A stretch of DNA of 59,939 nucleotides, taken from assembly GCA_017471925.1 (NCBI GenBank), contig JAFURM010000018.1, forward strand, positions 1 to 59,939, written 5' to 3'. A model generated the notes under the pieces. It had not been told where the DNA came from. It did not search any database and worked only from the letters and a program-made list of their open reading frames with translations. Shown piece by piece: positions 1 through 59,939 of this stretch (position 1 is the stretch's first letter; each line of letters opens with the position of its first letter). Both the position numbers and the translations under genes were made by a program. The stretch is from Bacteroides sp. (GTDB lineage Bacteria; Bacteroidota; Bacteroidia; Bacteroidales; Bacteroidaceae).

Positions 1-262
1 AAAATAGCCGTATGTCATTGAATAATTATTCATTCTTTTCTGTTAAAGCATATTTCTCTGCGCAAAAGTAGTGCAAACGAGTGAGAGAGAATTTATTCTC
101 TTTTGCAACGAGTGCAGCCTACTTTCGCAATGCAAAAGTAATTAAATTTTCGCACATGCTTCATTTATAGAAACTTTTTTTAGCATTACGACGCATTTTT
201 GTTCAGATGTGTATTGTGATGTGAGTTGTGTAGAAAAGAGGGGCCGAAGTATCATTTTCAGG

Positions 263-346
263 CATCTTAGAATACTTGGCCATTTATCTTAGGATAAATC
301 GGCATTTATCTTAAGATACTTTGCCATTTATCTTAAGATACTTTTT
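263..346. repeat. Array of four 22-bp spaced palindromic repeats
   Basis: A 12-bp palindrome, TATCTTAAGATA, occurs at 307-318 and 329-340, with one change at 285-296 (TATCTTAGGATA), and in a weaker form at 263-274 (CATCTTAGAATA). The four copies are exactly 22 bp apart, close to two turns of the helix. The sequence between copies is also conserved (GGCATT or GCCATT before, CTTT after). It lies upstream of the tRNA promoter and of the presumed leftward gene. It looks like either a tandem repeat or an operator array; the sequence does not decide between them. Confidence 0.75.
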
Positions 347-411
347 CTGGCCTGTGTTTTCCGTCGAAAAATGAAAAAGCCGAAGCCCAACGAAAAATCT
401 GTCCGAAATCC

Positions 412-441
412 TTGCAGTATCAGAAAAAGTCCTTATCTTTG
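412..441 (+). promoter_or_regulatory. Promoter of the tRNA-Phe/tRNA-Pro unit
   Basis: A -33 element TTGC at 412-415 is followed after 18 bases by TATCTTTG at 434-441, which fits the Bacteroides consensus TTTG-N19-TAnnTTTG. The predicted transcription start is about ten bases ahead of the mature tRNA-Phe end. Confidence 0.75.
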
Positions 442-458
442 CACCCGCAAACGCAAAA

Positions 459-534
459 GGTGCCATAGCTCAGTTGGTAGGGCAAAGGACTGAAAATCCT
501 TGTGTCCCCGGTTCGATTCCTGGTGGCACCACCA
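459..534 (+). tRNA. tRNA-Phe (GAA)
   Basis: This is a complete cloverleaf. The acceptor arm GGTGCCA pairs with TGGCACC, and the anticodon stem AAGGA/TCCTT holds the loop CTGAAAA with anticodon GAA. The T arm contains GGTTCGATTCC. The 3' CCA is encoded (532-534). It is followed after 21 bases by tRNA-Pro, and both are probably cut from one transcript. Confidence 0.97.
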
Positions 535-555
535 CAGAAAGTCCTGCAAAGGTAT

Positions 556-628
556 CGGAATGTAGCGCAGTTGGTAGCGCACTACGTTCGGGACGTAGGG
601 GTCGGGCGTTCGAGTCGCCTCATTCCGA
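556..628 (+). tRNA. tRNA-Pro (CGG)
   Basis: The acceptor arm CGGAATG pairs with CATTCCG. The anticodon stem CTACG/CGTAG carries the loop TTCGGGA, giving anticodon CGG, which reads proline CCG codons. The T arm holds GTTCGAGTC. The CCA end is not encoded (the bases after the discriminator A are CAC), unlike its neighbour tRNA-Phe, so CCA must be added enzymatically. Confidence 0.96.
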
Positions 629-637
629 CACACATCA

Positions 638-676
638 GCGACAATCGGTCTTCACCGATTGTCGCTTTCTTTTTTC
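638..676 (+). terminator. Intrinsic terminator after the tRNA pair
   Basis: GCGACAATCGGT (638-649) pairs perfectly with ACCGATTGTCGC around a CTTC tetraloop, and a T-rich tract TTTCTTTTTT follows. This ends the tRNA transcript. Confidence 0.93.
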
Positions 677-846
677 CGGGATAAAACAAGCAAACATTTG
701 GGGTAGTCCGAAAACATAGTTGCAAAGTTGTTTTTAGGCTGCCTTTAACAGTCATAAACAATGCCTCTCTTTATTTAACAAGCCCATTTACAGCATTTCC
801 CACGCTGACCGCGTATTACTGCTTAAAACGGCTTTCTCTACTATGA

Positions 847-912
847 AAATTTTCCGCCCCAACCGGGAAAAATTTCCGCCCCAACTGGAAAAAAATTTCC
901 GCCCAACTGGAG
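847..912. repeat. Three tandem copies of an A-tract plus TTTCCGCCCCAACTGG
   Basis: The core TTTCCGCCC recurs at 851, 873 and 896, each preceded by a run of A and followed by CAACCGGG or CAACTGG, so the period is 22-23 bp. The last copy runs into AGTACCATTTTGAGCAG. Short tandem repeats next to a motif of this kind occur at the ends of IS21-type insertion sequences, but no transposase frame is visible, so this would be a relic at most. Confidence 0.7.
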
Positions 913-1252
913 TACCATTTTGAGCAGACGATTCACATGTTTTAAGATTAGTGCAAATGCTTTACAACGTCATCACTCCGTCACAAATAGACATCAAGAT
1001 TCTGCATCATGGCTGTTTCTTCTTACTTTTTGGGGAATATACATGGATTTCTTTGTCAGAGACACACATAGGATTCAACGGACAGTTCTACACCCTCCCT
1101 TACTTCCTGGCTTTTCTGCTCAAACGTTTCCTGCGAGAGAGAGGATGAAGATCCGGAAGATGCAGAAATAAAAGGAGAATAGATGCTCATTTCCTCAAAT
1201 CTTGTTATCTTTGCACCGTTTTTACGATATTCTGGAATAAAAGGAAAAGACT

Positions 1253-2287
1253 ATGATAGCAAAAATTGAACAACTTCTGCAAGAAGTGGAAGCCATGACC
1301 GCCGGAAGTGCCGAAGAACTGGAAGCCCTCCGCATCAAGTATCTCAGCAAGAAGGGAGCCGTGAACGGCCTGATGGCCGACTTCCGCAACGTGCCCGCCG
1401 AACAGAAAAAAGAGGTAGGCATGAAGCTGAACGAACTGAAGACCAAAGCCCAGGAGAAAATCAACGCCCTGAAAGAGCAGTTCGAGAGCCAGGACAACGG
1501 TTGCGAAGAGATGGACCTCACCCGCTCAGCCTATCCCGTAAGCCTGGGCACACGCCATCCGCTCTCCATCGTGAAGAACGAAATCATCGACATCTTTGCC
1601 CGCATGGGATTCAACATTGCCGACGGACCGGAAGTAGAGGACGACTGGCACGTATTCTCGTCCATGAACTTTGCGGAAGACCATCCGGCACGCGACATGC
1701 AGGACACCTTCTTCATTGAGAACAACGCCGACAACGTGTCCCACAACATCATCCTGCGCACCCACACCAGCAGCGTGCAGAGCCGTGTGATGGAGAACAC
1801 CCAACCGCCCATCCGCATCATCTGTCCGGGCCGTGTCTATCGCAACGAGGCCATCAGCTACCGCGCACACGCCTTCTTCCATCAGGTGGAGGCCCTGTAC
1901 GTGGACAAGAACGTATCATTCACCGACCTGAAGCAGGCCCTGCTGCTCTTCGCCCAGGAGATGTTCGGCGCAGAGACCAAGATTCGCCTGCGTCCCTCCT
2001 ACTTCCCCTTCACCGAACCGAGTGCCGAGATGGACATCAGCTGCAACATCTGTGGCGGCAAGGGATGCCCCTTCTGCAAGCACACAGGCTGGGTGGAAAT
2101 CCTGGGTTGTGGCATGGTAGACCCCAACGTACTGGAGCTGAACGGCATAGACAGCAAGGTGTACAGCGGCTACGCCCTGGGCATGGGCATTGAGCGCATC
2201 GCCAACCTGAAGTACCGCGTAAACGACCTGCGCCTCTTCTCCGAAAACGACACCCGCTTCCTGAAGGAATTTGAGGCGGCATACTAA
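1253..2287 (+). CDS. pheS: Phenylalanyl-tRNA synthetase alpha subunit
   Basis: This is the catalytic subunit of the (alpha-beta)2 enzyme that charges tRNA-Phe in the cytoplasm. The 344-residue length is normal. Residues 1-90 form the coiled-coil arm. Class II motif 2 is seen near residue 193 (GRVYRNEA, then FFHQVE) and motif 3 near residue 311 (GMGIERIANLKY). A cysteine-rich patch near 264-277 (CNICGGKGCPFC) followed by GWVEILGCGMV is typical of PheS. The ATG at 1253 follows an A-rich leader and a -7 box at 1206-1213. pheT is not adjacent. The gene lies 0.7 kb downstream of tRNA-Phe, but the terminator between them makes co-transcription unlikely. Confidence 0.97.
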   Translation: MIAKIEQLLQEVEAMTAGSAEELEALRIKYLSKKGAVNGLMADFRNVPAEQKKEVGMKLNELKTKAQEKINALKEQFESQDNGCEEMDLTRSAYPVSLGTRHPLSIVKNEIIDIFARMGFNIADGPEVEDDWHVFSSMNFAEDHPARDMQDTFFIENNADNVSHNIILRTHTSSVQSRVMENTQPPIRIICPGRVYRNEAISYRAHAFFHQVEALYVDKNVSFTDLKQALLLFAQEMFGAETKIRLRPSYFPFTEPSAEMDISCNICGGKGCPFCKHTGWVEILGCGMVDPNVLELNGIDSKVYSGYALGMGIERIANLKYRVNDLRLFSENDTRFLKEFEAAY

Positions 2288-2289
2288 AG

Positions 2290-2450
2290 GATAATTGATA
2301 GTTGATATATTGATAATTGACGAGTGGATGAGTTTTAGGCACGGATGACACGGATTAAAACGCGGATGGATGCGGTTAGATACAGACTCGCATAGAAGCT
2401 GACAACCCAACCATCAACTGTCAACTGTCAATTATCAATTATCAACTAAA
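2290..2450. repeat. Composite intergenic repeat (TTGATAATTGA type plus GGCACGGAT type)
   Basis: The pheS to MFS gap is almost wholly repetitive. At 2290-2320 there are AT-rich units of the TGATAATTGA and GATAGTTGATA type, and at 2412-2450 the same units recur in reverse complement (CAACTGTCAATTATCAA), so the two blocks could pair. Between them, at 2333-2367, lies TTTTAGGCACGGAT with ACACGGATTAAAA, a half-copy of the family found complete at 14879, 23836 and 50415. Similar AT-rich units recur at 23541 and 40297. Confidence 0.75.
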
Positions 2451-2471
2451 GGAAACTATCAACTAAATAAA

Positions 2472-3668
2472 GTGAAAGAACGTCTTGTTACTCCCGGCTA
2501 TTGCTTCATCATTGCGGCCAACTTCCTGCAGTTCTTCGGGTTTTGGCTGCTGATACCCGTGTTGCCCTTCTACCTGCAAGAGACGTTCAAGGCCGGCAGC
2601 ACCACCATTGGCCTGGTGCTCTCCTGCTACACCATCGCCGCCCTGGGCATACGTCCCTTCTCGGGCTACCTGTTAGACACCTTTGCCCGCAAGCCCCTTT
2701 ATCTGCTGGCCTACTTCATCTTCACCGCCATGTTTGGCGGCTACCTGCTGGCCGGCACACTGACCCTCTTCATCCTGTTTCGCGTGCTCCACGGGCTATC
2801 CTTCGGCATGGTCACCGTGGGCGGCAACACCATCGTGATAGACATCATGCCCTCCTCACGACGAGGCGAGGGACTGGGCTACTACGGCCTGGCCAACAAC
2901 ACCGCCATGTCCATCGGCCCCATGACAGGTCTCTTCCTGCACGATGCAGGTGCCTCCTACACCCTCATCTTCGGCTGTTCCTTCTGCGCCTGCCTCGTGG
3001 GCCTGCTCTGTGCATGGAGTGTAAAGACTCCCTACAAGCCCGCCGTGAAGCGTCCGCCCCTCTCCTTAGACCGCTTCATTCTGCTGAAAGGCATCCCCGC
3101 CGGTATCAGCCTGCTGCTGCTCTCCATTCCCTATGGCATGACCACCAACTACGTAGCCATGTATGCCCGTCAGATAGGCCTGCAAGCCCCCACGGGTTTC
3201 TTCTTCACCTTCATGGCCATAGGCATGGCTGTGTCGCGACTCTTCTCCGGCCGCCTGGTAGACAAGGGCAAGACCACCCAGCTCATCCGCTTCGGCCTCT
3301 ACATCGTGGTGGTCAGCTTCTTCCTGCTCTCGGGCTGCATCCATGTCATCCAGTGGAGCCAGACAGCCTGCGCCGTGATCTTCTTCGGCATAGCCCTGCT
3401 GCTTGGCATCGGTTTCGGCATCATGTTTCCGGCCTACAACACCATGTTCGTCAATCTGGCACCCAACAGCCAGCGCGGCACTGCCACCTCCACCTACCTC
3501 ACCTCTTGGGATGTAGGCATCGGCATCGGTATGCTCACCGGCGGCTACATTGCGGAAGTCAGCACCTTCGACAAGGCCTACTTCTTCGGTGCCTGCCTCA
3601 CCATCCTCTCCATGCTCTACTTCAACCTGAAGGTGACACCCCATTTCCACAAAAACAAGTTGCGCTGA
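2472..3668 (+). CDS. Major facilitator superfamily transporter
   Basis: A 398-residue inner-membrane protein with about twelve hydrophobic segments, the length and pattern of drug:H+ antiporter-type MFS carriers. Between helices 2 and 3 it has the family motif A region (SGYLLDTFARKPLY, near residue 65). The N-terminal helix holds PVLPFYLQ, also common in efflux members. The substrate cannot be read from the sequence; an exporter is more likely than an importer. The start is GTG at 2472, the only plausible start, right after the repeat-filled gap. It may be read with pheS, since no terminator is visible between them. Confidence 0.88.
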   Translation: MKERLVTPGYCFIIAANFLQFFGFWLLIPVLPFYLQETFKAGSTTIGLVLSCYTIAALGIRPFSGYLLDTFARKPLYLLAYFIFTAMFGGYLLAGTLTLFILFRVLHGLSFGMVTVGGNTIVIDIMPSSRRGEGLGYYGLANNTAMSIGPMTGLFLHDAGASYTLIFGCSFCACLVGLLCAWSVKTPYKPAVKRPPLSLDRFILLKGIPAGISLLLLSIPYGMTTNYVAMYARQIGLQAPTGFFFTFMAIGMAVSRLFSGRLVDKGKTTQLIRFGLYIVVVSFFLLSGCIHVIQWSQTACAVIFFGIALLLGIGFGIMFPAYNTMFVNLAPNSQRGTATSTYLTSWDVGIGIGMLTGGYIAEVSTFDKAYFFGACLTILSMLYFNLKVTPHFHKNKLR

Positions 3669-3841
3669 GACACCGGCCGCAACAACTTTATGCAATCGTT
3701 TGCAGAAGTTAGCATAAACTTTTCCTGCCATCGGCATGAAGAGGTATGACGCTATTTCATTATCTTTGTCCCGATATGCTATGCACGATGAATAACCAAA
3801 TATCATTAAATAATTTATTGTTAACTTAAAAATTAAGATGC
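3669..3841 (+). promoter_or_regulatory. Leader and probable promoter of the sus-like cluster
   Basis: A -7 box TATCTTTG lies at 3761-3768 without a clear -33 element, as is common for regulated Bacteroides promoters. It would give a leader of about 65 bases rich in A and T before the susC ATG at 3842. No regulator gene (SusR, hybrid two-component or anti-sigma type) lies next to the cluster in this window. Confidence 0.5.
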
Positions 3842-6800
3842 ATGAAGCAAGTTAATCTTAGAATCTATCAAACGATTCTTCCCTTATTGTTAGGGTTATT
3901 CTTGTCAGTTGGCGCTTATGCACAGAGCATCACCGTGAAAGGAACCGTAAAGGATGCCTTGGGTGAAGTGATAGGCGCGAATGTCGTGGAGAAAGGCAAT
4001 CCCACGAATGGTACCATTACCGACATCGACGGTAAGTTCACGTTGACCGTACCCCAAGGCTCAACGCTTGTCATCTCATTCATCGGCTACAAGACTCAGG
4101 AAGTAGCTGCCGCCCCCAACGTAACGGTGGAGATGAAGGACGACACCGAATTGCTGAACGAAGTGGTAGTCATCGGTTACGGTGTAGCCAAGAAAAATGA
4201 CTTGACCGGTTCGGTAACGGCCATTAAGCCCGACGAAATGAACAAGGGTTTGGTGACCAGTGCACAAGACATGATGCAAGGTAAAATTGCTGGTGTAAGC
4301 GTAATCAACGGCGGTGGTGAACCGGGCGGTTATGCTACTATCCGTATCCGTGGTGGTTCTTCTTTGAACGCTTCCAACGACCCGTTGATTGTAATTGACG
4401 GTTTGGCCATGGACAGCTATGGTGTGCAAGGTCTTTCCAACCCGTTGGCTTTGGTGAATCCTGCCGACATCGAAAGTTTCACTGTGCTGAAAGATGCCTC
4501 TGCTACAGCTATCTACGGTAGCCGCGCTTCTAACGGCGTTATCATCATCACTACAAAGAAAGGCCGTCGCGACTCCAAGCCTACTATTTCTTATAATGGT
4601 AACGTTTCCGTAAGTGCCGTAACCAACAAACTGGACGTGCTGAACGCCAGCGAATATATGGATTTGGTGCAGAAGACATACGGTTACAGCGATGACGAGT
4701 TCCTCGCCAGTGCCGAATATGCCGCATTGGGTTATACCGACAAGAACGGCAATCACGTGTTCGCAGACACCGACTGGCAGGACGAAATCTACCGCACTGC
4801 TGTCAGCACCGACCACAACATCACCGTTTCCGGAGGTTTGAAGAATATGCCTTACCGCGTATCTTTGGGTTACACTAACCAACAGGGTATCCTGAAGACT
4901 TCAAGCTTCGAGCGTTACACTGCCAGCGTGAATGTTTCACCGAGTTTCCTGGATGACCACCTGAAGGTGAACTTCAATGCCAAGGGTATGTTCTCCAAGA
5001 CCAGCTATGCCAACACAGGTGCCATCGGTGCGGCTACTTCCATGGACCCCACCAAGCCCGTATACGGTGATACAGATTTCTACAAGACAAACTTCAACGG
5101 CTACTGGGAATGGGCAGAGACCATCAACCGCAATGACCCGGCATGGACACAGAGCATCAACACACTGGCTACAGCCAACCCCGTTGGTATGCTGAACAAC
5201 CGTAGCGACAAGGGTGAATCCAAGGTATTGATGGGCAACCTGGAACTGGACTATAAGATCCACGGTCTGGAAGACTTGCACTTGCACATGAACGCCGGTA
5301 TGGACATCGCAACCGGTGAGTCCAACAAGCACTATTCACGCTTCGACAGCGACAACTACTATTATGGTAGCAATGGCTGGAACACTCAGGATACATACAA
5401 CCTCTCTTTGAACATGTATGCACAATACATCAAGGACTTCAACGACAACCATCACTTCGACGTTATGGCCGGTTATGAGTGGCAGAGATTCCACAAAGAG
5501 AGCGACTACTACTACACCGGTTCTTATGCAGACACTCACGAGCTGACTCCGGGCGAGCTTTACAACCCCTCCGACCCGACCAAGACACTCTACAAGACAG
5601 AGAACTACCTGGTTTCTTTCTTCGGACGTGCAAACTACTCCCTGCTGAACCGCTACTTGTTTACCTTCACATTGCGTGAAGACGGTTCTTCACGTTTCCA
5701 CAAGGACAACCGCTGGGGTCTGTTCCCCTCTGCAGCCTTTGCATGGAAGGTGAATGAAGAAGCATTCCTGCGTGATGTAGAAGCCGTTTCTGACTTCAAG
5801 TTCCGTGCCGGCTACGGTATCACCGGTCAGCAGGAAGGTATCGGTGACTACACCTACTTCGCTTCTTACACTCCGAACACTAACGGTGCTTACTATCCGC
5901 TCTTGGGCGATGGTGCTACTTACCGTCCGGATGCTTACAACAAGAACCTCACTTGGGAAAAGACCACAACTTATAACGTGGGTATTGACCTGGGGTTCTG
6001 GAACAACCGCTTGACGGCCAACTTCGATTACTACTATCGCAAGACTACAGACCTGATTAATGCTGTATATGTGGCTGCAGGTACCAACTTCAAGAACAAG
6101 GTAACCAGCAACATCGGTTCACTGCACAACCAAGGTTTTGAATTTGCCATGACATGGCGTCCCATCCAGCAGAAAGATCTGAGCTGGGAACTGGGCTTCA
6201 ACCTGACTCACAACACCAACGAAATTGACGAACTGGTAGAAAGCACTGGTGACCGCTACATCATCCGTCACGGTGGTATCGCCGTGGGTGACTCCGGTTC
6301 TAACGGTATCAAGGCATGGGCCGAAGGCGAATCTGTTTCTGCATTCTACACCTTCCAGCAGGTATATGACAAGAACGGTCAGCCTATCCAAGGCGAATTC
6401 GTAGACCGTGACGGTAACGGCATCATCAACGACAACGACCGCTACTTCTACAAGAAGGCCGATGCTGACGTATTGATGGGCCTGACTTCCAAGGTGCTCT
6501 ACAAGAACTGGGACTTCAGCTTCTCTCTGCGCGCCAGCCTGAACAACTACGCATACAACGCCGTAGAGTGTGGACGTTCTAACATGTCTGTTTCCGGTAT
6601 CTATTCCGGTAAGGCTTGGCACAACGTACCCGACATGGTATTGGCCAAGAACTATCTGAACGTAACCACCAACGATGCCTTGTCTGACTACTTCATCCAG
6701 AACGCTTCGTTCCTGAAGTGTGACAACATCACCGTAGGTTACAGCTTCGACAAGCTCTTTGGTGCCAACATCAGCGGCCGTGCCTACCTGACTGCACAAA

Positions 6801-6916
6801 ACGTGTTTACTATTACTAACTATAAAGGTATTGACCCTGAAATCAGCGGTGGCTATGATGGCAGCATCTACCCGCGTCCTTTCGTAGGTATCTTCGGTCT
6901 CAGCCTTAATTTCTAA
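3842..6916 (+). CDS. SusC-family TonB-dependent outer-membrane receptor
   Basis: This 1024-residue protein should form the outer-membrane channel that imports oligosaccharides with TonB energy. A signal peptide ends near residue 27 (VGAYAQS). A carboxypeptidase-regulatory-like domain follows (about 30-110, with VKGTVKDALGEVIGANVV), then the SusC plug, which opens with VVVIGYG and contains DASATAIYGSRASNGVI. The rest is a 22-strand barrel ending in an aromatic residue (FGLSLNF), as outer-membrane proteins need for assembly. susD starts 21 bases downstream. The length is close to the starch receptor SusC and the SusE/SusF pairing points to an alpha-glucan ligand, but the receptor sequence alone does not prove the substrate. 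Confidence 0.95.
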   Translation: MKQVNLRIYQTILPLLLGLFLSVGAYAQSITVKGTVKDALGEVIGANVVEKGNPTNGTITDIDGKFTLTVPQGSTLVISFIGYKTQEVAAAPNVTVEMKDDTELLNEVVVIGYGVAKKNDLTGSVTAIKPDEMNKGLVTSAQDMMQGKIAGVSVINGGGEPGGYATIRIRGGSSLNASNDPLIVIDGLAMDSYGVQGLSNPLALVNPADIESFTVLKDASATAIYGSRASNGVIIITTKKGRRDSKPTISYNGNVSVSAVTNKLDVLNASEYMDLVQKTYGYSDDEFLASAEYAALGYTDKNGNHVFADTDWQDEIYRTAVSTDHNITVSGGLKNMPYRVSLGYTNQQGILKTSSFERYTASVNVSPSFLDDHLKVNFNAKGMFSKTSYANTGAIGAATSMDPTKPVYGDTDFYKTNFNGYWEWAETINRNDPAWTQSINTLATANPVGMLNNRSDKGESKVLMGNLELDYKIHGLEDLHLHMNAGMDIATGESNKHYSRFDSDNYYYGSNGWNTQDTYNLSLNMYAQYIKDFNDNHHFDVMAGYEWQRFHKESDYYYTGSYADTHELTPGELYNPSDPTKTLYKTENYLVSFFGRANYSLLNRYLFTFTLREDGSSRFHKDNRWGLFPSAAFAWKVNEEAFLRDVEAVSDFKFRAGYGITGQQEGIGDYTYFASYTPNTNGAYYPLLGDGATYRPDAYNKNLTWEKTTTYNVGIDLGFWNNRLTANFDYYYRKTTDLINAVYVAAGTNFKNKVTSNIGSLHNQGFEFAMTWRPIQQKDLSWELGFNLTHNTNEIDELVESTGDRYIIRHGGIAVGDSGSNGIKAWAEGESVSAFYTFQQVYDKNGQPIQGEFVDRDGNGIINDNDRYFYKKADADVLMGLTSKVLYKNWDFSFSLRASLNNYAYNAVECGRSNMSVSGIYSGKAWHNVPDMVLAKNYLNVTTNDALSDYFIQNASFLKCDNITVGYSFDKLFGANISGRAYLTAQNVFTITNYKGIDPEISGGYDGSIYPRPFVGIFGLSLNF

Positions 6917-6937
6917 TCATTTAAACATAGAACTGAT

Positions 6938-8560
6938 ATGAAATTCAATTACATAAAATCATTGACAGCGGCTGCAGCCTTGACGTTGACACTGAACATG
7001 ACTTCTTGTGTGAACGATTTGGACGTGGATCCTATCAATCCGCAGCAGACAATGGAACTGGACAAGGCCGCACTTTTCAATAAAATCTATGCCAGCTTCG
7101 CATTGACAGGCCAAACAGGTCCTTCTGACAATGGCGACATTGAAGACATGGATGAAGGTCGTTCCGACTTCTTCCGTATGGCCTGGAACCTGAACGAGTT
7201 GACCACCGATGAAGGCCACTGGGTGTGGACCACCGATACCGGTATCGAGGAAATGCTGCACAACACATATGGTGCCAGTGCCGCTTTCTCCAACGGTCTC
7301 TACTACCGTCTCTACTTCACCATCACTCTGTGTAACTTCTTCCTGGAGCAGGTACCCGAAGATGGTACGTCTGAAACAGCCATGCAACGTGCCGAAGTAC
7401 GCTTCATCCGTGCCCTGAACTACTACTATGTAATGGACATGTACGGCAGTGCAGCCTTTACGGAAATGGTGACTACCGAAGCTCCTGAACGCTACACCCG
7501 TTCACAGTACTTCACCTATATTGAGAAAGAGTTGAAGGAATGTGCCGAAGTGATGGCCGACCCCGGTCAGAACACCTATGGCCGCGTAGACAAGGTGGCT
7601 GCATGGAATCTGTTGTCTCGTCTCTACCTGAACGCAGAGGTCTACACTGGCACTGCACAATGGGAGAATGCAGCAAGCTATGCTGACAAGGTAATCAAGA
7701 ACGGCTATTACAAACTGCACACAACTGGTACGACTAACCCGAGCACCGGCGAAGTATATTCACCCTATCAGATGCTCTTCTTGGCCGACAACAACACCAA
7801 CGGTGCACAGTATGAGAACATCTTCCCTGCCCTGTTCGACGGTGTAACAACCAAGAGCTATGGTGGTATGAACTTCCTGATTCTCTCTACCTACAGTGCT
7901 GCTATGGATGCCGACATCCCTTCAGGCACCAACTGTAGCTGGGGTAAGTGTACACGTGTACGCAGCTCTTTGCTTGACATCTTCTTCGGCAACAGTTCCA
8001 ACGCTCCTCAGAGCAACAGCATCGCTGAGATGACCACTGCAGCCAATGACGACCGTGCCCTCTTCTACGGCAAAGGATACAGCCATGTCATCGAGGACGA
8101 AAGCAATGCCGATGCAGGTTTTGCCTGCGTGAAGTTCCGCAATGTACGTTCTGACGGCCAGCCCAATGCAGTCATTGACTTCGTAAACACCGACCTCCCG
8201 CTGATGCGTGTAGCTGAGGCTTATTTGACTTATGCCGAAGCCGTTACCCGCGCTAACGGGGCCAACGCCGATGCCAAGGAAAAGATTGACGAACTCCGTA
8301 AACGCGCCAATGCTCCTCTGCAAAGTTCATACACTTTGGATGACATCTGCAACGAGTGGGCCAAGGAATTCTGGTTCGAAGGCCGTCGCCGTATAGACCT
8401 GGTTCGTTTCGGCAAGTATGCCGGACAGGCAAGCTACAGATGGGAATGGATGGGCGGCACTGTAGAAGGTGCCCAATTCAGCAGCACTAAGTCCATCTTC
8501 GGTATTCCCGAAAACGACTTGAGCAACAATCCTAACTTGAAACAAAACGAGGGTTATTAA
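6938..8560 (+). CDS. SusD-family glycan-binding lipoprotein
   Basis: This 540-residue surface lipoprotein caps the SusC channel and captures glycan. The signal peptide ends in a lipobox with the acylated cysteine near residue 24 (NMTSC). The body is the SusD helical fold, with TPR-like helices (AAWNLLSRLYLNAEVY, near 224) and the C-terminal family signature RRIDLVRFGKY (near 485). Aromatic residues suitable for binding sugar are plentiful around LNELTTDEGHWVW, in the region that binds starch in the B. thetaiotaomicron protein. It lies between susC and susE with gaps of 21 and 19 bases, so all four genes are surely one operon. Confidence 0.95.
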   Translation: MKFNYIKSLTAAAALTLTLNMTSCVNDLDVDPINPQQTMELDKAALFNKIYASFALTGQTGPSDNGDIEDMDEGRSDFFRMAWNLNELTTDEGHWVWTTDTGIEEMLHNTYGASAAFSNGLYYRLYFTITLCNFFLEQVPEDGTSETAMQRAEVRFIRALNYYYVMDMYGSAAFTEMVTTEAPERYTRSQYFTYIEKELKECAEVMADPGQNTYGRVDKVAAWNLLSRLYLNAEVYTGTAQWENAASYADKVIKNGYYKLHTTGTTNPSTGEVYSPYQMLFLADNNTNGAQYENIFPALFDGVTTKSYGGMNFLILSTYSAAMDADIPSGTNCSWGKCTRVRSSLLDIFFGNSSNAPQSNSIAEMTTAANDDRALFYGKGYSHVIEDESNADAGFACVKFRNVRSDGQPNAVIDFVNTDLPLMRVAEAYLTYAEAVTRANGANADAKEKIDELRKRANAPLQSSYTLDDICNEWAKEFWFEGRRRIDLVRFGKYAGQASYRWEWMGGTVEGAQFSSTKSIFGIPENDLSNNPNLKQNEGY

Positions 8561-8579
8561 TCAATAAAACAGATAGAAA

Positions 8580-9751
8580 TGAAAAATATCAAGATATTAA
8601 CATTGGCTCTTGCAGGCTTGTTGGGTTTCACGGCCTGCGATGATGACAACGATTCCAATCCCGTTGTTCAGCAGCCCGAAACATTCCAGCTGAATACGCC
8701 TGCCCTGGCTGGAAATACGTATGACCTGGAACATACCCAAAGCATTGCACTGACCTGCAAGCAGCCTGAATACGGCTACACGGCAGCCGTTGTTTACTAC
8801 CTCCAGATGTCTTTGGACGGTACATGGGTCCCCGCAACTTCTGCAGAAGCAGATGATGCAACATTCGTGGAATTGGACGGTTCGTTCACTACTTGCGAAC
8901 TGGCTATGGACGCTACAGCCGTCAACCGCAACATCGTTAAGTTGGCAGGCTATGAAAGCGCAGCAGATGTTCCTGCTGATGGTGTTACGCTCTACGTTCG
9001 TTCACGTGCCACACTGGCTTCCGGTTACGAATGCTTCTCCAATGTGATTGAACTGAAGGTACAACCTCACTACGTTGCTTTGGTATCTGCCGATCCCGAA
9101 CTGTGGTACCTGATTGGTGGTTGCATCGGTGACGGTTCTTGGGGCAGCGAAATTGGTGTGTCTGTATTCCCGATGTCACCGGTAGAGAACGGAGTATTTG
9201 ATGACGTAACCGGACAAGGCCCGTTGACCTACACCGGCTACTTCCCCGCAGACATGGGCTTCAAGCTCGTCAAGATTCCTGGAAAATGGGATGACCAATG
9301 GGGTGCAAAAGCCGACAACAGCATCACTGACCCCGTTAAGAACGATGGCGCTTCTGGTGACTTCAAGGTAAAGACCTCCGGCTATTACCGAATTGACCTC
9401 GACACCAAGAAGGACGAACTGATTATCACAGCAGTTGATGAAGCCGATACCCCGAAGGAATATACCCAAATGTTGATTGCCGGTGGTTTCAACGGTTGGG
9501 CTGAAGCAGAGATGAGTCCTGTGACAACCATAGAAGGTGCCAAGAATAATGTTTGGTGCTATGATTTGAATGCTACCGAAGACACCAAGTTGCTCTTCTT
9601 CCAAAGCGGATGGGGTACGAAATGGGGTGGTACAGCATTCCCATATGGTTGGGCTGCAATGGGCGGTGCCGACATGGAAGTTCCGGCCGGTACTTATCGT
9701 ATCATCTTCGACCATATAAGCAGATACTGCCACTTCTATACGGTAGAATAA
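8580..9751 (+). CDS. SusE-like starch-binding outer-membrane lipoprotein
   Basis: A 390-residue lipoprotein with lipobox GFTAC (cysteine near residue 20). Residues 35-160 form the SusE N-terminal Ig-like domain (FQLNTPALAGNTYDL). Two SusF/SusE carbohydrate-binding domains follow, near 175-290 (LWYLIGGCIGDGSWG) and 295-390 (MLIAGGFNGWAEAEMSP). The length matches B. thetaiotaomicron SusE (about 387). Its likely job is to hold alpha-glucan at the cell surface; it is not an enzyme. The aromatic-rich GFNGW motifs suggest starch-type ligands. A 10-bp hairpin separates it from the next gene. Confidence 0.9.
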
Positions 9752-9762
9752 AAATCAAGAAT

Positions 9763-9788
9763 GAGGGTGTGCCTCGTTGCACACCCTC
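9763..9788 (+). promoter_or_regulatory. Intercistronic hairpin between susE-like and susF-like genes
   Basis: GAGGGTGTGC pairs with GCACACCCTC around the six-base loop CTCGTT. No T-run follows, so it is unlikely to be a full terminator. It could protect the upstream mRNA or lower expression of the last gene relative to susCDE. Confidence 0.7.
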
Positions 9789-9820
9789 TGAATAAGCAAA
9801 ACTATTAAACAATTCAGAAT

Positions 9821-11245
9821 ATGAAAAAAATAGCAATATATGCCTTCGCTCTTCTGGCAATGGGATTTACCGCATGTACAGAGGAATTTGGCGATTGGGC
9901 AGAGCCGCAAGGTTTTGAACAGGAAGAAGCTGTTACTGTTTCTTTCTCTGCTACGGCAGGTGCTCCTATTGACATGGCTACAGTAACCACCGAAAAGGTT
10001 TCTGTATTTACCCCTTCAGTAACGGCAGAAGGAATGACCTCCGTTTCTTATGCCATAGAGATAGAAGGAACGGATTTTGAAACCGATGCACAAGGAAATG
10101 TATCTGTAGAAGAGTTGAAGAAAGTAACCGAATCCAAGTTTGGGAAAGCTCCCGAACAACGTACATTGGCAGCAACTGTAAGTGCCTTCATCGCTATGGG
10201 CGAGGAAGAAATACTCAAAGAAACCGCCCCCATTGAAATCAAGGTGACTTTGGTTGCTCCAGACATTGCACAGGCTTACTACTTAGTGGGCGATATGATT
10301 GGTTGGGACGATGCCACTATGCAAAAGTTTGAGCATAGCGAAACCAACGTTTACGATGATCCCATCTTCAAGATCGTATTCAATGTTTCAGAAAGCGAGA
10401 GCGGTCAATATTGGAAGATTATCCCGCAGACCAATATTGACGCTAACGATTTCTGGGCTAATCCCGGCGTTATAGGCGTAGCTATTGATGGCGATGACAG
10501 CATGTCAGGCAACTTAGTCAATGAAAATGCACAGGCCGGTAGGATTGTAGAAGCTGGCAAGTATGTGATGACTATTGACATGCTGAACTATACTTACAAT
10601 ATTGAAAAGGCTCCTGAGTTTGAAAACATGTACGTCACTGGTTCAGGCACCTATGATTGGAAATGGAATAATCCCGCGCAACAGTTTGTTCCAGTATGGG
10701 GTGAAGAAGGAACCTTCTGGAGCATTCAGTATCTTGCAGCCGATGCAGAAATTAAATTTTGCCCTGATGCAGAGTGGAGCGGTCGTGAGTTTGGTTACTC
10801 AGAAGAATGGATTGATGCAGCCTCTATCGAATTGGCAGGTTTGTCTGATAGTGGTGGTAACATCAAGGTGGGAAAGGCCGGCTGGTACACCATCTACATT
10901 ACCATCAATGCAACCAGCAAGAGCGTCAAGTTCTATAATGCAGAAGTTTACCTGATGGGACCGACTATTGACGCATCTTGGGGTGAGAACCTGGAAGCAG
11001 CCAAGTTCACTACTCCCGAAACTGCTGATGGCGAATTTGTTTCACCCGCATTTACTGGCGCAGGCGAAATTCGTGCATACGTTTCTGTACCTGAATTAGT
11101 AGGAAACTGGTGGAAAGCCGAATTCATGGTATTCGACGGTAAAATCGTATACCGCGGCAACGGTGGTGACCAAGAGCGCATACAAGGTGAAGTGGGTCAA
11201 AAGCTCTACCTGAACTTTACAACCATTACAGGACATATCGAATAA
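9821..11245 (+). CDS. SusF-like starch-binding outer-membrane lipoprotein
   Basis: A 474-residue lipoprotein (lipobox MGFTAC, cysteine near residue 19), close in size to SusF (about 485). An N-terminal Ig-like domain (about 30-145) is followed by what look like three carbohydrate-binding repeats: near 150-265 (YYLVGDMIGWDDA), 270-370 (MYVTGSGTYDWKWN) and 375-474 (VYLMGPTIDASW). Its role would be surface retention of glucan for SusCD. The 3' end is odd. Past its TAA stop the same frame continues with a stretch that also ends another susF-like relic at 12568-12744, so the present C-terminus probably came by recombination with a different allele. Confidence 0.87.
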   Translation: MKKIAIYAFALLAMGFTACTEEFGDWAEPQGFEQEEAVTVSFSATAGAPIDMATVTTEKVSVFTPSVTAEGMTSVSYAIEIEGTDFETDAQGNVSVEELKKVTESKFGKAPEQRTLAATVSAFIAMGEEEILKETAPIEIKVTLVAPDIAQAYYLVGDMIGWDDATMQKFEHSETNVYDDPIFKIVFNVSESESGQYWKIIPQTNIDANDFWANPGVIGVAIDGDDSMSGNLVNENAQAGRIVEAGKYVMTIDMLNYTYNIEKAPEFENMYVTGSGTYDWKWNNPAQQFVPVWGEEGTFWSIQYLAADAEIKFCPDAEWSGREFGYSEEWIDAASIELAGLSDSGGNIKVGKAGWYTIYITINATSKSVKFYNAEVYLMGPTIDASWGENLEAAKFTTPETADGEFVSPAFTGAGEIRAYVSVPELVGNWWKAEFMVFDGKIVYRGNGGDQERIQGEVGQKLYLNFTTITGHIE

Positions 11246-11249
11246 TCAA

Positions 11250-11316
11250 ACATGTCAACCAACCCCAACACCATCACATTCAACAAGCAATAAGCTGAAT
11301 GCGAAACGGATAAATC
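11250..11316. repeat. 67-bp direct repeat, copy 1 (orphan susF tail)
   Basis: This stretch matches 12701-12767 with two mismatches. In the frame of the preceding gene it would encode MSTNPNTITFNKQ and a stop, but it lies after that gene's own stop codon. It is the leftover last codons and 3' flank of a former susF-like gene. Confidence 0.9.
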
Positions 11317-11356
11317 AAAACAGGCGCGAGTTTTGCTCGCGCCTGTTTTTTATTTT
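11317..11356 (+). terminator. Intrinsic terminator of the sus-like operon
   Basis: AAAACAGGCGCGAG (11317-11330) pairs perfectly with CTCGCGCCTGTTTT around TTTTG, followed by a T-rich tail. It is a strong terminator 71 bases after the susF-like stop. Confidence 0.95.
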
Positions 11357-11410
11357 ATCCAAACTGAGAGTCTGTTTTGAATTTATTCCATTCTTTTATT
11401 ATTCGCTTTC

Positions 11411-12567
11411 CATGAGTTTCTTTTCGGCTCTTTTGCCCGTTCTTTCTCCAATTGCTATGGTGGTTGGATAGTTCTTGGTGTGAAGCAAGAGGGCAAAACG
11501 TACTCCATACAGGGGGTGGACAATATCGAAAAATTGGAGCAAGATTTCTTCAGCACATTAAGGTCGCAGAAATTCAATGCACAATTGATTGCTCAACCAA
11601 AGAGATATATTATTGATGGCAAGAAGCTATTGGCATTCTACATACCTGCATCAAAAATCAAACCCATTTATTTCAATGTACCTTCAAATACATTTATACG
11701 AATGGGAAGTGGTGATCAACGAGCAACGGAAGCGGAAATAAACGCAATGTTCCGAGACCAATCATTTGGAATAAAGACAGAACAGTTTATCCCTACAAGC
11801 AATTTTGACATGATCAATAGTGCTTCATTGCAGTCATATAGAAGCTATGTGAAAGTATACAATTCAGATAGAGCATATCCCGAATTAGATGATGCTTCGT
11901 TCTGCAACAAGATTAAATTCTTGAACGACAATGGCGAAATTTCCTATTCGTGTCTCTTGATGTTTGGCAAAGGAGAGTATGTACAACAATTTGTACCCAC
12001 CTTTGCATTAAGCTACCTTGAGATACCCGGTATAGATGTCGCCAGTGCCAAGCAGCGTTATACCTACAAATTACCTGAACAGGACAATATTTGGGAATCA
12101 TATTTAATCATTATGAGACGACTGCAAACCGTTGTGAATGTACCTTTTGGTAAGATAAATCACCTTGGCGTTGCAGAACACAATACATCGATGTCTGATA
12201 TAGTCAGAGAGGCCCTTGTGAATTTCTGCCAACATGCCGATTTCTTCAGTCCTCTCAGATCTTCAATACATGTATTTCTAAATCGTATAGAGTTCTTGAA
12301 TGCAGGAAGGGCGCGAATCTTGGCGCGAATGAGACTAAAGTAATAGAAAATGGCGCGAATCTTGGCGCGAACAAACAACGTATATTGCATGCAATTCAGA
12401 TTGACAATACGCTATCTGTCCTTAAACTTCAAGTTTTAACTAATATTCCATTACGAACCCTACAGCGAGAGATCAATGAACTGATTGAACTTGGGGCGCT
12501 CGAGAAAGGAGGAACAAGAAAAAAGATTATTTGGGCCATAAAGGACAATAGAAGAAACCAAGTGTAG
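11411..12567 (+). pseudogene. Broken AlbA_2/Schlafen-type ATP-binding protein gene
   Basis: The readable part starts in mid-domain (SFSNCYGGWIVLGVKQEG), with no start codon upstream and a stop at 11378-11380, so the first 40-60 residues are missing or decayed. The main frame (from GTG 11480) continues to 12343 and includes a histidine-kinase-like ATPase region (VREALVNFCQHAD, then HVFLNRIEFLNAG). At about 12300-12310 the frame shifts. The other frame gives GANLGANETK, ENGANLGANKQ and then a C-terminal winged helix (IPLRTLQREINELIELGALE), ending at 12567. Roughly 100 residues normally found between the two parts are absent. It is therefore N-truncated, internally deleted and frameshifted. Intact relatives are putative regulators found widely in Bacteroides. 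Confidence 0.8.
12310..12371. repeat. Two copies of GGCGCGAATCTTGGCGCGAA inside the pseudogene
   Basis: The 20-base unit occurs at 12310-12329 and 12352-12371. In the shifted frame each encodes GANLGAN, a linker motif common ahead of the C-terminal winged helix of this protein family. The repetition may have helped the deletion that broke the gene. Confidence 0.8.
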
Positions 12568-12744
12568 TACGAGAACTACAACCGTGGTGCCGGAGGTGAA
12601 ACAGAACCTTATGTCATGCCCAACGGTACAGCTGTAGCATCTTACCACAACGGAAAGAACCTCTCCGTTTCTGAAGATGGTACCTACAGCATTACATTGG
12701 ACATGTCAACCAACACCAACACCATCACATTCAACAAGCAATAA
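12568..12744 (+). pseudogene. 3' relic of a second susF/susE-like gene
   Basis: A 58-codon open stretch without a start codon begins right after the stop of the ATP-binding pseudogene. It encodes the end of a carbohydrate-binding lipoprotein (YENYNRGAGGETEPYVM near the start, DGTYSITLDMSTNTNTIT near the end) and stops at 12742-12744. Its last 44 bases and 3' flank duplicate 11250-11316. It is the stump of an older susF-like gene cut by the rearrangement. Confidence 0.85.
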
Positions 12745-12767
12745 GCTGAATGCGAAACGGACAAATC
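12701..12767. repeat. 67-bp direct repeat, copy 2
   Basis: This is the partner of 11250-11316, differing at two positions. The two copies bracket the terminator, the ATP-binding pseudogene and most of the susF relic (1.45 kb start to start). Homologous recombination between them would delete that whole block. Confidence 0.9.
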
Positions 12768-12918
12768 CCATAAAAACTATCGTTTATTCCTCCGCAATTA
12801 CATGAAAAACATCTGTTGCGGAGAAATAAAGCAACCTTATTCTCTAATTTTATAATCTCTGCAACGACACACTACCGAGAATAGCAATAAGACTGCTGTT
12901 TTGAAATGCTTCCTTTCT

Positions 12919-12949
12919 TTTGTTATCCGATTGCTTTGCACTATCTTTG
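12919..12949 (+). promoter_or_regulatory. Promoter of the helicase gene
   Basis: TTTG at 12919-12922, then 19 bases, then TATCTTTG at 12942-12949: an exact Bacteroides-type promoter. Transcription would start near 12956, only about 15 bases before the TTG start at 12971. Confidence 0.85.
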
Positions 12950-12970
12950 TCGCCATAAAAACTGTCTATT

Positions 12971-14872
12971 TTGAACGAACAAAGAACCAACAGTCCACTG
13001 CTGCATCTGCAACGACAACAGTTGCTGCTACGCATGGAGTATGAATATGAGAAGGAAGAGTTCCGTCGACAGACGGAGGTGATGGGGGTGGCCCGCAAGG
13101 TGAAGCGCGGGCTGGCCTGGTATCCTGCACAGGCGGGCAGGAGCTACTATAACTCTCTGAACCAGCTGGTGGTGGAGATAACACGCTCGGAAGACTCGGA
13201 CATCGAGCATTGTTTTGAGTATGGCCGACCGGTGGTGTTCTTCCGGCAGTCGGCCGATGGCAGCATCTCCTACTACAACTTCCAAGGAAGCGTTTCCTAT
13301 GCCGACGATACGCGTATGGTGGTGGTGATGCCCGGTGCGGTGGCTGTGGCCGACGTGCAGGGAGCAGACCGTCTGGGCGTGCAACTCTACTTCGACGAGA
13401 CCTCCTATCGCGCCATGTTCGAAGCGTTGGAAGAGACACTTCGGGCCAAAGGAAACCGTCTGGGTGAACTGAGAGACATCCTGTTGGGCAACAATCAGAA
13501 ACCGGGCTTCCGTGAACTATATCCCGTACGCTTCCCCTGGCTGAACAGTACGCAGGAGACGGCAGTCAACCGTGTGCTGTGTGCCCGCGACGTAGCCATC
13601 GTACACGGTCCTCCCGGCACCGGCAAGACAACGACACTGGTGGAAGCCATCTACGAGACACTGCATCGGGAACCGCAAGTGCTGGTGTGTGCACAGAGCA
13701 ATATGGCCGTAGACTGGATTTCGGAAAAGCTTGTGGACAGAGGGGTGAACGTGCTCCGCATCGGCAATCCTACACGTGTGAACGACAAGATGCTCTCCTT
13801 CACCTATGAACGACGCTTTGAGAACCATCCCCTCTACCCCGAACTGTGGAGCATCCGCAAGGAGTTGCGGCAACTGAGCGGCAAGGGGAGACGAGGCTCG
13901 TATGAGGAGCGGGAGAGTCTGCGCAGCCGCATGAGCAGGCTACGTGACCGTGCCACTGCCATAGAGGTGCAAATCAATGCGGAGCTGTTCGACTCGGCCC
14001 ATGTCATCGCCTCCACCCTCGTCAGCAGCAACCATCGTCTGCTCAACGGACGACGCTTCGGCACCCTCTTCATTGACGAAGCCGCACAAGCCTTAGAGGC
14101 TGCCTGCTGGATAGCTATCCGCAAGGCCGACCGGGTCATTCTGGCCGGAGACCACTGCCAGCTGCCTCCCACCATCAAATGCTACGATGCTGCCAGGGGC
14201 GGACTGGAGCGCACGCTGATGGAGGAGGTCGTGGCTCGACACCCTGCAGTCGTTTCTCTGCTGAAGGTGCAATACCGCATGAACGAGGCCATCATGCGCT
14301 TCTCCTCGTCCTGGTTCTATGACGGCGAACTGGAAGCGGCACCCGAGGTGAGGCATCGGGGCATATTGGACTGGGACACTCCCATCACCTGGATTGACAC
14401 CTCGGAGATGGAGTTCAAGGAGGAATTCGTGGGCGAGAGTTTCGGACGTATCAACAAGTCGGAGGCCGACCTGCTGCTGGCCGAACTGGAGGCATACATC
14501 AACCGCATCGGCGGACACCGCATCCTGGAGGAGCGCATTGACTTCGGCATCATCTCTCCCTACAAGGCTCAGGTGCAATACCTGCGGAGCAAAATCAGAA
14601 GTTCGGCCGCGTTACGTCCCTATAGATCGTTGCTGACCGTAAACACGGTGGACGGTTTTCAGGGACAAGAACGCGACGTCATCTTCATCTCCATGGTGCG
14701 TGCCAACGAAGAGGGGCAGATTGGCTTCCTCGGTGACCTGCGTCGCATGAACGTTGCCATCACCCGTGCCCGCATGAAGCTGGTGATACTGGGTGAAGCC
14801 GAGACGCTGGGGCACCACGCCTTCTACAAGAAACTTTTAGAGTATATCGAAAGAGGGCTATGCCAACTATAA
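12971..14872 (+). CDS. Superfamily 1B (Upf1/IGHMBP2-like) DNA/RNA helicase
   Basis: A 633-residue cytoplasmic ATPase. Walker A is GPPGTGKTTT near residue 215, Walker B/DEAA is FIDEAAQALE near 368, the Q-loop is AGDHCQLPP, and motifs V/VI are VDGFQGQERD and NVAITRARMKL near 590. The first 190 residues resemble the beta-barrel region found ahead of the helicase core in Upf1-like proteins. Family members unwind DNA or RNA 5' to 3'; the bacterial substrate is unknown. The start is TTG, chosen because the frame and family-like sequence extend above the next ATG (13034). That ATG is the alternative and would shorten the protein by 21 residues. The gene stands alone and converges on gcvT. Confidence 0.9.
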   Translation: MNEQRTNSPLLHLQRQQLLLRMEYEYEKEEFRRQTEVMGVARKVKRGLAWYPAQAGRSYYNSLNQLVVEITRSEDSDIEHCFEYGRPVVFFRQSADGSISYYNFQGSVSYADDTRMVVVMPGAVAVADVQGADRLGVQLYFDETSYRAMFEALEETLRAKGNRLGELRDILLGNNQKPGFRELYPVRFPWLNSTQETAVNRVLCARDVAIVHGPPGTGKTTTLVEAIYETLHREPQVLVCAQSNMAVDWISEKLVDRGVNVLRIGNPTRVNDKMLSFTYERRFENHPLYPELWSIRKELRQLSGKGRRGSYEERESLRSRMSRLRDRATAIEVQINAELFDSAHVIASTLVSSNHRLLNGRRFGTLFIDEAAQALEAACWIAIRKADRVILAGDHCQLPPTIKCYDAARGGLERTLMEEVVARHPAVVSLLKVQYRMNEAIMRFSSSWFYDGELEAAPEVRHRGILDWDTPITWIDTSEMEFKEEFVGESFGRINKSEADLLLAELEAYINRIGGHRILEERIDFGIISPYKAQVQYLRSKIRSSAALRPYRSLLTVNTVDGFQGQERDVIFISMVRANEEGQIGFLGDLRRMNVAITRARMKLVILGEAETLGHHAFYKKLLEYIERGLCQL

Positions 14873-14878
14873 AATCAG

Positions 14879-14937
14879 ACACGGATTACACCTCTCAACT
14901 CATCAGTTGACATTACGTGTAATCCGTGCCTAAAAAA
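14879..14937. repeat. GGCACGGATTACAC-type inverted repeat between convergent genes
   Basis: CACGGATTACAC (14880-14891) pairs with GTGTAATCCGTG (14917-14928), and the right arm continues GCCTAAAAAAC. It begins seven bases after the helicase stop and ends just before the gcvT stop, so it may serve as a two-way terminator. It belongs to the same family as 23836-23931 and 50415-50464. Confidence 0.85.
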
Positions 14938-14954
14938 CATATAGACAGCTTCCG

Positions 14955-16040
14955 TCACTTCCGGAACGGCGGACGAACCACCACGGCACGCAACTTGCGG
15001 CCACGCATGTCTATGCAGATTTCGGTACCCGGCTTGGCAAAGGCCGTCTTGACGTAGCCCAGGCCGATGCCTATTTTGCGCAAGGGAGACATGGTGCCCG
15101 AGGTGACCGTACCGATAGGTTCACCCTCGCCATTGAGCAGAGCATAACCATGACGGGGAATGCCACGGTCCACCATTTCAAAGCCTACCAGACGACGCTC
15201 CACGCCCTCCTGCTTCTGCCGCTCCAACTGTGCCCGGTTGGTAAATTCCTTACCCTCCACAAACTTGGTAATCCAGCCCAGGCCGGCCTCGATGGGCGAA
15301 GTGGTATCGTCCAAGTCGTTGCCATAGAGGCAGAAGCCTGCTTCCAGACGAAGCGTGTCACGGGCACCCAGACCGATGGGCTTGATGCCGAACTCGGCAC
15401 CGGCCTCAAAGAGAGCCTCCCACACCTGCTTGGCCTGCTCGGGATAGAAATAGAGTTCAAAACCGCCACAACCGGTGTAGCCGGTATTGGAGATGATGAC
15501 ATCGGGCAATCCGGCAAACTCGCCATGCGTAAAGTGATAATAAGGTATGGCGGCGAGGTCTATCGAGGTAAGTTTCTGAAGTGTGGCCAGCGCCTTGGGA
15601 CCTTGAACGGCCAGTTGGGCCATGCGGTCGGAGGAGTTCTCCAACCCGGCACCTACATCGTTGTGGGAGACGCACCACTGCCAGTCTTTCTCAATGTTGC
15701 TTGCGTTCACCACGAGCAGGTACTTCTCCGGCTCATAGTGATAGACCAGCAAGTCGTCCACAATGCCTCCTTGTTCGTTGGGGAAACAGGTGTACTGCAC
15801 CTTGCCGGGAGTCAATGCAGAGACATCGTTGGAGGTGACCTTCTGCAGGAAGGCCAACGCCTGCGGCCCCTTTACCCAGAACTCTCCCATGTGGGAGACA
15901 TCAAAGACGCCCACCCCGTTGCACACGGTGAGGTGTTCATCAATGATTCCTGAATATTCAATGGGCATGTTGTAGCCCGCAAACTCGTGCATCTTGGCCC
16001 CAAGGGCCTGGTGTGTTTCGGTAAATGGAGTAGTTTTCAT
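14955..16040 (-). CDS. gcvT: Glycine cleavage system aminomethyltransferase (T protein)
   Basis: A 361-residue cytoplasmic enzyme that moves the methylene group from H-protein-bound aminomethyl to tetrahydrofolate, releasing ammonia. The N-terminus carries GcvT features ([20 protein letters not shown], then [11 protein letters not shown] near residue 46). The folate-binding region includes [17 protein letters not shown] near 225, and the C-terminal barrel has [11 protein letters not shown]. It follows pepT by 26 bases on the same strand, so the two are probably co-transcribed. The other cleavage-system genes (gcvH, gcvP) are not in the window. Confidence 0.96.
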
Positions 16041-16066
16041 GATATATAGATTAGATGATTGGACAG

Positions 16067-17290
16067 TTACTTTTCCGCCGTCAGCTGGGCAATCTTCACC
16101 ACCACCTTCATGGCCTTTTCCATGCTTTGGATGGGAACAAACTCATAGCGTCCGTGGAAGTTCAGGCCACCGGCAAAGATGTTGGGGCAGGGCAATCCCT
16201 TGAAAGAGAGTTGTGCACCGTCCGTTCCTCCACGAATGGCTTTCACGTGCGGTTCCACACCGGCTGCCTTCATGGCGGCAAAAGCAATGTCGATGACGTG
16301 CATCACCGGTTCTATCTTCTCACGCATGTTATAGTACTGGTCACGCAGTTCCAGCGTAGCCGTTCCTGCACCATACTCGGCATTGATGAAGTCCGTCAGA
16401 CGTTGGAAAACGGCCTTGCGCTCTTCGAAACGGGCACGGTCGTGGTCGCGGATGATGTAGGAGAGTGTGGCCTGCTCCACCTCGCCCGTTATGCCGATAA
16501 GGTGATAGAAGCCCTCATAACCTTCGGTGTGCTCGGGAGTTTCATGGGCCGGGAGCAAGGAGATGAAACGGTTGGCCACCCGAATGGCGTTGACCATCTT
16601 GTTCTTGGCATAGCCGGGATGCACGTTGCGTCCCTTGAAGACTATCTTGGCCCCTGCAGCGTTGAAGTTCTCAAACTCCAGTTCGCCCACTTCGCCGCCA
16701 TCCATCGTATAGGCCCATTCACATCCGAACTTCTCCACATCGAACTTGTGTGCGCCCAGGCCGATTTCCTCGTCGGGATTGAAGCCGATGCGAATCTTGC
16801 CATGCTTGATTTCGGGATGCTGTATCAGGTAGTCCACGGCCGAAATGATTTCGGCGATACCGGCCTTGTCGTCGGCACCGAGCAGGGTCTTTCCGTTGGT
16901 CACGATGAGGTCCTCTCCCTTGTGGGCCAGCAGTTCGGGAAACTGTGTGGTGGAGAGCACGATACCCTCTTCGGCACAAAGCACGATGTCTGTCCCGTCA
17001 TAGTTCTGCACGATGCGCGGTGTCACCTCGCGTCCGCTCATGTCGGGGCTGGTGTCCATGTGGGCAATGAAGCCGATGGTGGGGACCGGCTTGTCCGTAT
17101 TGGCCGGAAGAGTGGCATAGAGGTAACCCATCTCGTCCAACGAGATCTCTTCCAGTCCCAAAGCCTCCAACTCGGTTTTCAGGTATTGGGCGAAAACCAT
17201 CTGTCCCGGAGTGCTCGGAGTGACTCCCGACTCTTCGTTCGACTGCGTGTCGAAGCTGACATACTTGAGAAAACGTTCTACTAAAGTCAT
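16067..17290 (-). CDS. pepT: Peptidase T (tripeptide aminopeptidase)
   Basis: A 407-residue cytoplasmic zinc metallopeptidase of the M20 family that removes N-terminal residues from tripeptides. Metal-binding motifs are visible: [15 protein letters not shown] (near 72-86), [12 protein letters not shown] (near 138) and [12 protein letters not shown] (near 170). The lid domain includes [15 protein letters not shown]. Its ATG at 17290 lies about 56 bases from a minus-strand -7 box (TATCTTTA, 17346-17353). gcvT follows in the same orientation. Confidence 0.97.
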
Positions 17291-17345
17291 TTTTCGATTG
17301 ATGTTATTTTGTTATCTGTTTGATGCTTTTCCTTGTTTTCGCCCG

Positions 17346-17395
17346 TAAAGATAAAGAAAGAGGTGTGAATGTCCAAGCGATTCACACCTCTTTTT
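17346..17395 (-). terminator. Terminator of the purF-like gene, abutting the pepT promoter
   Basis: GAGGTGTGAAT and ATTCACACCTC form a hairpin (17360-17390), flanked by T-rich sequence on the plus strand and by CTTTCTTTAT on the minus strand. It ends minus-strand transcription from the purF-like gene. Immediately downstream, at 17346-17353, is the minus-strand -7 box TATCTTTA for pepT, so the two elements touch. Confidence 0.75.
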
Positions 17396-17419
17396 GGCTT
17401 TTATCTTATCTTTTGTCCA

Positions 17420-18829
17420 TCAAAAGCAGCTGCTGCCGTCGAAACAGTGCGTGCAGAGCTTACACTTAGGCAGTCCGATTGCCTCTACAAGCGTCTCCAG
17501 GGTATTGAACTTCAGTGAGGAGAGGCCGAAGCGCTGGCGGATGACATCCACCAGCCGTTCATATTCCGGTGAGCCTGTGGTGACATACTTGTCCAGATTC
17601 TTGTTTTCGTCGCCCTCCAGTTCCTTGATGATGCGGCGGGTAATCAGTTCCAGGTCGCTCTTGGAGGAGGTGAAGCCCACGAAAGGACAACTGTAGATGA
17701 GGGGCGGACAGGCTATGCGGATGTGTACCTCCTTGGCTCCATAGTCATAGAGCACCTTCACGTTGTCGCGAAGTTGGGTGCCGCGCACGATGGAGTCGTC
17801 ACACAGCAGTACCCGTTTGCCCTCCAGCATGGCCCGGTTGGGGATAAGTTTCATCTTGGCTACCAGACTGCGCATCTCCTGCCGGCTGGGAGTGAAGCTG
17901 CGTGGCCAGGTGGGGGTGTACTTGGAGATGGCCCGGTGATAGGGCACACCCTTTCCTTCGGCATAGCCCAAAGCCATGCCAACGCCTGAGTCGGGAATGC
18001 CACAGGCGCAATCCACTTCAGAGCCATCGGTCTGTCCCATCTTCAGCCCCGACATGAAGCGCACATCCTCCACGTTGCGTCCTTCGTAGCAGGAGGTGGG
18101 GAAGCCGTAATAGACCCACAGGAAGGAGCATATCTGCATCTGCTCGTTGGGCTTGCGCATCTGCTCCACACCGTCGGCACGCAGACGGACAATCTCGCCC
18201 GGTCCCAGGAAACGGTCCACTTCATAATCCAGATTGGGAAAACTGCTCGACTCACTGCTGGCGGCATAGGCCCCCTCCTTACGTCCGATGACGATGGGTG
18301 TGCGCCCCCACTTGTCGCGAGCGGCAATGATGCCATCCTCGGTGAGCAGCAACATGGAGCAGGAGCCTTTGATGTGGTTGTAGACATTCTCTATGCCCGA
18401 CACGAAATCCTTTCCCTGGATGATGAGCAGGGCTATCAGCTCCGTGGGGTTGGTCTGTCCCGAGCTGAGTTCCGCAAAGTGCATGTTTTGGGAGAGCAGT
18501 TCCTCCTCCAGCTGTGCCATGTTGGTAATCTTGGCCACCGTGACGATGGCGAAGCGTCCCAGATGGGAGTTCAGGATAATGGGTTGCGCATCGGTGTCGC
18601 TGATGATACCGATGCCCGAGTTTCCCTTGAACTTATCCAGGTCGTCTTCAAACTTCGTGCGGAAATAGGTGCTCTCCAGATTGTGGATGGAACGGGCAAA
18701 GCGCTTTTCTGTTGCGTCATACGTAGCCATGCCGCCACGCTTCGTACCCAAATGTGAGTTGTAATCTGTACCATAGAACAAATCGGCCACACAACTGGCT
18801 TGGGCCACTGTTCCGAAAAATCCTCCCAT
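17420..18829 (-). CDS. PurF-like phosphoribosyltransferase with degenerate glutaminase domain
   Basis: A 469-residue protein with the overall plan of glutamine-PRPP amidotransferase: an N-terminal Ntn-type glutaminase fold (1-230) and a C-terminal phosphoribosyltransferase with an intact PRPP loop (VLLCDDSIVRGTQLRDNV, near 345). The catalytic N-terminal cysteine of the family is absent: the protein starts MGGFFG where PurF has MCG. The HNGNL-type glutamine-site segment also appears replaced (HLGRFAIVTV). A C-terminal CKLCTHCFDG cluster could hold an iron-sulphur cluster, as in Bacillus-type PurF. It may use free ammonia, or act in a different reaction or as a regulator. A minus-strand -7 box (TACTTTTG) is at 18895-18902. 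This is probably a second copy, with the true purF elsewhere. Confidence 0.85.
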   Translation of the reverse strand: MGGFFGTVAQASCVADLFYGTDYNSHLGTKRGGMATYDATEKRFARSIHNLESTYFRTKFEDDLDKFKGNSGIGIISDTDAQPIILNSHLGRFAIVTVAKITNMAQLEEELLSQNMHFAELSSGQTNPTELIALLIIQGKDFVSGIENVYNHIKGSCSMLLLTEDGIIAARDKWGRTPIVIGRKEGAYAASSESSSFPNLDYEVDRFLGPGEIVRLRADGVEQMRKPNEQMQICSFLWVYYGFPTSCYEGRNVEDVRFMSGLKMGQTDGSEVDCACGIPDSGVGMALGYAEGKGVPYHRAISKYTPTWPRSFTPSRQEMRSLVAKMKLIPNRAMLEGKRVLLCDDSIVRGTQLRDNVKVLYDYGAKEVHIRIACPPLIYSCPFVGFTSSKSDLELITRRIIKELEGDENKNLDKYVTTGSPEYERLVDVIRQRFGLSSLKFNTLETLVEAIGLPKCKLCTHCFDGSSCF

Positions 18830-19127
18830 AGATATACTCTTTATATTTGCAGTTCCGCCCGGCGGAACCTGAGTTTACGATAATTTAGCGGGCGCAAAAG
18901 TAAGAAAATTCCCTCTAATTCGACGTATATCCGCCGCAATAAATTTCTGTCGCTCGCTCTTCCCGCTCCCTTCCTCCCACCGTTCTCAAAAAAAAGCAAA
19001 GAATGTTTGCCCCTTCCAAATAAAAGCACTACTTTTGTGCCCGATTATTCCGCAACGGGTTCGATTAAGCGTCCACTAAGTGATTAGCGGCCACCCGCCG
19101 GAGCTAACTATACATTATATATTAAGA
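18830..19127. other. Divergent promoter region, purF-like gene and rplU
   Basis: The region holds a minus-strand -7 box at 18895-18902 for the purF-like gene and a complete plus-strand promoter at 19006-19037 for rplU-rpmA. The rplU leader is about 80 bases long. No small gene is apparent. Confidence 0.7.
19006..19037 (+). promoter_or_regulatory. Promoter of rplU-rpmA
   Basis: TTTG at 19006-19009, 20 bases, then TACTTTTG at 19030-19037, matching the Bacteroides consensus on both boxes. The long leader before rplU at 19128 could hold L21 autoregulatory structure, but I see no clear hairpin. Confidence 0.85.
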
Positions 19128-19445
19128 ATGTACGCAATTGTAGAAATCAACGGCCAGCAGTTCAAAGCAGAAGCTGGCAAGAAGCTGTTCGTTCACCACA
19201 TGCAGAATGCAGAAGCCGGTGCAACAGTAGAATTTGAGAAGGTTCTTTTGGTAGACAATGATGGCAACATCACCGTAGGTGCCCCCCTAGTGGAAGGCGC
19301 AAAGGTTGTCTGCGAAGTAGTAACCGGACTGGTAAAGGGTGACAAGGTTCTCGTATTCCACAAGAAGAGAAGAAAAGGTTACCGCAAGTTGAACGGCCAT
19401 CGTCAGCAGTTCACAGAGTTAACAATCAAAGAAGTAGTAGCTTAA
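19128..19445 (+). CDS. rplU: 50S ribosomal protein bL21
   Basis: A 105-residue protein of the large subunit that binds 23S rRNA. The sequence starts [20 protein letters not shown] and ends in the basic segment [18 protein letters not shown], both typical of L21. The frame is open 16 codons further upstream, but ATG 19128 gives the family's normal length and start and follows an AT-rich leader. rpmA follows after 22 bases, the usual rplU-rpmA order. Confidence 0.98.
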
Positions 19446-19467
19446 TCATTAAAAACAGTTAGAAGAA

Positions 19468-19728
19468 ATGGCACATAAAAAAGGTGTCGGTAGTTCCAAG
19501 AACGGCCGCGAATCAGCAAGCAAGAGATTAGGCGTTAAGATATTTGGTGGTCAGGCTTGCAAGGCAGGCAACATCATCATTCGCCAAAGAGGTACTGAGT
19601 TCCACCCGGGCAACAACATCGGTATGGGTAGCGATCACACGCTCTATGCCTTGGTAGACGGAACTGTACAGTTCAAAGTAGGTAGAGAAGACAGACGTTA
19701 TGTTTCTGTAATCCCTGCCGAAGCATAA
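19468..19728 (+). CDS. rpmA: 50S ribosomal protein bL27
   Basis: An 86-residue large-subunit protein whose N-terminal tail reaches the peptidyl-transferase centre. It starts [19 protein letters not shown], the family signature, and carries [19 protein letters not shown]. There is no N-terminal extension needing cleavage, unlike in Firmicutes. It is the last gene of its operon, with a terminator just downstream. Confidence 0.98.
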
Positions 19729-19748
19729 TCCCTCTCCCAAACTTATTC

Positions 19749-19794
19749 AGAAAAGGATGCAATCTTTTACGGATTGCATCCTTTTCTTTTTGGT
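19749..19794 (+). terminator. Intrinsic terminator after rpmA
   Basis: AAAAGGATGCAATC pairs with GATTGCATCCTTTT around a seven-base loop, followed by CTTTTTGG. This separates rplU-rpmA from serS. Confidence 0.93.
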
Positions 19795-19883
19795 TTTCGC
19801 CGCAAAGCGCATCATCTTTCAGCTTTAATCACTATCTTTGCCGCGAAAAGCGAAGATAAACTATTAAAATACAAGTATAAGTT

Positions 19884-21158
19884 ATGCTTACCATCAAACA
19901 AATCACGGACAACACCGAAGCGGTGCTCCAAGGATTAGAGAAGAAACACTTCAAGAACGCCCAAGAGGCCATTGCCCAGGTTCTTGCCTTCAACGACAAG
20001 CGCAAGAGCAGCCAGACCGCCCTGGATGCCAACCTGGCCGAGGTGAACACGCTCTCCAAGTCCATCGGCATGCTGATGAAAGAGGGGAAAAAGGAAGAGG
20101 CCGAAGCGGCCAAGGCGCGTGTGGCCCAACTGAAAGAGGCCAACAAATCGCTGCAGGCCGACATGGAAAGTGCAGCCAAGGAGATGCAGAACGTACTCTA
20201 CACCATCCCCAATATCCCCTATGACGAAGTGCCCGAAGGTGCCACTGCCGAAGACAACCTCATCGTGAAGACCGGCGGCATGGAGACCGAACTGCCCAAG
20301 GATGCCCTGCCCCATTGGGAACTGGCCAAGAAATATGACCTCATCGACTTTGACCTCGGCGTGAAGATTACCGGTGCTGGATTCCCCGTCTACAAGGGCA
20401 AGGGAGCACAGCTGCAACGCGCACTCATCAACTTCTTCTTAGACGAGGCACGCAAGTCCGGCTATACAGAAATCATGCCCCCCACCGTGGTGAATGCCGC
20501 ATCGGGCTATGGCACCGGACAGCTGCCCGACAAGGAGGGACAGATGTACCACTGCGAGGTGGACGACCTCTACCTCATCCCCACAGCCGAGGTTCCCGTG
20601 ACCAACATCTACCGCGACGTGATTCTCGACGAGAAGCAGTTGCCCATCAAGAACTGTGCCTATACCCAGTGCTTCCGCCGCGAAGCCGGTTCTTACGGCA
20701 AGGATGTGCGCGGACTGAACCGTCTGCATGAGTTCTCCAAGGTGGAGCTGGTGCGCATTGACAAACCGGAGCACAGCAAGCAGTCCCATCAGGAGATGCT
20801 GGACCATGTGGAGGGACTGTTGCAGAAACTGGAACTGCCCTATCGCATCCTGCGCCTCTGTGGCGGTGACATGAGCTTCACGGCTGCCATCTGCTATGAC
20901 TTTGAGGTCTACAGCGAGGCACAGAAGCGTTGGTTGGAAGTCAGCTCCGTCTCCAACTTCGACACCTACCAGGCCAACCGTCTGAAGTGCCGCTATCGCA
21001 CGGCCGAGAAGAAGACCGAACTATGTCACACACTGAACGGCTCGGCCCTTGCCCTGCCGCGCATCGTAGCCGCCCTGTTAGAGAACAACCAGACGCCCGA
21101 AGGCATCCGCATGCCGAAAGCACTGGTACCCTACTGCGGCTTTGAATACATTGACTAA
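19884..21158 (+). CDS. serS: Seryl-tRNA synthetase
   Basis: A 424-residue class II synthetase that charges tRNA-Ser. Residues 1-105 form the long helical tRNA-binding arm. Motif 2 is seen as CFRREAGSYGKDVRGLNRLH (near 258-278) and motif 3 as NGSALALPRIVAALLENNQ (near 385). It has its own promoter: TATCTTTG at 19833-19840 lies 44 bases ahead of the ATG, and the rpmA terminator lies upstream. Confidence 0.98.
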   Translation: MLTIKQITDNTEAVLQGLEKKHFKNAQEAIAQVLAFNDKRKSSQTALDANLAEVNTLSKSIGMLMKEGKKEEAEAAKARVAQLKEANKSLQADMESAAKEMQNVLYTIPNIPYDEVPEGATAEDNLIVKTGGMETELPKDALPHWELAKKYDLIDFDLGVKITGAGFPVYKGKGAQLQRALINFFLDEARKSGYTEIMPPTVVNAASGYGTGQLPDKEGQMYHCEVDDLYLIPTAEVPVTNIYRDVILDEKQLPIKNCAYTQCFRREAGSYGKDVRGLNRLHEFSKVELVRIDKPEHSKQSHQEMLDHVEGLLQKLELPYRILRLCGGDMSFTAAICYDFEVYSEAQKRWLEVSSVSNFDTYQANRLKCRYRTAEKKTELCHTLNGSALALPRIVAALLENNQTPEGIRMPKALVPYCGFEYID

Positions 21159-21399
21159 AGACTATCCGATGCCCCTCTCTTGATAGCGGGTATTGAGAAC
21201 TATCCTCTGACGCGCTTCCACCTGTTATGGCTCCACAGCCAATAGGCGGGAGCGCGTTTTTTCGTCTGTTCCAGCCACACTTCTTTAGGAACAAGGGGGA
21301 AAAGCCTCTTTCTGCGTGCAGGAGAGACATAGCACCGTCAGCATCAGGACGGCAAAGGACAAATTCTTTCTCATGGTTCTTATTTCGCCTGCATTGGTT

Positions 21400-22629
21400 T
21401 CACTTTATCTTCTTCAACAGGAACGAGGGGTTGAGGCGCAGGTAGACGCCGAAGGAGAAGTTCAGGTTGTTGCCGGTGGGCTGCAGGGTGCCATCGGGCA
21501 GAGTCATGGGGCCGGGGTTGGCCAGGAAGGCTTCGGCCTTGGCACCGAAGGCGTAGTGCTTGCCGAAGGTGCGGGTATAGTCGAAGGCGAAGTGCCAGGT
21601 TTGGGGATGGCTGTCGAAGAGGGCACCCTCGTGCTTGGTGGAGACGGAGCCGAAGTAGGGCAGGCCGAGGAGGGAGATGAAGTGACGGCCCACAAAGTAG
21701 CCGGCCTGCAGGTGGAAGTAGCGGCGGAACTGCAGCTCGGCCTTGCCATAGAAGGCGGCGCCGCTGTCATAGGGCCAGAGGGTACCGGCCTGCTGGTAGT
21801 AGCCCAGGGCATCGGCCTCCAGCGTGAGGGTGCGGAAGAGGCGGCCGGGAGTGTTCCACACGATGCCGGCTCCCAGGGCTGCATTGGCCAGGGTGTTCAC
21901 CTGACTCTTGTCGTCCTGTTCGCCGCCACGATGTTGCAGGGTGCCCTGCAGCTGCAGGTAGGTATGGAGCGGCGCGTCGGGCCGGTTGAGCTGCCACTTG
22001 GTGGAGAGGCCCACGGTGAAGGCTTCCTGATGGGTGTCCATCTCGAAGATGAAGCTCTGCCAGTTTATCCAGGCATCTAAGTGGAAGTTGCGGGTGTCGT
22101 AAAGCATCTGGAAACCGCTCTCCGGGTCGGCCGTAAGATTGAGTTCCGGACTGTAGAGGGGGAGGATGAGACGATGGTTGGAGGCACCGTAGAGGTTGCC
22201 CAGCACCAGGTTGAAGTCGCCCAGCTGCAGGTGCCCGCGGAAGTGGGGCAGGATGTGTGCACCCCGCTGGAACTGGCTGCCCTTCCACTCGGCGATGTCC
22301 TGATAGGCATAGTTGGGGAACTTGTAGGCCCCGCTGTACCACAGGGCATAGGCTCCCAACTCAATCTTCAGGTGGGGCAGCGGCTGATAGGCCAGCTTGG
22401 GCGCAAGCCACAGGCCGGGCAAGGAGTAGCCCTTCATCACCGAACCACCGAACTCGTTGTCCTTGAAGAAGGTGACGTTGTCTATCTCTAAACGCAGTTC
22501 CTTGGTGCGCAGGGAGTCCAGACGATAGTCGGTGAGACAGAGTTGCTCCACGCTCTGTCCGTGCAGGGCGGCGGGCCAGGCCAGGCAGAGGAGCAGGAGC
22601 ATACGGAGGAGGGCGATAGGATATTTCAT
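21400..22629 (-). CDS. Putative outer-membrane beta-barrel protein
   Basis: A 409-residue exported protein. The signal peptide ends near residue 25 (ALHGQS). The mature part is rich in alternating aromatic and polar residues (AFDYTRTFGKHYAFGAKAEAF) and ends FGVYLRLNPSFLLKKIK, which suggests a beta-barrel of about 16 strands. I do not recognise the family, and its cargo or function cannot be inferred. It is monocistronic: a minus-strand -7 box (TATCTTTG) is at 22664-22671, 35 bases ahead of its ATG, and it converges on serS. Confidence 0.75.
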   Translation of the reverse strand: MKYPIALLRMLLLLCLAWPAALHGQSVEQLCLTDYRLDSLRTKELRLEIDNVTFFKDNEFGGSVMKGYSLPGLWLAPKLAYQPLPHLKIELGAYALWYSGAYKFPNYAYQDIAEWKGSQFQRGAHILPHFRGHLQLGDFNLVLGNLYGASNHRLILPLYSPELNLTADPESGFQMLYDTRNFHLDAWINWQSFIFEMDTHQEAFTVGLSTKWQLNRPDAPLHTYLQLQGTLQHRGGEQDDKSQVNTLANAALGAGIVWNTPGRLFRTLTLEADALGYYQQAGTLWPYDSGAAFYGKAELQFRRYFHLQAGYFVGRHFISLLGLPYFGSVSTKHEGALFDSHPQTWHFAFDYTRTFGKHYAFGAKAEAFLANPGPMTLPDGTLQPTGNNLNFSFGVYLRLNPSFLLKKIK

Positions 22630-22693
22630 GTGCTTACGTCGGATGCTGATTTCATACAGGACGCAAAGATAAGGAAAGTTGCACTATTTTTCG

Positions 22694-22701
22694 TACATTT
22701 G
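22694..22701 (+). promoter_or_regulatory. -7 box of mazG that decides its start
   Basis: TACATTTG at 22694-22701 lies inside the upstream extension of the mazG frame, so transcripts start near 22708 and the in-frame start codon at 22679 cannot be used. The ATG at 22745 or the one at 22754 is the true start. Confidence 0.7.
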
Positions 22702-22744
22702 CCGCCATAAAAAGAGGAACAGTCCTCCATATTCAGACATTAAA

Positions 22745-23554
22745 ATGACAGACATGCATACAAGAGAAGAGAAGATGGAAGCCTTCGGACGCTTCCTGGA
22801 CATCCTCGACGAGCTGCGCGAGAAGTGTCCGTGGGACCGCAAGCAGACCAACGAGAGCCTGCGCCCCAACACGATAGAGGAGACCTATGAACTGTGTGAC
22901 GCCCTGATGCGCGGCGACAGCCATGACATCTGCAAGGAGCTGGGCGACGTGTTGCTCCACGTGGCGTTCTACGCCAAGATTGGCAGCGAGACGGGAGACT
23001 TCGACATGAAGGACGTGTGTGACCGCCTTTGCGAAAAGCTCATATTCCGCCATCCCCACGTCTTCGGCGACGCGAAGGCTGAGACGGCCGGACAGGTGTC
23101 CGAGAACTGGGAGCAGCTGAAGCTGAAGGAGAAAGACGGCAACAAGTCGGTGCTTAGCGGGGTGCCCGCTGCCCTACCCTCGCTCATCAAGGCCTACCGC
23201 ATACAGGACAAGGCCCGCAACGTGGGCTTCGACTGGGAGGAGCGCACGCAGGTGTGGGACAAGGTGAAGGAGGAGATACAGGAGTTCCAGGCCGAAGTGG
23301 AGCAGATGGACAAGGAGAAGGCCGAGGCCGAGTTCGGCGACGTGATGTTCAGCCTGGTCAATGCTGCCCGCCTCTATAAAATCAATCCCGACAATGCCCT
23401 GGAACGTACCAACCAGAAGTTCATCCGCCGCTTCAACTACGTGGAGGCACACAGCATCAAGCAGGGCAAGAACCTCAAGGAGATGTCGTTAGAGGAGATG
23501 GATGCCCTGTGGAACGAGGCGAAGCGACAGGAGCAGGCGAAAGTTGATGATTGA
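22745..23554 (+). CDS. mazG: Nucleoside triphosphate pyrophosphohydrolase MazG
   Basis: A 269-residue house-cleaning enzyme that hydrolyses NTPs and dNTPs to monophosphates and pyrophosphate. It has the family's two tandem all-alpha domains. The first carries ELREKCPWDRKQTNESLRP and the metal-binding KELGDVLLH; the second has EIQEFQAEVEQ and the matching EFGDVMFSLVN. Both E-x-x-E/E-x-x-D sets are present, so both sites could be active. The ATG at 22745 was chosen because the -7 box lies between it and the upstream start. The gene ends at a repeat-rich region and faces the Spy-like gene. Confidence 0.95.
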   Translation: MTDMHTREEKMEAFGRFLDILDELREKCPWDRKQTNESLRPNTIEETYELCDALMRGDSHDICKELGDVLLHVAFYAKIGSETGDFDMKDVCDRLCEKLIFRHPHVFGDAKAETAGQVSENWEQLKLKEKDGNKSVLSGVPAALPSLIKAYRIQDKARNVGFDWEERTQVWDKVKEEIQEFQAEVEQMDKEKAEAEFGDVMFSLVNAARLYKINPDNALERTNQKFIRRFNYVEAHSIKQGKNLKEMSLEEMDALWNEAKRQEQAKVDD

Positions 23555-23572
23555 TAGTTGATACAAGCCGAT

Positions 23573-23641
23573 GCGTTTATAAGACGTAAGCCAACGCGTA
23601 TATAAGACGTAAGGCGGCGCGTATATAAGGCACAGGCAATT
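23573..23641. repeat. Three tandem 23-bp units (GCGTATATAAGACGTAAGGC)
   Basis: Units start at 23573, 23596 and 23619 with a shared core GCGT(A/T)TATAAG. The third is the most diverged (GGCACAGGC at its end). It is non-coding. Confidence 0.8.
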
Positions 23642-23688
23642 GCGACCCGGCAAGGCATCATTTCCATTAAAAGAAAAGGGCTGAAACT

Positions 23689-23737
23689 TTAAAACCTTTG
23701 ACCAAGAAGTTTTAAACTTCCGGGGCAAAGGTTTTAA
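23689..23737. repeat. Nested palindrome
   Basis: TTAAAACCTTTG (23689-23700) is the exact reverse complement of CAAAGGTTTTAA (23726-23737). Inside lies a second palindrome, GAAGTTTTAAACTTC (23706-23720). The arms could form either one long hairpin or an inner hairpin. No T-run follows on either strand. Confidence 0.8.
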
Positions 23738-23835
23738 TCATTTTATCGGGAAAATCCATTCCTCCTTTTCAGAAGATTATGGGAAGCCGCGGGGAATCCA
23801 TTAGGCGGATGGGTCATCAATCAGTTCATTGACAC

Positions 23836-23931
23836 TTTAGACACGGTTCACACGGATTTTCACTATTGGATTATAACCGTTCAGGTATAATATGAAATAA
23901 TCAGCGTTTATCCGTGTAATCCGTGCCTAAA
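23836..23931. repeat. GGCACGGATTACACGGAT-type inverted repeat
   Basis: The left arm TTTAGACACGGTTCACACGG (23836-23855, extending to 23857) and the right arm ending CCGTGTAATCCGTGCCTAAA (23912-23931) pair over 22 positions with three mismatches and a 52-base loop. It lies between two convergent genes. Confidence 0.85.
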
Positions 23932-23998
23932 TTTGATATTTGCCACACTCCACCTTAAGGCTATCGGCGGCACGAAACGCCGGGGGCAGGCAGAGGCA

Positions 23999-24460
23999 TC
24001 AGTCACCCTTCTTGCCGCCTCCCTTTTTGTGCATCCCCTTCACCAGGTTGCGCTGGAAGTGCATCTCGGCCTTCTTCACCTGATACAGTTTCTTGCAGGA
24101 GATGAGCTTCCGGAACTTCTCGAAGTAGGTCTTCTCCAGGCGGTCCACGGCAATGCGGGCGTCATGGAACTGCTCCAGGATTTCGGCATAACGCTCTTCG
24201 CTGACGTTCTCCTCCTTGCCCTGTCGCAGGAGTTTCCAGGCTTCGTCGTTCAGCTGCTTCTTGCGGTCCTGCAGTTCAAAGTAGACGGGGAAGAACTTGG
24301 CGGCCTCTTCCTCCGTCAGGCCGGCCACCTCCATGATGAAGGCCTTCTGCTTGGCACGGAACTCCTCTTCGCTCATGCGTTGCTGGCAGCAACCGTCCGT
24401 GGCCCATGCGCAGGCTGCGTAGAGGCTCATCAACAGCCATGCGATAACTATCTTTTTCAT
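23999..24460 (-). CDS. Small periplasmic Spy/CpxP-like protein
   Basis: A 153-residue exported protein with a signal peptide ending near ACAWA (residue 20). The mature part is almost all charged alpha-helix (SEEEFRAKQKAFIMEVAGLT, LRQGKEENVSEERYAEIL), resembling the periplasmic chaperone-like Spy/CpxP group rather than a definite family member. The C-terminus is basic and glycine-rich (HKKGGGKKGD). It is the third gene of a sigma/anti-sigma operon, so it is probably an effector or feedback sensor of that envelope response. The exact function is unknown. Confidence 0.65.
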   Translation of the reverse strand: MKKIVIAWLLMSLYAACAWATDGCCQQRMSEEEFRAKQKAFIMEVAGLTEEEAAKFFPVYFELQDRKKQLNDEAWKLLRQGKEENVSEERYAEILEQFHDARIAVDRLEKTYFEKFRKLISCKKLYQVKKAEMHFQRNLVKGMHKKGGGKKGD

Positions 24461-24496
24461 CTTCGTATGCTTTTAGTTGGTTCTACAGTGTTCTTG

Positions 24497-24868
24497 TCAT
24501 TCTATCTCGGTCGCGTCCGTCAGGTAGACATACAGCGCATAGTCGTCCAGCATGGAGTTGTCCACTACCGTGCTGATGTATTCCGTCTCGGTCTCGGCTT
24601 CGGCCTCCTCGGCAGCTGCGAGTTGGGGCGAGGCCATGTGCATGGAGCCAACGCGGATGAGCAGTGCGGCCCCGGCAAACATGGCGGCCATATATACCCA
24701 GGGCTTCATCTTGGTCCACAGGGTGAGACGCTCCTGCGGGAAGTCGGTGGCGGTCTTTTCGGGCAGGCGGGCCATCACGTCGGTCGTCAGCTGCTCAAAG
24801 TAGCCCTCCGGCACCCGGAACGGGTTTTCCGTGCCCACTTTTCTCAATATTTCGTTCTCTTCTTTCAT
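24497..24868 (-). CDS. Putative anti-sigma factor, single-pass membrane protein
   Basis: A 123-residue protein. The N-terminal cytoplasmic part (1-70) holds NPFRVPEGYFEQL, a motif common in small Bacteroidota proteins encoded after ECF sigma factors. One transmembrane segment follows at about 76-92 (YMAAMFAGAALLIRVG), and then an acidic periplasmic tail. It has no zinc-binding H-x3-C-x2-C anti-sigma motif. Its place directly after the sigma gene (48-base gap) is the main ground for calling it an anti-sigma factor. Confidence 0.6.
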   Translation of the reverse strand: MKEENEILRKVGTENPFRVPEGYFEQLTTDVMARLPEKTATDFPQERLTLWTKMKPWVYMAAMFAGAALLIRVGSMHMASPQLAAAEEAEAETETEYISTVVDNSMLDDYALYVYLTDATEIE

Positions 24869-24916
24869 ATCTGTATCCTTTCTCTGTTTTATAAGACCAT
24901 ATTCATTATCAAAGGT

Positions 24917-25471
24917 TTAATTGAGTTCTTCCAAAAACTTCTCGATTTTCTTCACCGCGTGGTGATAGGAGGCCTTCAGCGCTCCCACCGACGTGCCGAA
25001 GATGTCGGACATCTCTTCATACTTCATCTCCTGGAAATACTTCAGATTGAAGACCATGCGTTGCTTTTCGGGCAGGGTGAGCAGTGCCTTTTGCAGCAGT
25101 ATCTGTGCGCGGTCGCCCGAGAAATAGGTATCGCCCTCCAGGCGCTGCAGTGTATCGGCCTCGGGGTCGTCCAGCGAGACGGTGCCCTGTGCACGCTGCT
25201 TATTCAGGAAGGTGAGGCACTCGTTCAGGGCAATGCGGTAGAGCCACGTGGAGAGCTTGGCCTCCGCGCGAAAGTAGTTGATATTGGTCCACGCCTTGAT
25301 GAATGTGTTCTGAAGCAGGTCGTTGGCATCGTCATGGGAGAGCACCATGCGTCGGATTTGCCAGTAGAGCTGCTCGCTGTACTTCGCGACCAGCATCTCA
25401 AATCCACGCCGCTGCGTCTGCTCGTCCTGCAGAAGGGCCAACACTTCGCGTTCACTATAGGTAGGGGTCAT
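24917..25471 (-). CDS. ECF-family RNA polymerase sigma factor
   Basis: A 184-residue sigma-70-family factor with only regions 2 and 4. Region 2 is at about 24-92 (MLVAKYSEQLYWQIRRMV, DDANDLLQNTFIKAW, STWLYRIALNECL). Region 4 is at about 127-180 (LPEKQRMVFNLKYFQEMKYE, then the helix-turn-helix GTSVGALKASYHHAVKKIE). It should direct RNA polymerase to its own promoters. A minus-strand CGAAAATA (25507-25514) may be its -7 box. The two downstream genes fit an envelope-stress unit. Confidence 0.93.
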   Translation of the reverse strand: MTPTYSEREVLALLQDEQTQRRGFEMLVAKYSEQLYWQIRRMVLSHDDANDLLQNTFIKAWTNINYFRAEAKLSTWLYRIALNECLTFLNKQRAQGTVSLDDPEADTLQRLEGDTYFSGDRAQILLQKALLTLPEKQRMVFNLKYFQEMKYEEMSDIFGTSVGALKASYHHAVKKIEKFLEELN

Positions 25472-25640
25472 ATCTATATGTCTGTTCTGATTTATCGTTT
25501 AGACTGCGAAAATAGGAAAAAGTTTAAGAATTTTCTCCAAATCACTCATTTCTTTTTGCATGTCAACCATTTCCGGCAGCGTTCTTCGCTTGCTTCCCGC
25601 CACATGGACTGAACGATGGCAAGAGCGGTTCAGCCCTGCA

Positions 25641-26555
25641 TCACAGCTTGACGCAGAGCGTTTCTCTGGCCAGCATCGTGCCTGGGAAAAGGCTTCGTGC
25701 CTCGTCTAACAACGGGGTTTCGTCTTCATAGCGTGCCGAGTAGTGACCGATGAGCAGACGTTTCACCCCGGCATCGCGGGCCAGGGTGGCTGCCTGTAGG
25801 GCTGTGGTGTGGAAGGTCTCGCGGGCACGCACTTCGTCCTCCGTGAGGAAGGTAGCCTCGTGAAACAGGAGGTCCACGCCACGTATCTGCCCGGCGATGT
25901 GGGGCTGGTAGATGGTGTCCGAGCAATAGGCATAGCTGCGCGGCGGGTCGGCAGGGCGTGTCAGGCGGCTGTTGGGCACGAGGTCGCCCTCGGGAGTCAC
26001 GAAGTCGGCCCCGTTCTTGATGCGGTTCAGCTCGCAGACAGGCACGTGATAGAAGTCCACCATGTCGCGCACGATGTGATTGGGCTTCTGCTTCTCCCTG
26101 AAGAGAAAGCCGCAGCAGGGCATGCGGTGGCGCAGGGGGATGGTGGTCACCGTCAGGGAGCGGTCTTCATGAATCACGGCCGGCACGTCGGTGGCGAACT
26201 CATGGAACACCACCCGATAGGACATCTGACGGTTGAAGAACTCCAGCATGGGACTCATCAACGCCTCGAAGCCCTCGGGCGAATGCACATGCAGCTCGGC
26301 TGTGCGCCCCAGGAGGTTCAGGGTGGATATCAGGCCGGGCAGGCCGAAGCAATGGTCGCCATGCAGGTGGGAGATAAAGATGTGGTTCAGGCGCGAGAAC
26401 TTCAGGCGCGACTTGCGGAACTGCAGCTGCGCCCCCTCGCCACAATCTATCATGAAGAGTTTGTCCCGCACGTTCAGCACCTGCGACGTGGGGAAGTGGC
26501 GGGTGGTGGGCAATGCCGAGCCACAGCCAAGTATATGAAGTTCAAGCTTTTCCAT
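25641..26555 (-). CDS. rnz: Ribonuclease Z (tRNA 3' processing)
   Basis: A 304-residue zinc endonuclease of the metallo-beta-lactamase fold that trims 3' trailers from tRNA precursors. It has the HxHxDH motif as SHLHGDHCFGLPG (near residue 63), a later histidine ligand in PLRHRMPCCG, the aspartate in YCSDTIY, and FHEATF with the final GHYSARY. It is useful here because at least one tRNA in the window (tRNA-Pro) has no encoded CCA. It follows the duplicated-domain lipoprotein by 29 bases on the same strand. Confidence 0.97.
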   Translation of the reverse strand: MEKLELHILGCGSALPTTRHFPTSQVLNVRDKLFMIDCGEGAQLQFRKSRLKFSRLNHIFISHLHGDHCFGLPGLISTLNLLGRTAELHVHSPEGFEALMSPMLEFFNRQMSYRVVFHEFATDVPAVIHEDRSLTVTTIPLRHRMPCCGFLFREKQKPNHIVRDMVDFYHVPVCELNRIKNGADFVTPEGDLVPNSRLTRPADPPRSYAYCSDTIYQPHIAGQIRGVDLLFHEATFLTEDEVRARETFHTTALQAATLARDAGVKRLLIGHYSARYEDETPLLDEARSLFPGTMLARETLCVKL

Positions 26556-26584
26556 CTCCGTCAGGGGAAAACAAGGATAGAGGA

Positions 26585-27391
26585 TTATTGTTTCAGGAGT
26601 TTGCCCAGGTCGGAAGGTGTAAAGGTAATATTCATGCTTTCACCGGTAGTGCCGCCGATGTAGCGGTAGCAGATGCCCTTGCCACACTTCCGGCAGATGT
26701 CGAGCAACAGGCAGACCGCCTCGTCCTGCATATCGAAAGAAGCGTGGAGAGATTCGCGCAAGGATGCTTTCTGTTCTCTCAACGCCTCTATAGAGAGGGC
26801 ACCTTCATCAAATTTGTAGCAATAGACCATGTTGTCCTCTTCTATCATCGTTTCGGTCAGGACGGTATATTCGTCCACCTGCATAGGACAAGAGAGGTTG
26901 GTAGTCTTCACCACATTGCTCAACTGCTCTTCATAGCTCGCTTCCTCGCTTTGTTCGCCGTTTATCAGGGCTTCCAGTTCTTCGGGACTCAGGCGGCAGC
27001 TGATTTTCACACCGTCAGTCTCGCCCTTATAGCGATAGATATACTTCAGGCCGGCATCTGCATCAATCATCGTCTGAAACAGTTCCTTCACCTCATCGTC
27101 GGCATTCTTGAACATCGAGGAGATGCTCGCTTTCAGCAGGTCCGAGTCTTTACCCAATGCCTCCAGGTCCACTCTGTTCTGCTCCACCGCAGCATTATAG
27201 ACAATGTCCTTGCCGTCGTATTGGACATCCGTTATCACACAGCCGTTGCCCACATCCATAGGGCATCCTTCGTTAATCAGGACCGCAGCCATTTGCAGTT
27301 GAGACTTCGAGCTGCATGCAGCCAACAAAAGAATGGGGAGGCAAGCCAACAGAAAAAGACGTGCCGAGGTTTGAATCATCTGTTTCATCAT
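26585..27391 (-). CDS. Lipoprotein with two tandem copies of one domain
   Basis: About 268 residues from ATG 27391; a TTG eight codons upstream is less likely. The signal peptide ends in a lipobox, LLAAC. The mature part is two similar halves of about 105 residues. Each begins with a CPM motif (EGCPMDV; LSCPMQVDEYTVL), has an aromatic YNA or YCY strand, then a helix, then a Y-R-Y/G strand (LKYIYRYKGETDG; GICYRYIGGTTGES), and ends in a short helix (LSPEELEALIN; TPSDLGKLLKQ). The family is not recognised. It is first in a two-gene unit with rnz. Confidence 0.75.
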   Translation of the reverse strand: MMKQMIQTSARLFLLACLPILLLAACSSKSQLQMAAVLINEGCPMDVGNGCVITDVQYDGKDIVYNAAVEQNRVDLEALGKDSDLLKASISSMFKNADDEVKELFQTMIDADAGLKYIYRYKGETDGVKISCRLSPEELEALINGEQSEEASYEEQLSNVVKTTNLSCPMQVDEYTVLTETMIEEDNMVYCYKFDEGALSIEALREQKASLRESLHASFDMQDEAVCLLLDICRKCGKGICYRYIGGTTGESMNITFTPSDLGKLLKQ

Positions 27392-27471
27392 CAGAGGTTT
27401 TAAGTGTTGCTTCAATAAATTTGGTTTCGCACGTTCAATAACGCCCGTTTCCTACGTCACTGAAATTACGA

Positions 27472-27501
27472 GACAAAGATAATGAATTAACCATTGCCCG
27501 C
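27472..27501 (-). promoter_or_regulatory. Promoter of the lipoprotein-rnz unit
   Basis: Reading the minus strand, TTG at 27499-27501 is followed after 19 bases by TATCTTTG (27472-27479). The leader to ATG 27391 is about 70 bases. Confidence 0.7.
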
Positions 27502-27538
27502 AACACGACACGACCTTTTTTGCAACACAATGCGGGCT

Positions 27539-27660
27539 TTTTCAGCAAACGATGCAACCCTCTTCGGCAAACGGGGCACCCCTCTTCGGCAAACGGTACG
27601 GCCCTCTTCGGCAAACGGGGCAACCCTCTTCGGCAAACGGTACGGCCTTTTCCGGATAAC
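27539..27660. repeat. Minisatellite of six 22-bp units (TCTTCGGCAAACGG core)
   Basis: Units start at 27539, 27561, 27583, 27605, 27627 and 27649. The four central ones share TCTTCGGCAAACGG exactly and alternate between GGCAACCC-like and TACGGCCC-like ends, so there is a higher-order 44-bp period. The outer units are diverged. All frames stay open by chance because 22 is not a multiple of three. I regard it as non-coding. Confidence 0.92.
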
Positions 27661-27738
27661 CAGGCACATCAGAGCGGAAGGGGGTGTGCCATAATCAAAG
27701 GACTGATATTTCAGGTATGTTCATCCCTTTATGCGCAG

Positions 27739-27773
27739 AAAGGGGAACCTGCCTTGCGGCAAGCTCCCCTTTC
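27739..27773 (-). terminator. Hairpin downstream of rpsA
   Basis: AAAGGGGAACCTGCC and GGCAAGCTCCCCTTT form a stem with one mismatch around TTGC. It lies just past the rpsA stop. A T-run is lacking on the minus strand, so it may stabilise the mRNA end rather than terminate efficiently. Confidence 0.6.
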
Positions 27774-27794
27774 ATATTACCCATGTAACGAATT

Positions 27795-29585
27795 TTACTT
27801 CTTCGCAGCTTCCATCTGCTCCTTCAGGGCAGCCAAAGCATCGATGTCACCCAGGGTAGTAGAAGCTACCTGGTTCTGGATGATCGGAGTCTCCTCACGC
27901 TTGTTGTTCTTCTTGGCAGCAGCCTTTCTCTCTGCTCTCTCTTCAGCCTTGGCGGCATCTTCAAAGATACGGCTGTGAGACAGGATGATGCGCTTGGCTT
28001 CCTTGCTGAACTCGATAACCTTGAAGGAGAGCTTCTCATCCAGCTGAGCCTGTGAGCCGTCTTCCTTAACGAGGTGCTTCGGAGTAGCGAAACCTTCCAC
28101 ACCATAAGGCAGGGCAACCACAGCACCCTTATCCAGCATTTCGATAATGGTACCTTCGTGTACAGAGCCTACAGTGAACACGGTTTCGAATACGTCCCAA
28201 GGATTCTCTTCCAACTGCTTGTGACCGAGGCTCAAGCGGCGGTTTTCCTTGTCAATCTCCAGTACCTGAACTTCAATGTCGGCACCAATCTGAGTAAATT
28301 CAGAAGGATGCTTAACCTTCTTCGTCCAAGAGAGGTCAGAGATGTGAATCAAGCCGTCAACACCTTCTTCGATTTCTACGAATACGCCGAAGTTAGTGAA
28401 GTTGCGCACCTTGGCAGTGTGCTTGCTGCCTACGGGGTACTTCTCTCCGATAGTTTCCCAAGGATCGGCCTTCAGTTGCTTGATGCCGAGAGACATTTTA
28501 CGCTCTTCGCGGTCCAATGTCAGCACTACAGCCTCTACCTCGTCGCCTACCTTCATGAAGTCCTGAGCAGAACGCAGGTGCTGGCTCCAAGACATTTCTG
28601 AAACGTGAATCAAACCTTCTACGCCCGGTGCGATTTCGATGAATGCACCATAGTCGGCCATAACGACAACCTTGCCCTTCACGTGGTCGCCCACCTTCAA
28701 CTCTGCATCGAGAGCATCCCAAGGATGGGGAGTCAGCTGCTTCAAGCCGAGAGCGATACGCTTCTTCTCATCATCGAAGTCCAGGATAACGACGTTGAGC
28801 TTCTGATCCAGTTCAACCACTTCCTTCGGATCGCTGACGCGGCCCCAAGAGAGATCCGTGATGTGAATCAGACCGTCTACGCCACCGAGGTCGATGAATA
28901 CACCGTAAGATGTGATATTCTTGACAGTTCCTTCGAGAACTTGACCCTTCTCGAGCTTGCTGATGATTTCCTTCTTCTGCTGTTCCAGTTCAGCCTCAAT
29001 GAGAGCCTTGTGGGAAACAACCACGTTCTTGAATTCCTGGTTAATCTTAACCACCTTGAATTCCATGGTCTTGCCAACGAATACATCGTAGTCGCGGATA
29101 GGCTTCACGTCGATTTGAGAACCCGGCAAGAACGCTTCGATGCCGAATACGTCTACAATCATACCACCCTTTGTGCGGCACTTGATGTAACCCTTGATGA
29201 TTTCTTCGTTTTCCAATGCGGCGTTCACGCGATCCCAAGAGCGGGTAGCGCGGGCCTTGCGGTGAGACAACACGAGCTGTCCCTTCTTGTCCTCCTGATT
29301 CTCGATATACACTTCCACAGTGTCACCTACCTTCAGGTCGGGGTTGTAACGGAATTCACTCATCGGAATGATACCGTCTGATTTGAAACCGATGTTCACC
29401 ACAACTTCACGCTTGTTCATTGCGATGACGGTTCCGTCAACTACCTCGCGGTCGTTAACCTTGTTCAGCGTATTGTCATACGCCTTTTCCATTTCTTCGT
29501 GGCTTACGGTAGAGACCGTTTCGCCATTCTCGTAAGCATCCCAGTTGAAGTCTTCAATGGGAGCGACATTCTTTAAATTTTCCAT
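27795..29585 (-). CDS. rpsA: 30S ribosomal protein bS1
   Basis: A 596-residue RNA-binding protein that helps load mRNA on the ribosome, important in Bacteroidota, where Shine-Dalgarno sites are rare. Six S1 (OB-fold) domains are visible, the later ones with the typical end GLIHISDLSW or GLIHVSEMSW (near 235, 320 and 410). The C-terminal tail is basic and alanine-rich (EDAAKAEERAERKAAAKKN). A minus-strand promoter lies at 29652-29682. Confidence 0.97.
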   Translation of the reverse strand: MENLKNVAPIEDFNWDAYENGETVSTVSHEEMEKAYDNTLNKVNDREVVDGTVIAMNKREVVVNIGFKSDGIIPMSEFRYNPDLKVGDTVEVYIENQEDKKGQLVLSHRKARATRSWDRVNAALENEEIIKGYIKCRTKGGMIVDVFGIEAFLPGSQIDVKPIRDYDVFVGKTMEFKVVKINQEFKNVVVSHKALIEAELEQQKKEIISKLEKGQVLEGTVKNITSYGVFIDLGGVDGLIHITDLSWGRVSDPKEVVELDQKLNVVILDFDDEKKRIALGLKQLTPHPWDALDAELKVGDHVKGKVVVMADYGAFIEIAPGVEGLIHVSEMSWSQHLRSAQDFMKVGDEVEAVVLTLDREERKMSLGIKQLKADPWETIGEKYPVGSKHTAKVRNFTNFGVFVEIEEGVDGLIHISDLSWTKKVKHPSEFTQIGADIEVQVLEIDKENRRLSLGHKQLEENPWDVFETVFTVGSVHEGTIIEMLDKGAVVALPYGVEGFATPKHLVKEDGSQAQLDEKLSFKVIEFSKEAKRIILSHSRIFEDAAKAEERAERKAAAKKNNKREETPIIQNQVASTTLGDIDALAALKEQMEAAKK

Positions 29586-29651
29586 TAATAAATAAATTGT
29601 TTAACTCGTTAATTAAGTGAGACATTATATTGGCTCTGACTAAATCGGCGG

Positions 29652-29682
29652 CAAAGATAGCACTAAATTCTTGAACAGCCAA
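29652..29682 (-). promoter_or_regulatory. Promoter of rpsA
   Basis: On the minus strand TTG (29680-29682) is followed after 20 bases by TATCTTTG (29652-29659). This shows rpsA does not depend on read-through from the tubulin-like operon upstream. Confidence 0.7.
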
Positions 29683-29724
29683 CAATCACCGTGCAAAAAG
29701 GTTGCATCATTATACAGAAAAACG

Positions 29725-30918
29725 TTATTGCAGGAAGACGGGGTCAATGATTTCCTCGCCCTTATACTTGTTTTTCTCCTTCTCATCCTTTTCACTCTTC
29801 TCACCCTTCTCGGCCTTTCCGTCCTTCAGTGCTTCCTCTTCGGCTTCAGGTGCTGCATTCTGCACTTTGTCGGTCTCGGCAGGCTGTTCCGCCTGTTGCT
29901 TCCGGGCCTTGTTCTTCTTGCTCTTCTTCAGGAATCCGTCAGGATAGCTCACTTCGTTGATGATTTCATCGCCACGCAGGCGAATCCAGGTGTCCAGCGT
30001 GCGTTCCCCTTCCTTCAGGAGAATGACGCGTGCGCCATTCTTGCCCAGGTGATTGTACACCGTCTTGCCACCGGAGTAGCGTCCATAGGCCAGCATCACG
30101 CCATGATACATCACGGCAAAGTCATTATCGTGGTCGTGTCCGCAGAAGGTGGCCATGATGTCTCCCTGCTCCTTGATGGCTGCAAACATGCCCGAGTTCA
30201 GCTTGGGACTGCAGACATCCTCTCCCTTGGAGCCTACCAGAGCACAATCCTCATCGGCCTCGGCCAAGGCATATTCGGGAAGGGGGATGTGGAAGAAGGC
30301 CAGCGAAGGGACGGGTTCGCCGCCATTGGCCTCCTGGAAGGCATCGCTATGCTCGCGATACCACTCAATCTGGTCGAACCTCAGCCAGGCATATCCGGCC
30401 ACATCGCGCAACACGCCACGGGCATGGGTGTCCATGCAATAGAAGACGGCCGCCGTGCGCGTGCTGTCGTTAGAGAGAACGGTCAGCAGATAGTCTGGAC
30501 TGTCCACTCCGTCGCGGTCGGGCATGATGCAATAGGGCATCTTGCGCACCAGGTCATACATTTCGGCATTGGTGCAGTCGAACTCGGCATCATGATTGCC
30601 GAAGACCATGGCAAAGGGTATCTTCCGCTCGGATATGCACCCCAGCAGTGCCGGCAGGCTTTGCGCCACCGACTTGGAGTAGACCTGATCACCGGTGAGT
30701 ATCACCAAATCGGGTTGTTCGGCATCCAGCACCTCCTTGATGCACTCCACGGCAGCTTCAGAAGCTTTCTTGCCCCACTTGTAGTGCGTATCAGTAAACT
30801 GCACAATCTTGAATGTTCCATCTTCCGAAAAACGGAGCGGCGCCACCTCCTGCGCATGGGCAGCAATGCCCATGTACAGGAAAAGCAGGAGGAGTACACC
30901 CGATAACTTGCGTTTCAT
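29725..30918 (-). CDS. Secreted calcineurin-like metallophosphoesterase
   Basis: A 397-residue exported enzyme, last gene of the tubulin-like operon. The signal peptide ends near AAHAQ (23). All metal-binding motifs of the family are present: D43-x-H45 (FTDTHYKWG), GD near 76-77, GNHD at 107-110, FFHIPLPEY and CGHDHDND. The substrate is unknown; relatives cut phosphomonoesters or diesters. After residue 315 the C-terminus is a highly charged lysine/glutamate tail, probably disordered. Only three bases separate it from the upstream SUMF1-like gene, so translation is probably coupled. Confidence 0.9.
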   Translation of the reverse strand: MKRKLSGVLLLLFLYMGIAAHAQEVAPLRFSEDGTFKIVQFTDTHYKWGKKASEAAVECIKEVLDAEQPDLVILTGDQVYSKSVAQSLPALLGCISERKIPFAMVFGNHDAEFDCTNAEMYDLVRKMPYCIMPDRDGVDSPDYLLTVLSNDSTRTAAVFYCMDTHARGVLRDVAGYAWLRFDQIEWYREHSDAFQEANGGEPVPSLAFFHIPLPEYALAEADEDCALVGSKGEDVCSPKLNSGMFAAIKEQGDIMATFCGHDHDNDFAVMYHGVMLAYGRYSGGKTVYNHLGKNGARVILLKEGERTLDTWIRLRGDEIINEVSYPDGFLKKSKKNKARKQQAEQPAETDKVQNAAPEAEEEALKDGKAEKGEKSEKDEKEKNKYKGEEIIDPVFLQ

Positions 30919-30921
30919 AAC

Positions 30922-32127
30922 TTATTGTTCGTCTATAACCAACACCAGACGGAGGCCTACACAGCCCTCCTTCACATTTTCTTCCCAACGGCGACGGTAA
31001 GAAGAGCGCAGCTGGGTCTTGTCCTTGCAGTCATAGCCACCGCCACGGCGCACGCGGTTCTTGTTCTTGTCCGTCTCCACAGGATTGGTCACGAAGTCTT
31101 TCTTGTACTCGGCCTTGTAGTCCCAGCACATTTCCCACACGTTGCCGCTCATGTCATAGAATCCCAGTTCATTGGGTTTCTTGGACTTCACGGGGCGGGT
31201 GGAGTTCTGGCTGTTGTTGTAGTACCAGGCCACTTCGTCGGGATCGGCACTGCCGCAATACATGGTGCGGTTGGTCTTGTCACCGCCACGGGCTACATAT
31301 TCCCACTCGGCCTCGGTGGGCATACGGAAGCGTTTCTTGGTCAGCTCGCTCAGTTTTTCGCAGAATTGCTTACACTCCTCCCAAGTCACGTTCTCCACGG
31401 GATGTTGGGGATTGGGGAATACAGAGGGGTTATATCCCATGATACGTTCCCACAGTTCCTGAGTCACTTCCGTCTCACCCATGTAGAAGAAGTTGGTCAG
31501 TCTCACCTTGTGTACGGGGAATTCGTCCTTGTCGGCACCGATCTGCTCGGGCGTACCGCCCATCTCGAACATGCCGGGACGCACCTTGATCATGTTGAAT
31601 TCTACCGGCTTGCTGCCATCGTCAAAGACGGGATTGAGTTTCAGGGGAAGGATTTCCACGTCACTGCCTGCCGCAGCCGAAGCCTGTCCGGCATTCTGTC
31701 CGCCCTGATTCTGCTGCATGTTGGCCAGCATGCCCTTGATAGCAGCCAGTTCGGCATCAGTCTTGGAACCAAAGTTCATGATGTAGGTCTTCAGTTTCTC
31801 CACCTTGAAGGGGAAGTCATAGCGCACAGCCTCGGTCCAGCTGGTAGACTTCGCCATGAGCCAGGTGGCTTCTTCAATCATGTAGACCCAATATTCATTT
31901 CCGCCCTTGTTTTCAACCTTGATGATGTCGCCTTCAAAGGTCACGTTATCACCCTTTGCACTCACTTTCACCAGGCCACAGGGGCTACCGTTCAGGTCTG
32001 TCACTTGGTGTACCTGTGCAGAAAGGTCTGCCGGGTCGGCTTCAAACTTCGTCACTACCATTGCATCCTGTGCCCAAACGAAGGCATAGGCGATGCAGAA
32101 AGCACATACAAATAAAATACGTTTCAT
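30922..32127 (-). CDS. Secreted SUMF1/FGE-fold protein
   Basis: A 401-residue exported protein. The signal peptide ends at AFVWAQ. Residues 20-150 are of unknown fold. Residues 175-398 are a formylglycine-generating-enzyme domain (MIKVRPGMFEMGGTPEQI, RMPTEAEWEYVARGG, LGFYDMSGNVWEMCWDYK, GCVGLRLV). In true FGE two cysteines five residues apart near the C-terminus do the chemistry. Here only the first position seems kept (RRGGGYDCKDKTQLRSSYRR), and no sulfatase is nearby. It is therefore more likely a structural or ligand-binding C-lectin-like fold, as in GldK/GldJ-type envelope proteins. It is the seventh gene of the tubulin-like operon. Confidence 0.88.
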   Translation of the reverse strand: MKRILFVCAFCIAYAFVWAQDAMVVTKFEADPADLSAQVHQVTDLNGSPCGLVKVSAKGDNVTFEGDIIKVENKGGNEYWVYMIEEATWLMAKSTSWTEAVRYDFPFKVEKLKTYIMNFGSKTDAELAAIKGMLANMQQNQGGQNAGQASAAAGSDVEILPLKLNPVFDDGSKPVEFNMIKVRPGMFEMGGTPEQIGADKDEFPVHKVRLTNFFYMGETEVTQELWERIMGYNPSVFPNPQHPVENVTWEECKQFCEKLSELTKKRFRMPTEAEWEYVARGGDKTNRTMYCGSADPDEVAWYYNNSQNSTRPVKSKKPNELGFYDMSGNVWEMCWDYKAEYKKDFVTNPVETDKNKNRVRRGGGYDCKDKTQLRSSYRRRWEENVKEGCVGLRLVLVIDEQ

Positions 32128-32181
32128 GTTATATCAGTAAACTTTTAGATTATTATTGCATTCATAGAAAGCGAGACGGCA

Positions 32182-33159
32182 TCAGGGGAGTCGGAAGTCG
32201 CCCAATGAGAAGCGTTCCTGGTTCAGCGGTTGCCAGGTGCGCACATGAATCTTCGGGGTGTCCTCGTTGGAGAAGTCCCACACCAGGAAGACGATACCCT
32301 CGTCGCTGTAGTTGGAAGCGTGCCATTTCTGCTTCAACGTCACTCCATAGAAATTGGGTTTGGCGGCGTGACGCTTGATTTCATACTCGTCAAACTGCAC
32401 GTTGATGTAATAGTTCGGACGGTTGAACATGGCGCGCAGCTTGCCCAGGTATTGCTTCTTGCTTTGGGTGATATATTCCACCTTGTTGCTCGTCATGCCC
32501 AGGTCGTTCTTCTCGCGCTTCATGGTGAGTTTGCCGGTGATAATCAGGGCGTCATCGCTGAAGATGTTCTCCATGAAGTTGATGTTCTTGTCGTTGTATG
32601 CCTTCTTGAACTGCTCGCACCAGTGGATAATCTGCAGGCGGCGGTCAAGGTCGTCCAGGCGCACACCCTCCTTCATCAGGCGGGTATAGGTCTGGGTCTC
32701 CATGGCAAAGTTGAAGTCCACGATGCGTCCCGTGGTGCTGAAGTCCACGCAGATTTCGCGGCGCATCTCGCTGTTGTAGGTGTCGTTCAGGGGAATCATA
32801 CTCACACCGATGTTGCGCACCTGATAGCCGCGCAGCATGCCGTTCTTCTTCTGCAGACGGATGCAATGCTCCACGATGTCATTGTCTTCCGTGCGGAAGT
32901 GTACGTTGTTCCACGTCAGGCCGATGGTCTGCGAAGCCAGAGGGTCAATGTCCACATTGGAATAGTTGATGTCCGTCCCCATCGCTTCGGCCGTATTGAT
33001 GGCGGTCAGCAGATTCATCAACTGTTTTTCCATTTTCGCCTTCAGCGTCATGTTTTCAATGCCGTCCGAGAACTCAAATAAGACACTATTGTCGTCTTGC
33101 GCCTGTAAGGCAGAGCAGCCTGCCCACAATAAAAAGGCAATAAAAATACTCCTCATCAT
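32182..33159 (-). CDS. Secreted protein with C-terminal NTF2-like domain
   Basis: A 325-residue protein starting MMRSIFIAFLLWAGC, with a signal peptide ending near ALQAQ. The same frame is open for another 105 codons, but that part is antisense-free overlap with the preceding gene and lacks a signal, so ATG 33159 is the start. Residues 180-300 look NTF2/SnoaL-like (WCEQFKKAYNDKNINFMENI, FSDDALIITGK, then NYYINVQFDEYEI), a cone-shaped ligand-binding fold. The first 170 residues are unrecognised. It is the sixth gene of the tubulin-like operon. Confidence 0.75.
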   Translation of the reverse strand: MMRSIFIAFLLWAGCSALQAQDDNSVLFEFSDGIENMTLKAKMEKQLMNLLTAINTAEAMGTDINYSNVDIDPLASQTIGLTWNNVHFRTEDNDIVEHCIRLQKKNGMLRGYQVRNIGVSMIPLNDTYNSEMRREICVDFSTTGRIVDFNFAMETQTYTRLMKEGVRLDDLDRRLQIIHWCEQFKKAYNDKNINFMENIFSDDALIITGKLTMKREKNDLGMTSNKVEYITQSKKQYLGKLRAMFNRPNYYINVQFDEYEIKRHAAKPNFYGVTLKQKWHASNYSDEGIVFLVWDFSNEDTPKIHVRTWQPLNQERFSLGDFRLP

Positions 33160-33182
33160 ATTATCTTGTTTTTTGTTAATCG

Positions 33183-34040
33183 TTATTTGCCAAACTGAAA
33201 CCACACGGCATTCTTGCCCGGATAGTTCTTCAAGGAGTCTTGCTGACGGGTCTTGAAGTTCTTGCGTGAGTCGCTGCCGGGGCCCAGGATAGTTATCAGA
33301 GTCATGCTGGAGTCGGTGTCGAACAGAATCCAGTAGCTTCCGTTCACGTCCTTGCACTCCTTGTAGGTGCCGAAGCGCTTCACGATGTGCTCGCCCTGCA
33401 TGCGGTTGAGCAGTGCGGCGGCATCGTTCAGGTTGGTCTTCTCCAGAAGCTGCATGATGGCCGACTGTTGCCATGCCGTCAGGGCTGCAGGTTCCGAGGA
33501 GTCGCGTGCGGGAACGTTGGGCACCACAGGATTGGGTGCTTCGGGCACCACAGTGCTGTTGTTATTATTGTTGTTGTTGCCGTTGGCCATCAGGTCGTTG
33601 ATGGACTCGTTCAGGATGTCCTGCTGTATGTTCGAGCCGGAGGGGGTGTCGGGAGTTTCGGGTGTGGGTGCGGGTGCAATCGGCTCCACTTTCGTTTCGG
33701 CCATGTCACTGCTTGCCCCGAAGTCGCTCTTCTTCACGTAGACAAAGACGCGCATCATGGGTCCGCGCTTCATCTTCAGGGACTGTGCATTGCCCAGGTC
33801 GGTCTCCTTGATTTTCTTCTCCGGCGTACCGTTCTCGTTCATGTAGTCGTTGATGCGGTTCATCAGCATCAGCATGGCAGACTCGCGTGCCTCCTCTTCG
33901 GTGGCCAGCGTGGACTCTGCATAGAAATATTCTCCGGTCCGTTTAATGGAATTGATTTGCTTGCCAACTTCAGACTGGGCAAACGTCATGTTCACTACCG
34001 CTACTGCGGCCAATAAAAGCATTCCTATACGCTTTTTCAT
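33183..34040 (-). CDS. Secreted protein with LPP20-like N-terminal region
   Basis: A 285-residue exported protein (signal peptide ends NMTFAQ). Residues 28-110 resemble the LPP20/FlgT-type fold seen in envelope proteins (TGEYFYAESTLATEEEARES, then MLMLMNRINDYM). A proline- and asparagine-rich linker follows (APAPTPETPDTPSG; NGNNNNNNNS). A C-terminal domain (190-285) has WQQSAIMQLLEKTNLNDAA and ECKDVNGSYWILFDTD. The function is unknown. It is the fifth gene of the operon, six bases after the previous one. Confidence 0.65.
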   Translation of the reverse strand: MKKRIGMLLLAAVAVVNMTFAQSEVGKQINSIKRTGEYFYAESTLATEEEARESAMLMLMNRINDYMNENGTPEKKIKETDLGNAQSLKMKRGPMMRVFVYVKKSDFGASSDMAETKVEPIAPAPTPETPDTPSGSNIQQDILNESINDLMANGNNNNNNNSTVVPEAPNPVVPNVPARDSSEPAALTAWQQSAIMQLLEKTNLNDAAALLNRMQGEHIVKRFGTYKECKDVNGSYWILFDTDSSMTLITILGPGSDSRKNFKTRQQDSLKNYPGKNAVWFQFGK

Positions 34041-34046
34041 ACCAAA

Positions 34047-35171
34047 TTACATTTTTAGTTCTTCAAACAGGTTCTTAATTCGTGAAGTGGGGATATAGCT
34101 GTTCAGGCGGACAGTCATCGAACCTTTCTTGTCCAGCAACTGCTCCACATCGCAGGTCACCTTCATGGTGTGACAATATCCCTCTTCTATGTTACGGGCT
34201 ACCAATTGGCAAACCGCTGTATTTTCTTCAAAACTGATGATGCCGAAATAGAGCGTGCATCCTTGCTGCAAGAAGTAGTTCACGAACTGTGCCAGTGACA
34301 CCGAGAAGTTGTCTTCCTTGAAGTCGTACATCTTCAGGCGCACCTTCACTTCGAAGCCGTTTTCCAGTTCCAGTGTGGTGAGCAGGTTGGCCAGGCTCTC
34401 CATGGGATACTTGCGGTTGAATATCAACTGAAACTGCCCGTCGGGAGCCTTTTCGTAGTAGCGGTTGGTATTCAGCAAGTCCGTGTAGTAGCTTTCGCCG
34501 GTCATCACGTAATAGTTGGGCTGGAAAGTCGTGAAGAGTTGTTCGCGTTTCACCTGCAAAGGCTCCACCTTTCCGGGGACAACTTTCTTCATGCCCTCGG
34601 CGATGCGCCTCTCGTTCTCCACCATCTCCGTACCATGCAGCAAATCGTAGTCGATGGGGAAATCTACCGAACAACGCAGTTTTTCTCCCTTGTACCAGCT
34701 CACCTTGTAGCGTTTGTCGTTCAGGTTGTCAATCGTCACGTTCAGCGTGGTGTCGCCCACCAGCTTGTTCAGCGTGGCGAAGGTGCCTTCTGAGAAGGCG
34801 ATGTCGTCCTCAGCCAGCTGTTTTTCCACCGTCTTTTCGCGTTTCATCGGCAGTGCGGCAGCCAGCGTATAACGCTCCAGGAAGTCGTATACGGGAGATT
34901 TCAGGAGTGTCCGCTGCCGGGTGGAGAAGATGGTGTACCCGATGTGGGTCACCACTCCTTTCTCTACCACTACAGTCAGCGGCTGTTTCTTGTACGCATA
35001 TTCATGCGTGTAGCAGCCATCTTTCAGTGTATCCAACTGAGCAGACAACTGCAAAGATTCCGCCATACGGGTCAGCACGTCGGCCCGATAGCTGTTCTGC
35101 GCAGTCATCAAACATGCATTCGCCCACAAGCCAGCCAATGCCAAACCAATATAGCGGAATCTGCGTTTCAT
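34047..35171 (-). CDS. Secreted protein of unknown function
   Basis: A 374-residue exported protein, signal peptide ending near CLMTAQ. I do not recognise the family. It is rich in beta-strand-like segments with no transmembrane helix after the signal (CYTHEYAYKKQPLTVVVEKG; YYTDLLNTNRYYEKAPDGQF). The C-terminal third contains QFVNYFLQQGCTLYFGIISF and a final basic stretch. It probably lies in the periplasm or on the outer membrane. It is the fourth gene of the tubulin-like operon, 16 bases after the zinc-ribbon gene. Confidence 0.6.
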   Translation of the reverse strand: MKRRFRYIGLALAGLWANACLMTAQNSYRADVLTRMAESLQLSAQLDTLKDGCYTHEYAYKKQPLTVVVEKGVVTHIGYTIFSTRQRTLLKSPVYDFLERYTLAAALPMKREKTVEKQLAEDDIAFSEGTFATLNKLVGDTTLNVTIDNLNDKRYKVSWYKGEKLRCSVDFPIDYDLLHGTEMVENERRIAEGMKKVVPGKVEPLQVKREQLFTTFQPNYYVMTGESYYTDLLNTNRYYEKAPDGQFQLIFNRKYPMESLANLLTTLELENGFEVKVRLKMYDFKEDNFSVSLAQFVNYFLQQGCTLYFGIISFEENTAVCQLVARNIEEGYCHTMKVTCDVEQLLDKKGSMTVRLNSYIPTSRIKNLFEELKM

Positions 35172-35187
35172 ATTACCTTATATTATA

Positions 35188-35808
35188 TTAGATAATAAAC
35201 GTTTTGCGTTCACCATTTGCACGGTGGAGTTCGCCCTGTTTCAGAACGCCGTTCACAAATTTCGCGGCTTTGATTTTGTCACCGGGAGCTACTTCCAGCG
35301 TACCGCCGTTGCCGTCCTTCAGGTCGATGGAATAGTTCTGCTTGATGTCAAGCTCGCCACCTATACCGTGGGGCTGGCCACCGCTCAGCGGACCGTCATA
35401 GACAGCCCAACCCAGGTTCTTCTTGCCGGAAGTCTTGACGGGAGCGGGTGTCTGACCTTCACCGGTCTTGCCGGTTGCAGTTGCGCCTTCGCCGGTCTTG
35501 TCGGTACCGGCAGTCTGCTCGGTAGCAGGTTCTTCCTTGTCGCCATCACCGGCAGCAAGGAAATATCCGCCCACACACAGCACGGCCACTGCAGCCACGC
35601 CAATGATGATTTTCTTCATGTCGAGACCATCACCGCCACCGGTCTTGCCACCACCGGTCTTGCCACCGCCGGTCTTGCCGCCCACCTGGTTCAACGGTTT
35701 ACCACACTCTGAACATACGAAGTTCGTCTTTTCGGCTTCTTGTTCCACTTTTTCGGCTGCCAGGTCGCAACCGTCCACATTTCTGCAAATACCTTTTAGC
35801 TTTGCCAT
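35188..35808 (-). CDS. Zinc-ribbon, single-TM, MORN-like protein
   Basis: A 206-residue protein with four clear parts. Residues 8-35 form a zinc ribbon with Cys8, Cys14, Cys32 and Cys35 (C-x5-C-x17-C-x2-C). Residues 43-60 are a glycine linker of GGKTGG repeats. A transmembrane helix follows at about 66-86 (IIIGVAAVAVLCVGGYFLAA), then a disordered linker, and a C-terminal domain (about 130-206) with PLSGGQPHGIGGELDI, like a MORN repeat. The zinc ribbon would be cytoplasmic and the MORN-like part periplasmic, so it could link the tubulin-like protein, encoded 24 bases upstream, to the envelope. That link is inference. Confidence 0.75.
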   Translation of the reverse strand: MAKLKGICRNVDGCDLAAEKVEQEAEKTNFVCSECGKPLNQVGGKTGGGKTGGGKTGGGDGLDMKKIIIGVAAVAVLCVGGYFLAAGDGDKEEPATEQTAGTDKTGEGATATGKTGEGQTPAPVKTSGKKNLGWAVYDGPLSGGQPHGIGGELDIKQNYSIDLKDGNGGTLEVAPGDKIKAAKFVNGVLKQGELHRANGERKTFII

Positions 35809-35832
35809 AATCGTTTCTATTTTTACAGGTTA

Positions 35833-38800
35833 TTATAATTCTTTCAGTTGTTCGTCCATGATTTCGCGAGCCAGAGCCTTATACTTGGCATAGACGGGGC
35901 TGAACTCGTTGTTCTCACAGGCAGGTGAGGGCAGGATTTTCTCCTTCAGCACGGCCACCAGCGCCTTGCGCATGGCCACCTTCTGCTCGTTGGAGCGGCA
36001 CATGGTGCGCATGTTCTGGTCTACCAGTGCCATCACCTTCTGAGCCAGGGCATAGTCTTCACCCAGGTAGTCGATGGTGGCCAGGATGTCCTTGCCGGCC
36101 TTCACCCAGTTGTCGTCGCCGAACTCGTCGGGGAAGTTGATGGCATCGAAGCGGGCACCTGTCGTGGGGTCGCTCTTCTGTACGAACAGCCCCATGGCAT
36201 AGGCCAGCAGTACGGGTTTGGTCACCATCATCTTGATTTCGGCCGTCTCCATCTCGAAGAGTGAGGGGAGCGGTTTGGCAAAGGTCTCGGTGTGGAGCAC
36301 CATCTTGTTCAGTGCGGCATCGGGAGCTGCGAGCATGTCTTCGTAGCGTTTCTTCAGCACCTTCACGTTGGAGACATAGCGCAGGGGGAATCCTGAGGCT
36401 GCGGCCACAATCACAATCTGATTGTTCTTGTAGTTCACGGAGACATCTTCCTTCGGGTTGAAGCCCGGATAGATCTGTACGAAGGCGTTGATCAGCTTGT
36501 CGCGGAAGCCGCTGGTGTCATCGTCAAACTTGGGCACGCAGAGCTGAATCATCTTCATCATGCTGCCGCCACCGCCGCCGAAGACTTTGGCCTGCTCTTC
36601 GCTGTTGAACTGCAGGTAGGTCATGGCCGAGTTCACCATGGAGCGTGCCAGTTGTTCCAGCTTCTCTTCGGAGTTGCACTCCTGTTTCAGTTTCTCCAGG
36701 ATGTTCACGCCCACCATCTTGTTCAGCGGGTCGGCCTTGGCGGCATCTTCCATGGCTGCCACGGCGTTCTGCTGGCACACTTCAAGCACGATGCCTGTGG
36801 TGGTTTCGTAGTCGGTCTTGTCGCAGAGGTTCACGAAGGTACGCTCGCCGTCCTCGCCCAGGGCAGCCACCAGCTTGTTGCGGATGGAGAGGGCATTGCC
36901 GCTCTGGTATTCCTGGTTCACGATGCAGGTCTTGGTGAAACGCTGCACCAGGTCGGGGTCGTACTTCTTCATGGTCATGCTCTCATCGGCCATTTCTTCC
37001 TTCTTGCACTTGCTGTCGGCCTGACGGGCCACCTCTTCCAGGATCTCGCTGAGGATGGCTCTGTAGTGCACCACGCCGTCCAGCATGAGGCCGAGCTGTT
37101 CGATGACGGCCTGCATCAGTTCCACGGCATAGCGGTAGGCTTCAATGCGTGTGGCGGTGGTGTAGAAGTCACACTTGGCCGTCTTGTAGGCACTGAAGAC
37201 CTTCTTGGAGGCACCGGTGATGGCATCTCTCAGCCAGCCGATGTTGTTCCATTCGGTGTTGCACTGGGCGATGGTCACGTTGATGTTCTCCAGTTCCTCT
37301 TCCTGCAGGGCAATCTGCTCCTTGAAGGCCGTGATGCGTTCCGTACAGTCGGCAATGAGCAGGCGGGTATATTTCTCCACTTCGAGAACGCTCTTCACAC
37401 CGCTCTTCCATTCGTCGAACAAGAGGTTTTCGATGTGACGGCGGATGTGCTTGGCATAGGCTGCACGCTCGCCGCGCTGTGCTTCATAGAACTTCTTCAC
37501 ACCGAGCGAGCGGAAATTCTTGTCGTAATAGTCGTTGCAGGAGTCGGTAAAGAGGGCCAGCCAGCTCTTCTTGTCGGCCGAGGTCTGGGCATCATCGGCA
37601 AAGTCCTGTGTGCGCTCTTCCCACGTGGCATCAATGTCGTGCCAACGCTTGGTGCCGGCATTCTCAATGACGGGTTTGGAGAGCATCAGGTAGGAGTTGG
37701 AGAGCATCAGGCGTTCGCGGTTCTTGCGGTCCTTCACCTCGGCTGCATAGCCGCTGCCCACCTCTTCCAGGGAGCACTCGCCATAGCCGATGCCTTCCTG
37801 CCACATATTGAACTGCAGCTGGCGGGCGGCCTGACGGGCGTAGTTATAGGTTACGTATTCTTCGATTTCCGTTTCAGGATATTCAATGCGCTTGATGCCG
37901 AAGGAGAGGAACTTGCGGCTGCGTGCGGGCTTGTTGGAGCGGTCGTTCTCGGGACCTGCACCGTCGTTTTCGCAGCCCACCAGGCGGCTCATCTTGCCGG
38001 CATCGCCCGACATTTCGCTGGCCACCACCTTCTGGAAGATGAAGTCGGCCACAGCGGCGGGAAGGCCGTGACCCAGGTCGAGTACCTTGCCTGCTTCGTT
38101 CACGTTGGAGTAGAGGTAGGCGGCTTCGAAAGCGTTGATACCACCCAGGAGGCGCTGCACCTCACCGGTGTAGTTATCCTTCTGTCCCGACACATCGAGG
38201 GGCAGGTACTGGCCGATGCTCATGGCGTTCAGCTCGCAGAGGGCGGCATAGCCGTTGGCCTGATAGAAACCACTGTCGTGGGAGGTGTTCACCACGTTCA
38301 TTTCGGGCACGTAGAGGTAGAGGTTCACCTTATATTTGTCTCCGTTAACACCCGGCTGGGGTGCAAACTCCTTGCGGATTTGGGAAATGGCATCCACGAT
38401 GGAGCCGGAGCCTGTACCACCGGCCAATCCGGCGCAGAGGTGGAAGGTCACGGCCGAGTCGCCTGAACCTTGCGTGATGCGCATCACGGCCTGCTTCACG
38501 CGGGAAACGAAGTCACTGTTGGCATCCTTCACGCTCATGTTGTTGGCCAGCAGGGTGCGGCCCAGGCGGCGGCGCTGTCCGCCGATACCGGCTGTGATCA
38601 GCGGACCCAGTTTGGAGGTCATCAGGTTCACGTCGTCCGAATTGAGGAAGCAGCTGATGCCGGGATACATGGAGAGATTGCTGAACATGCTGGCGCTGAC
38701 ACCGTGGATAGAGACCTTCTGAGCCTCCTGCAGGTGGACAGACTTACCCATCACCTTCCAGCCCGCGCGGCTATCCAGGTCGGCGGGAGAAGAATCCACA

Positions 38801-38928
38801 TAGATATATTCCAGGTTGATATTGTTGGTTGGTTCATTGGAGTGGAACTCTTCGTACACTCTCTTTCTCAACTCACGGAGCACCTTACCTCCGGTGCCGC
38901 CGAGTCCGATAATCAAATGGTTTGCCAT
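35833..38928 (-). CDS. Tubulin-like GTPase family protein (Tub_2 type)
   Basis: A 1031-residue cytoplasmic protein. The N-terminus has the glycine-rich nucleotide loop of the tubulin/FtsZ fold (LIIGLGGTGGKVLREL, 5-20), a strand like the FtsZ N-T-D segment (YIYVDSSPADL, 41-51), a glycine loop GIGGQRRRLGR (114-124) and the tubulin signature AGGTGSGS (169-176). The remaining 650 residues exceed any FtsZ or tubulin; they include long helical, possibly coiled-coil, stretches (ERITAFKEQIALQEEELENI) and end in an acidic-basic tail. Proteins like this are annotated as tubulin-like but their role is unknown. It is the second gene of an eight-gene operon, placed between two genes for membrane proteins. 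Confidence 0.85.
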   Translation of the reverse strand: MANHLIIGLGGTGGKVLRELRKRVYEEFHSNEPTNNINLEYIYVDSSPADLDSRAGWKVMGKSVHLQEAQKVSIHGVSASMFSNLSMYPGISCFLNSDDVNLMTSKLGPLITAGIGGQRRRLGRTLLANNMSVKDANSDFVSRVKQAVMRITQGSGDSAVTFHLCAGLAGGTGSGSIVDAISQIRKEFAPQPGVNGDKYKVNLYLYVPEMNVVNTSHDSGFYQANGYAALCELNAMSIGQYLPLDVSGQKDNYTGEVQRLLGGINAFEAAYLYSNVNEAGKVLDLGHGLPAAVADFIFQKVVASEMSGDAGKMSRLVGCENDGAGPENDRSNKPARSRKFLSFGIKRIEYPETEIEEYVTYNYARQAARQLQFNMWQEGIGYGECSLEEVGSGYAAEVKDRKNRERLMLSNSYLMLSKPVIENAGTKRWHDIDATWEERTQDFADDAQTSADKKSWLALFTDSCNDYYDKNFRSLGVKKFYEAQRGERAAYAKHIRRHIENLLFDEWKSGVKSVLEVEKYTRLLIADCTERITAFKEQIALQEEELENINVTIAQCNTEWNNIGWLRDAITGASKKVFSAYKTAKCDFYTTATRIEAYRYAVELMQAVIEQLGLMLDGVVHYRAILSEILEEVARQADSKCKKEEMADESMTMKKYDPDLVQRFTKTCIVNQEYQSGNALSIRNKLVAALGEDGERTFVNLCDKTDYETTTGIVLEVCQQNAVAAMEDAAKADPLNKMVGVNILEKLKQECNSEEKLEQLARSMVNSAMTYLQFNSEEQAKVFGGGGGSMMKMIQLCVPKFDDDTSGFRDKLINAFVQIYPGFNPKEDVSVNYKNNQIVIVAAASGFPLRYVSNVKVLKKRYEDMLAAPDAALNKMVLHTETFAKPLPSLFEMETAEIKMMVTKPVLLAYAMGLFVQKSDPTTGARFDAINFPDEFGDDNWVKAGKDILATIDYLGEDYALAQKVMALVDQNMRTMCRSNEQKVAMRKALVAVLKEKILPSPACENNEFSPVYAKYKALAREIMDEQLKEL

Positions 38929-38954
38929 AGTTTGTAATTTAATATGTTATTGAA

Positions 38955-39587
38955 TTAGAAATCATTGTTCCGTCTGCTCCGGCGTGCGGCCGCACCTCCT
39001 CTGCGCATGGAGACTCTGTAGACCTCCATCGTCTTCACCACGATGAAGGTGCCCACGATGATGAAGCCCAGGCACCAGGCCACGCGGCGCAGGATGTACC
39101 GGTTCATGAAGCTGTGAATCTCGTCCACCATGGACTGGGCAACGGTGGCCGGCGTATGTCCCCGAAAGTCCGCCGTGCCCACGTAGCAGGCGAAGAGCGG
39201 ATATTCATCCCTCAGGTTGTCGCAAATCTGCTGGGTCTCGTCGGTCGTGAAGGCATGGTCACAGGCCACCCACGACTGCGGAATGTAGCTGTTGATGGAG
39301 GCGTACATCTCGTCCGTCATGCCCTTGATCTTGAAAGCACCGCAGATGAAGACCGACTGAAAGGCCACCAGTACGAAGATGACGGCACCCGCCACGAAAC
39401 TCAGCGGAGTGAAGGTATATTTCGGATAAAAACTCCTGATGAGATAAAAGAGCAACGCCACGCCGGCTATTGCCAAAAGAACGCCCCAGAACATGCTGTC
39501 CATGGCATAGTGCAAGATGTCAAACATCAGGCCGATAGAATTTAAAATTCCCATAATCCATTCAATTTTAAGGTTCTCCATGGCCAT
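38955..39587 (-). CDS. Three-TM membrane protein, first gene of the tubulin-like operon
   Basis: About 210 residues from ATG 39587; ATGs at 39581 and 39554 are possible. The longer frame from 39644 is excluded because it overlaps the -7 box. Transmembrane helices lie near 33-50 (FWGVLLAIAGVALLFYL), 60-85 (LSFVAGAVIFVLVAFQSVFI) and 170-187 (AWCLGFIIVGTFIVV). Between the second and third lies an 80-residue soluble domain with three cysteines (WVACDHAFTTDETQQICDNL, FACYVG). The C-terminus is arginine-rich (RRGGAAARRSRRN). The family is not recognised. It probably anchors the system in the inner membrane. Confidence 0.75.
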   Translation of the reverse strand: MAMENLKIEWIMGILNSIGLMFDILHYAMDSMFWGVLLAIAGVALLFYLIRSFYPKYTFTPLSFVAGAVIFVLVAFQSVFICGAFKIKGMTDEMYASINSYIPQSWVACDHAFTTDETQQICDNLRDEYPLFACYVGTADFRGHTPATVAQSMVDEIHSFMNRYILRRVAWCLGFIIVGTFIVVKTMEVYRVSMRRGGAAARRSRRNNDF

Positions 39588-39641
39588 GCCCGCTGCCTTG
39601 CAAGCCCGCGCACGCAACGCGGCATGAACATTAATATTATG

Positions 39642-39673
39642 CAAATGTAGGACTTTAATTTCATAAAGCCAAA
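39642..39673 (-). promoter_or_regulatory. Promoter of the eight-gene tubulin-like operon
   Basis: On the minus strand TTTG (39670-39673), 20 bases, then TACATTTG (39642-39649): both boxes match the Bacteroides consensus. It is the only good promoter I see for the genes from 39587 down to 29725; gaps within that run are 3-54 bases. Confidence 0.85.
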
Positions 39674-39834
39674 CAAAAGTCAGCCATTTTTCATTTCCGG
39701 ATATGTTTTGGACACATTCCCGCCTTGAGCCACGCTGCGACGCCGCTTCACGACGCCGCTTTCCGAAGTGTTACGGAAGACTCTTCCAGAGCATCATGAA
39801 GAGCGTTCCGGGACATTGCGACGACGGCTAAAAA

Positions 39835-40130
39835 TTAACAGATTTTTAGTTTTGTAACATGTAACATGCTTGGTTATGTCACGGTTTTCACCCCCCTTTT
39901 TACCCCCTCTTCTCGTCTGAAAGTCTCTTTAGAATCTATGTTTAATATAATATATTGATATCAATATATTATATTAAAATACTTTTACTCTTTCTTCTCA
40001 AAAACGTCACTACCACCCCGTTTCTGCGTATTTCTAGGGCACTTTTTCGTGTTTTTCGATGATTTTTGCCGCCATTTTTCCCGCAAACACTCAGCCGATG
40101 TTACATGTTACAAAACTAAAAATCCGTTAA
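39835..40130. mobile_element. 296-bp nested inverted-repeat element (MITE-like)
   Basis: The ends are 33-bp inverted repeats with one mismatch (left 39835-39867, starting TTAACAGATTTTTAG; right 40098-40130, ending AAAAATCCGTTAA), each holding GTAACATGTAACAT or its complement. Near the centre, 39941-39978 is a perfect 38-bp palindrome of almost only A and T. No protein is encoded. The size, terminal repeats and lack of genes fit a miniature inverted-repeat element, but I see no clear target-site duplication. A structured regulatory RNA or replication-related site are alternatives. Confidence 0.6.
39941..39978. repeat. Perfect 38-bp palindrome
   Basis: TTTAATATAATATATTGAT (39941-39959) is exactly complementary to the next 19 bases (ATCAATATATTATATTAAA). 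There is no loop, so it would extrude as a cruciform or bind a dimeric protein. It sits close to the middle of the 296-bp element. Confidence 0.95.
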
Positions 40131-40296
40131 AACTGCAACTCTCCAAAAAAGCCGAAAAGGGGAGTGGTCCGAGCCTGGCCGCAACCCCTCCGGAAGAGCA
40201 CGCTGTTGCTGTCGGGAGAGCATACGATTTTTTCGGAAACGGCACGCAGCTTGCAGAACGATTGCACACTGTTCCGAAGAGAATTGCACGCTGTGC

Positions 40297-40350
40297 TAAT
40301 TGATAGTTGATAAGTGATAGGTGATAGTTGATAGTTTTTAGGCACGGATG
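40297..40350. repeat. AATTGATAGTTGATA repeats next to a GGCACGGAT half-site
   Basis: Four diverged units of GATAGTTGATA type (40297-40334) run directly into TTTTTAGGCACGGATG (40335-40350). The same two sequence types are joined at 2290-2450, which suggests they belong to one element family. Confidence 0.75.
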
Positions 40351-40570
40351 GGAATACGGGGTTCCATCTAAGAACCGGAAGCCCTGTGCATGGAAATCTG
40401 CATGCATCCGTATTCAGGAACAGTGCTTTGTAATTCACTGAGTATCAGCGATGGAATCATTTTGTAGGGGTAATTACCCCTGCCACGTACATCGGGGTGT
40501 TGCACATGTCACGGAGGGGCTTTATCTTTGCAGTGTCACTCAAAAAGCATGAGGCCACGGCCCGATGGCG

Positions 40571-40601
40571 TTGCCTATATGAAAAAAAATGAGTACTTTT
40601 G
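40571..40601 (+). promoter_or_regulatory. Promoter of glnA
   Basis: TTG at 40571-40573, 20 bases, then TACTTTTG at 40594-40601, about 40 bases ahead of the start codon. A second -7 box at 40523-40530 suggests an additional start. Confidence 0.8.
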
Positions 40602-40641
40602 CAGCCAACAACCAACAAAGAACAAAAACTGATAGAGCGTT

Positions 40642-42831
40642 ATGTCCAAAATGCGTTTTTTCGCCCTCCAGGAACTGAGCAACCGCCGTCCGCTGGAAGT
40701 AAACATCCCCTCCAACAAGCTGTCCGACTACTACGGCAGCCACGTCTTCGACCGCAAGAAGATGCAGGAATACCTGCCCAAGGAGGCCTATAAGGCCGTG
40801 ACCGATGCCATAGAGCGGGGCATACCCATCGGCAGGGAGATGGCCGACCTGATAGCCAACGGCATGAAGAGCTGGGCCAAGTCGCTCAACGTGACCCACT
40901 ACACCCACTGGTTCCAACCCCTGACCGACGGCACGGCCGAGAAGCACGACGGCTTCATCGAGCTGGGCGAAGACGCCGAAGTCATCGAACGCTTCTCGGG
41001 CAAGCTCCTCATCCAGCAGGAGCCGGACGCCTCCTCCTTCCCCAACGGAGGCATCCGCAACACCTTCGAAGCCAGAGGCTACACCGCATGGGACGTATCA
41101 TCACCCGCCTTCGTGGTGGACACCACGCTCTGCATTCCCACCATCTTCATTTCCTACACCGGTGAGGCACTGGACTACAAGACTCCGCTGCTGAAGGCCC
41201 TGGCCGCCGTGGACAAAGCAGCCACCGAGGTGTGCCAGCTCTTCGACAAGGACGTGACCCGCGTCTTCACCAACCTGGGGTGGGAACAAGAATATTTCCT
41301 CGTAGACCTCGCGCTCTACAATGCCCGTCCCGACCTCTGCCTGACGGGACGTACCCTGATGGGCCACTCCTCGGCCAAGGACCAACAGTTGGAAGACCAC
41401 TACTTCGGCTCCATACCGCCCCGCGTCACAGCCTTCATGAAGGAACTGGAAATAGAGTGTCACAAGCTGGGCATCCCCGTGAAGACTCGCCACAACGAGG
41501 TGGCACCCAACCAGTTCGAACTGGCACCCATCTTTGAGAACGCCAACCTGGCCAACGACCACAACCAGCTGGTCATGGACCTCATGAAGCGCATTGCACG
41601 CAAGCATAACTTCGTGGTGCTGCTGCACGAGAAGCCCTACAACGGTGTGAACGGCTCGGGCAAGCACAACAACTGGTCGCTCTGCACCGACACGGGCATC
41701 AACCTCTTCGCACCGGGAAAGAACCCCGAGAGCAACATGCTCTTCCTCACCTTCCTGGTAAACGTGCTGATGATGGTCTACAAGAACCAGGACCTGCTCC
41801 GCGCCTCCATCATGAGCGCAGGCAACAGCTACCGTCTGGGAGCCAACGAGGCACCGCCCGCCATCCTCTCCATCTTCCTGGGCAAGCACCTCTCGCACGT
41901 GCTGGACGAGATTGCCCGACACACCGGAGACAGCCAGCCGGGCAGCGGAGAGAAGACCACCCTGAAGCTCGGCATCGGCCGCATACCCGAAATCCTGCTG
42001 GACACGACCGACCGCAACCGCACCTCACCCTTCGCCTTCACCGGCAACCGCTTCGAGTTCCGCGCAGCCGGCGCCTCAGCCAACTGTGCCGCTGCCATGA
42101 TAGCCATCAACGCTGCCATGGCCAACCAGCTCAATGAGTTCAAGGCTGCCGTGGACAAGGCCATGGAAGAAGGGGCAAGCAAGGACGAAGCCATCTTCCG
42201 CACCCTGCAGGAGACCATCATCGCCTCTGAACCCATCCGCTTCGAAGGCGACGGCTACTCGGAAGAGTGGCGCCAAGAGGCCGCACGCAGGGGACTGACC
42301 AACATCTGCCACGTACCACAGGCCCTGATGCACTACATGGACAGCCAGTCACGGGCCGTGCTCATCGGCGAGCGCATCTTCAACGAGACGGAACTGGCCT
42401 GCCGACTGGAGGTGGAGTTAGAGAAATACACCATGAAGGTACAGATAGAGAGCCGCGTGCTGGGCGACCTGGCCATCAACCACATCGTGCCCACAGCCGT
42501 GAGCTATCAGAACCGCCTATTAGAGAACCTGCGCGGACTGCGGGAGACCTTCATCCCACAGGAGTATGAGGAGCTGAGTGCCGACCGCAAGGAGTTGATA
42601 CGCGAAATCTCCAAACGCGTGACGGCCATCAAGACCCAAGTGCGCGAAATGACCGAAGCACGCAAGGTGGCCAACCGCAAGAAGAACTTCCAGGCCAAGG
42701 CTTTCGCTTATGAAGAGAGCGTGCGACCCTACTTAGAAAGCATCCGCGACCACATCGACCACCTGGAAATGGAAATCGATGACGAAATCTGGCCGCTGCC
42801 CAAATACAGGGAACTGCTCTTTACGAAATAG
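40642..42831 (+). CDS. glnN: Glutamine synthetase type III
   Basis: A 729-residue enzyme that makes glutamine from glutamate, ammonia and ATP. The length and sequence are of the GSIII class common in Bacteroides, not the 450-residue GSI. Motifs include TFEARGYTAWDVSSPAFV (near 140), the active-site segments NLGWEQEYFLVD, TRHNEVAPNQFELAPIFE and NGVNGSGKHNNWS, and the C-terminal GNRFEFRAAGASANC. It forms double-ring dodecamers in the cytoplasm. Two promoters upstream suggest regulation by nitrogen state. A Crp/Fnr regulator follows in the same direction. Confidence 0.96.
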   Translation: MSKMRFFALQELSNRRPLEVNIPSNKLSDYYGSHVFDRKKMQEYLPKEAYKAVTDAIERGIPIGREMADLIANGMKSWAKSLNVTHYTHWFQPLTDGTAEKHDGFIELGEDAEVIERFSGKLLIQQEPDASSFPNGGIRNTFEARGYTAWDVSSPAFVVDTTLCIPTIFISYTGEALDYKTPLLKALAAVDKAATEVCQLFDKDVTRVFTNLGWEQEYFLVDLALYNARPDLCLTGRTLMGHSSAKDQQLEDHYFGSIPPRVTAFMKELEIECHKLGIPVKTRHNEVAPNQFELAPIFENANLANDHNQLVMDLMKRIARKHNFVVLLHEKPYNGVNGSGKHNNWSLCTDTGINLFAPGKNPESNMLFLTFLVNVLMMVYKNQDLLRASIMSAGNSYRLGANEAPPAILSIFLGKHLSHVLDEIARHTGDSQPGSGEKTTLKLGIGRIPEILLDTTDRNRTSPFAFTGNRFEFRAAGASANCAAAMIAINAAMANQLNEFKAAVDKAMEEGASKDEAIFRTLQETIIASEPIRFEGDGYSEEWRQEAARRGLTNICHVPQALMHYMDSQSRAVLIGERIFNETELACRLEVELEKYTMKVQIESRVLGDLAINHIVPTAVSYQNRLLENLRGLRETFIPQEYEELSADRKELIREISKRVTAIKTQVREMTEARKVANRKKNFQAKAFAYEESVRPYLESIRDHIDHLEMEIDDEIWPLPKYRELLFTK

Positions 42832-42891
42832 GGAAATCCCCGAAAACTGCACTTTTTTGTCTTTTTCGAGGAGTGATTGTTATATTTTTAC

Positions 42892-42899
42892 TACTTTTG
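42892..42899 (+). promoter_or_regulatory. -7 box of the Crp/Fnr regulator gene
   Basis: TACTTTTG at 42892-42899 puts the transcript start near 42906, which favours ATG 42929 but would also allow the TTG at 42917. No strong -33 box is seen. Confidence 0.55.
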
Positions 42900-42928
42900 T
42901 GCTGTAGAACACAGTTTTGCAACAAATT

Positions 42929-43630
42929 ATGGTAAACCCAGACTATTCAGACATCAACGTACCGGAATTGATTGCCGACATGTGGTCGCCCCTGAACGAG
43001 GAGCAGCGGGAGTTTCTCGCCAACCACTTCACCCTTCAGAACTATCGGAAGAACGAGATTATCCATTGTGAGGGCGAAAAGCCTACCCACCTGATGTGCC
43101 TGCTCAGCGGGAAAGTGAAAATCTACAAAGACGGTGTGGGCGGCAGAAGTCAGATTATCCGCATGATCAAACCGGTGGAGTACTTCGGCTATCGGGCCTA
43201 CTTCTCCGGCCAGGACTACGTCACCGCTGCCGCGGCCTTCGAGCCCTCCATCATCTGCCTCATCCCCATGAGCGCCATCATGACCCTGCTGAGCCAGAAC
43301 AACGAGCTGGCCATGTTCTTCATCAGACTGCTCTCCAACGACCTGGGCGTGGCAGACGAACGCACCGTGAGCCTCACGCAGAAGCACATACGCGGCCGCC
43401 TGGCCGAATCGCTCCTGTTCCTGAAAGAGAGCTACGGACTGGAAGAGGACGGCTCCACACTGAGCATCTACCTGTCGCGCGAGGACCTGGCCAACCTGTC
43501 GAACATGACCACCTCCAACGCCATACGCACCCTCTCGCAATTCGCAACCGAACGACTGATTACCATCGACGGACGGAAAATCAAAATCATCGAAGAGGAA
43601 CGGCTCAAGAAAATCAGCAAGATAGGATAA
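42929..43630 (+). CDS. Crp/Fnr-family transcriptional regulator
   Basis: A 233-residue DNA-binding protein. Residues 20-135 are the cyclic-nucleotide-binding-type beta-roll (RKNEIIHCEGEKPTHLMCLL, SGKVKIYKDGVGG, then YFGYRAYFSGQDY). A dimer helix follows, then a winged helix-turn-helix near 165-225 (YLSREDLANLSNMTTSNAIR). No Fnr-type cysteine set is present, so it does not look like an Fe-S oxygen sensor; the ligand is unknown. ATG 42929 fits better than the upstream TTG. It lies 97 bases after glnN but has its own -7 box. Confidence 0.92.
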   Translation: MVNPDYSDINVPELIADMWSPLNEEQREFLANHFTLQNYRKNEIIHCEGEKPTHLMCLLSGKVKIYKDGVGGRSQIIRMIKPVEYFGYRAYFSGQDYVTAAAAFEPSIICLIPMSAIMTLLSQNNELAMFFIRLLSNDLGVADERTVSLTQKHIRGRLAESLLFLKESYGLEEDGSTLSIYLSREDLANLSNMTTSNAIRTLSQFATERLITIDGRKIKIIEEERLKKISKIG

Positions 43631-43680
43631 ACCCACATATATATATATTTTAGGCAACACATCAGTTTGTGCATAATATA

Positions 43681-44631
43681 TCACTGCTTCAGCCCCTGCT
43701 CCATCAGGTAGCGTTCGGCCTCGACGGCAGCCTTGCAGCCACTGGCGGCAGCCGTGATGGCCTGACGATAGTGCGGGTCGGCCACGTCGCCTGCGGCAAA
43801 CACGCCGGGAATGCCGGTGCAAGGCGTTGCGCCTTCGGTGATGATGTAGCCCACTTCATCGGTTTTCACGTAGGGCTTGAAGACATCCGAGTTAGGCTTG
43901 TGTCCGATGGCCAGGAAAAAGCCGTCAATGGCCACGTCATAGCGTTCCTCATCGGGTTCACCCATGCGCTTCACCAAGTGTACGCCTTCCACGCCGTTGT
44001 CTCCGAACAGGCCCACTGCATTGTGTTCGAACAGCACCTCAATCTTTTCGTTGTTCATGACGCGCTCCTGCATGATACGGGAAGCACGCAGATAGGGTTT
44101 GCGCACTATCAGGTAGACCTTGGCCGCCAGCCCCGAGAGGTAAGTGGCCTCCTCGCAGGCCGTGTCGCCGCCACCCACCACGGCCACCACCTTCTTGCGA
44201 TAGAAGAAGCCGTCGCACGTGGCACAGGCACTGACTCCCATGCCGGCATATTTCTTTTCGTCCTCCAGACCCAAGTATTTGGCCGTGGCACCGGTGGCGA
44301 TAATCACCGCGTGAGCCTCAATGACCTTCTCCTCGTCAATGGTCAGACGGTAGGGAGCCCGGCTCAGGTCGGCCGCAGTGACTACGCCATAGCGCAGGTC
44401 TGCACCGAAACGCTCGGCCTGACGGCGCATGTCGTCCATCATCTGAGGACCGCTGATGCCCTCGGGATAGCCGGGAAAATTCTCTACATCCGTAGTGATG
44501 GTCAGCTGTCCGCCCGGCTGCATACCCTCATAGAGCACCGGTGAGAGGTTGGCGCGGCCAGCATATATCGCCGCTGTATATCCGGCAGGGCCGGAACCGA
44601 TAATCAAACAATTTACTCTTTCTGTTTCCAT
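43681..44631 (-). CDS. trxB: Thioredoxin reductase
   Basis: A 316-residue FAD enzyme that reduces thioredoxin with NADPH. It has an N-terminal FAD loop (IIGSGPAGYTAAIYAGRANL), the redox-active CATC motif (SACATCDGFFYRKK, near 138), the NADPH-binding VVGGGDTACEEA, and the C-terminal FAD segment PGVFAAGDVADPHYRQ. The length is normal for the low-molecular-weight type. It is last in the ftsK-lolA-trxB operon with a 33-base gap. Confidence 0.97.
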   Translation of the reverse strand: METERVNCLIIGSGPAGYTAAIYAGRANLSPVLYEGMQPGGQLTITTDVENFPGYPEGISGPQMMDDMRRQAERFGADLRYGVVTAADLSRAPYRLTIDEEKVIEAHAVIIATGATAKYLGLEDEKKYAGMGVSACATCDGFFYRKKVVAVVGGGDTACEEATYLSGLAAKVYLIVRKPYLRASRIMQERVMNNEKIEVLFEHNAVGLFGDNGVEGVHLVKRMGEPDEERYDVAIDGFFLAIGHKPNSDVFKPYVKTDEVGYIITEGATPCTGIPGVFAAGDVADPHYRQAITAAASGCKAAVEAERYLMEQGLKQ

Positions 44632-44664
44632 ACTATTTTTCTATTTAAGTTCATACATTCATTT

Positions 44665-45309
44665 TCACCTCAAATCTATCACCTCGGCATCGGGATATTG
44701 CCGGGCATCGAAGACGAAGAAGCTGTCCGGATAGTCCAGCCCCGTCCGGTAGGAGGTGATGGTGATGGTGGCCAACGGCGTACCTCCACGCTCCGTCAGA
44801 CGTATCTGCAGGGGACGATAGTTTTCCCGGCTCACGGAGAGCACCATGACCTGCAGGTCGCGCCGGGCATCGGCAGCAGTCATGGTCACCTCATAGACCG
44901 GTGTACCCTCCAACCGTTTGCGGGCATCCAGCTTCAGGTCATATCCCTTCCGGTAGAGCGCAAGCAGGGCATAGGGATTGATGGCCTGCAGCTCCTCAGG
45001 CGTGGGCAGGGTGACGTTCACCTCTTCGTTGGCCGCCAGGTAGCTCCACTGGGTGTGCCCGTCAAACCAGGTCTTCACCCCCTCGGCCTCCAGCACAAAC
45101 TTCTCGCCCTTCAGGCAGATGGTGCCCTGTGTCACCCCCTCAGGCAGGCGGATATTGAAACAGGCCTCCACCCCACCCGCCTTGCGCAGGGCGGCAGTGG
45201 TGTGCTCCATCACCTCACGGGCAGAGGAGACCTGTTGACCCATGGCAGGACAAAACTGTCCCACGAGCAGCAGGAGGAGACAAAGAGAGCGAATCAGTTT
45301 CTGCGACAT
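44665..45309 (-). CDS. LolA-like outer-membrane lipoprotein carrier
   Basis: A 214-residue periplasmic protein. The signal peptide ends near AMGQQ (25). The mature part has the incomplete-barrel pattern of the LolA family: FNIRLPEGVTQGTICLKGEK, FVLEAEGVKTWFDGHTQWSY, and the C-terminal strand ITSYRTGLDYPDSFFVFDA. It would ferry lipoproteins, of which this window encodes several, to the outer membrane. Sequence similarity within the fold is loose, so the name rests on pattern and its place behind ftsK, common in Bacteroidota. Confidence 0.85.
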   Translation of the reverse strand: MSQKLIRSLCLLLLLVGQFCPAMGQQVSSAREVMEHTTAALRKAGGVEACFNIRLPEGVTQGTICLKGEKFVLEAEGVKTWFDGHTQWSYLAANEEVNVTLPTPEELQAINPYALLALYRKGYDLKLDARKRLEGTPVYEVTMTAADARRDLQVMVLSVSRENYRPLQIRLTERGGTPLATITITSYRTGLDYPDSFFVFDARQYPDAEVIDLR

Positions 45310-45354
45310 ACGTTCTTCACTTTAAAGGTCTGACTTCATTTTTCCAACAACGCC

Positions 45355-47895
45355 TCAGCCCAGGTTGTTCAGTTTCATCTCCAGGTCGGTCAGGTCCATG
45401 CAATAGACCTCACGGGGCTTGCTGCCCTGCGTGGGACCTACGATGCCGGCCTTCTCCAATTGGTCCATCAGGCGGCCTGCACGGTTGTAGCCGATGGAGA
45501 ATTTGCGCTGGATGAGCGAAGTGGAGCCTTGCTGATTGGCCACGATAAGGCGGGCCGCCTCCTCGAACAACGGATCCAGGCGGTCCATATCCACATCGGC
45601 CAGGTCGCTGCCTCCGCCATTCTCGTCCACATATTCGGGCAGGAAGAAAGCGGTGGGATAGCCCTGCTGCTTGGAGATGTAACGGGTTATCTCGGCAATC
45701 TCGGGCGTATCAATGAAGGCACACTGCACACGCACAGGGTCGGCTCCCTGCAGGAAGAGCATGTCGCCACGTCCGATGAGTTGGTTGGCTCCCGGACGGT
45801 CCAGGATGGTGCGGGAGTCTATCATGGCCGACACGCGGAAGGCGATGCGGGCGGGGAAGTTGGCCTTGATGGTACCGGTGATGATGTTGGTCGTGGGGCG
45901 TTGGGTGGCGATGACCATGTGGATGCCCACGGCACGTGCCAACTGGGCAATGCGGGCGATGGGCAGTTCTACCTCCTTGCCGGCCGTCATGATGAGGTCA
46001 CCGAACTCATCGATAACCACCACGATATAGGGCATATACTTGTGTCCCTTCTCGGGATTGAGTTTGCGGCTGATGAAGAGTTCGTTATACTCCTTGACGT
46101 TGCGCACGTGGGCCATCTTCAGCAGGTCATAGCGAGTGTCCATCTCCACACAGAGGGAGTTCAGCGTCTGCACCACCTTGGTCACATCGGTAATGACAGG
46201 TTCGCCACCGTCGGGCAGCTTGGCCAGGAAGTGATTCTCCAGCACCGAGTAGATGCTGAACTCCACCTTCTTGGGGTCTACCAGCACGAACTTCAGTTCG
46301 GCAGGATGCTTCTTGTAGAGCAGGGAGGCGATGATAGCGTTCAGGCCCACAGACTTACCCTGACCGGTGGCACCGGCCACGAGGAGGTGGGGCATCTTGG
46401 CCAAGTCCACCATGAAGACTTCGTTGGTGATGGTCTTGCCCAGTGCTACAGGCAGGTCGAAGGTGGATTCCTGGAACTTCTTGCTGCCTATGATGCTCTG
46501 CCCGGAGACGATTTTAGGCTTCTCGTTGGGCACCTCAATACCGATGGTTCCCTTGCCTGGAATGGGGGCAATGATACGTATGCCGAGAGCCTTTAGGTTG
46601 AGAGCGATGTCATCCTCCAGACCACGGATCTTATTGATGCGGACTCCCTGTTCCAGGGTTATCTCATAGAGGGTCACGGTGGGGCCGACGGTAGCCTTGA
46701 TGGTACTGATTTCCACCCCGAAGTTGCGCAGGGTGTTGACAATGTCATCCTTCTTGGCATTCAGTTCGTCCATGCCCACCGAGGTGCCATTGTCCTCATA
46801 ATGCTTCATGAGGTCCAGCGTCGGGAAGTGATAGAATTCCAGGTCAAGACGGGGATTATAAGGCTCACGTTCAGGGCCTTCATAGGCTTCATCCTCGGGA
46901 CGTTCCACGTCAAATCCCGGTTCCTTCTCATCCGGTTTCTCCGGCGACTCGTCTTGCGGTTTTTCGACCGGGCCGCCCACAGGGCCATCAACGGTTACAT
47001 CGGCCGGCTCATCACCGGGGCGTTCCACTTCAAGCGTCACTCCGTCTCCGTCATCGGGTTTCCCAGACACATCATCAGGAGTGTGTTCCAGTTCAATGAT
47101 GATGCTGCCGTCATCGACATTCTCCTCCTCGGAAGGAACGGACGTGCCAGCGGCTTCCACCTCCTCGTCAGCAGCAGGAGCATCGAACGGTTGTTCAGGT
47201 GTCTCGTCAGCAAACACGTCATCGGCATCGTCCGACAAACGGCAGCCCCCATCCTTCCGCTTCAGGAAGCTGAAGGTAAGTGCCTTGCGCAACCAGATGA
47301 TGGTATTGGCACTGAGGTAGATAAAGAAACAGACAGCCGTAATCAGCAGGAGCAGGAAGACTCCCGGAGGCCCCACCTGGGACTCTAACCAATAGCTGAT
47401 GTTGTGGCCATGCAGGCCACCCAGGTAGAAGAAGGTGTGGGCAGTCTGCTCCTTGAAGGCAAAACCGAAGCATATGGAAAACCATACCAGCACCAGACTG
47501 CACCCCACGAACCACTTCCAAAGACAGAACCTGCGCACACGCATCAGGTGCAATCCGGAGACAGTGAGAAAAGCCAGGATACAGAAAGAGGAGATGCCGA
47601 AGCAGTCATTGATGAGGCAGCTGGCCAGCTGGGCACCGCGCGAGCCGGCATAGTTCTGCACATCATTCTCGGACGAGGCCATTTCATGGGGATCGGCCGC
47701 CTCGATGATGCTCTGGTCGGCCGCTCCGGTGAAGAAGAACGAGGAGAAGGCCAACAGCAGGTAGACCGAAAAGATGACCAGCAGCAGTCCTACGATGAAG
47801 TGTAAGGTTTCATTCGAAAAAAAGAGCGTTATCTTCTTGAAAAGCGGCATGCGGCCGGAAGCCGGCGCTGTGTTTTCTGTTGTTTTCTTAGCCAT
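45355..47895 (-). CDS. ftsK: DNA translocase FtsK
   Basis: An 846-residue septal motor that pumps chromosome ends apart at division. The N-terminus has about four transmembrane helices (30-200). Residues 215-345 are an acidic, proline-rich linker with repeated D-x-P and E-K-P units. The RecA-like motor holds Walker A GATGQGKSVG (near 508) and Walker B YIVVVIDEFGDLI (near 630). The gamma winged helix ends the protein (RKFSIGYNRAGRLMDQLEKA). A minus-strand promoter is at 47935-47967. Confidence 0.97.
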   Translation of the reverse strand: MAKKTTENTAPASGRMPLFKKITLFFSNETLHFIVGLLLVIFSVYLLLAFSSFFFTGAADQSIIEAADPHEMASSENDVQNYAGSRGAQLASCLINDCFGISSFCILAFLTVSGLHLMRVRRFCLWKWFVGCSLVLVWFSICFGFAFKEQTAHTFFYLGGLHGHNISYWLESQVGPPGVFLLLLITAVCFFIYLSANTIIWLRKALTFSFLKRKDGGCRLSDDADDVFADETPEQPFDAPAADEEVEAAGTSVPSEEENVDDGSIIIELEHTPDDVSGKPDDGDGVTLEVERPGDEPADVTVDGPVGGPVEKPQDESPEKPDEKEPGFDVERPEDEAYEGPEREPYNPRLDLEFYHFPTLDLMKHYEDNGTSVGMDELNAKKDDIVNTLRNFGVEISTIKATVGPTVTLYEITLEQGVRINKIRGLEDDIALNLKALGIRIIAPIPGKGTIGIEVPNEKPKIVSGQSIIGSKKFQESTFDLPVALGKTITNEVFMVDLAKMPHLLVAGATGQGKSVGLNAIIASLLYKKHPAELKFVLVDPKKVEFSIYSVLENHFLAKLPDGGEPVITDVTKVVQTLNSLCVEMDTRYDLLKMAHVRNVKEYNELFISRKLNPEKGHKYMPYIVVVIDEFGDLIMTAGKEVELPIARIAQLARAVGIHMVIATQRPTTNIITGTIKANFPARIAFRVSAMIDSRTILDRPGANQLIGRGDMLFLQGADPVRVQCAFIDTPEIAEITRYISKQQGYPTAFFLPEYVDENGGGSDLADVDMDRLDPLFEEAARLIVANQQGSTSLIQRKFSIGYNRAGRLMDQLEKAGIVGPTQGSKPREVYCMDLTDLEMKLNNLG

Positions 47896-47934
47896 ATCTT
47901 GATAATCAACTTAACGTGTGAGGATAGATTGGTG

Positions 47935-47967
47935 CAAAAGTAATAAAAAAAACTTCACCCCGGCAAA
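47935..47967 (-). promoter_or_regulatory. Promoter of ftsK-lolA-trxB
   Basis: On the minus strand TTTG (47964-47967), 21 bases, then TACTTTTG (47935-47942), 40 bases from the ftsK ATG. Confidence 0.8.
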
Positions 47968-48035
47968 AAATGGAGGCAACCTCCTCTTATTTTTCACTCC
48001 ACACCGACAAATGCATTGAAAAAGCGTTGAAAAAC

Positions 48036-48067
48036 TTGTGCCTAATTCCATTATTTTCCTACCTTTA
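48036..48067 (+). promoter_or_regulatory. Promoter of the GH65 gene
   Basis: TTG at 48036-48038, 21 bases, then TACCTTTA at 48060-48067. The -7 box ends in A instead of G. The start codon follows 32 bases later. Confidence 0.65.
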
Positions 48068-48099
48068 CGGCGTTAACTTACCATAAACAAACACACACC

Positions 48100-50418
48100 A
48101 TGAAGAAATACCTCAAGACCGACGAGTGGTGCATCATCGAAGAGGGCTTTCAGGCCAACCGTCTGCGCATGTCGGAGAGCATTTTCAGCATCGGGAACGG
48201 ACGTTTCGGCCAGCGCGGCTACTTTGAAGAGAGCTACAGCAGCGACTCCTACCGCGCCTCCTTCGTGGCCGGTGCCACTTTCCTGGATAAGACACGTGTA
48301 GGCTGGTGGAAAAACGGCTTTCCCACCTACTACACCCGGGTGCCCAACGCGGCCAACTGGAGCCGTATAGACCTGCGCCTGATAGACGAGGAACTGGATC
48401 TCGCCCAATGGGACGTGAACAGTTTCCGGCGTTGTCTCGACATGAAGCGGGGCATCTCCATCCGCGACATGGAAATCACCTCGCCACGCGGACACCAGCT
48501 GAAGGTACACGTGGAACATATAGCCAACATGGCCCACCCTGACCTCTGCCTCATCCAATATAGCGTCAGCTCCATCAACTATCAGGGACGCATCTCCCTG
48601 GTACCCACCCTGGACGGTGGCATCATGAACGATGCCGAGCATCCCGGAGAGAAGATATGGAACATCCTGCGCTCGGGAGCAAGCAACGAATGTGCCTACC
48701 TGTGGACACAGACACGACGTGAAGATGCACAGGTGTGCTATGCCATGACCTACCAACTGCAGAAGAACGGCCACGAAGCCGCCTGCAACCCCATACGCAT
48801 AGAAAAGGAAAAGCGCACCGGCTTCAGCCTCGGAACGGACATCAAGCCGGGTGAAAGCATCACACTCGTCAAGTATGTGGCCATAGCCTCCTCACTCTAC
48901 TATGAGCGGCAAGACTTGGTGGAGCAATCTACGTCAGAAGTTCTCCTGGCCCAACAGAGCGGATGGGACAAGTTGCGTGCCGAGCACGAAGCGGCATGGA
49001 AAGAGATTTGGGACGAAACGGATGTCATCATCGAAGGTGACCCCGAAGCCCAACAGGGCATACGCTATAACATTTTCCAACTCTATCAGACCTATCGGGG
49101 AGATGACCCGCGCCTGAACATCGGACCCAAGGGATTCACGGGAGAGAAGTATGGTGGCAACACCTACTGGAATACGGAGCTGTGCTGCGTACCCTTCTTC
49201 CTGATTGCCTCGCCTAAAGAGATTGTCCGCAACTTGCTTATCTACCGCTACAACCAACTGCCCAAGGCCATTGAAAACGCCCGCAAACTGGGGTTCAGCG
49301 GTGGTGCCGCCCTCTTTCCACAGGTGACCAGCAACGGTGAGGAGTGTCACAGCGAATGGGAAATCACCTTTGAGGAGATACACCGCAACAACATCATCGT
49401 CTACGCTATCGTGCAACATGCCCACATGACCGGTTCACTGGAATACATCACCCACTATGGTCTGGAGGTGATGATTGCCATCTGCCGTTTCTGGAGCCAG
49501 CGCGTCTCCTTCTCGCAACCCAAGCAGAAATATGTCATTCTGGGAGTGACCGGTCCCAACGAGTATGAGAACAACGTGGACAACAACTGGTACACCAACT
49601 ACTCCTGCGTGCAGAGCCTGGCCATGACCCTGCACTACCTGTACACCGTGAAGCGGGAGTTTCCCGAGGAGTATGAGCGCATCTGCCAGGTCACTTCGCT
49701 CAATGAGAGAGACGAGCTTGCCCAATGGCAGGACATCATCAACCGCATGTACCTGCCCGAAGACACCGAACGGGGTATCTTCATGCAGAACGACGGCTAT
49801 ATGGACAAGGCACTGCAAAGCACCGAGGCCATCCCCGACGGACAGCGTCCCATCAACCAACACTGGTCATGGGACCGCATCCTGCGCTCCTGCTACATCA
49901 AGCAGGCCGATGTGTTGCTGGGGCTTTACCTCTACTACTACAAGTTCGATCAGGAAACCCTGCGCCGCAACTTTGAGTTCTACGCTCCCATGACGGTTCA
50001 CGAGTCTTCGCTATCGCCCTACATACACGCCATTCTGGCTGCCCGTGCGGGAAAGGTGGAAACGGCCTACAAACTCTTCCTCCACGCCACCCGACTGGAC
50101 CTGGACGACTACAACAACGAGACCGACCAAGGACTGCACATCACCAGTATGCCCGGTTCCTGGCTGGCCATCGTCAGGGGATTTGCCGACATGCAGATTC
50201 ACAGCGGACAGCTCTGCTTCTCACCGGTCATCACACAGGAATGGGAGGCTTACAGCTTCCAGGTGAACTTCCAGTGCCGCACGCTCTCCATCCGTGTCAG
50301 CAAGACAGAAGCCTGCTTCACGCTGAAAACGGGAAAGGAAATCAAGATCTGCGTTTATGGCAAGAGCCACACGCTACACGAAAAGGAGGAGACAAGAATC
50401 GGATTGGAGATAAATTAG
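48100..50418 (+). CDS. GH65 family disaccharide phosphorylase (maltose phosphorylase-like)
   Basis: A 772-residue enzyme, the usual length for GH65. It should split an alpha-linked disaccharide with phosphate to beta-glucose-1-phosphate and glucose. An N-terminal beta-sandwich (1-270) precedes the (alpha/alpha)6 barrel. The catalytic acid lies in GVTGPNEYENNVDNNWYTNY (near 485), as in maltose phosphorylases. NGEECHSEWEITFEEIHRNN and the phosphate-pocket HESSLSP are also present. No signal peptide: cytoplasmic. Maltose is the best guess; kojibiose, nigerose or trehalose are possible. The stop codon lies inside the inverted repeat at 50415. Confidence 0.9.
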   Translation: MKKYLKTDEWCIIEEGFQANRLRMSESIFSIGNGRFGQRGYFEESYSSDSYRASFVAGATFLDKTRVGWWKNGFPTYYTRVPNAANWSRIDLRLIDEELDLAQWDVNSFRRCLDMKRGISIRDMEITSPRGHQLKVHVEHIANMAHPDLCLIQYSVSSINYQGRISLVPTLDGGIMNDAEHPGEKIWNILRSGASNECAYLWTQTRREDAQVCYAMTYQLQKNGHEAACNPIRIEKEKRTGFSLGTDIKPGESITLVKYVAIASSLYYERQDLVEQSTSEVLLAQQSGWDKLRAEHEAAWKEIWDETDVIIEGDPEAQQGIRYNIFQLYQTYRGDDPRLNIGPKGFTGEKYGGNTYWNTELCCVPFFLIASPKEIVRNLLIYRYNQLPKAIENARKLGFSGGAALFPQVTSNGEECHSEWEITFEEIHRNNIIVYAIVQHAHMTGSLEYITHYGLEVMIAICRFWSQRVSFSQPKQKYVILGVTGPNEYENNVDNNWYTNYSCVQSLAMTLHYLYTVKREFPEEYERICQVTSLNERDELAQWQDIINRMYLPEDTERGIFMQNDGYMDKALQSTEAIPDGQRPINQHWSWDRILRSCYIKQADVLLGLYLYYYKFDQETLRRNFEFYAPMTVHESSLSPYIHAILAARAGKVETAYKLFLHATRLDLDDYNNETDQGLHITSMPGSWLAIVRGFADMQIHSGQLCFSPVITQEWEAYSFQVNFQCRTLSIRVSKTEACFTLKTGKEIKICVYGKSHTLHEKEETRIGLEIN

Positions 50419-50464
50419 GCACGGATTATACGGACATGTGAAAATCCGCGTAATCCGTGCCTAA
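50415..50464. repeat. GGCACGGATTA-type inverted repeat, probable two-way terminator
   Basis: TTAGGCACGGATTATACGG (50415-50433) pairs with CCGCGTAATCCGTGCCTAA (50446-50464), with two mismatches. The TAG stop of the GH65 gene is part of the left arm, so the repeat landed at, or supplied, the gene's end. It sits between two convergent genes, and TAAAAT follows the right arm. Confidence 0.9.
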
Positions 50465-50491
50465 AATTTCGTCAAGCGACAGTTTTCTGTA

Positions 50492-51733
50492 CTACGACAG
50501 GAAAGAAATCAGTACGCCGGCGGCTACGGCAGAGCCGATTACACCGGAGATGTTACTGGACATGCAATAGTTCAGCACGTGATTCTTGGGGTCATACTTG
50601 GTGGCAATCTCGTTGCACACACGGCTGGCCATAGGCACGGCACTGAGGCCGGTGGCACCAATCAGCGGGTTGATTTTCTTCTTGGTGAAGAGGTTGAACA
50701 GCTTCACCAGCATGATACCGCTGGCAATGGAGAGTCCGAAGGCGAAGAAACCGCCGATGACAATGCCGATGGTGGTCCAGTTGAGGAAAGCATCCACCGT
50801 CATCGTTGCACCCACGCAGAGACCCAGGAAGATGGTGGCGGCGTTCATGATGCCGTTGCTGGCAGCATCAAACAGACGGCCTGTATCACTGCCAATCTCC
50901 TTAATCAAGTTACCGAACATCAACATACCGATAAGCGATACGGCAGAGGGCACGAAGAGAGCCACAATCGTGGTGACGGCAATGGGGAAAATAATCTTCA
51001 ACACGCGGAGATTCTTGATCTCGGTCTTCGAAGGATAGAGTTTCTCCTGCTGCTTCATATTGATGAGCAGTTCCTTCTTGCTGCACGTGAGTTTCACCAC
51101 CAAAGGTATGATAACCGGCACCAGCGCCATGTAGGAGTAGGCGGCAATGGCGATAGGTCCAAGGAGGTGGGGTGCCAGCTTGATGGTAGTGTAGATGGCT
51201 GTAGGACCGTCAGCACCACCGATGATACCCAGCGATGCAGCCTCCTGCAGCGTGAACTGCCCTGAAGCCACGGCAATGAGCAACACGGCAAAGATACCCA
51301 TCTGGGCCGCCGCACCAAAGATGGAGAGACGGAGGTTGCGCAACATGGGACCGAAATCGGTCAATGCACCCACACCCATGAAGATGATGGGCGGCAACAG
51401 ACCGCTCTTGATTAAAGCATAGTAGAGGAAGTTCATCAGGCCGAGGTCGTGTGCTATCTCGGGCAAGGACATGTCCCAGATGTTCCTCATCTCGCCGTTG
51501 GCCAGCGTAACCAGACCTTCGGAGTTGGCCTGGATAACACCCATCTCACCACCGGGGAAGTTGGCGATGAGCACACCAAAGGCAATGGGCACCAGCAACA
51601 AGGGCTCGTAGTGTTTCTTGATGCCCAGGTAGAGCAGCACGAAAGCCAGCAGATACATGATGAGGAACGACGGCTGTTCGGCAATGTTGCTGAATGCCGT
51701 CATCTCATAGATTTTACTAAATATATCTTCCAT
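50492..51733 (-). CDS. oadB: Na+-translocating decarboxylase beta subunit
   Basis: A 413-residue inner-membrane protein with about nine to eleven helices, the Na+ channel and carboxybiotin decarboxylase of the oxaloacetate decarboxylase family. Conserved segments are present: GVGALTDFGPML, GIIGGADGPTAIYTT (the GGxxGPT region with the Na+-site aspartate) and GLSAVPMASRVCNE. Decarboxylation energy drives Na+ outward. It is last in the oadG-A-B operon, five bases after oadA. Confidence 0.95.
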   Translation of the reverse strand: MEDIFSKIYEMTAFSNIAEQPSFLIMYLLAFVLLYLGIKKHYEPLLLVPIAFGVLIANFPGGEMGVIQANSEGLVTLANGEMRNIWDMSLPEIAHDLGLMNFLYYALIKSGLLPPIIFMGVGALTDFGPMLRNLRLSIFGAAAQMGIFAVLLIAVASGQFTLQEAASLGIIGGADGPTAIYTTIKLAPHLLGPIAIAAYSYMALVPVIIPLVVKLTCSKKELLINMKQQEKLYPSKTEIKNLRVLKIIFPIAVTTIVALFVPSAVSLIGMLMFGNLIKEIGSDTGRLFDAASNGIMNAATIFLGLCVGATMTVDAFLNWTTIGIVIGGFFAFGLSIASGIMLVKLFNLFTKKKINPLIGATGLSAVPMASRVCNEIATKYDPKNHVLNYCMSSNISGVIGSAVAAGVLISFLS

Positions 51734-51738
51734 AAGGA

Positions 51739-53571
51739 TTATCCAATCTTCATTAATACATCATCTTCGGAAACCGAGTCACCGGGGTTGAGACAGATGG
51801 CAACTACCGTACCGTCAAAGTCGGCCCGGATGGCGTTGTAGGTCTTCATGGCCTCGATGTAGCAGAGGAGGTCGCCCTTCTTCACCTGGTCACCCACCTT
51901 GACGGGAGTCTCCTGCGTGTTCTTCGTGAGGAAGAACTTGCCTTCCAACGGTGCGGTCACGTCCTGTCCTTCACCTACGGGAGCAGTCACTTTCTCCGTA
52001 GCCGAAGCGGGGAGGTCAATGTCACCATAAGCCACCGTGACGCGATAGGCCTGTCCATCCACCTGCACGGTCAGTGTCTTGGGTTTGGCATCGTCCATCG
52101 GAGACTTGTCCTGCTCGGCACGACGTTTTTCCACGTCGGCCAGGAAGTCCTCCTTGGCCTTGCCGCTCTTATAGGCTTCGTATTGTGCCGGATGCATGGC
52201 ATATTCAAAGAGTTCTTCGTCATCCTCACCGGTCTCCCACTTCTGATCCTTCATCATCTTGCGATACTTGTCGAGTGCATCGGGATAGTTGTCCTGCGGA
52301 TTGCCGGTGAAGAACTTGCGGCCTTCGCGCTCGGCCTTCTCTACAATTTCGGGTGCCAGGTCACCGGGCAGTTTGCCGGCTTTGCCCAGCAGCATGTCCC
52401 AGATGTCATCGGCAATCATGCCCCAACGTTCCTTGCCTTTTTCCAACGCCATGACGTTCATCATGGCCAGGTTCTTCACATATTGGCTGAAGGGGGTCAC
52501 CAATGGAGGATAGCCCACACGCGGCCATACGTAAGCCACTTCGTTGAAGAGTTTGATGAGCAGTTCGTCCTGCTTCATGAAGGGGAGGTTACGCTTGGCC
52601 TTGTACTTGTTGATGCTCTCCAGGTTGCTCTCCAGATCGGCCATCAGGCTGCCCATCATGCCGCCGGGAAGTCCCGGAGCGATTAGCAGGGAGTTCATCA
52701 GACGGTTGCGCGGCGAGATGTAGAGTCCCAGGAAGTCGTCCATGAATTCCTGAATCAGGGAACGAACCTTCATATAGGCCTCCATATTGATTTCAGGTAC
52801 TTGGAAACCGGCATCCTTCAGCATGGCCTGCACGGAGATGACATCGGCATGGCCGGTACCCCAAGAGAGCGGTTCCATGCCTACGTCAATGTAGTCACAT
52901 CCGGCCTCGCACACCTCGAGGATGCTGGCCATATTGAAACCGGGACCTGCATGGCTGTGGTATTGCACGGGAATGTCCTTGATTTGCTTGATGCCGGCCA
53001 CAATCTTGCCGAGCGAAGCGGGACGACCGATGCCGGCCATGTCCTTGATGCAGATTTCATCGGCACCGGCTTCAATCAGCTGCTTGGCCATGTTCACGTA
53101 GTATTCCACCGTATGCACGGGCGAGAAGGTGATGCAAAGCGAGCATTGGGAAATCATGCCGGCATCGTGGGCATACTTGATGGAGGGAATGATGTTGCGC
53201 ACGTCGTTCAGGCCGCAGAAGGTGCGGGTAATGTCGGTGCCCTGTGCCTTCTTCACCTTATAAAACAGCTTGCGCACATCGGCGGGCACGGGACTCATGC
53301 GCAGACCGTTCAGGGCACGGTCCAGCATGTGTGTCTGTATGCCGGCTTCATGAAACGGCTTGGTCCATGCGCGGACGGCCTTATTGGGATTTTCTCCAAA
53401 CAATAGATTGACCTGTTCAAAACCTCCTCCGTTGGTCTCTACACGGGCAAAACAGCCCATTTCGATGATGGCGGGAGCTACCTTCACCAGCTGGTCAACG
53501 CGGGGCACATACTTGCCTGCGCTCTGCCACATGTCGCGGAAGACCAAGCTGAACTTAACTTCTTTCTTCAT
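51739..53571 (-). CDS. oadA: Biotin-dependent decarboxylase alpha subunit (OadA-like)
   Basis: A 610-residue cytoplasmic protein with an HMGL-like carboxyltransferase barrel (1-300), a conserved PYC/OADA helical domain (310-460) and a C-terminal biotinyl domain. The biotin lysine lies in CYIEAMKTYNAIRAD near 581. Metal-site elements CIKDMAGIG and YHSHAGPG are kept. The N-terminal motif differs: the usual D-x3-RDxHQS reads S-x3-RDMWQS (residues 8-17), with serine in place of the first metal-binding aspartate, and the following segment is unlike textbook OadA. The substrate may be oxaloacetate or another carboxylate. The operon context with oadG and oadB is firm. Confidence 0.9.
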   Translation of the reverse strand: MKKEVKFSLVFRDMWQSAGKYVPRVDQLVKVAPAIIEMGCFARVETNGGGFEQVNLLFGENPNKAVRAWTKPFHEAGIQTHMLDRALNGLRMSPVPADVRKLFYKVKKAQGTDITRTFCGLNDVRNIIPSIKYAHDAGMISQCSLCITFSPVHTVEYYVNMAKQLIEAGADEICIKDMAGIGRPASLGKIVAGIKQIKDIPVQYHSHAGPGFNMASILEVCEAGCDYIDVGMEPLSWGTGHADVISVQAMLKDAGFQVPEINMEAYMKVRSLIQEFMDDFLGLYISPRNRLMNSLLIAPGLPGGMMGSLMADLESNLESINKYKAKRNLPFMKQDELLIKLFNEVAYVWPRVGYPPLVTPFSQYVKNLAMMNVMALEKGKERWGMIADDIWDMLLGKAGKLPGDLAPEIVEKAEREGRKFFTGNPQDNYPDALDKYRKMMKDQKWETGEDDEELFEYAMHPAQYEAYKSGKAKEDFLADVEKRRAEQDKSPMDDAKPKTLTVQVDGQAYRVTVAYGDIDLPASATEKVTAPVGEGQDVTAPLEGKFFLTKNTQETPVKVGDQVKKGDLLCYIEAMKTYNAIRADFDGTVVAICLNPGDSVSEDDVLMKIG

Positions 53572-53593
53572 TGATTCTATTCGTTTATTGTGA

Positions 53594-53854
53594 TTATACC
53601 TTTTCTACCTTTACTACCTTACCTTTGTCGTGGGTCACTACGCCTACGGCAGCCGTAATGGCAACCATGATATGGGCGGGAATGGGTGCCGGTCCCTGTT
53701 GGGCCGTCTTCTTGGCAGGTGCCTCCTCTTCGGGTACATACTTGTTGACCAAAGCAATCAGTCCTTTACCCAAATAGATAACAATCAGCAGGATGGCAAA
53801 TACGGTAAGCATACCGACAACCATCAGCAGAAGTGCTGTATTCAAATTCTCCAT
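53594..53854 (-). CDS. oadG: Na+-translocating decarboxylase gamma subunit
   Basis: An 86-residue protein with one N-terminal transmembrane helix (ALLLMVVGMLTVFAILLIVI) and a proline/alanine-rich cytoplasmic tail (EEEAPAKKTAQQGPAPIP). The size and plan fit OadG, which holds the alpha and beta subunits together. It is first in the operon, 22 bases ahead of oadA. A weak minus-strand -7-like TAACTTCG lies at 53908-53915. Confidence 0.88.
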   Translation of the reverse strand: MENLNTALLLMVVGMLTVFAILLIVIYLGKGLIALVNKYVPEEEAPAKKTAQQGPAPIPAHIMVAITAAVGVVTHDKGKVVKVEKV

Positions 53855-54071
53855 ACGTTGATTTTATTAAATAATCGGTTAAAACATTCAAATTTGAAAA
53901 AATCGCCCGAAGTTAGCAATAATTTACGGAAGGTACCTCTTCCAAGAATAATAAAAGATACTAAAATGCAAAAAAGGACATTACTTCTGCATAAGAATAC
54001 AACTTCCTTGCAACATTTCCATATGTTTGCGCAAGTTAAATCAAGAACAGAATCCAAGCATAAGCACAGGC

Positions 54072-55301
54072 TTACAGACGTGACTTCTGCCCCTCCCCGG
54101 CACCGGTACCGCGATATTTGCTCTTGGAAGGATTGAACTTATAGCGCAGGGTGAAACCGAAGGAACAACGACACTCCTGGTCGAACTCCATGACCCGAAT
54201 ACCGCTATACTGCCTGGCATGGTTCGTGCGAGAACCGAAAAGGTCGTCCACCTGCAGCTGCATGCTGAGCCTGTCGTCCAGAAAACCCTTATAGAACTTG
54301 AGGTTCAGAAAACAATCGGCTTTCAGTAGTTCTATATTTTCCATCTCTCCCCGCGTATTGCAGTAGGCATCCACATTCAGCCACACGCCTCCAGGCAGTT
54401 TGAAGGCATTATTCCAAGAGAAGAAACCCAAAGGATGGTCGAAATTTCTTTCGCCCTGCGGCGTAGAGGCCGGATACCAATATTGCATCATCTGTATTCC
54501 CCAGCTTGGATACCACCGACCGATGGCAGGCGAAAGCATCAGCGAGGCATAAGCCATACTGTAGGAACGCATGTGTTCAAAACTGAGGATGCCGACCGTA
54601 GGGTCTTTCTCCGTATAGAGGCGGACACACTGCACCAAGGGGTTCCGGCTACGGCGGAATCCCGAAGAAAGATAGACCCATTTATAGACGGAATTGAACG
54701 ATAGGTTTTGGCTGACAACCGGCTGCAGATGAGGATTGCCACCCTCATAGGTATAGCGGTTGACATAAGTGACACTACTACGAAGTTGGAAATAGCTGGG
54801 ACGGTAGATAGAAGCCCTGTAGCTGAACTGCATCCGTACCTTACCTACAGGAAAGGCTAAAGCGAGCGAAGGAAAAAGATAGTCATACTTGCGGCTCTGC
54901 TCTTCTATGCTGACACCGGATTCATAGTAATCTGAGGTGATGTGTTCATAACGCACTCCTCCCTGCAGCTGTACCGTCCCCAATGCGCGAGCATAATCGA
55001 CAAAAAGAGTCCATGAGTTATCCTTGATTCGGCTGTCATCATCGGCCAGGATGCCCTCGCGGTTCCAATAACCGTTCTGACGGTTCACATAGCCATACTC
55101 CCCTCCCAAAGTCACCTGGGCACCGGCCAAAGGATGGGAAAAGAGGAGTTTGGCCGCATACAGGCGATTGTCCATCAAGGTGCGCGACGTGACTGTGCGG
55201 TGTTCATTTGCCTGCCGGGCAAAGACCTCTTCCAAAGCCTCCACATTATTTTCGGTCTTACCCCAAAGAGCATCTGCATTGAAGTCTATCGTCCATTCCA
55301 A
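54072..55301 (-). pseudogene. C-terminal half of an outer-membrane beta-barrel receptor
   Basis: The 409-codon frame encodes only the last barrel strands of a TonB-receptor-like outer-membrane protein (GEYGYVNRQNGYWNREG, YRPSYFQLRSSVTYVNRYTY, LQLQVDDLFGSRTNHARQYS). There is no signal peptide, regulatory domain or plug; full-length relatives are about 750-850 residues. Its only possible start is TTG at 55301, and an in-frame stop lies four codons upstream. The 5' side runs straight into the truncated TPR gene, so a deletion joined the two halves. It ends FNPSKSKYRGTGAGEG. Confidence 0.8.
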
Positions 55302-56085
55302 TAGTTTTCACGCTCCCAAGCCAGTTTCAGGTAACGCTGGGCTGCATCATACAGATGCAGGTTCAGGTAGTTGGCAGCAAGACCAATGTAAAGAATGGCG
55401 TGTTCATTGAGAGACGGCATCAACCGGAGAATCTCCAGCAACAGGACATTGGACTCGACATATCTGGCCTGCGAGGAGGAAGCCAGCACATCAGCATAGT
55501 TACGCATATAGTGTATGGCCACAGTCGTATCCTTTGCCACGACGGCAAGGTCAATGCTCTGACGGAAATAGTCGTGACAGGCTGGGTCATCCGTCAGAGC
55601 CAGGCTCAGTGCCAGTTGATAAGTGGCATAACTGAGTCGTCGTGCCGGCAATTGCTCCCGAAAGTGGAGCAATGCCCGCCACTCATCGGCCGACTCACGG
55701 TATTTTCCCTGCTTGTAGCACATCTCCGACTTCATCTGATGGAAGTCCATTACCAGTGGCTATCCTTCAGGGCATCGGCGCAAGCAAGGCCCTCGTCCAG
55801 GACTTCCGTTGCCCGCCCCATACGTCCGTTCCACCTTTCATAGGCAGCCTCCAGCATATACCCTTCCAGCAACCGGGCAGAGTCCGGCCTCTCACGATAG
55901 AAGCGAACTGCCCGTGGCAAAAGGGTGTCGTCAATCATAGAGATATGATTCCGGTAATGTTCCTGTGCCGTCTGCCACACCTGCTCCATCTGTTCGTGCT
56001 CAGGAGTAATCCGTGGCATACAGGCTGCAAGAAGCAGAAGCGTCAACAGCCAGCAGGTTTTCTTCATTGTTTCAGGAATCATCAT
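55286..56085 (-). pseudogene. Frameshifted and truncated TPR lipoprotein gene
   Basis: Two frames together encode one protein. The first (56085-55750) has a signal peptide and lipobox (LLLLAACM), then helical repeats (ARLLEGYMLEAAYERWNGRM) up to ALKDSHW and a stop. The second (55750-55286) continues the repeats (MKSEMCYKQGKYRESADEWR, RLSYATYQLALSLAL). The stop and next ATG overlap as TAATG. One lost G in TGGTAATGG would restore HWVMDFHQ in a single frame. The second frame ends within a repeat (YLKLAWERENYWNGR) at the join with the barrel remnant. Intact relatives are often membrane-linked sensors. Confidence 0.75.
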
Positions 56086-56113
56086 CAGTCGGGGTGTTAT
56101 TTTCAGATATTTA

Positions 56114-58498
56114 TCACTCTGCCCTACGGATAGGCAGTCCCAGGTCCAGCGCCTCCTTGCGGGCCAATGCCTCTAAGTAGTAGTAGTCGGCATAGTTCAG
56201 GGGGACGTCTATCTCATTGTTGCCGGGATGGTGGCCGGTGGAATGGAGCAGCAGGAAGCCATAGTGTGTATGCAACGGTGCCTGGTAGGCGGTGGTCAGG
56301 CTCTCCAGTATCTTGTCGGCATGTTCCCGATAGCGCACAGCCTTTTCGGGAGTGACATAGGTGCTGAGTTCATAGAGACCGGAAGCAATGAGAGCCGCTG
56401 CCGAGGCATCACGCGGCACGTCAGGGTTCACCTTCTCGGGAGTGCAACGGTTCACGCTCTCCATCTTCATGTCCCAATAGGGCACACCATCGGCCGGCAT
56501 ATTAGGCAGATTGATGAAGAAGTCGGCGATATGCTCGGCCTGCGACAGGAAGTTCTCATCACGAGTGAAATAGTAGCACATGGTATAGCCATAAAGTCCC
56601 CATCCCTGTCCACGGCTCCAGAAGGAGTCATCGGAATGGCCCTGATGGGTGTTGCGCTTGCGCACCGCTCCCGTCTCGGGATTGTAGTCAATCACGTGAT
56701 AGGAGGAATAGTCGGGACGGAAATGGTTCTTCATGGTGGTATTGGCGTGGTTCACGGCCACTTTCCAAAAGACCGAATCGCCGGTCAGCTGCGTGGCCCG
56801 GAAAAGCATCTCCAGGTTCATCAGGTTGTCAATGATGACCGGATAGTCCCACTGCTCACGGTTGTGGTCCCAAGAGCGGATGCACTTCACCTGAGGATTG
56901 TAGCGGGTTATCAGAGTGCGGGCACTCTGCACCACGACATCCTTGTAAGAGCGTTCTCCTGTCAGTTCGTAAGCCTTGCCGAAGCTGTCATACATCATGA
57001 AGCCCAGGTCATGGGTACCTCCATGCCACTTGGCCTCCTCAATGGGCCAGGTCCAGCTGATGGCCTGCTCGCGCCAGGCGTCGTCGTGGGTATAATCATA
57101 CAGTTGCCACAGGGAGCCGGCAAAGAAACCCGAGCACCAGTCGTGGGGATGCACCATGAGCAGCGAACCGTCTTTGGCGATGGTGCGCGGAGTCACCATA
57201 CGTCCGGCGGCATTCTTGGCATCTTTCCTGGCATCGGTGGCACACTTCACGGCAAACTGCAACTGTTCGGCAGCAAAGGCATAGGCCTGGTCTACCATCG
57301 TGGGCTGCCAATAGAGCAGATTGAAACGGTCTTCGGGCATCGCCACGCGGTGTTCCCGATAGATGCGCAAATACTCCTTGCGTTCGGGGTTCAGCAACCA
57401 GGCACGGTAGAAGTCCTTGCAGAGCAACTGTTGCGTACGCTCCCATCCACTGATTTGCTGATAGGGCCACTCTGAGCGGGATTTGCCTACATAGGGAGCA
57501 AGGAAGTCCATGGCGCGATAGAAACTGCGGCCCTCTTCATCTGCGGCCCGGTCAATGTGAAGATCCAGTTTACGGGCCATACGGAAAATGTCAATGAAGT
57601 GAGTCAGGTTGTATTGCGAGTAGTGCAGGGCCAAGGTGCGGCCCAGTTCGTGTGGTTGGCTGCCGTCAGGTGCCACCTGTTTGAAGGTTCGTTTCGCAGG
57701 GAAAGCGTTGATGACCTCACGAGCCGTCTTCAGATTGCCGGTGTAGAGGGCATAGGCAATGACCTGTGTGTCATAGGCCACGCTATGGTTATTCTGCGCC
57801 TCGCTCTCCTCCAGGGCCAGCGGACTGGCCTGCAGCCAGTTCAGGAACTTGGCAAACCAGGCTTTCAGTCGCTTGCTGTCCCGTTTGGTGAAAGAGACTG
57901 AGTTTTCCAGCAGTTGTACACCGTCCAGCATCTCTACAAAGGAGTAGGCGTCTATCACGCCATAACTGCGACCTTTGTCACCATGATGTCCACGGCTCAC
58001 CTGGGCGTAGTTCAGGTTGGGGTTCATGCAGGTCTCCTTGTCCAAGAACCACACCCGCAGCAGTTGGGCAGCCTTCCGGGCATACTTCTCGTCACCGCTG
58101 AAATACCAAGCCAGTGCCAAAGTGGTCACCCGATGAGCAGTGATACCCAACGGGTTGCGGTCATACTTCTCCAGTTCAGGATTGGACAGGCCATCTCGGC
58201 TGATGTATGGCAGTCCGTCAGGCTTGGTCGGGTCGGGCCAGAAGTAACGGGCCAGGCTCATATAGTCGTGCTTATCACCGCTGAGCGGTGCGGCAGGCTT
58301 CATCATCACCGAGAGCGGCTCTGCATCCAGCATACCATCCGCTTCCCGGATGAGTGCCTGATAGGCAACGGCATAGGCAGGTTGTTCAATGGATTGTTTC
58401 ACTTGGGCCAGGTGTCCGGCATCCCAGACGGACTGTGCCTGCATCGCAACCGGCCAAGAGACCAATAGGGTCAGGAGGAGGAATAAGTTTTTTCTCAT
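56114..58498 (-). CDS. Fused polysaccharide lyase (alginate-lyase fold) and GH88 unsaturated uronyl hydrolase
   Basis: A 794-residue exported enzyme (signal peptide ends AMQAQ). Residues 25-395 match the alginate-lyase superfamily: PDPTKPDGLPYISRDG, AQNNHSVAYDTQVIAYAL and WERTQQLLCKDFYRAW. Residues 405-790 are a full GH88 domain: HPHDWCSGFFAGSLWQLYDY, the two expected catalytic aspartates in THDLGFMMYDS (near 496) and VIIDNLMNLEM (near 555), then SFWSRGQGWGLYGYT. Lyases of this fold leave a 4,5-unsaturated uronic acid end, exactly what GH88 removes, so the fusion would cut and trim a polyuronate in one protein. The substrate (alginate, glucuronan or a glycosaminoglycan-like chain) is not determined. 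No susCD pair is adjacent. Confidence 0.9.
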   Translation of the reverse strand: MRKNLFLLLTLLVSWPVAMQAQSVWDAGHLAQVKQSIEQPAYAVAYQALIREADGMLDAEPLSVMMKPAAPLSGDKHDYMSLARYFWPDPTKPDGLPYISRDGLSNPELEKYDRNPLGITAHRVTTLALAWYFSGDEKYARKAAQLLRVWFLDKETCMNPNLNYAQVSRGHHGDKGRSYGVIDAYSFVEMLDGVQLLENSVSFTKRDSKRLKAWFAKFLNWLQASPLALEESEAQNNHSVAYDTQVIAYALYTGNLKTAREVINAFPAKRTFKQVAPDGSQPHELGRTLALHYSQYNLTHFIDIFRMARKLDLHIDRAADEEGRSFYRAMDFLAPYVGKSRSEWPYQQISGWERTQQLLCKDFYRAWLLNPERKEYLRIYREHRVAMPEDRFNLLYWQPTMVDQAYAFAAEQLQFAVKCATDARKDAKNAAGRMVTPRTIAKDGSLLMVHPHDWCSGFFAGSLWQLYDYTHDDAWREQAISWTWPIEEAKWHGGTHDLGFMMYDSFGKAYELTGERSYKDVVVQSARTLITRYNPQVKCIRSWDHNREQWDYPVIIDNLMNLEMLFRATQLTGDSVFWKVAVNHANTTMKNHFRPDYSSYHVIDYNPETGAVRKRNTHQGHSDDSFWSRGQGWGLYGYTMCYYFTRDENFLSQAEHIADFFINLPNMPADGVPYWDMKMESVNRCTPEKVNPDVPRDASAAALIASGLYELSTYVTPEKAVRYREHADKILESLTTAYQAPLHTHYGFLLLHSTGHHPGNNEIDVPLNYADYYYLEALARKEALDLGLPIRRAE

Positions 58499-58573
58499 TG
58501 TTCAATTAGGTTTGTTAGGAATCAGTAGATTAGGAAGGAATAAATTCAAATTAGGTTCTTGCTGTAGGAAGTT

Positions 58574-59050
58574 CTATATCTCCCTTGCTCTCAGGCCGAA
58601 GGAACGACAGGTCATCTCCTCCACCTGTACGGCCCAGATGAGCACATTGCGCACGGCAGGTTCGGAGTAGCCACACTCATTGTCGGTGTAGTGACGCATG
58701 AAGATGTCCAGCAAACGCCGTTTTTCGGCCATGTCGTCCACAAAGCTGACACGTCCCTTGCAGATGACGCTCTTCGACTTCATGCTGTAGCTGCACGCCA
58801 TCTGCTTGTGCATATACACCAGCTCGTGACCGTCACAGAAGTTGATGCACACCCGTGGGTTACGGCGTGCCATCTCCACCTTGCTGCCGGTTTGCCCGGA
58901 GTGCAGATAGATGGTTCCTTCATGATAGGCAAAATTCATGGGAACAGCATAGGGATTACCCTCTTCGTCCACCAAGCTGAGAGTGCAATAGGAACATTTC
59001 CGGATTATCTCCTCCATCTCGCGGAGGTCGGTGATATGGATAGTCTTCAT
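58574..59050 (-). CDS. NimA-like FMN-binding split-barrel protein
   Basis: A 158-residue protein of the pyridoxamine-phosphate-oxidase-related superfamily. The sequence YCTLSLVDEEGNPYAVPMNF, then YLHSGQTGSKVEMARRNP and CINFCDGHELVY, is the pattern of the NimA/nitroimidazole-resistance-like group, which binds FMN in a dimer. The physiological substrate is unknown and resistance cannot be claimed from sequence. The ATG at 59050 follows a good promoter by about 30 bases. Confidence 0.88.
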   Translation of the reverse strand: MKTIHITDLREMEEIIRKCSYCTLSLVDEEGNPYAVPMNFAYHEGTIYLHSGQTGSKVEMARRNPRVCINFCDGHELVYMHKQMACSYSMKSKSVICKGRVSFVDDMAEKRRLLDIFMRHYTDNECGYSEPAVRNVLIWAVQVEEMTCRSFGLRAREI

Positions 59051-59081
59051 TTCGGATGCGTATTATCGGTTCATCTGCCGA

Positions 59082-59113
59082 CAAAGATAGCGCATTTATT
59101 CAATTTCTCCAAA
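59082..59113 (-). promoter_or_regulatory. Promoter of the NimA-like gene
   Basis: On the minus strand TTTG (59110-59113), 20 bases, then TATCTTTG (59082-59089), a full consensus match. The -33 box abuts the stop codon of the upstream gene. Confidence 0.85.
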
Positions 59114-59890
59114 CTATTCATTCTCATCACCCATGACGTTCACGATGATGGTTTCGTCATACTCCTTTTTGGGGAGGTCCTCTTTCGGAGTATTGGAGAA
59201 GGAGAAAATCTTATCGTCCGGTAGGCTTGCATTGTTAATGACACGTTCCTGCTCGGCATTTGCTGTGGTATATCCCCAGCTCCACTGGGTCTCCTTCACC
59301 TTCCATTTGCCGGCCGTGATGGCAAAAGTCTTGCTGACAGGGGTGTCTGTCTCTCCTGTGCCGGTGAGCACCACGGTGAGATAGGGGGTATCGCCATAGG
59401 TGTACGTGCCGCTGCCCGCTGTCTCTTCTATACCCTCATAGACGTAGAAGACGGCACTTTCTCCCTCCTTCAGGCCGAGTTTCTTTATGGTAGCCATCAG
59501 ATGGGTATATCCCAAAACCAGGCAGATGTAGTTGGTGTAGGTAGCGGATTCCACGGTGTACACCACGTCATTCTTGGTCAACATACGGTATCGAATGGCC
59601 TTATAATCGGAATCGTCATAGCCCTTGGTGCCCGAAGAGTAGTCGGTGTCTGCCGTGATATAGTCTTCCACCCAGAAGGGCTTACCGCTCAGGTCCAGCA
59701 ATCCCTTCTCACTGATTCGAGGCAGGTCGATGGAGGTATTGTTTCCGTTGGCAAAGATGTCATCGGCTCCCATGGTGGCAGTATTCAGGTAGAGGCCGAA
59801 CTTTGCCGGGCCTAACAAAAAGCCCGGATGATAGCTTAAGCCATCAACACGGAATACAGAAGTAAGAATGAATGTCCCATCGAGGGACAC
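59114..59890 (-). CDS. Partial or truncated protein, probably the C-terminal part of an exported protein
   Basis: The open frame of 258 codons starts with GTG right after an in-frame TGA (59891-59893); ATG 59773 is another possible start. Neither start is followed by a signal peptide, yet the body (GADDIFANGNNTSIDLPRI, TYTYGDTPYLTVVLTGTGET, TFAITAGKWKVKETQWSWG) looks like a beta-rich exported or surface protein. I do not recognise the family. The first 40 codons cross two hairpins, which suggests they are not coding, or that the 5' part was lost or lies in another frame beyond the window edge. Confidence 0.45.
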   Translation of the reverse strand: MSLDGTFILTSVFRVDGLSYHPGFLLGPAKFGLYLNTATMGADDIFANGNNTSIDLPRISEKGLLDLSGKPFWVEDYITADTDYSSGTKGYDDSDYKAIRYRMLTKNDVVYTVESATYTNYICLVLGYTHLMATIKKLGLKEGESAVFYVYEGIEETAGSGTYTYGDTPYLTVVLTGTGETDTPVSKTFAITAGKWKVKETQWSWGYTTANAEQERVINNASLPDDKIFSFSNTPKEDLPKKEYDETIIVNVMGDENE

Positions 59891-59917
59891 TCATTCTTGC
59901 CAAACAAAAAGCCCGGA
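59804..59917. repeat. Two hairpins and a direct repeat at the right edge
   Basis: AAGAATGAATGTCCC (59864-59878) pairs with GGGACACTCATTCTT (59884-59898) with one mismatch around ATCGA. CCGGGC (59806-59811) pairs with GCCCGG (59822-59827). In addition AACAAAAAGCCCGGA occurs twice, at 59814-59828 and 59903-59917. The hairpins may end a transcript that enters from the right. Confidence 0.7.
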
Positions 59918-59939
59918 ATCCTGCTTGTCCATCTTTGCG

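Follow-up and report, generated by a model that had tools for sequence, protein, structure and literature searches.

An eight-gene operon of Bacteroides sp. probably encodes a machine of two modules that spans the inner membrane, in which a cytoplasmic hub and an exported assembly would be held together by a single joining protein; we put the probability of this reading at roughly 0.6. The gene set is conserved, it is inherited as two blocks, and the switch from one block to the other lies inside the gene for one membrane protein, here called ZnR. The operon is located on the minus strand of the 59,939-nucleotide stretch of DNA that was analyzed ("the window") and comprises the following features, in gene order and with the promoter first:

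39642-39673 (-): Bacteroidota-type promoter TTTG ... TACATTTG, upstream of the operon
38955-39587 (-): TM, an ORF with three predicted membrane segments and a basic C-terminus, in 33/34 operons
35833-38928 (-): TUB, tubulin-like protein of 1031 aa (PF13809, 4e-51)
35188-35808 (-): ZnR, putative coupler of 206 aa with a zinc ribbon/TM/MORN-like layout (predicted topology)
34047-35171 (-): s374, 374 aa, exported (signal peptide by eye), fold without assignment, in 34/34 operons
33183-34040 (-): s285, 285 aa, exported, in 34/34 operons
32182-33159 (-): s325, 325 aa, exported, predicted NTF2-like fold (structure model), in 34/34 operons
30922-32127 (-): seventh gene, 401 aa, SUMF1-type, exported (FGE-sulfatase, 2e-43)
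29725-30918 (-): eighth gene, 397 aa, metallophosphoesterase, exported (Metallophos, 1e-13)

A preliminary description of this DNA reported eight minus-strand genes with gaps of 3-54 bases behind a promoter at 39642-39673, and both the ORFs and the promoter match were found as it had stated, with intergenic gaps of 26, 24, 16, 6, 23, 54, and 3 bases in gene order. The Bacteroidota-type promoter consensus (TTTG, 18-23 bases, TANNTTTG) occurs 7 times in the window, versus 0.52 matches expected. Signal peptides were assigned by eye from the translations, and all eight window proteins were scanned against Pfam with curated cut-offs; the window's TM, ZnR, s374, s285, and s325 had no match above cut-off. 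TM contains three membrane segments by hydropathy count, and its start probably lies near 39554, at the start of its homologues, rather than at 39587.

Consistent with the proposal that the operon should recur in a neighborhood search, the tubulin-like protein, the two membrane proteins, and the exported proteins recur together as one operon. Its core was found in 34 operons, 31 of them across 11 coded genera and the other three in genomes that carry no code. TUB, ZnR, s374, s285, and s325 are each present in all 34 operons and the 3-TM gene in 33, so that the opposite case considered at the outset, neighbors differing in every genome, was not seen. With a core that recurs in 34 operons, the operon is far beyond chance. 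Gene counts and correlations were taken from re-extracted ORFs, and L042 (the same place as L067) and L044 (a fragment in the genome of L045) were left out of all counts. Many of these operons were recovered from drafts or from metagenome-assembled genomes, which calls for some caution. The gene that follows the exported trio is of the SUMF1/PEGA type in 8/34 operons and of the c4 type in 26/34; the SUMF1 component of the preliminary description is exported and SUMF1-type, but is one of two alternatives. Its phosphoesterase component, where present, keeps its place 1-3 bases downstream of the SUMF1 gene, but is found in only 3/34 operons: those of the window, L045, and L046 (tblastn), with 56-58% identity. 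L045 and L046 are the operons closest to the window in their cassettes, and the phosphoesterase is an accessory gene of this cassette lineage.

The two blocks emerge from pairwise correlations among 32 operons (496 pairs), from which, as from the sliding windows, the near-duplicate L045 and the frameshifted L070 were dropped. TUB correlates with residues 1-45 of ZnR (r = 0.64, Mantel p = 0.001) and is uncorrelated with ZnR 128-206 (r = 0.03, p = 0.30), with s325 (r = 0.05, p = 0.18), and with the exported trio as a whole (r = 0.01-0.05). The MORN-like half of ZnR goes with the exported trio (r = 0.66-0.78; for ZnR 128-206 versus s325, r = 0.78, p = 0.001), while the ribbon part is weakly correlated with the trio and c4 (0.13-0.23) and with its own C-terminal part (0.15, p = 0.06). 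Neither TUB nor s325 follows host markers (-0.08 to 0.04), whereas the two markers correlate with each other at 0.69. In composition the operon is a two-module mosaic, and neither module tracks host markers. Two genes fit this scheme less well: the c5 gene is only loosely associated with the cassette (0.35-0.57), and the 3-TM gene is poorly tied to either block, showing 0.19 with TUB, 0.16-0.31 with ZnR 128-206, s374, s285, s325, and c4, and 0.01 with c5.

Sliding windows place the similarity switch inside ZnR 45-132, the linker/membrane segment. In operons of the same TUB type with different cassettes, the N-terminal part of ZnR is 72% identical and the C-terminal part 38%; with the same cassette and different TUB types the values are 43% and 66%, and with both different they are 38% and 36% (L070 dropped). 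In AU tests on groups picked after the identities had been seen (L070 and L061 dropped), cassette data rejected the monophyly of two TUB types (p = 1e-5 and 1e-58), and TUB data that of a cassette type (p = 1e-66). Across the 33 operons compared, the seventh gene always matched the cassette type; 25 of these operons belong to cassette types represented more than once. Altogether, 12 TUB types and 13 cassette types are paired in 23 combinations. This pattern points to ZnR as the joint of a cytoplasmic and an exported half, in line with the membrane-linker idea of the preliminary description. Additional tubulin genes upstream in L083, L085, and L068 were considered as displaced alleles and are not simple remnants. 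A search of 30 S1 loci with 1.5-kb flanks did not recover the glutamine-synthetase gene of the window, and hence no empty site could be demonstrated.

Two other explanations bear on the mosaic. The genes might be independent and merely co-transferred, with no physical association of their products, the mosaic reflecting frequent recombination at a convenient spot. Horizontal transfer is indeed frequent, and the low-complexity linker of the window's ZnR could recombine easily, yet gene order is constant while flanking genes vary in the operons that were read, and within one gene the ribbon domain accompanies TUB, the MORN-like domain the cassette. We regard this explanation as very improbable. 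A conflict or defense system, patchy and horizontally moved, with types diversified because phages or rivals target it, is a little less improbable but still doubtful. It would account for the patchy spread of Tubulin_2, which is matched in 38/251 genomes drawn from the family (34 above cut-off), for cross-genus transfer, as between L047 and L085 (85-94% nucleotide identity, against 65% for a marker protein at the amino-acid level), and for the number of TUB types, cassette types, and combinations. However, PADLOC returned no convincing match, with only partial ones at E = 0.13 (TUB) and 0.008 (phosphoesterase); no toxin or nuclease was matched by Pfam or NCBIfam in the proteins scanned; s325 relatives were absent from IMG/VR viral contigs in a pattern-limited scan and from plasmid records, as were TUB relatives from phage records; and dN is low relative to dS in close, unsaturated pairs, a result that also favors the two-module reading.

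In the two-module reading, ZnR 1-44 is expected to be a cytoplasmic zinc ribbon and ZnR 133-206 a periplasmic MORN-like domain, separated by the linker and membrane segment of residues 45-132. The zinc ribbon named in the preliminary description is supported by four nearly invariant cysteines in the alignment (C8, C14, C32, and C35), though not by a domain match. Its MORN-like label drew no Pfam match in the window's ZnR, and a tubulin-free homologue, in L144, matched MORN with E = 0.0015, below cut-off. The model of s325 (pLDDT 86, pTM 0.52) retrieved NTF2-like PDB folds with E values of 3e-6 to 2e-4. The N-terminal part of s285 is perhaps LPP20-like, a weak resemblance (37% hhalign probability against LPP20 lipoproteins). 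The SUMF1-type protein of the seventh gene has relatives among the PEGA proteins of tubulin-free loci, and the seventh gene of L077 encodes PEGA repeats and gives a beta-barrel match barely above cut-off (27.6 of 27 bits). Pfam identified no OmpA-family or beta-barrel partner in the window. No vWA match was obtained in the eight window proteins, one c4 protein, and two c5 proteins, a scan of limited sensitivity because the vWA-like c11 proteins, too, escaped Pfam.

By its sequence, the 1031-aa TUB is a member of the known FtsZl1/Tubulin_2 family, scoring 174.7 bits against PF13809 (cut-off 27, E = 4e-51). The GTP-binding glycines of its motifs GLGGTGG (residues 8-14) and GLAGGTGSG (residues 167-175) vary little or not at all over 32 rows of an alignment, and not at all over 15 rows that represent diverse types. 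The structure model (pLDDT 86) has long helices at 514-561 and 573-638 and a C-terminal part of mixed alpha/beta structure. CetZ and tubulin were the best PDB matches in a fold search (E about 1e-5), and phage FtsZ/tubulin-like proteins were among the best in a viral fold search in which two matches reached E ≤ 0.001; a sequence search of solved structures returned no convincing relative. TUB is not the cell-division FtsZ of this genome, as the host has a separate canonical FtsZ of 436 aa (G000:C55) and TUB scores 18.2 against PF00091, below the cut-off of 33.

TUB could also be a GTP switch that forms no filaments and receives a signal from the periplasmic complex, or opens it, making the operon a signaling or transport device. 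Transport or signaling for FtsZl1 was proposed by a referee in 2010 (PMC2875224), and the bitopic coupler with its cytoplasmic ribbon has a receptor-like layout. The profile alignment of TUB to the genome's FtsZ reaches only the GGTG loop, and in TUB neither a T7 catalytic loop nor a filament interface was identified. On the other hand, the fold search aligned CetZ and tubulin over about 360-400 columns, and the 2010 authors state that all characterized FtsZ-tubulin proteins form filaments (PMC2875224). We consider the switch unlikely, although it is the most serious of the three alternatives.

Under the two-module reading, module A would be cytoplasmic and consist of an FtsZl1-type GTP-binding hub and the zinc-ribbon domain, which presumably binds it; module B would be extracytoplasmic, consisting of the MORN-like domain, the three exported proteins, and variable further proteins. 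ZnR, a single polypeptide, would join the two. The hub may assemble in a GTP-dependent manner, possibly as filaments, and the assembled hub would gather or place the periplasmic complex; the cellular job could be local organization or remodeling of the envelope. A further version, a trans-envelope machine in which swappable tubulin-like engines in the cytoplasm use the zinc ribbon of the bitopic coupler to dock onto an exported assembly able to work tubulin-free elsewhere in Bacteroidota, has in our view an even chance of being correct. Recombination among natural operons serves here as a genetic test that names ZnR as the coupler: it sets the boundary in the ZnR linker/membrane segment and gives each domain a side. 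The mosaic also predicts which ribbons each tubulin type should bind. We know of no earlier tubulin-superfamily system in which a cytoplasmic engine and an envelope part are exchanged independently, and the present one would be the first.

The FtsZl1 family was proposed in 2010 as the center of a membrane-remodeling system (Makarova and Koonin, PMC2875224). The preliminary description called the system a candidate undescribed one; our literature search found no description of the operon, but the family and the remodeling idea had been published in that paper. As described there, FtsZl1 proteins share with TUB an N-terminal tubulin-like domain, long central helices, and a C-terminal extension, and their operons also contain membrane and exported proteins. 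The family trait is an extended coiled coil and a mostly helical C-terminal domain, whereas the TUB model is of mixed alpha/beta structure in its C-terminal part. The emphasis of the paper is on vWA proteins, kinases, GTPases, and OmpA proteins; none of these was recognized in the present operon, and the main text of the paper makes no mention of zinc, MORN, or sulfatase. Unlike the present analysis, its abstract, the first part of section 3, and sections 6 and 11 contain neither module exchange nor a coupler. FtsZl1 was placed next to exported partners, and a referee raised the missing route from the cytoplasm to these partners (PMC2875224, section 11); a machine of exchangeable halves, if real, would answer this objection that a cytoplasmic FtsZ-like protein is unable to work with periplasmic proteins.

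GldK and GldJ of type IX secretion and gliding resemble the seventh protein in being exported and of SUMF1-type fold, but the SUMF1-type gene is optional in the present operon, and the analogy drawn in the preliminary description did not hold up against NCBIfam GldK and GldJ (65.8 of 350 and 47.2 of 458.2 bits, both far below the equivalog cut-off). Within the bacterial family of the window, L056, L074, and L079 are c11-Tubulin_2-c12 loci, which share with the operon a Tubulin_2 hub, here of 916-979 aa. In place of the MORN-like coupler and the exported trio, their neighbors are exported proteins that are vWA-like by eye (the two of L074 lack a Pfam match) and a protein of 1143-1199 aa with a papain domain (tested in L074). 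Conversely, 18 loci of other Bacteroidota have no tubulin and no 3-TM match; one has a ZnR-profile match, in which the ribbon is absent. These tubulin-free s285-s325 loci encode homologous exported proteins (s374 homologues in 8/18, s285 homologues in 17/18) together with PEGA/SUMF1-family partners. Since the exported proteins and PEGA proteins occur without tubulin, module B is an independent unit.

The preliminary description had placed eight minus-strand open reading frames, 3 to 54 bases apart and with a promoter ahead of them, at positions 29725 to 39587 of the window, and all of this was borne out. In order, they encode a 3-TM protein (TM), a 1031-aa tubulin-like protein (TUB), a zinc-ribbon/TM/MORN-like coupler (ZnR), the exported trio s374, s285, and s325, a SUMF1-type protein, and a phosphoesterase. 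The promoter (39642-39673) matches the Bacteroidota-type consensus. Pfam recognizes domains in just three of these proteins: TUB (Tubulin_2, PF13809, 4e-51), the seventh (FGE-sulfatase/SUMF1, 2e-43), and the eighth (Metallophos, 1e-13). All five exported proteins start with signal peptides, as judged by eye. Since a separate division FtsZ is present in the same genome, TUB is an additional tubulin-like gene. The 604-aa open frame antisense to it (window 36652-38466, plus strand) is probably a codon-composition effect. One further feature lies between the operon and a glutamine-synthetase gene:

39835-40130, 296 bp, inverted-repeat element

This element has 33-bp terminal inverted repeats (97%) and an internal 38-bp palindrome, its ends have relatives on contigs C18, C48, and C32 of the same genome, and it looks like a MITE.

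The best PDB folds for the TUB model (mean pLDDT 86, pTM 0.72) are CetZ and tubulins, with E values of 1e-5 to 4e-4 among the best 50 matches and TM-scores, normalized by target length, of 0.30-0.51. The glycines of GLGGTGG and GLAGGTGSG are kept across TUB types that are only about 25% identical. The s325 model (pLDDT 86, pTM 0.52) resembles NTF2-like proteins, among them dioxygenase beta subunits and one from Cytophaga. Sequence searches of solved structures gave no convincing relative of either protein, the best E values for TUB being 0.001 (SUWA, helical region) and 0.08 (tubulin beta), and that for s325 being 0.12.

The operon is conserved. Of 251 genomes sampled from the family, 38 have a Tubulin_2 match (34 above the cutoff), and 10 of 60 sampled from the genus have a TUB homologue, the window's genome being counted in each draw. 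For the family draw, 31 of the 38 neighborhoods plus the window were compared, leaving out G140 and five weak matches; 24 of these 32 contain the operon, 6 have other neighbors around Tubulin_2 (G255, G295, G185, G169, G284, G181), and 2 are interrupted by a contig end (G189, G262). Among the 10 genomes of the genus draw, 7 contain the operon, G005 has the context of genes c11/c12 known from other Tubulin_2 loci, G006 is cut, and the neighborhood of G002 was left out.

Gene content was compared in 34 operons, including L043, L045, and L046 from further contigs and L130 (G650) from another family of the order; because these were picked for having this neighborhood, the figures that follow say which genes operons of this type contain. 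In re-extracted ORFs, TUB, ZnR, and the trio are present in 34/34 and TM in 33/34, not being found in L082; in L068, TM is placed between two tubulin genes. After s325 comes an FGE/PEGA-type gene (8/34) or a c4-type gene (26/34, with L068 and L075 distant), never both, and c5, a further cassette gene, was found in 24/34. In L053 and L058, 1.4 and 1.0 kb with small unnamed ORFs separate s325 from the FGE-type gene. The phosphoesterase occurs in 3/34 (the window, L045, and L046; 56-58% identical), each time immediately 3' of the SUMF1 gene, a count in which the sequence of several of the 31 others (e.g., L083, L085, L058) stops shortly past the seventh gene. Genes flanking the operon vary. Further tubulin-like genes of 774-861 aa lie upstream in L083 (9587-11911), L085 (9480-11804), and L068 (12070-14655). 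In L083 and L085 their GTP loops are changed (GLGDNG/GLEDNG, without GGTG), although the reading frame is intact in each of the two species; judging from sequence, they are perhaps GTPase-dead partners.

The operon contains two co-inherited blocks. Pairwise protein identities were correlated across 32 operons (Spearman, Mantel), dropping L045 (near-duplicate) and L070 (frameshifted). TUB follows ZnR residues 1-45 (0.64, p 0.001), and the ZnR C-terminal part, starting at residue 128, follows s374, s285, s325, and c4 (0.65-0.78), which correlate among themselves at 0.70-0.84; c5 is tied more loosely to the cassette, the exported half of the operon (0.35-0.57). Across the blocks, TUB correlates at 0.03 with the ZnR C-terminal part and at 0.01, 0.02, and 0.05 with s374, s285, and s325. 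Ribosomal protein S1 and the 846-aa protein encoded at 45355-47895, which served as host markers, correlate at 0.69 with each other and with both blocks at |r| of at most 0.17. Being weakly correlated with both sides (TUB 0.19, p 0.004; ZnR C-terminal part 0.25, p 0.006; s325 0.18, p 0.02), TM is assigned to neither block. The ribbon part of ZnR is also weakly correlated with the cassette (0.13-0.23).

The change of co-inheritance falls within ZnR. Sliding windows within residues 1-55 track TUB (0.72 down to 0.44; trio 0.09-0.28), those from 45 to 132 track neither TUB nor the trio (at most 0.17), and those within 133-206 track the trio (0.52-0.68; TUB at most 0.10). The signal-free stretch coincides with the linker and membrane segment. 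When pairs among 33 operons are classed by TUB type and cassette, the ribbon and C-terminal parts are 72% and 38% identical for the same TUB type with different cassettes (51 pairs), 43% and 66% for different TUB with the same cassette (44 pairs), and 38% and 36% where both differ (415 pairs).

At analyst-chosen thresholds of 65% (TUB) and 62% (s325), 12 TUB types and 13 cassette types occur in 23 combinations; only the threshold separates the window's cassette from that of L045/L046 (58-59%). Between the window and L067, of the same genus, identity is 83% for TUB, 37% for s325, 26% for s374, and 19% for s285. AU tests on 32 rows (L070 and L061 excluded), with groups named once identities were known and quick trees under a simple model, rejected the monophyly of TUB types 1 and 2 with cassette data (p 1e-58 and 1e-5; odd-composition warning for L077, L069, and L058) and that of cassette type 1 with TUB data (p 1e-66; long-branch warning for L076, L062, and L063). 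The seventh gene matches the cassette type in 33/33 operons compared, 25 of them in multi-member types, and divides three TUB types. Many genomes compared are drafts or metagenome assemblies; mosaics were found also where both genomes are recorded as 99-100% complete. The operons L080, on a contig of 4.03 Mb, and L130, on one of 52 kb, are for instance 81% identical in s325 and 23% in TUB. Entire operons are transferred too: L047 and L085 belong to different genera (65% identity in a marker), and the seven genes compared between them show 85-94% nucleotide identity, with dS 0.23-0.88 and dN at most 0.06. Because synonymous sites are saturated in many pairs, no relative ages are given.

The exported module also occurs without tubulin. 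Among 395 genomes sampled from the phylum, s325 was found in 25, Tubulin_2 in 13, and both in three, one of which (G321) has a subthreshold Tubulin_2 match about 25 kb from s325. Setting two operons aside, s325 is encoded at full length at 19 loci of this draw, and 15 partial matches fall within longer proteins. Of these 19 loci, 18 were compared on the same strand and within 6 kb: 17 have s285, 8 have s374, 12 have an FGE/PEGA-family gene, 1 has a ZnR match, and none has TUB, TM, or the phosphoesterase. Profile comparisons of the operon and tubulin-free sets gave 99.9% for s374, 100% for s325, and 99.6% for s285 (90 columns, C-terminal part), and the operon FGE set against the PEGA set 100%, the sets being not independent since the same profiles collected them. 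In L144, a MORN-like domain sits on a protein with an N-terminal signal peptide, with no zinc ribbon seen. The window's genome itself has a second, tubulin-free s374-s325-s285 group (L129, G000:C56, around 5001-8387), followed by a transglutaminase-domain gene. In another Bacteroidota family (L149, L150, L152, L153), the s325 C-terminal domain lies inside 624-639 aa proteins, with PEGA-type proteins nearby and a >2100-aa protein reaching the end of the fetched sequence.

We favor, at a probability of about 0.6, an architecture in which the TUB hub is tied to the exported assembly via ZnR. The zinc ribbon would bind the hub and the MORN-like domain the exported proteins, and GTP-dependent hub assembly would gather or position the periplasmic assembly. 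That the system serves envelope organization or remodeling is a considerably more tentative suggestion. The seventh protein of some cassettes may reach the outer membrane, as that of L077 (10692-12098) combines PEGA repeats with an outer-membrane beta-barrel match barely above the cutoff; this protein could be where the system ends at the outer membrane.

At three other Tubulin_2 loci of the same family (L056, L074, L079), the upstream exported proteins are vWA-like by eye, and a 1143-1199 aa protein lies downstream, with a papain domain in that of L074. No publication describing this operon was found among titles and abstract beginnings, in coverage without preprints and most subscription papers. 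PMC5898192 restates the vWA link, and PMC9871819 handles Tubulin_2 as a divergent outgroup. The protein family (there FtsZl1), its absence of recognizable filament elements, and a membrane-remodeling proposal were already published in PMC2875224.
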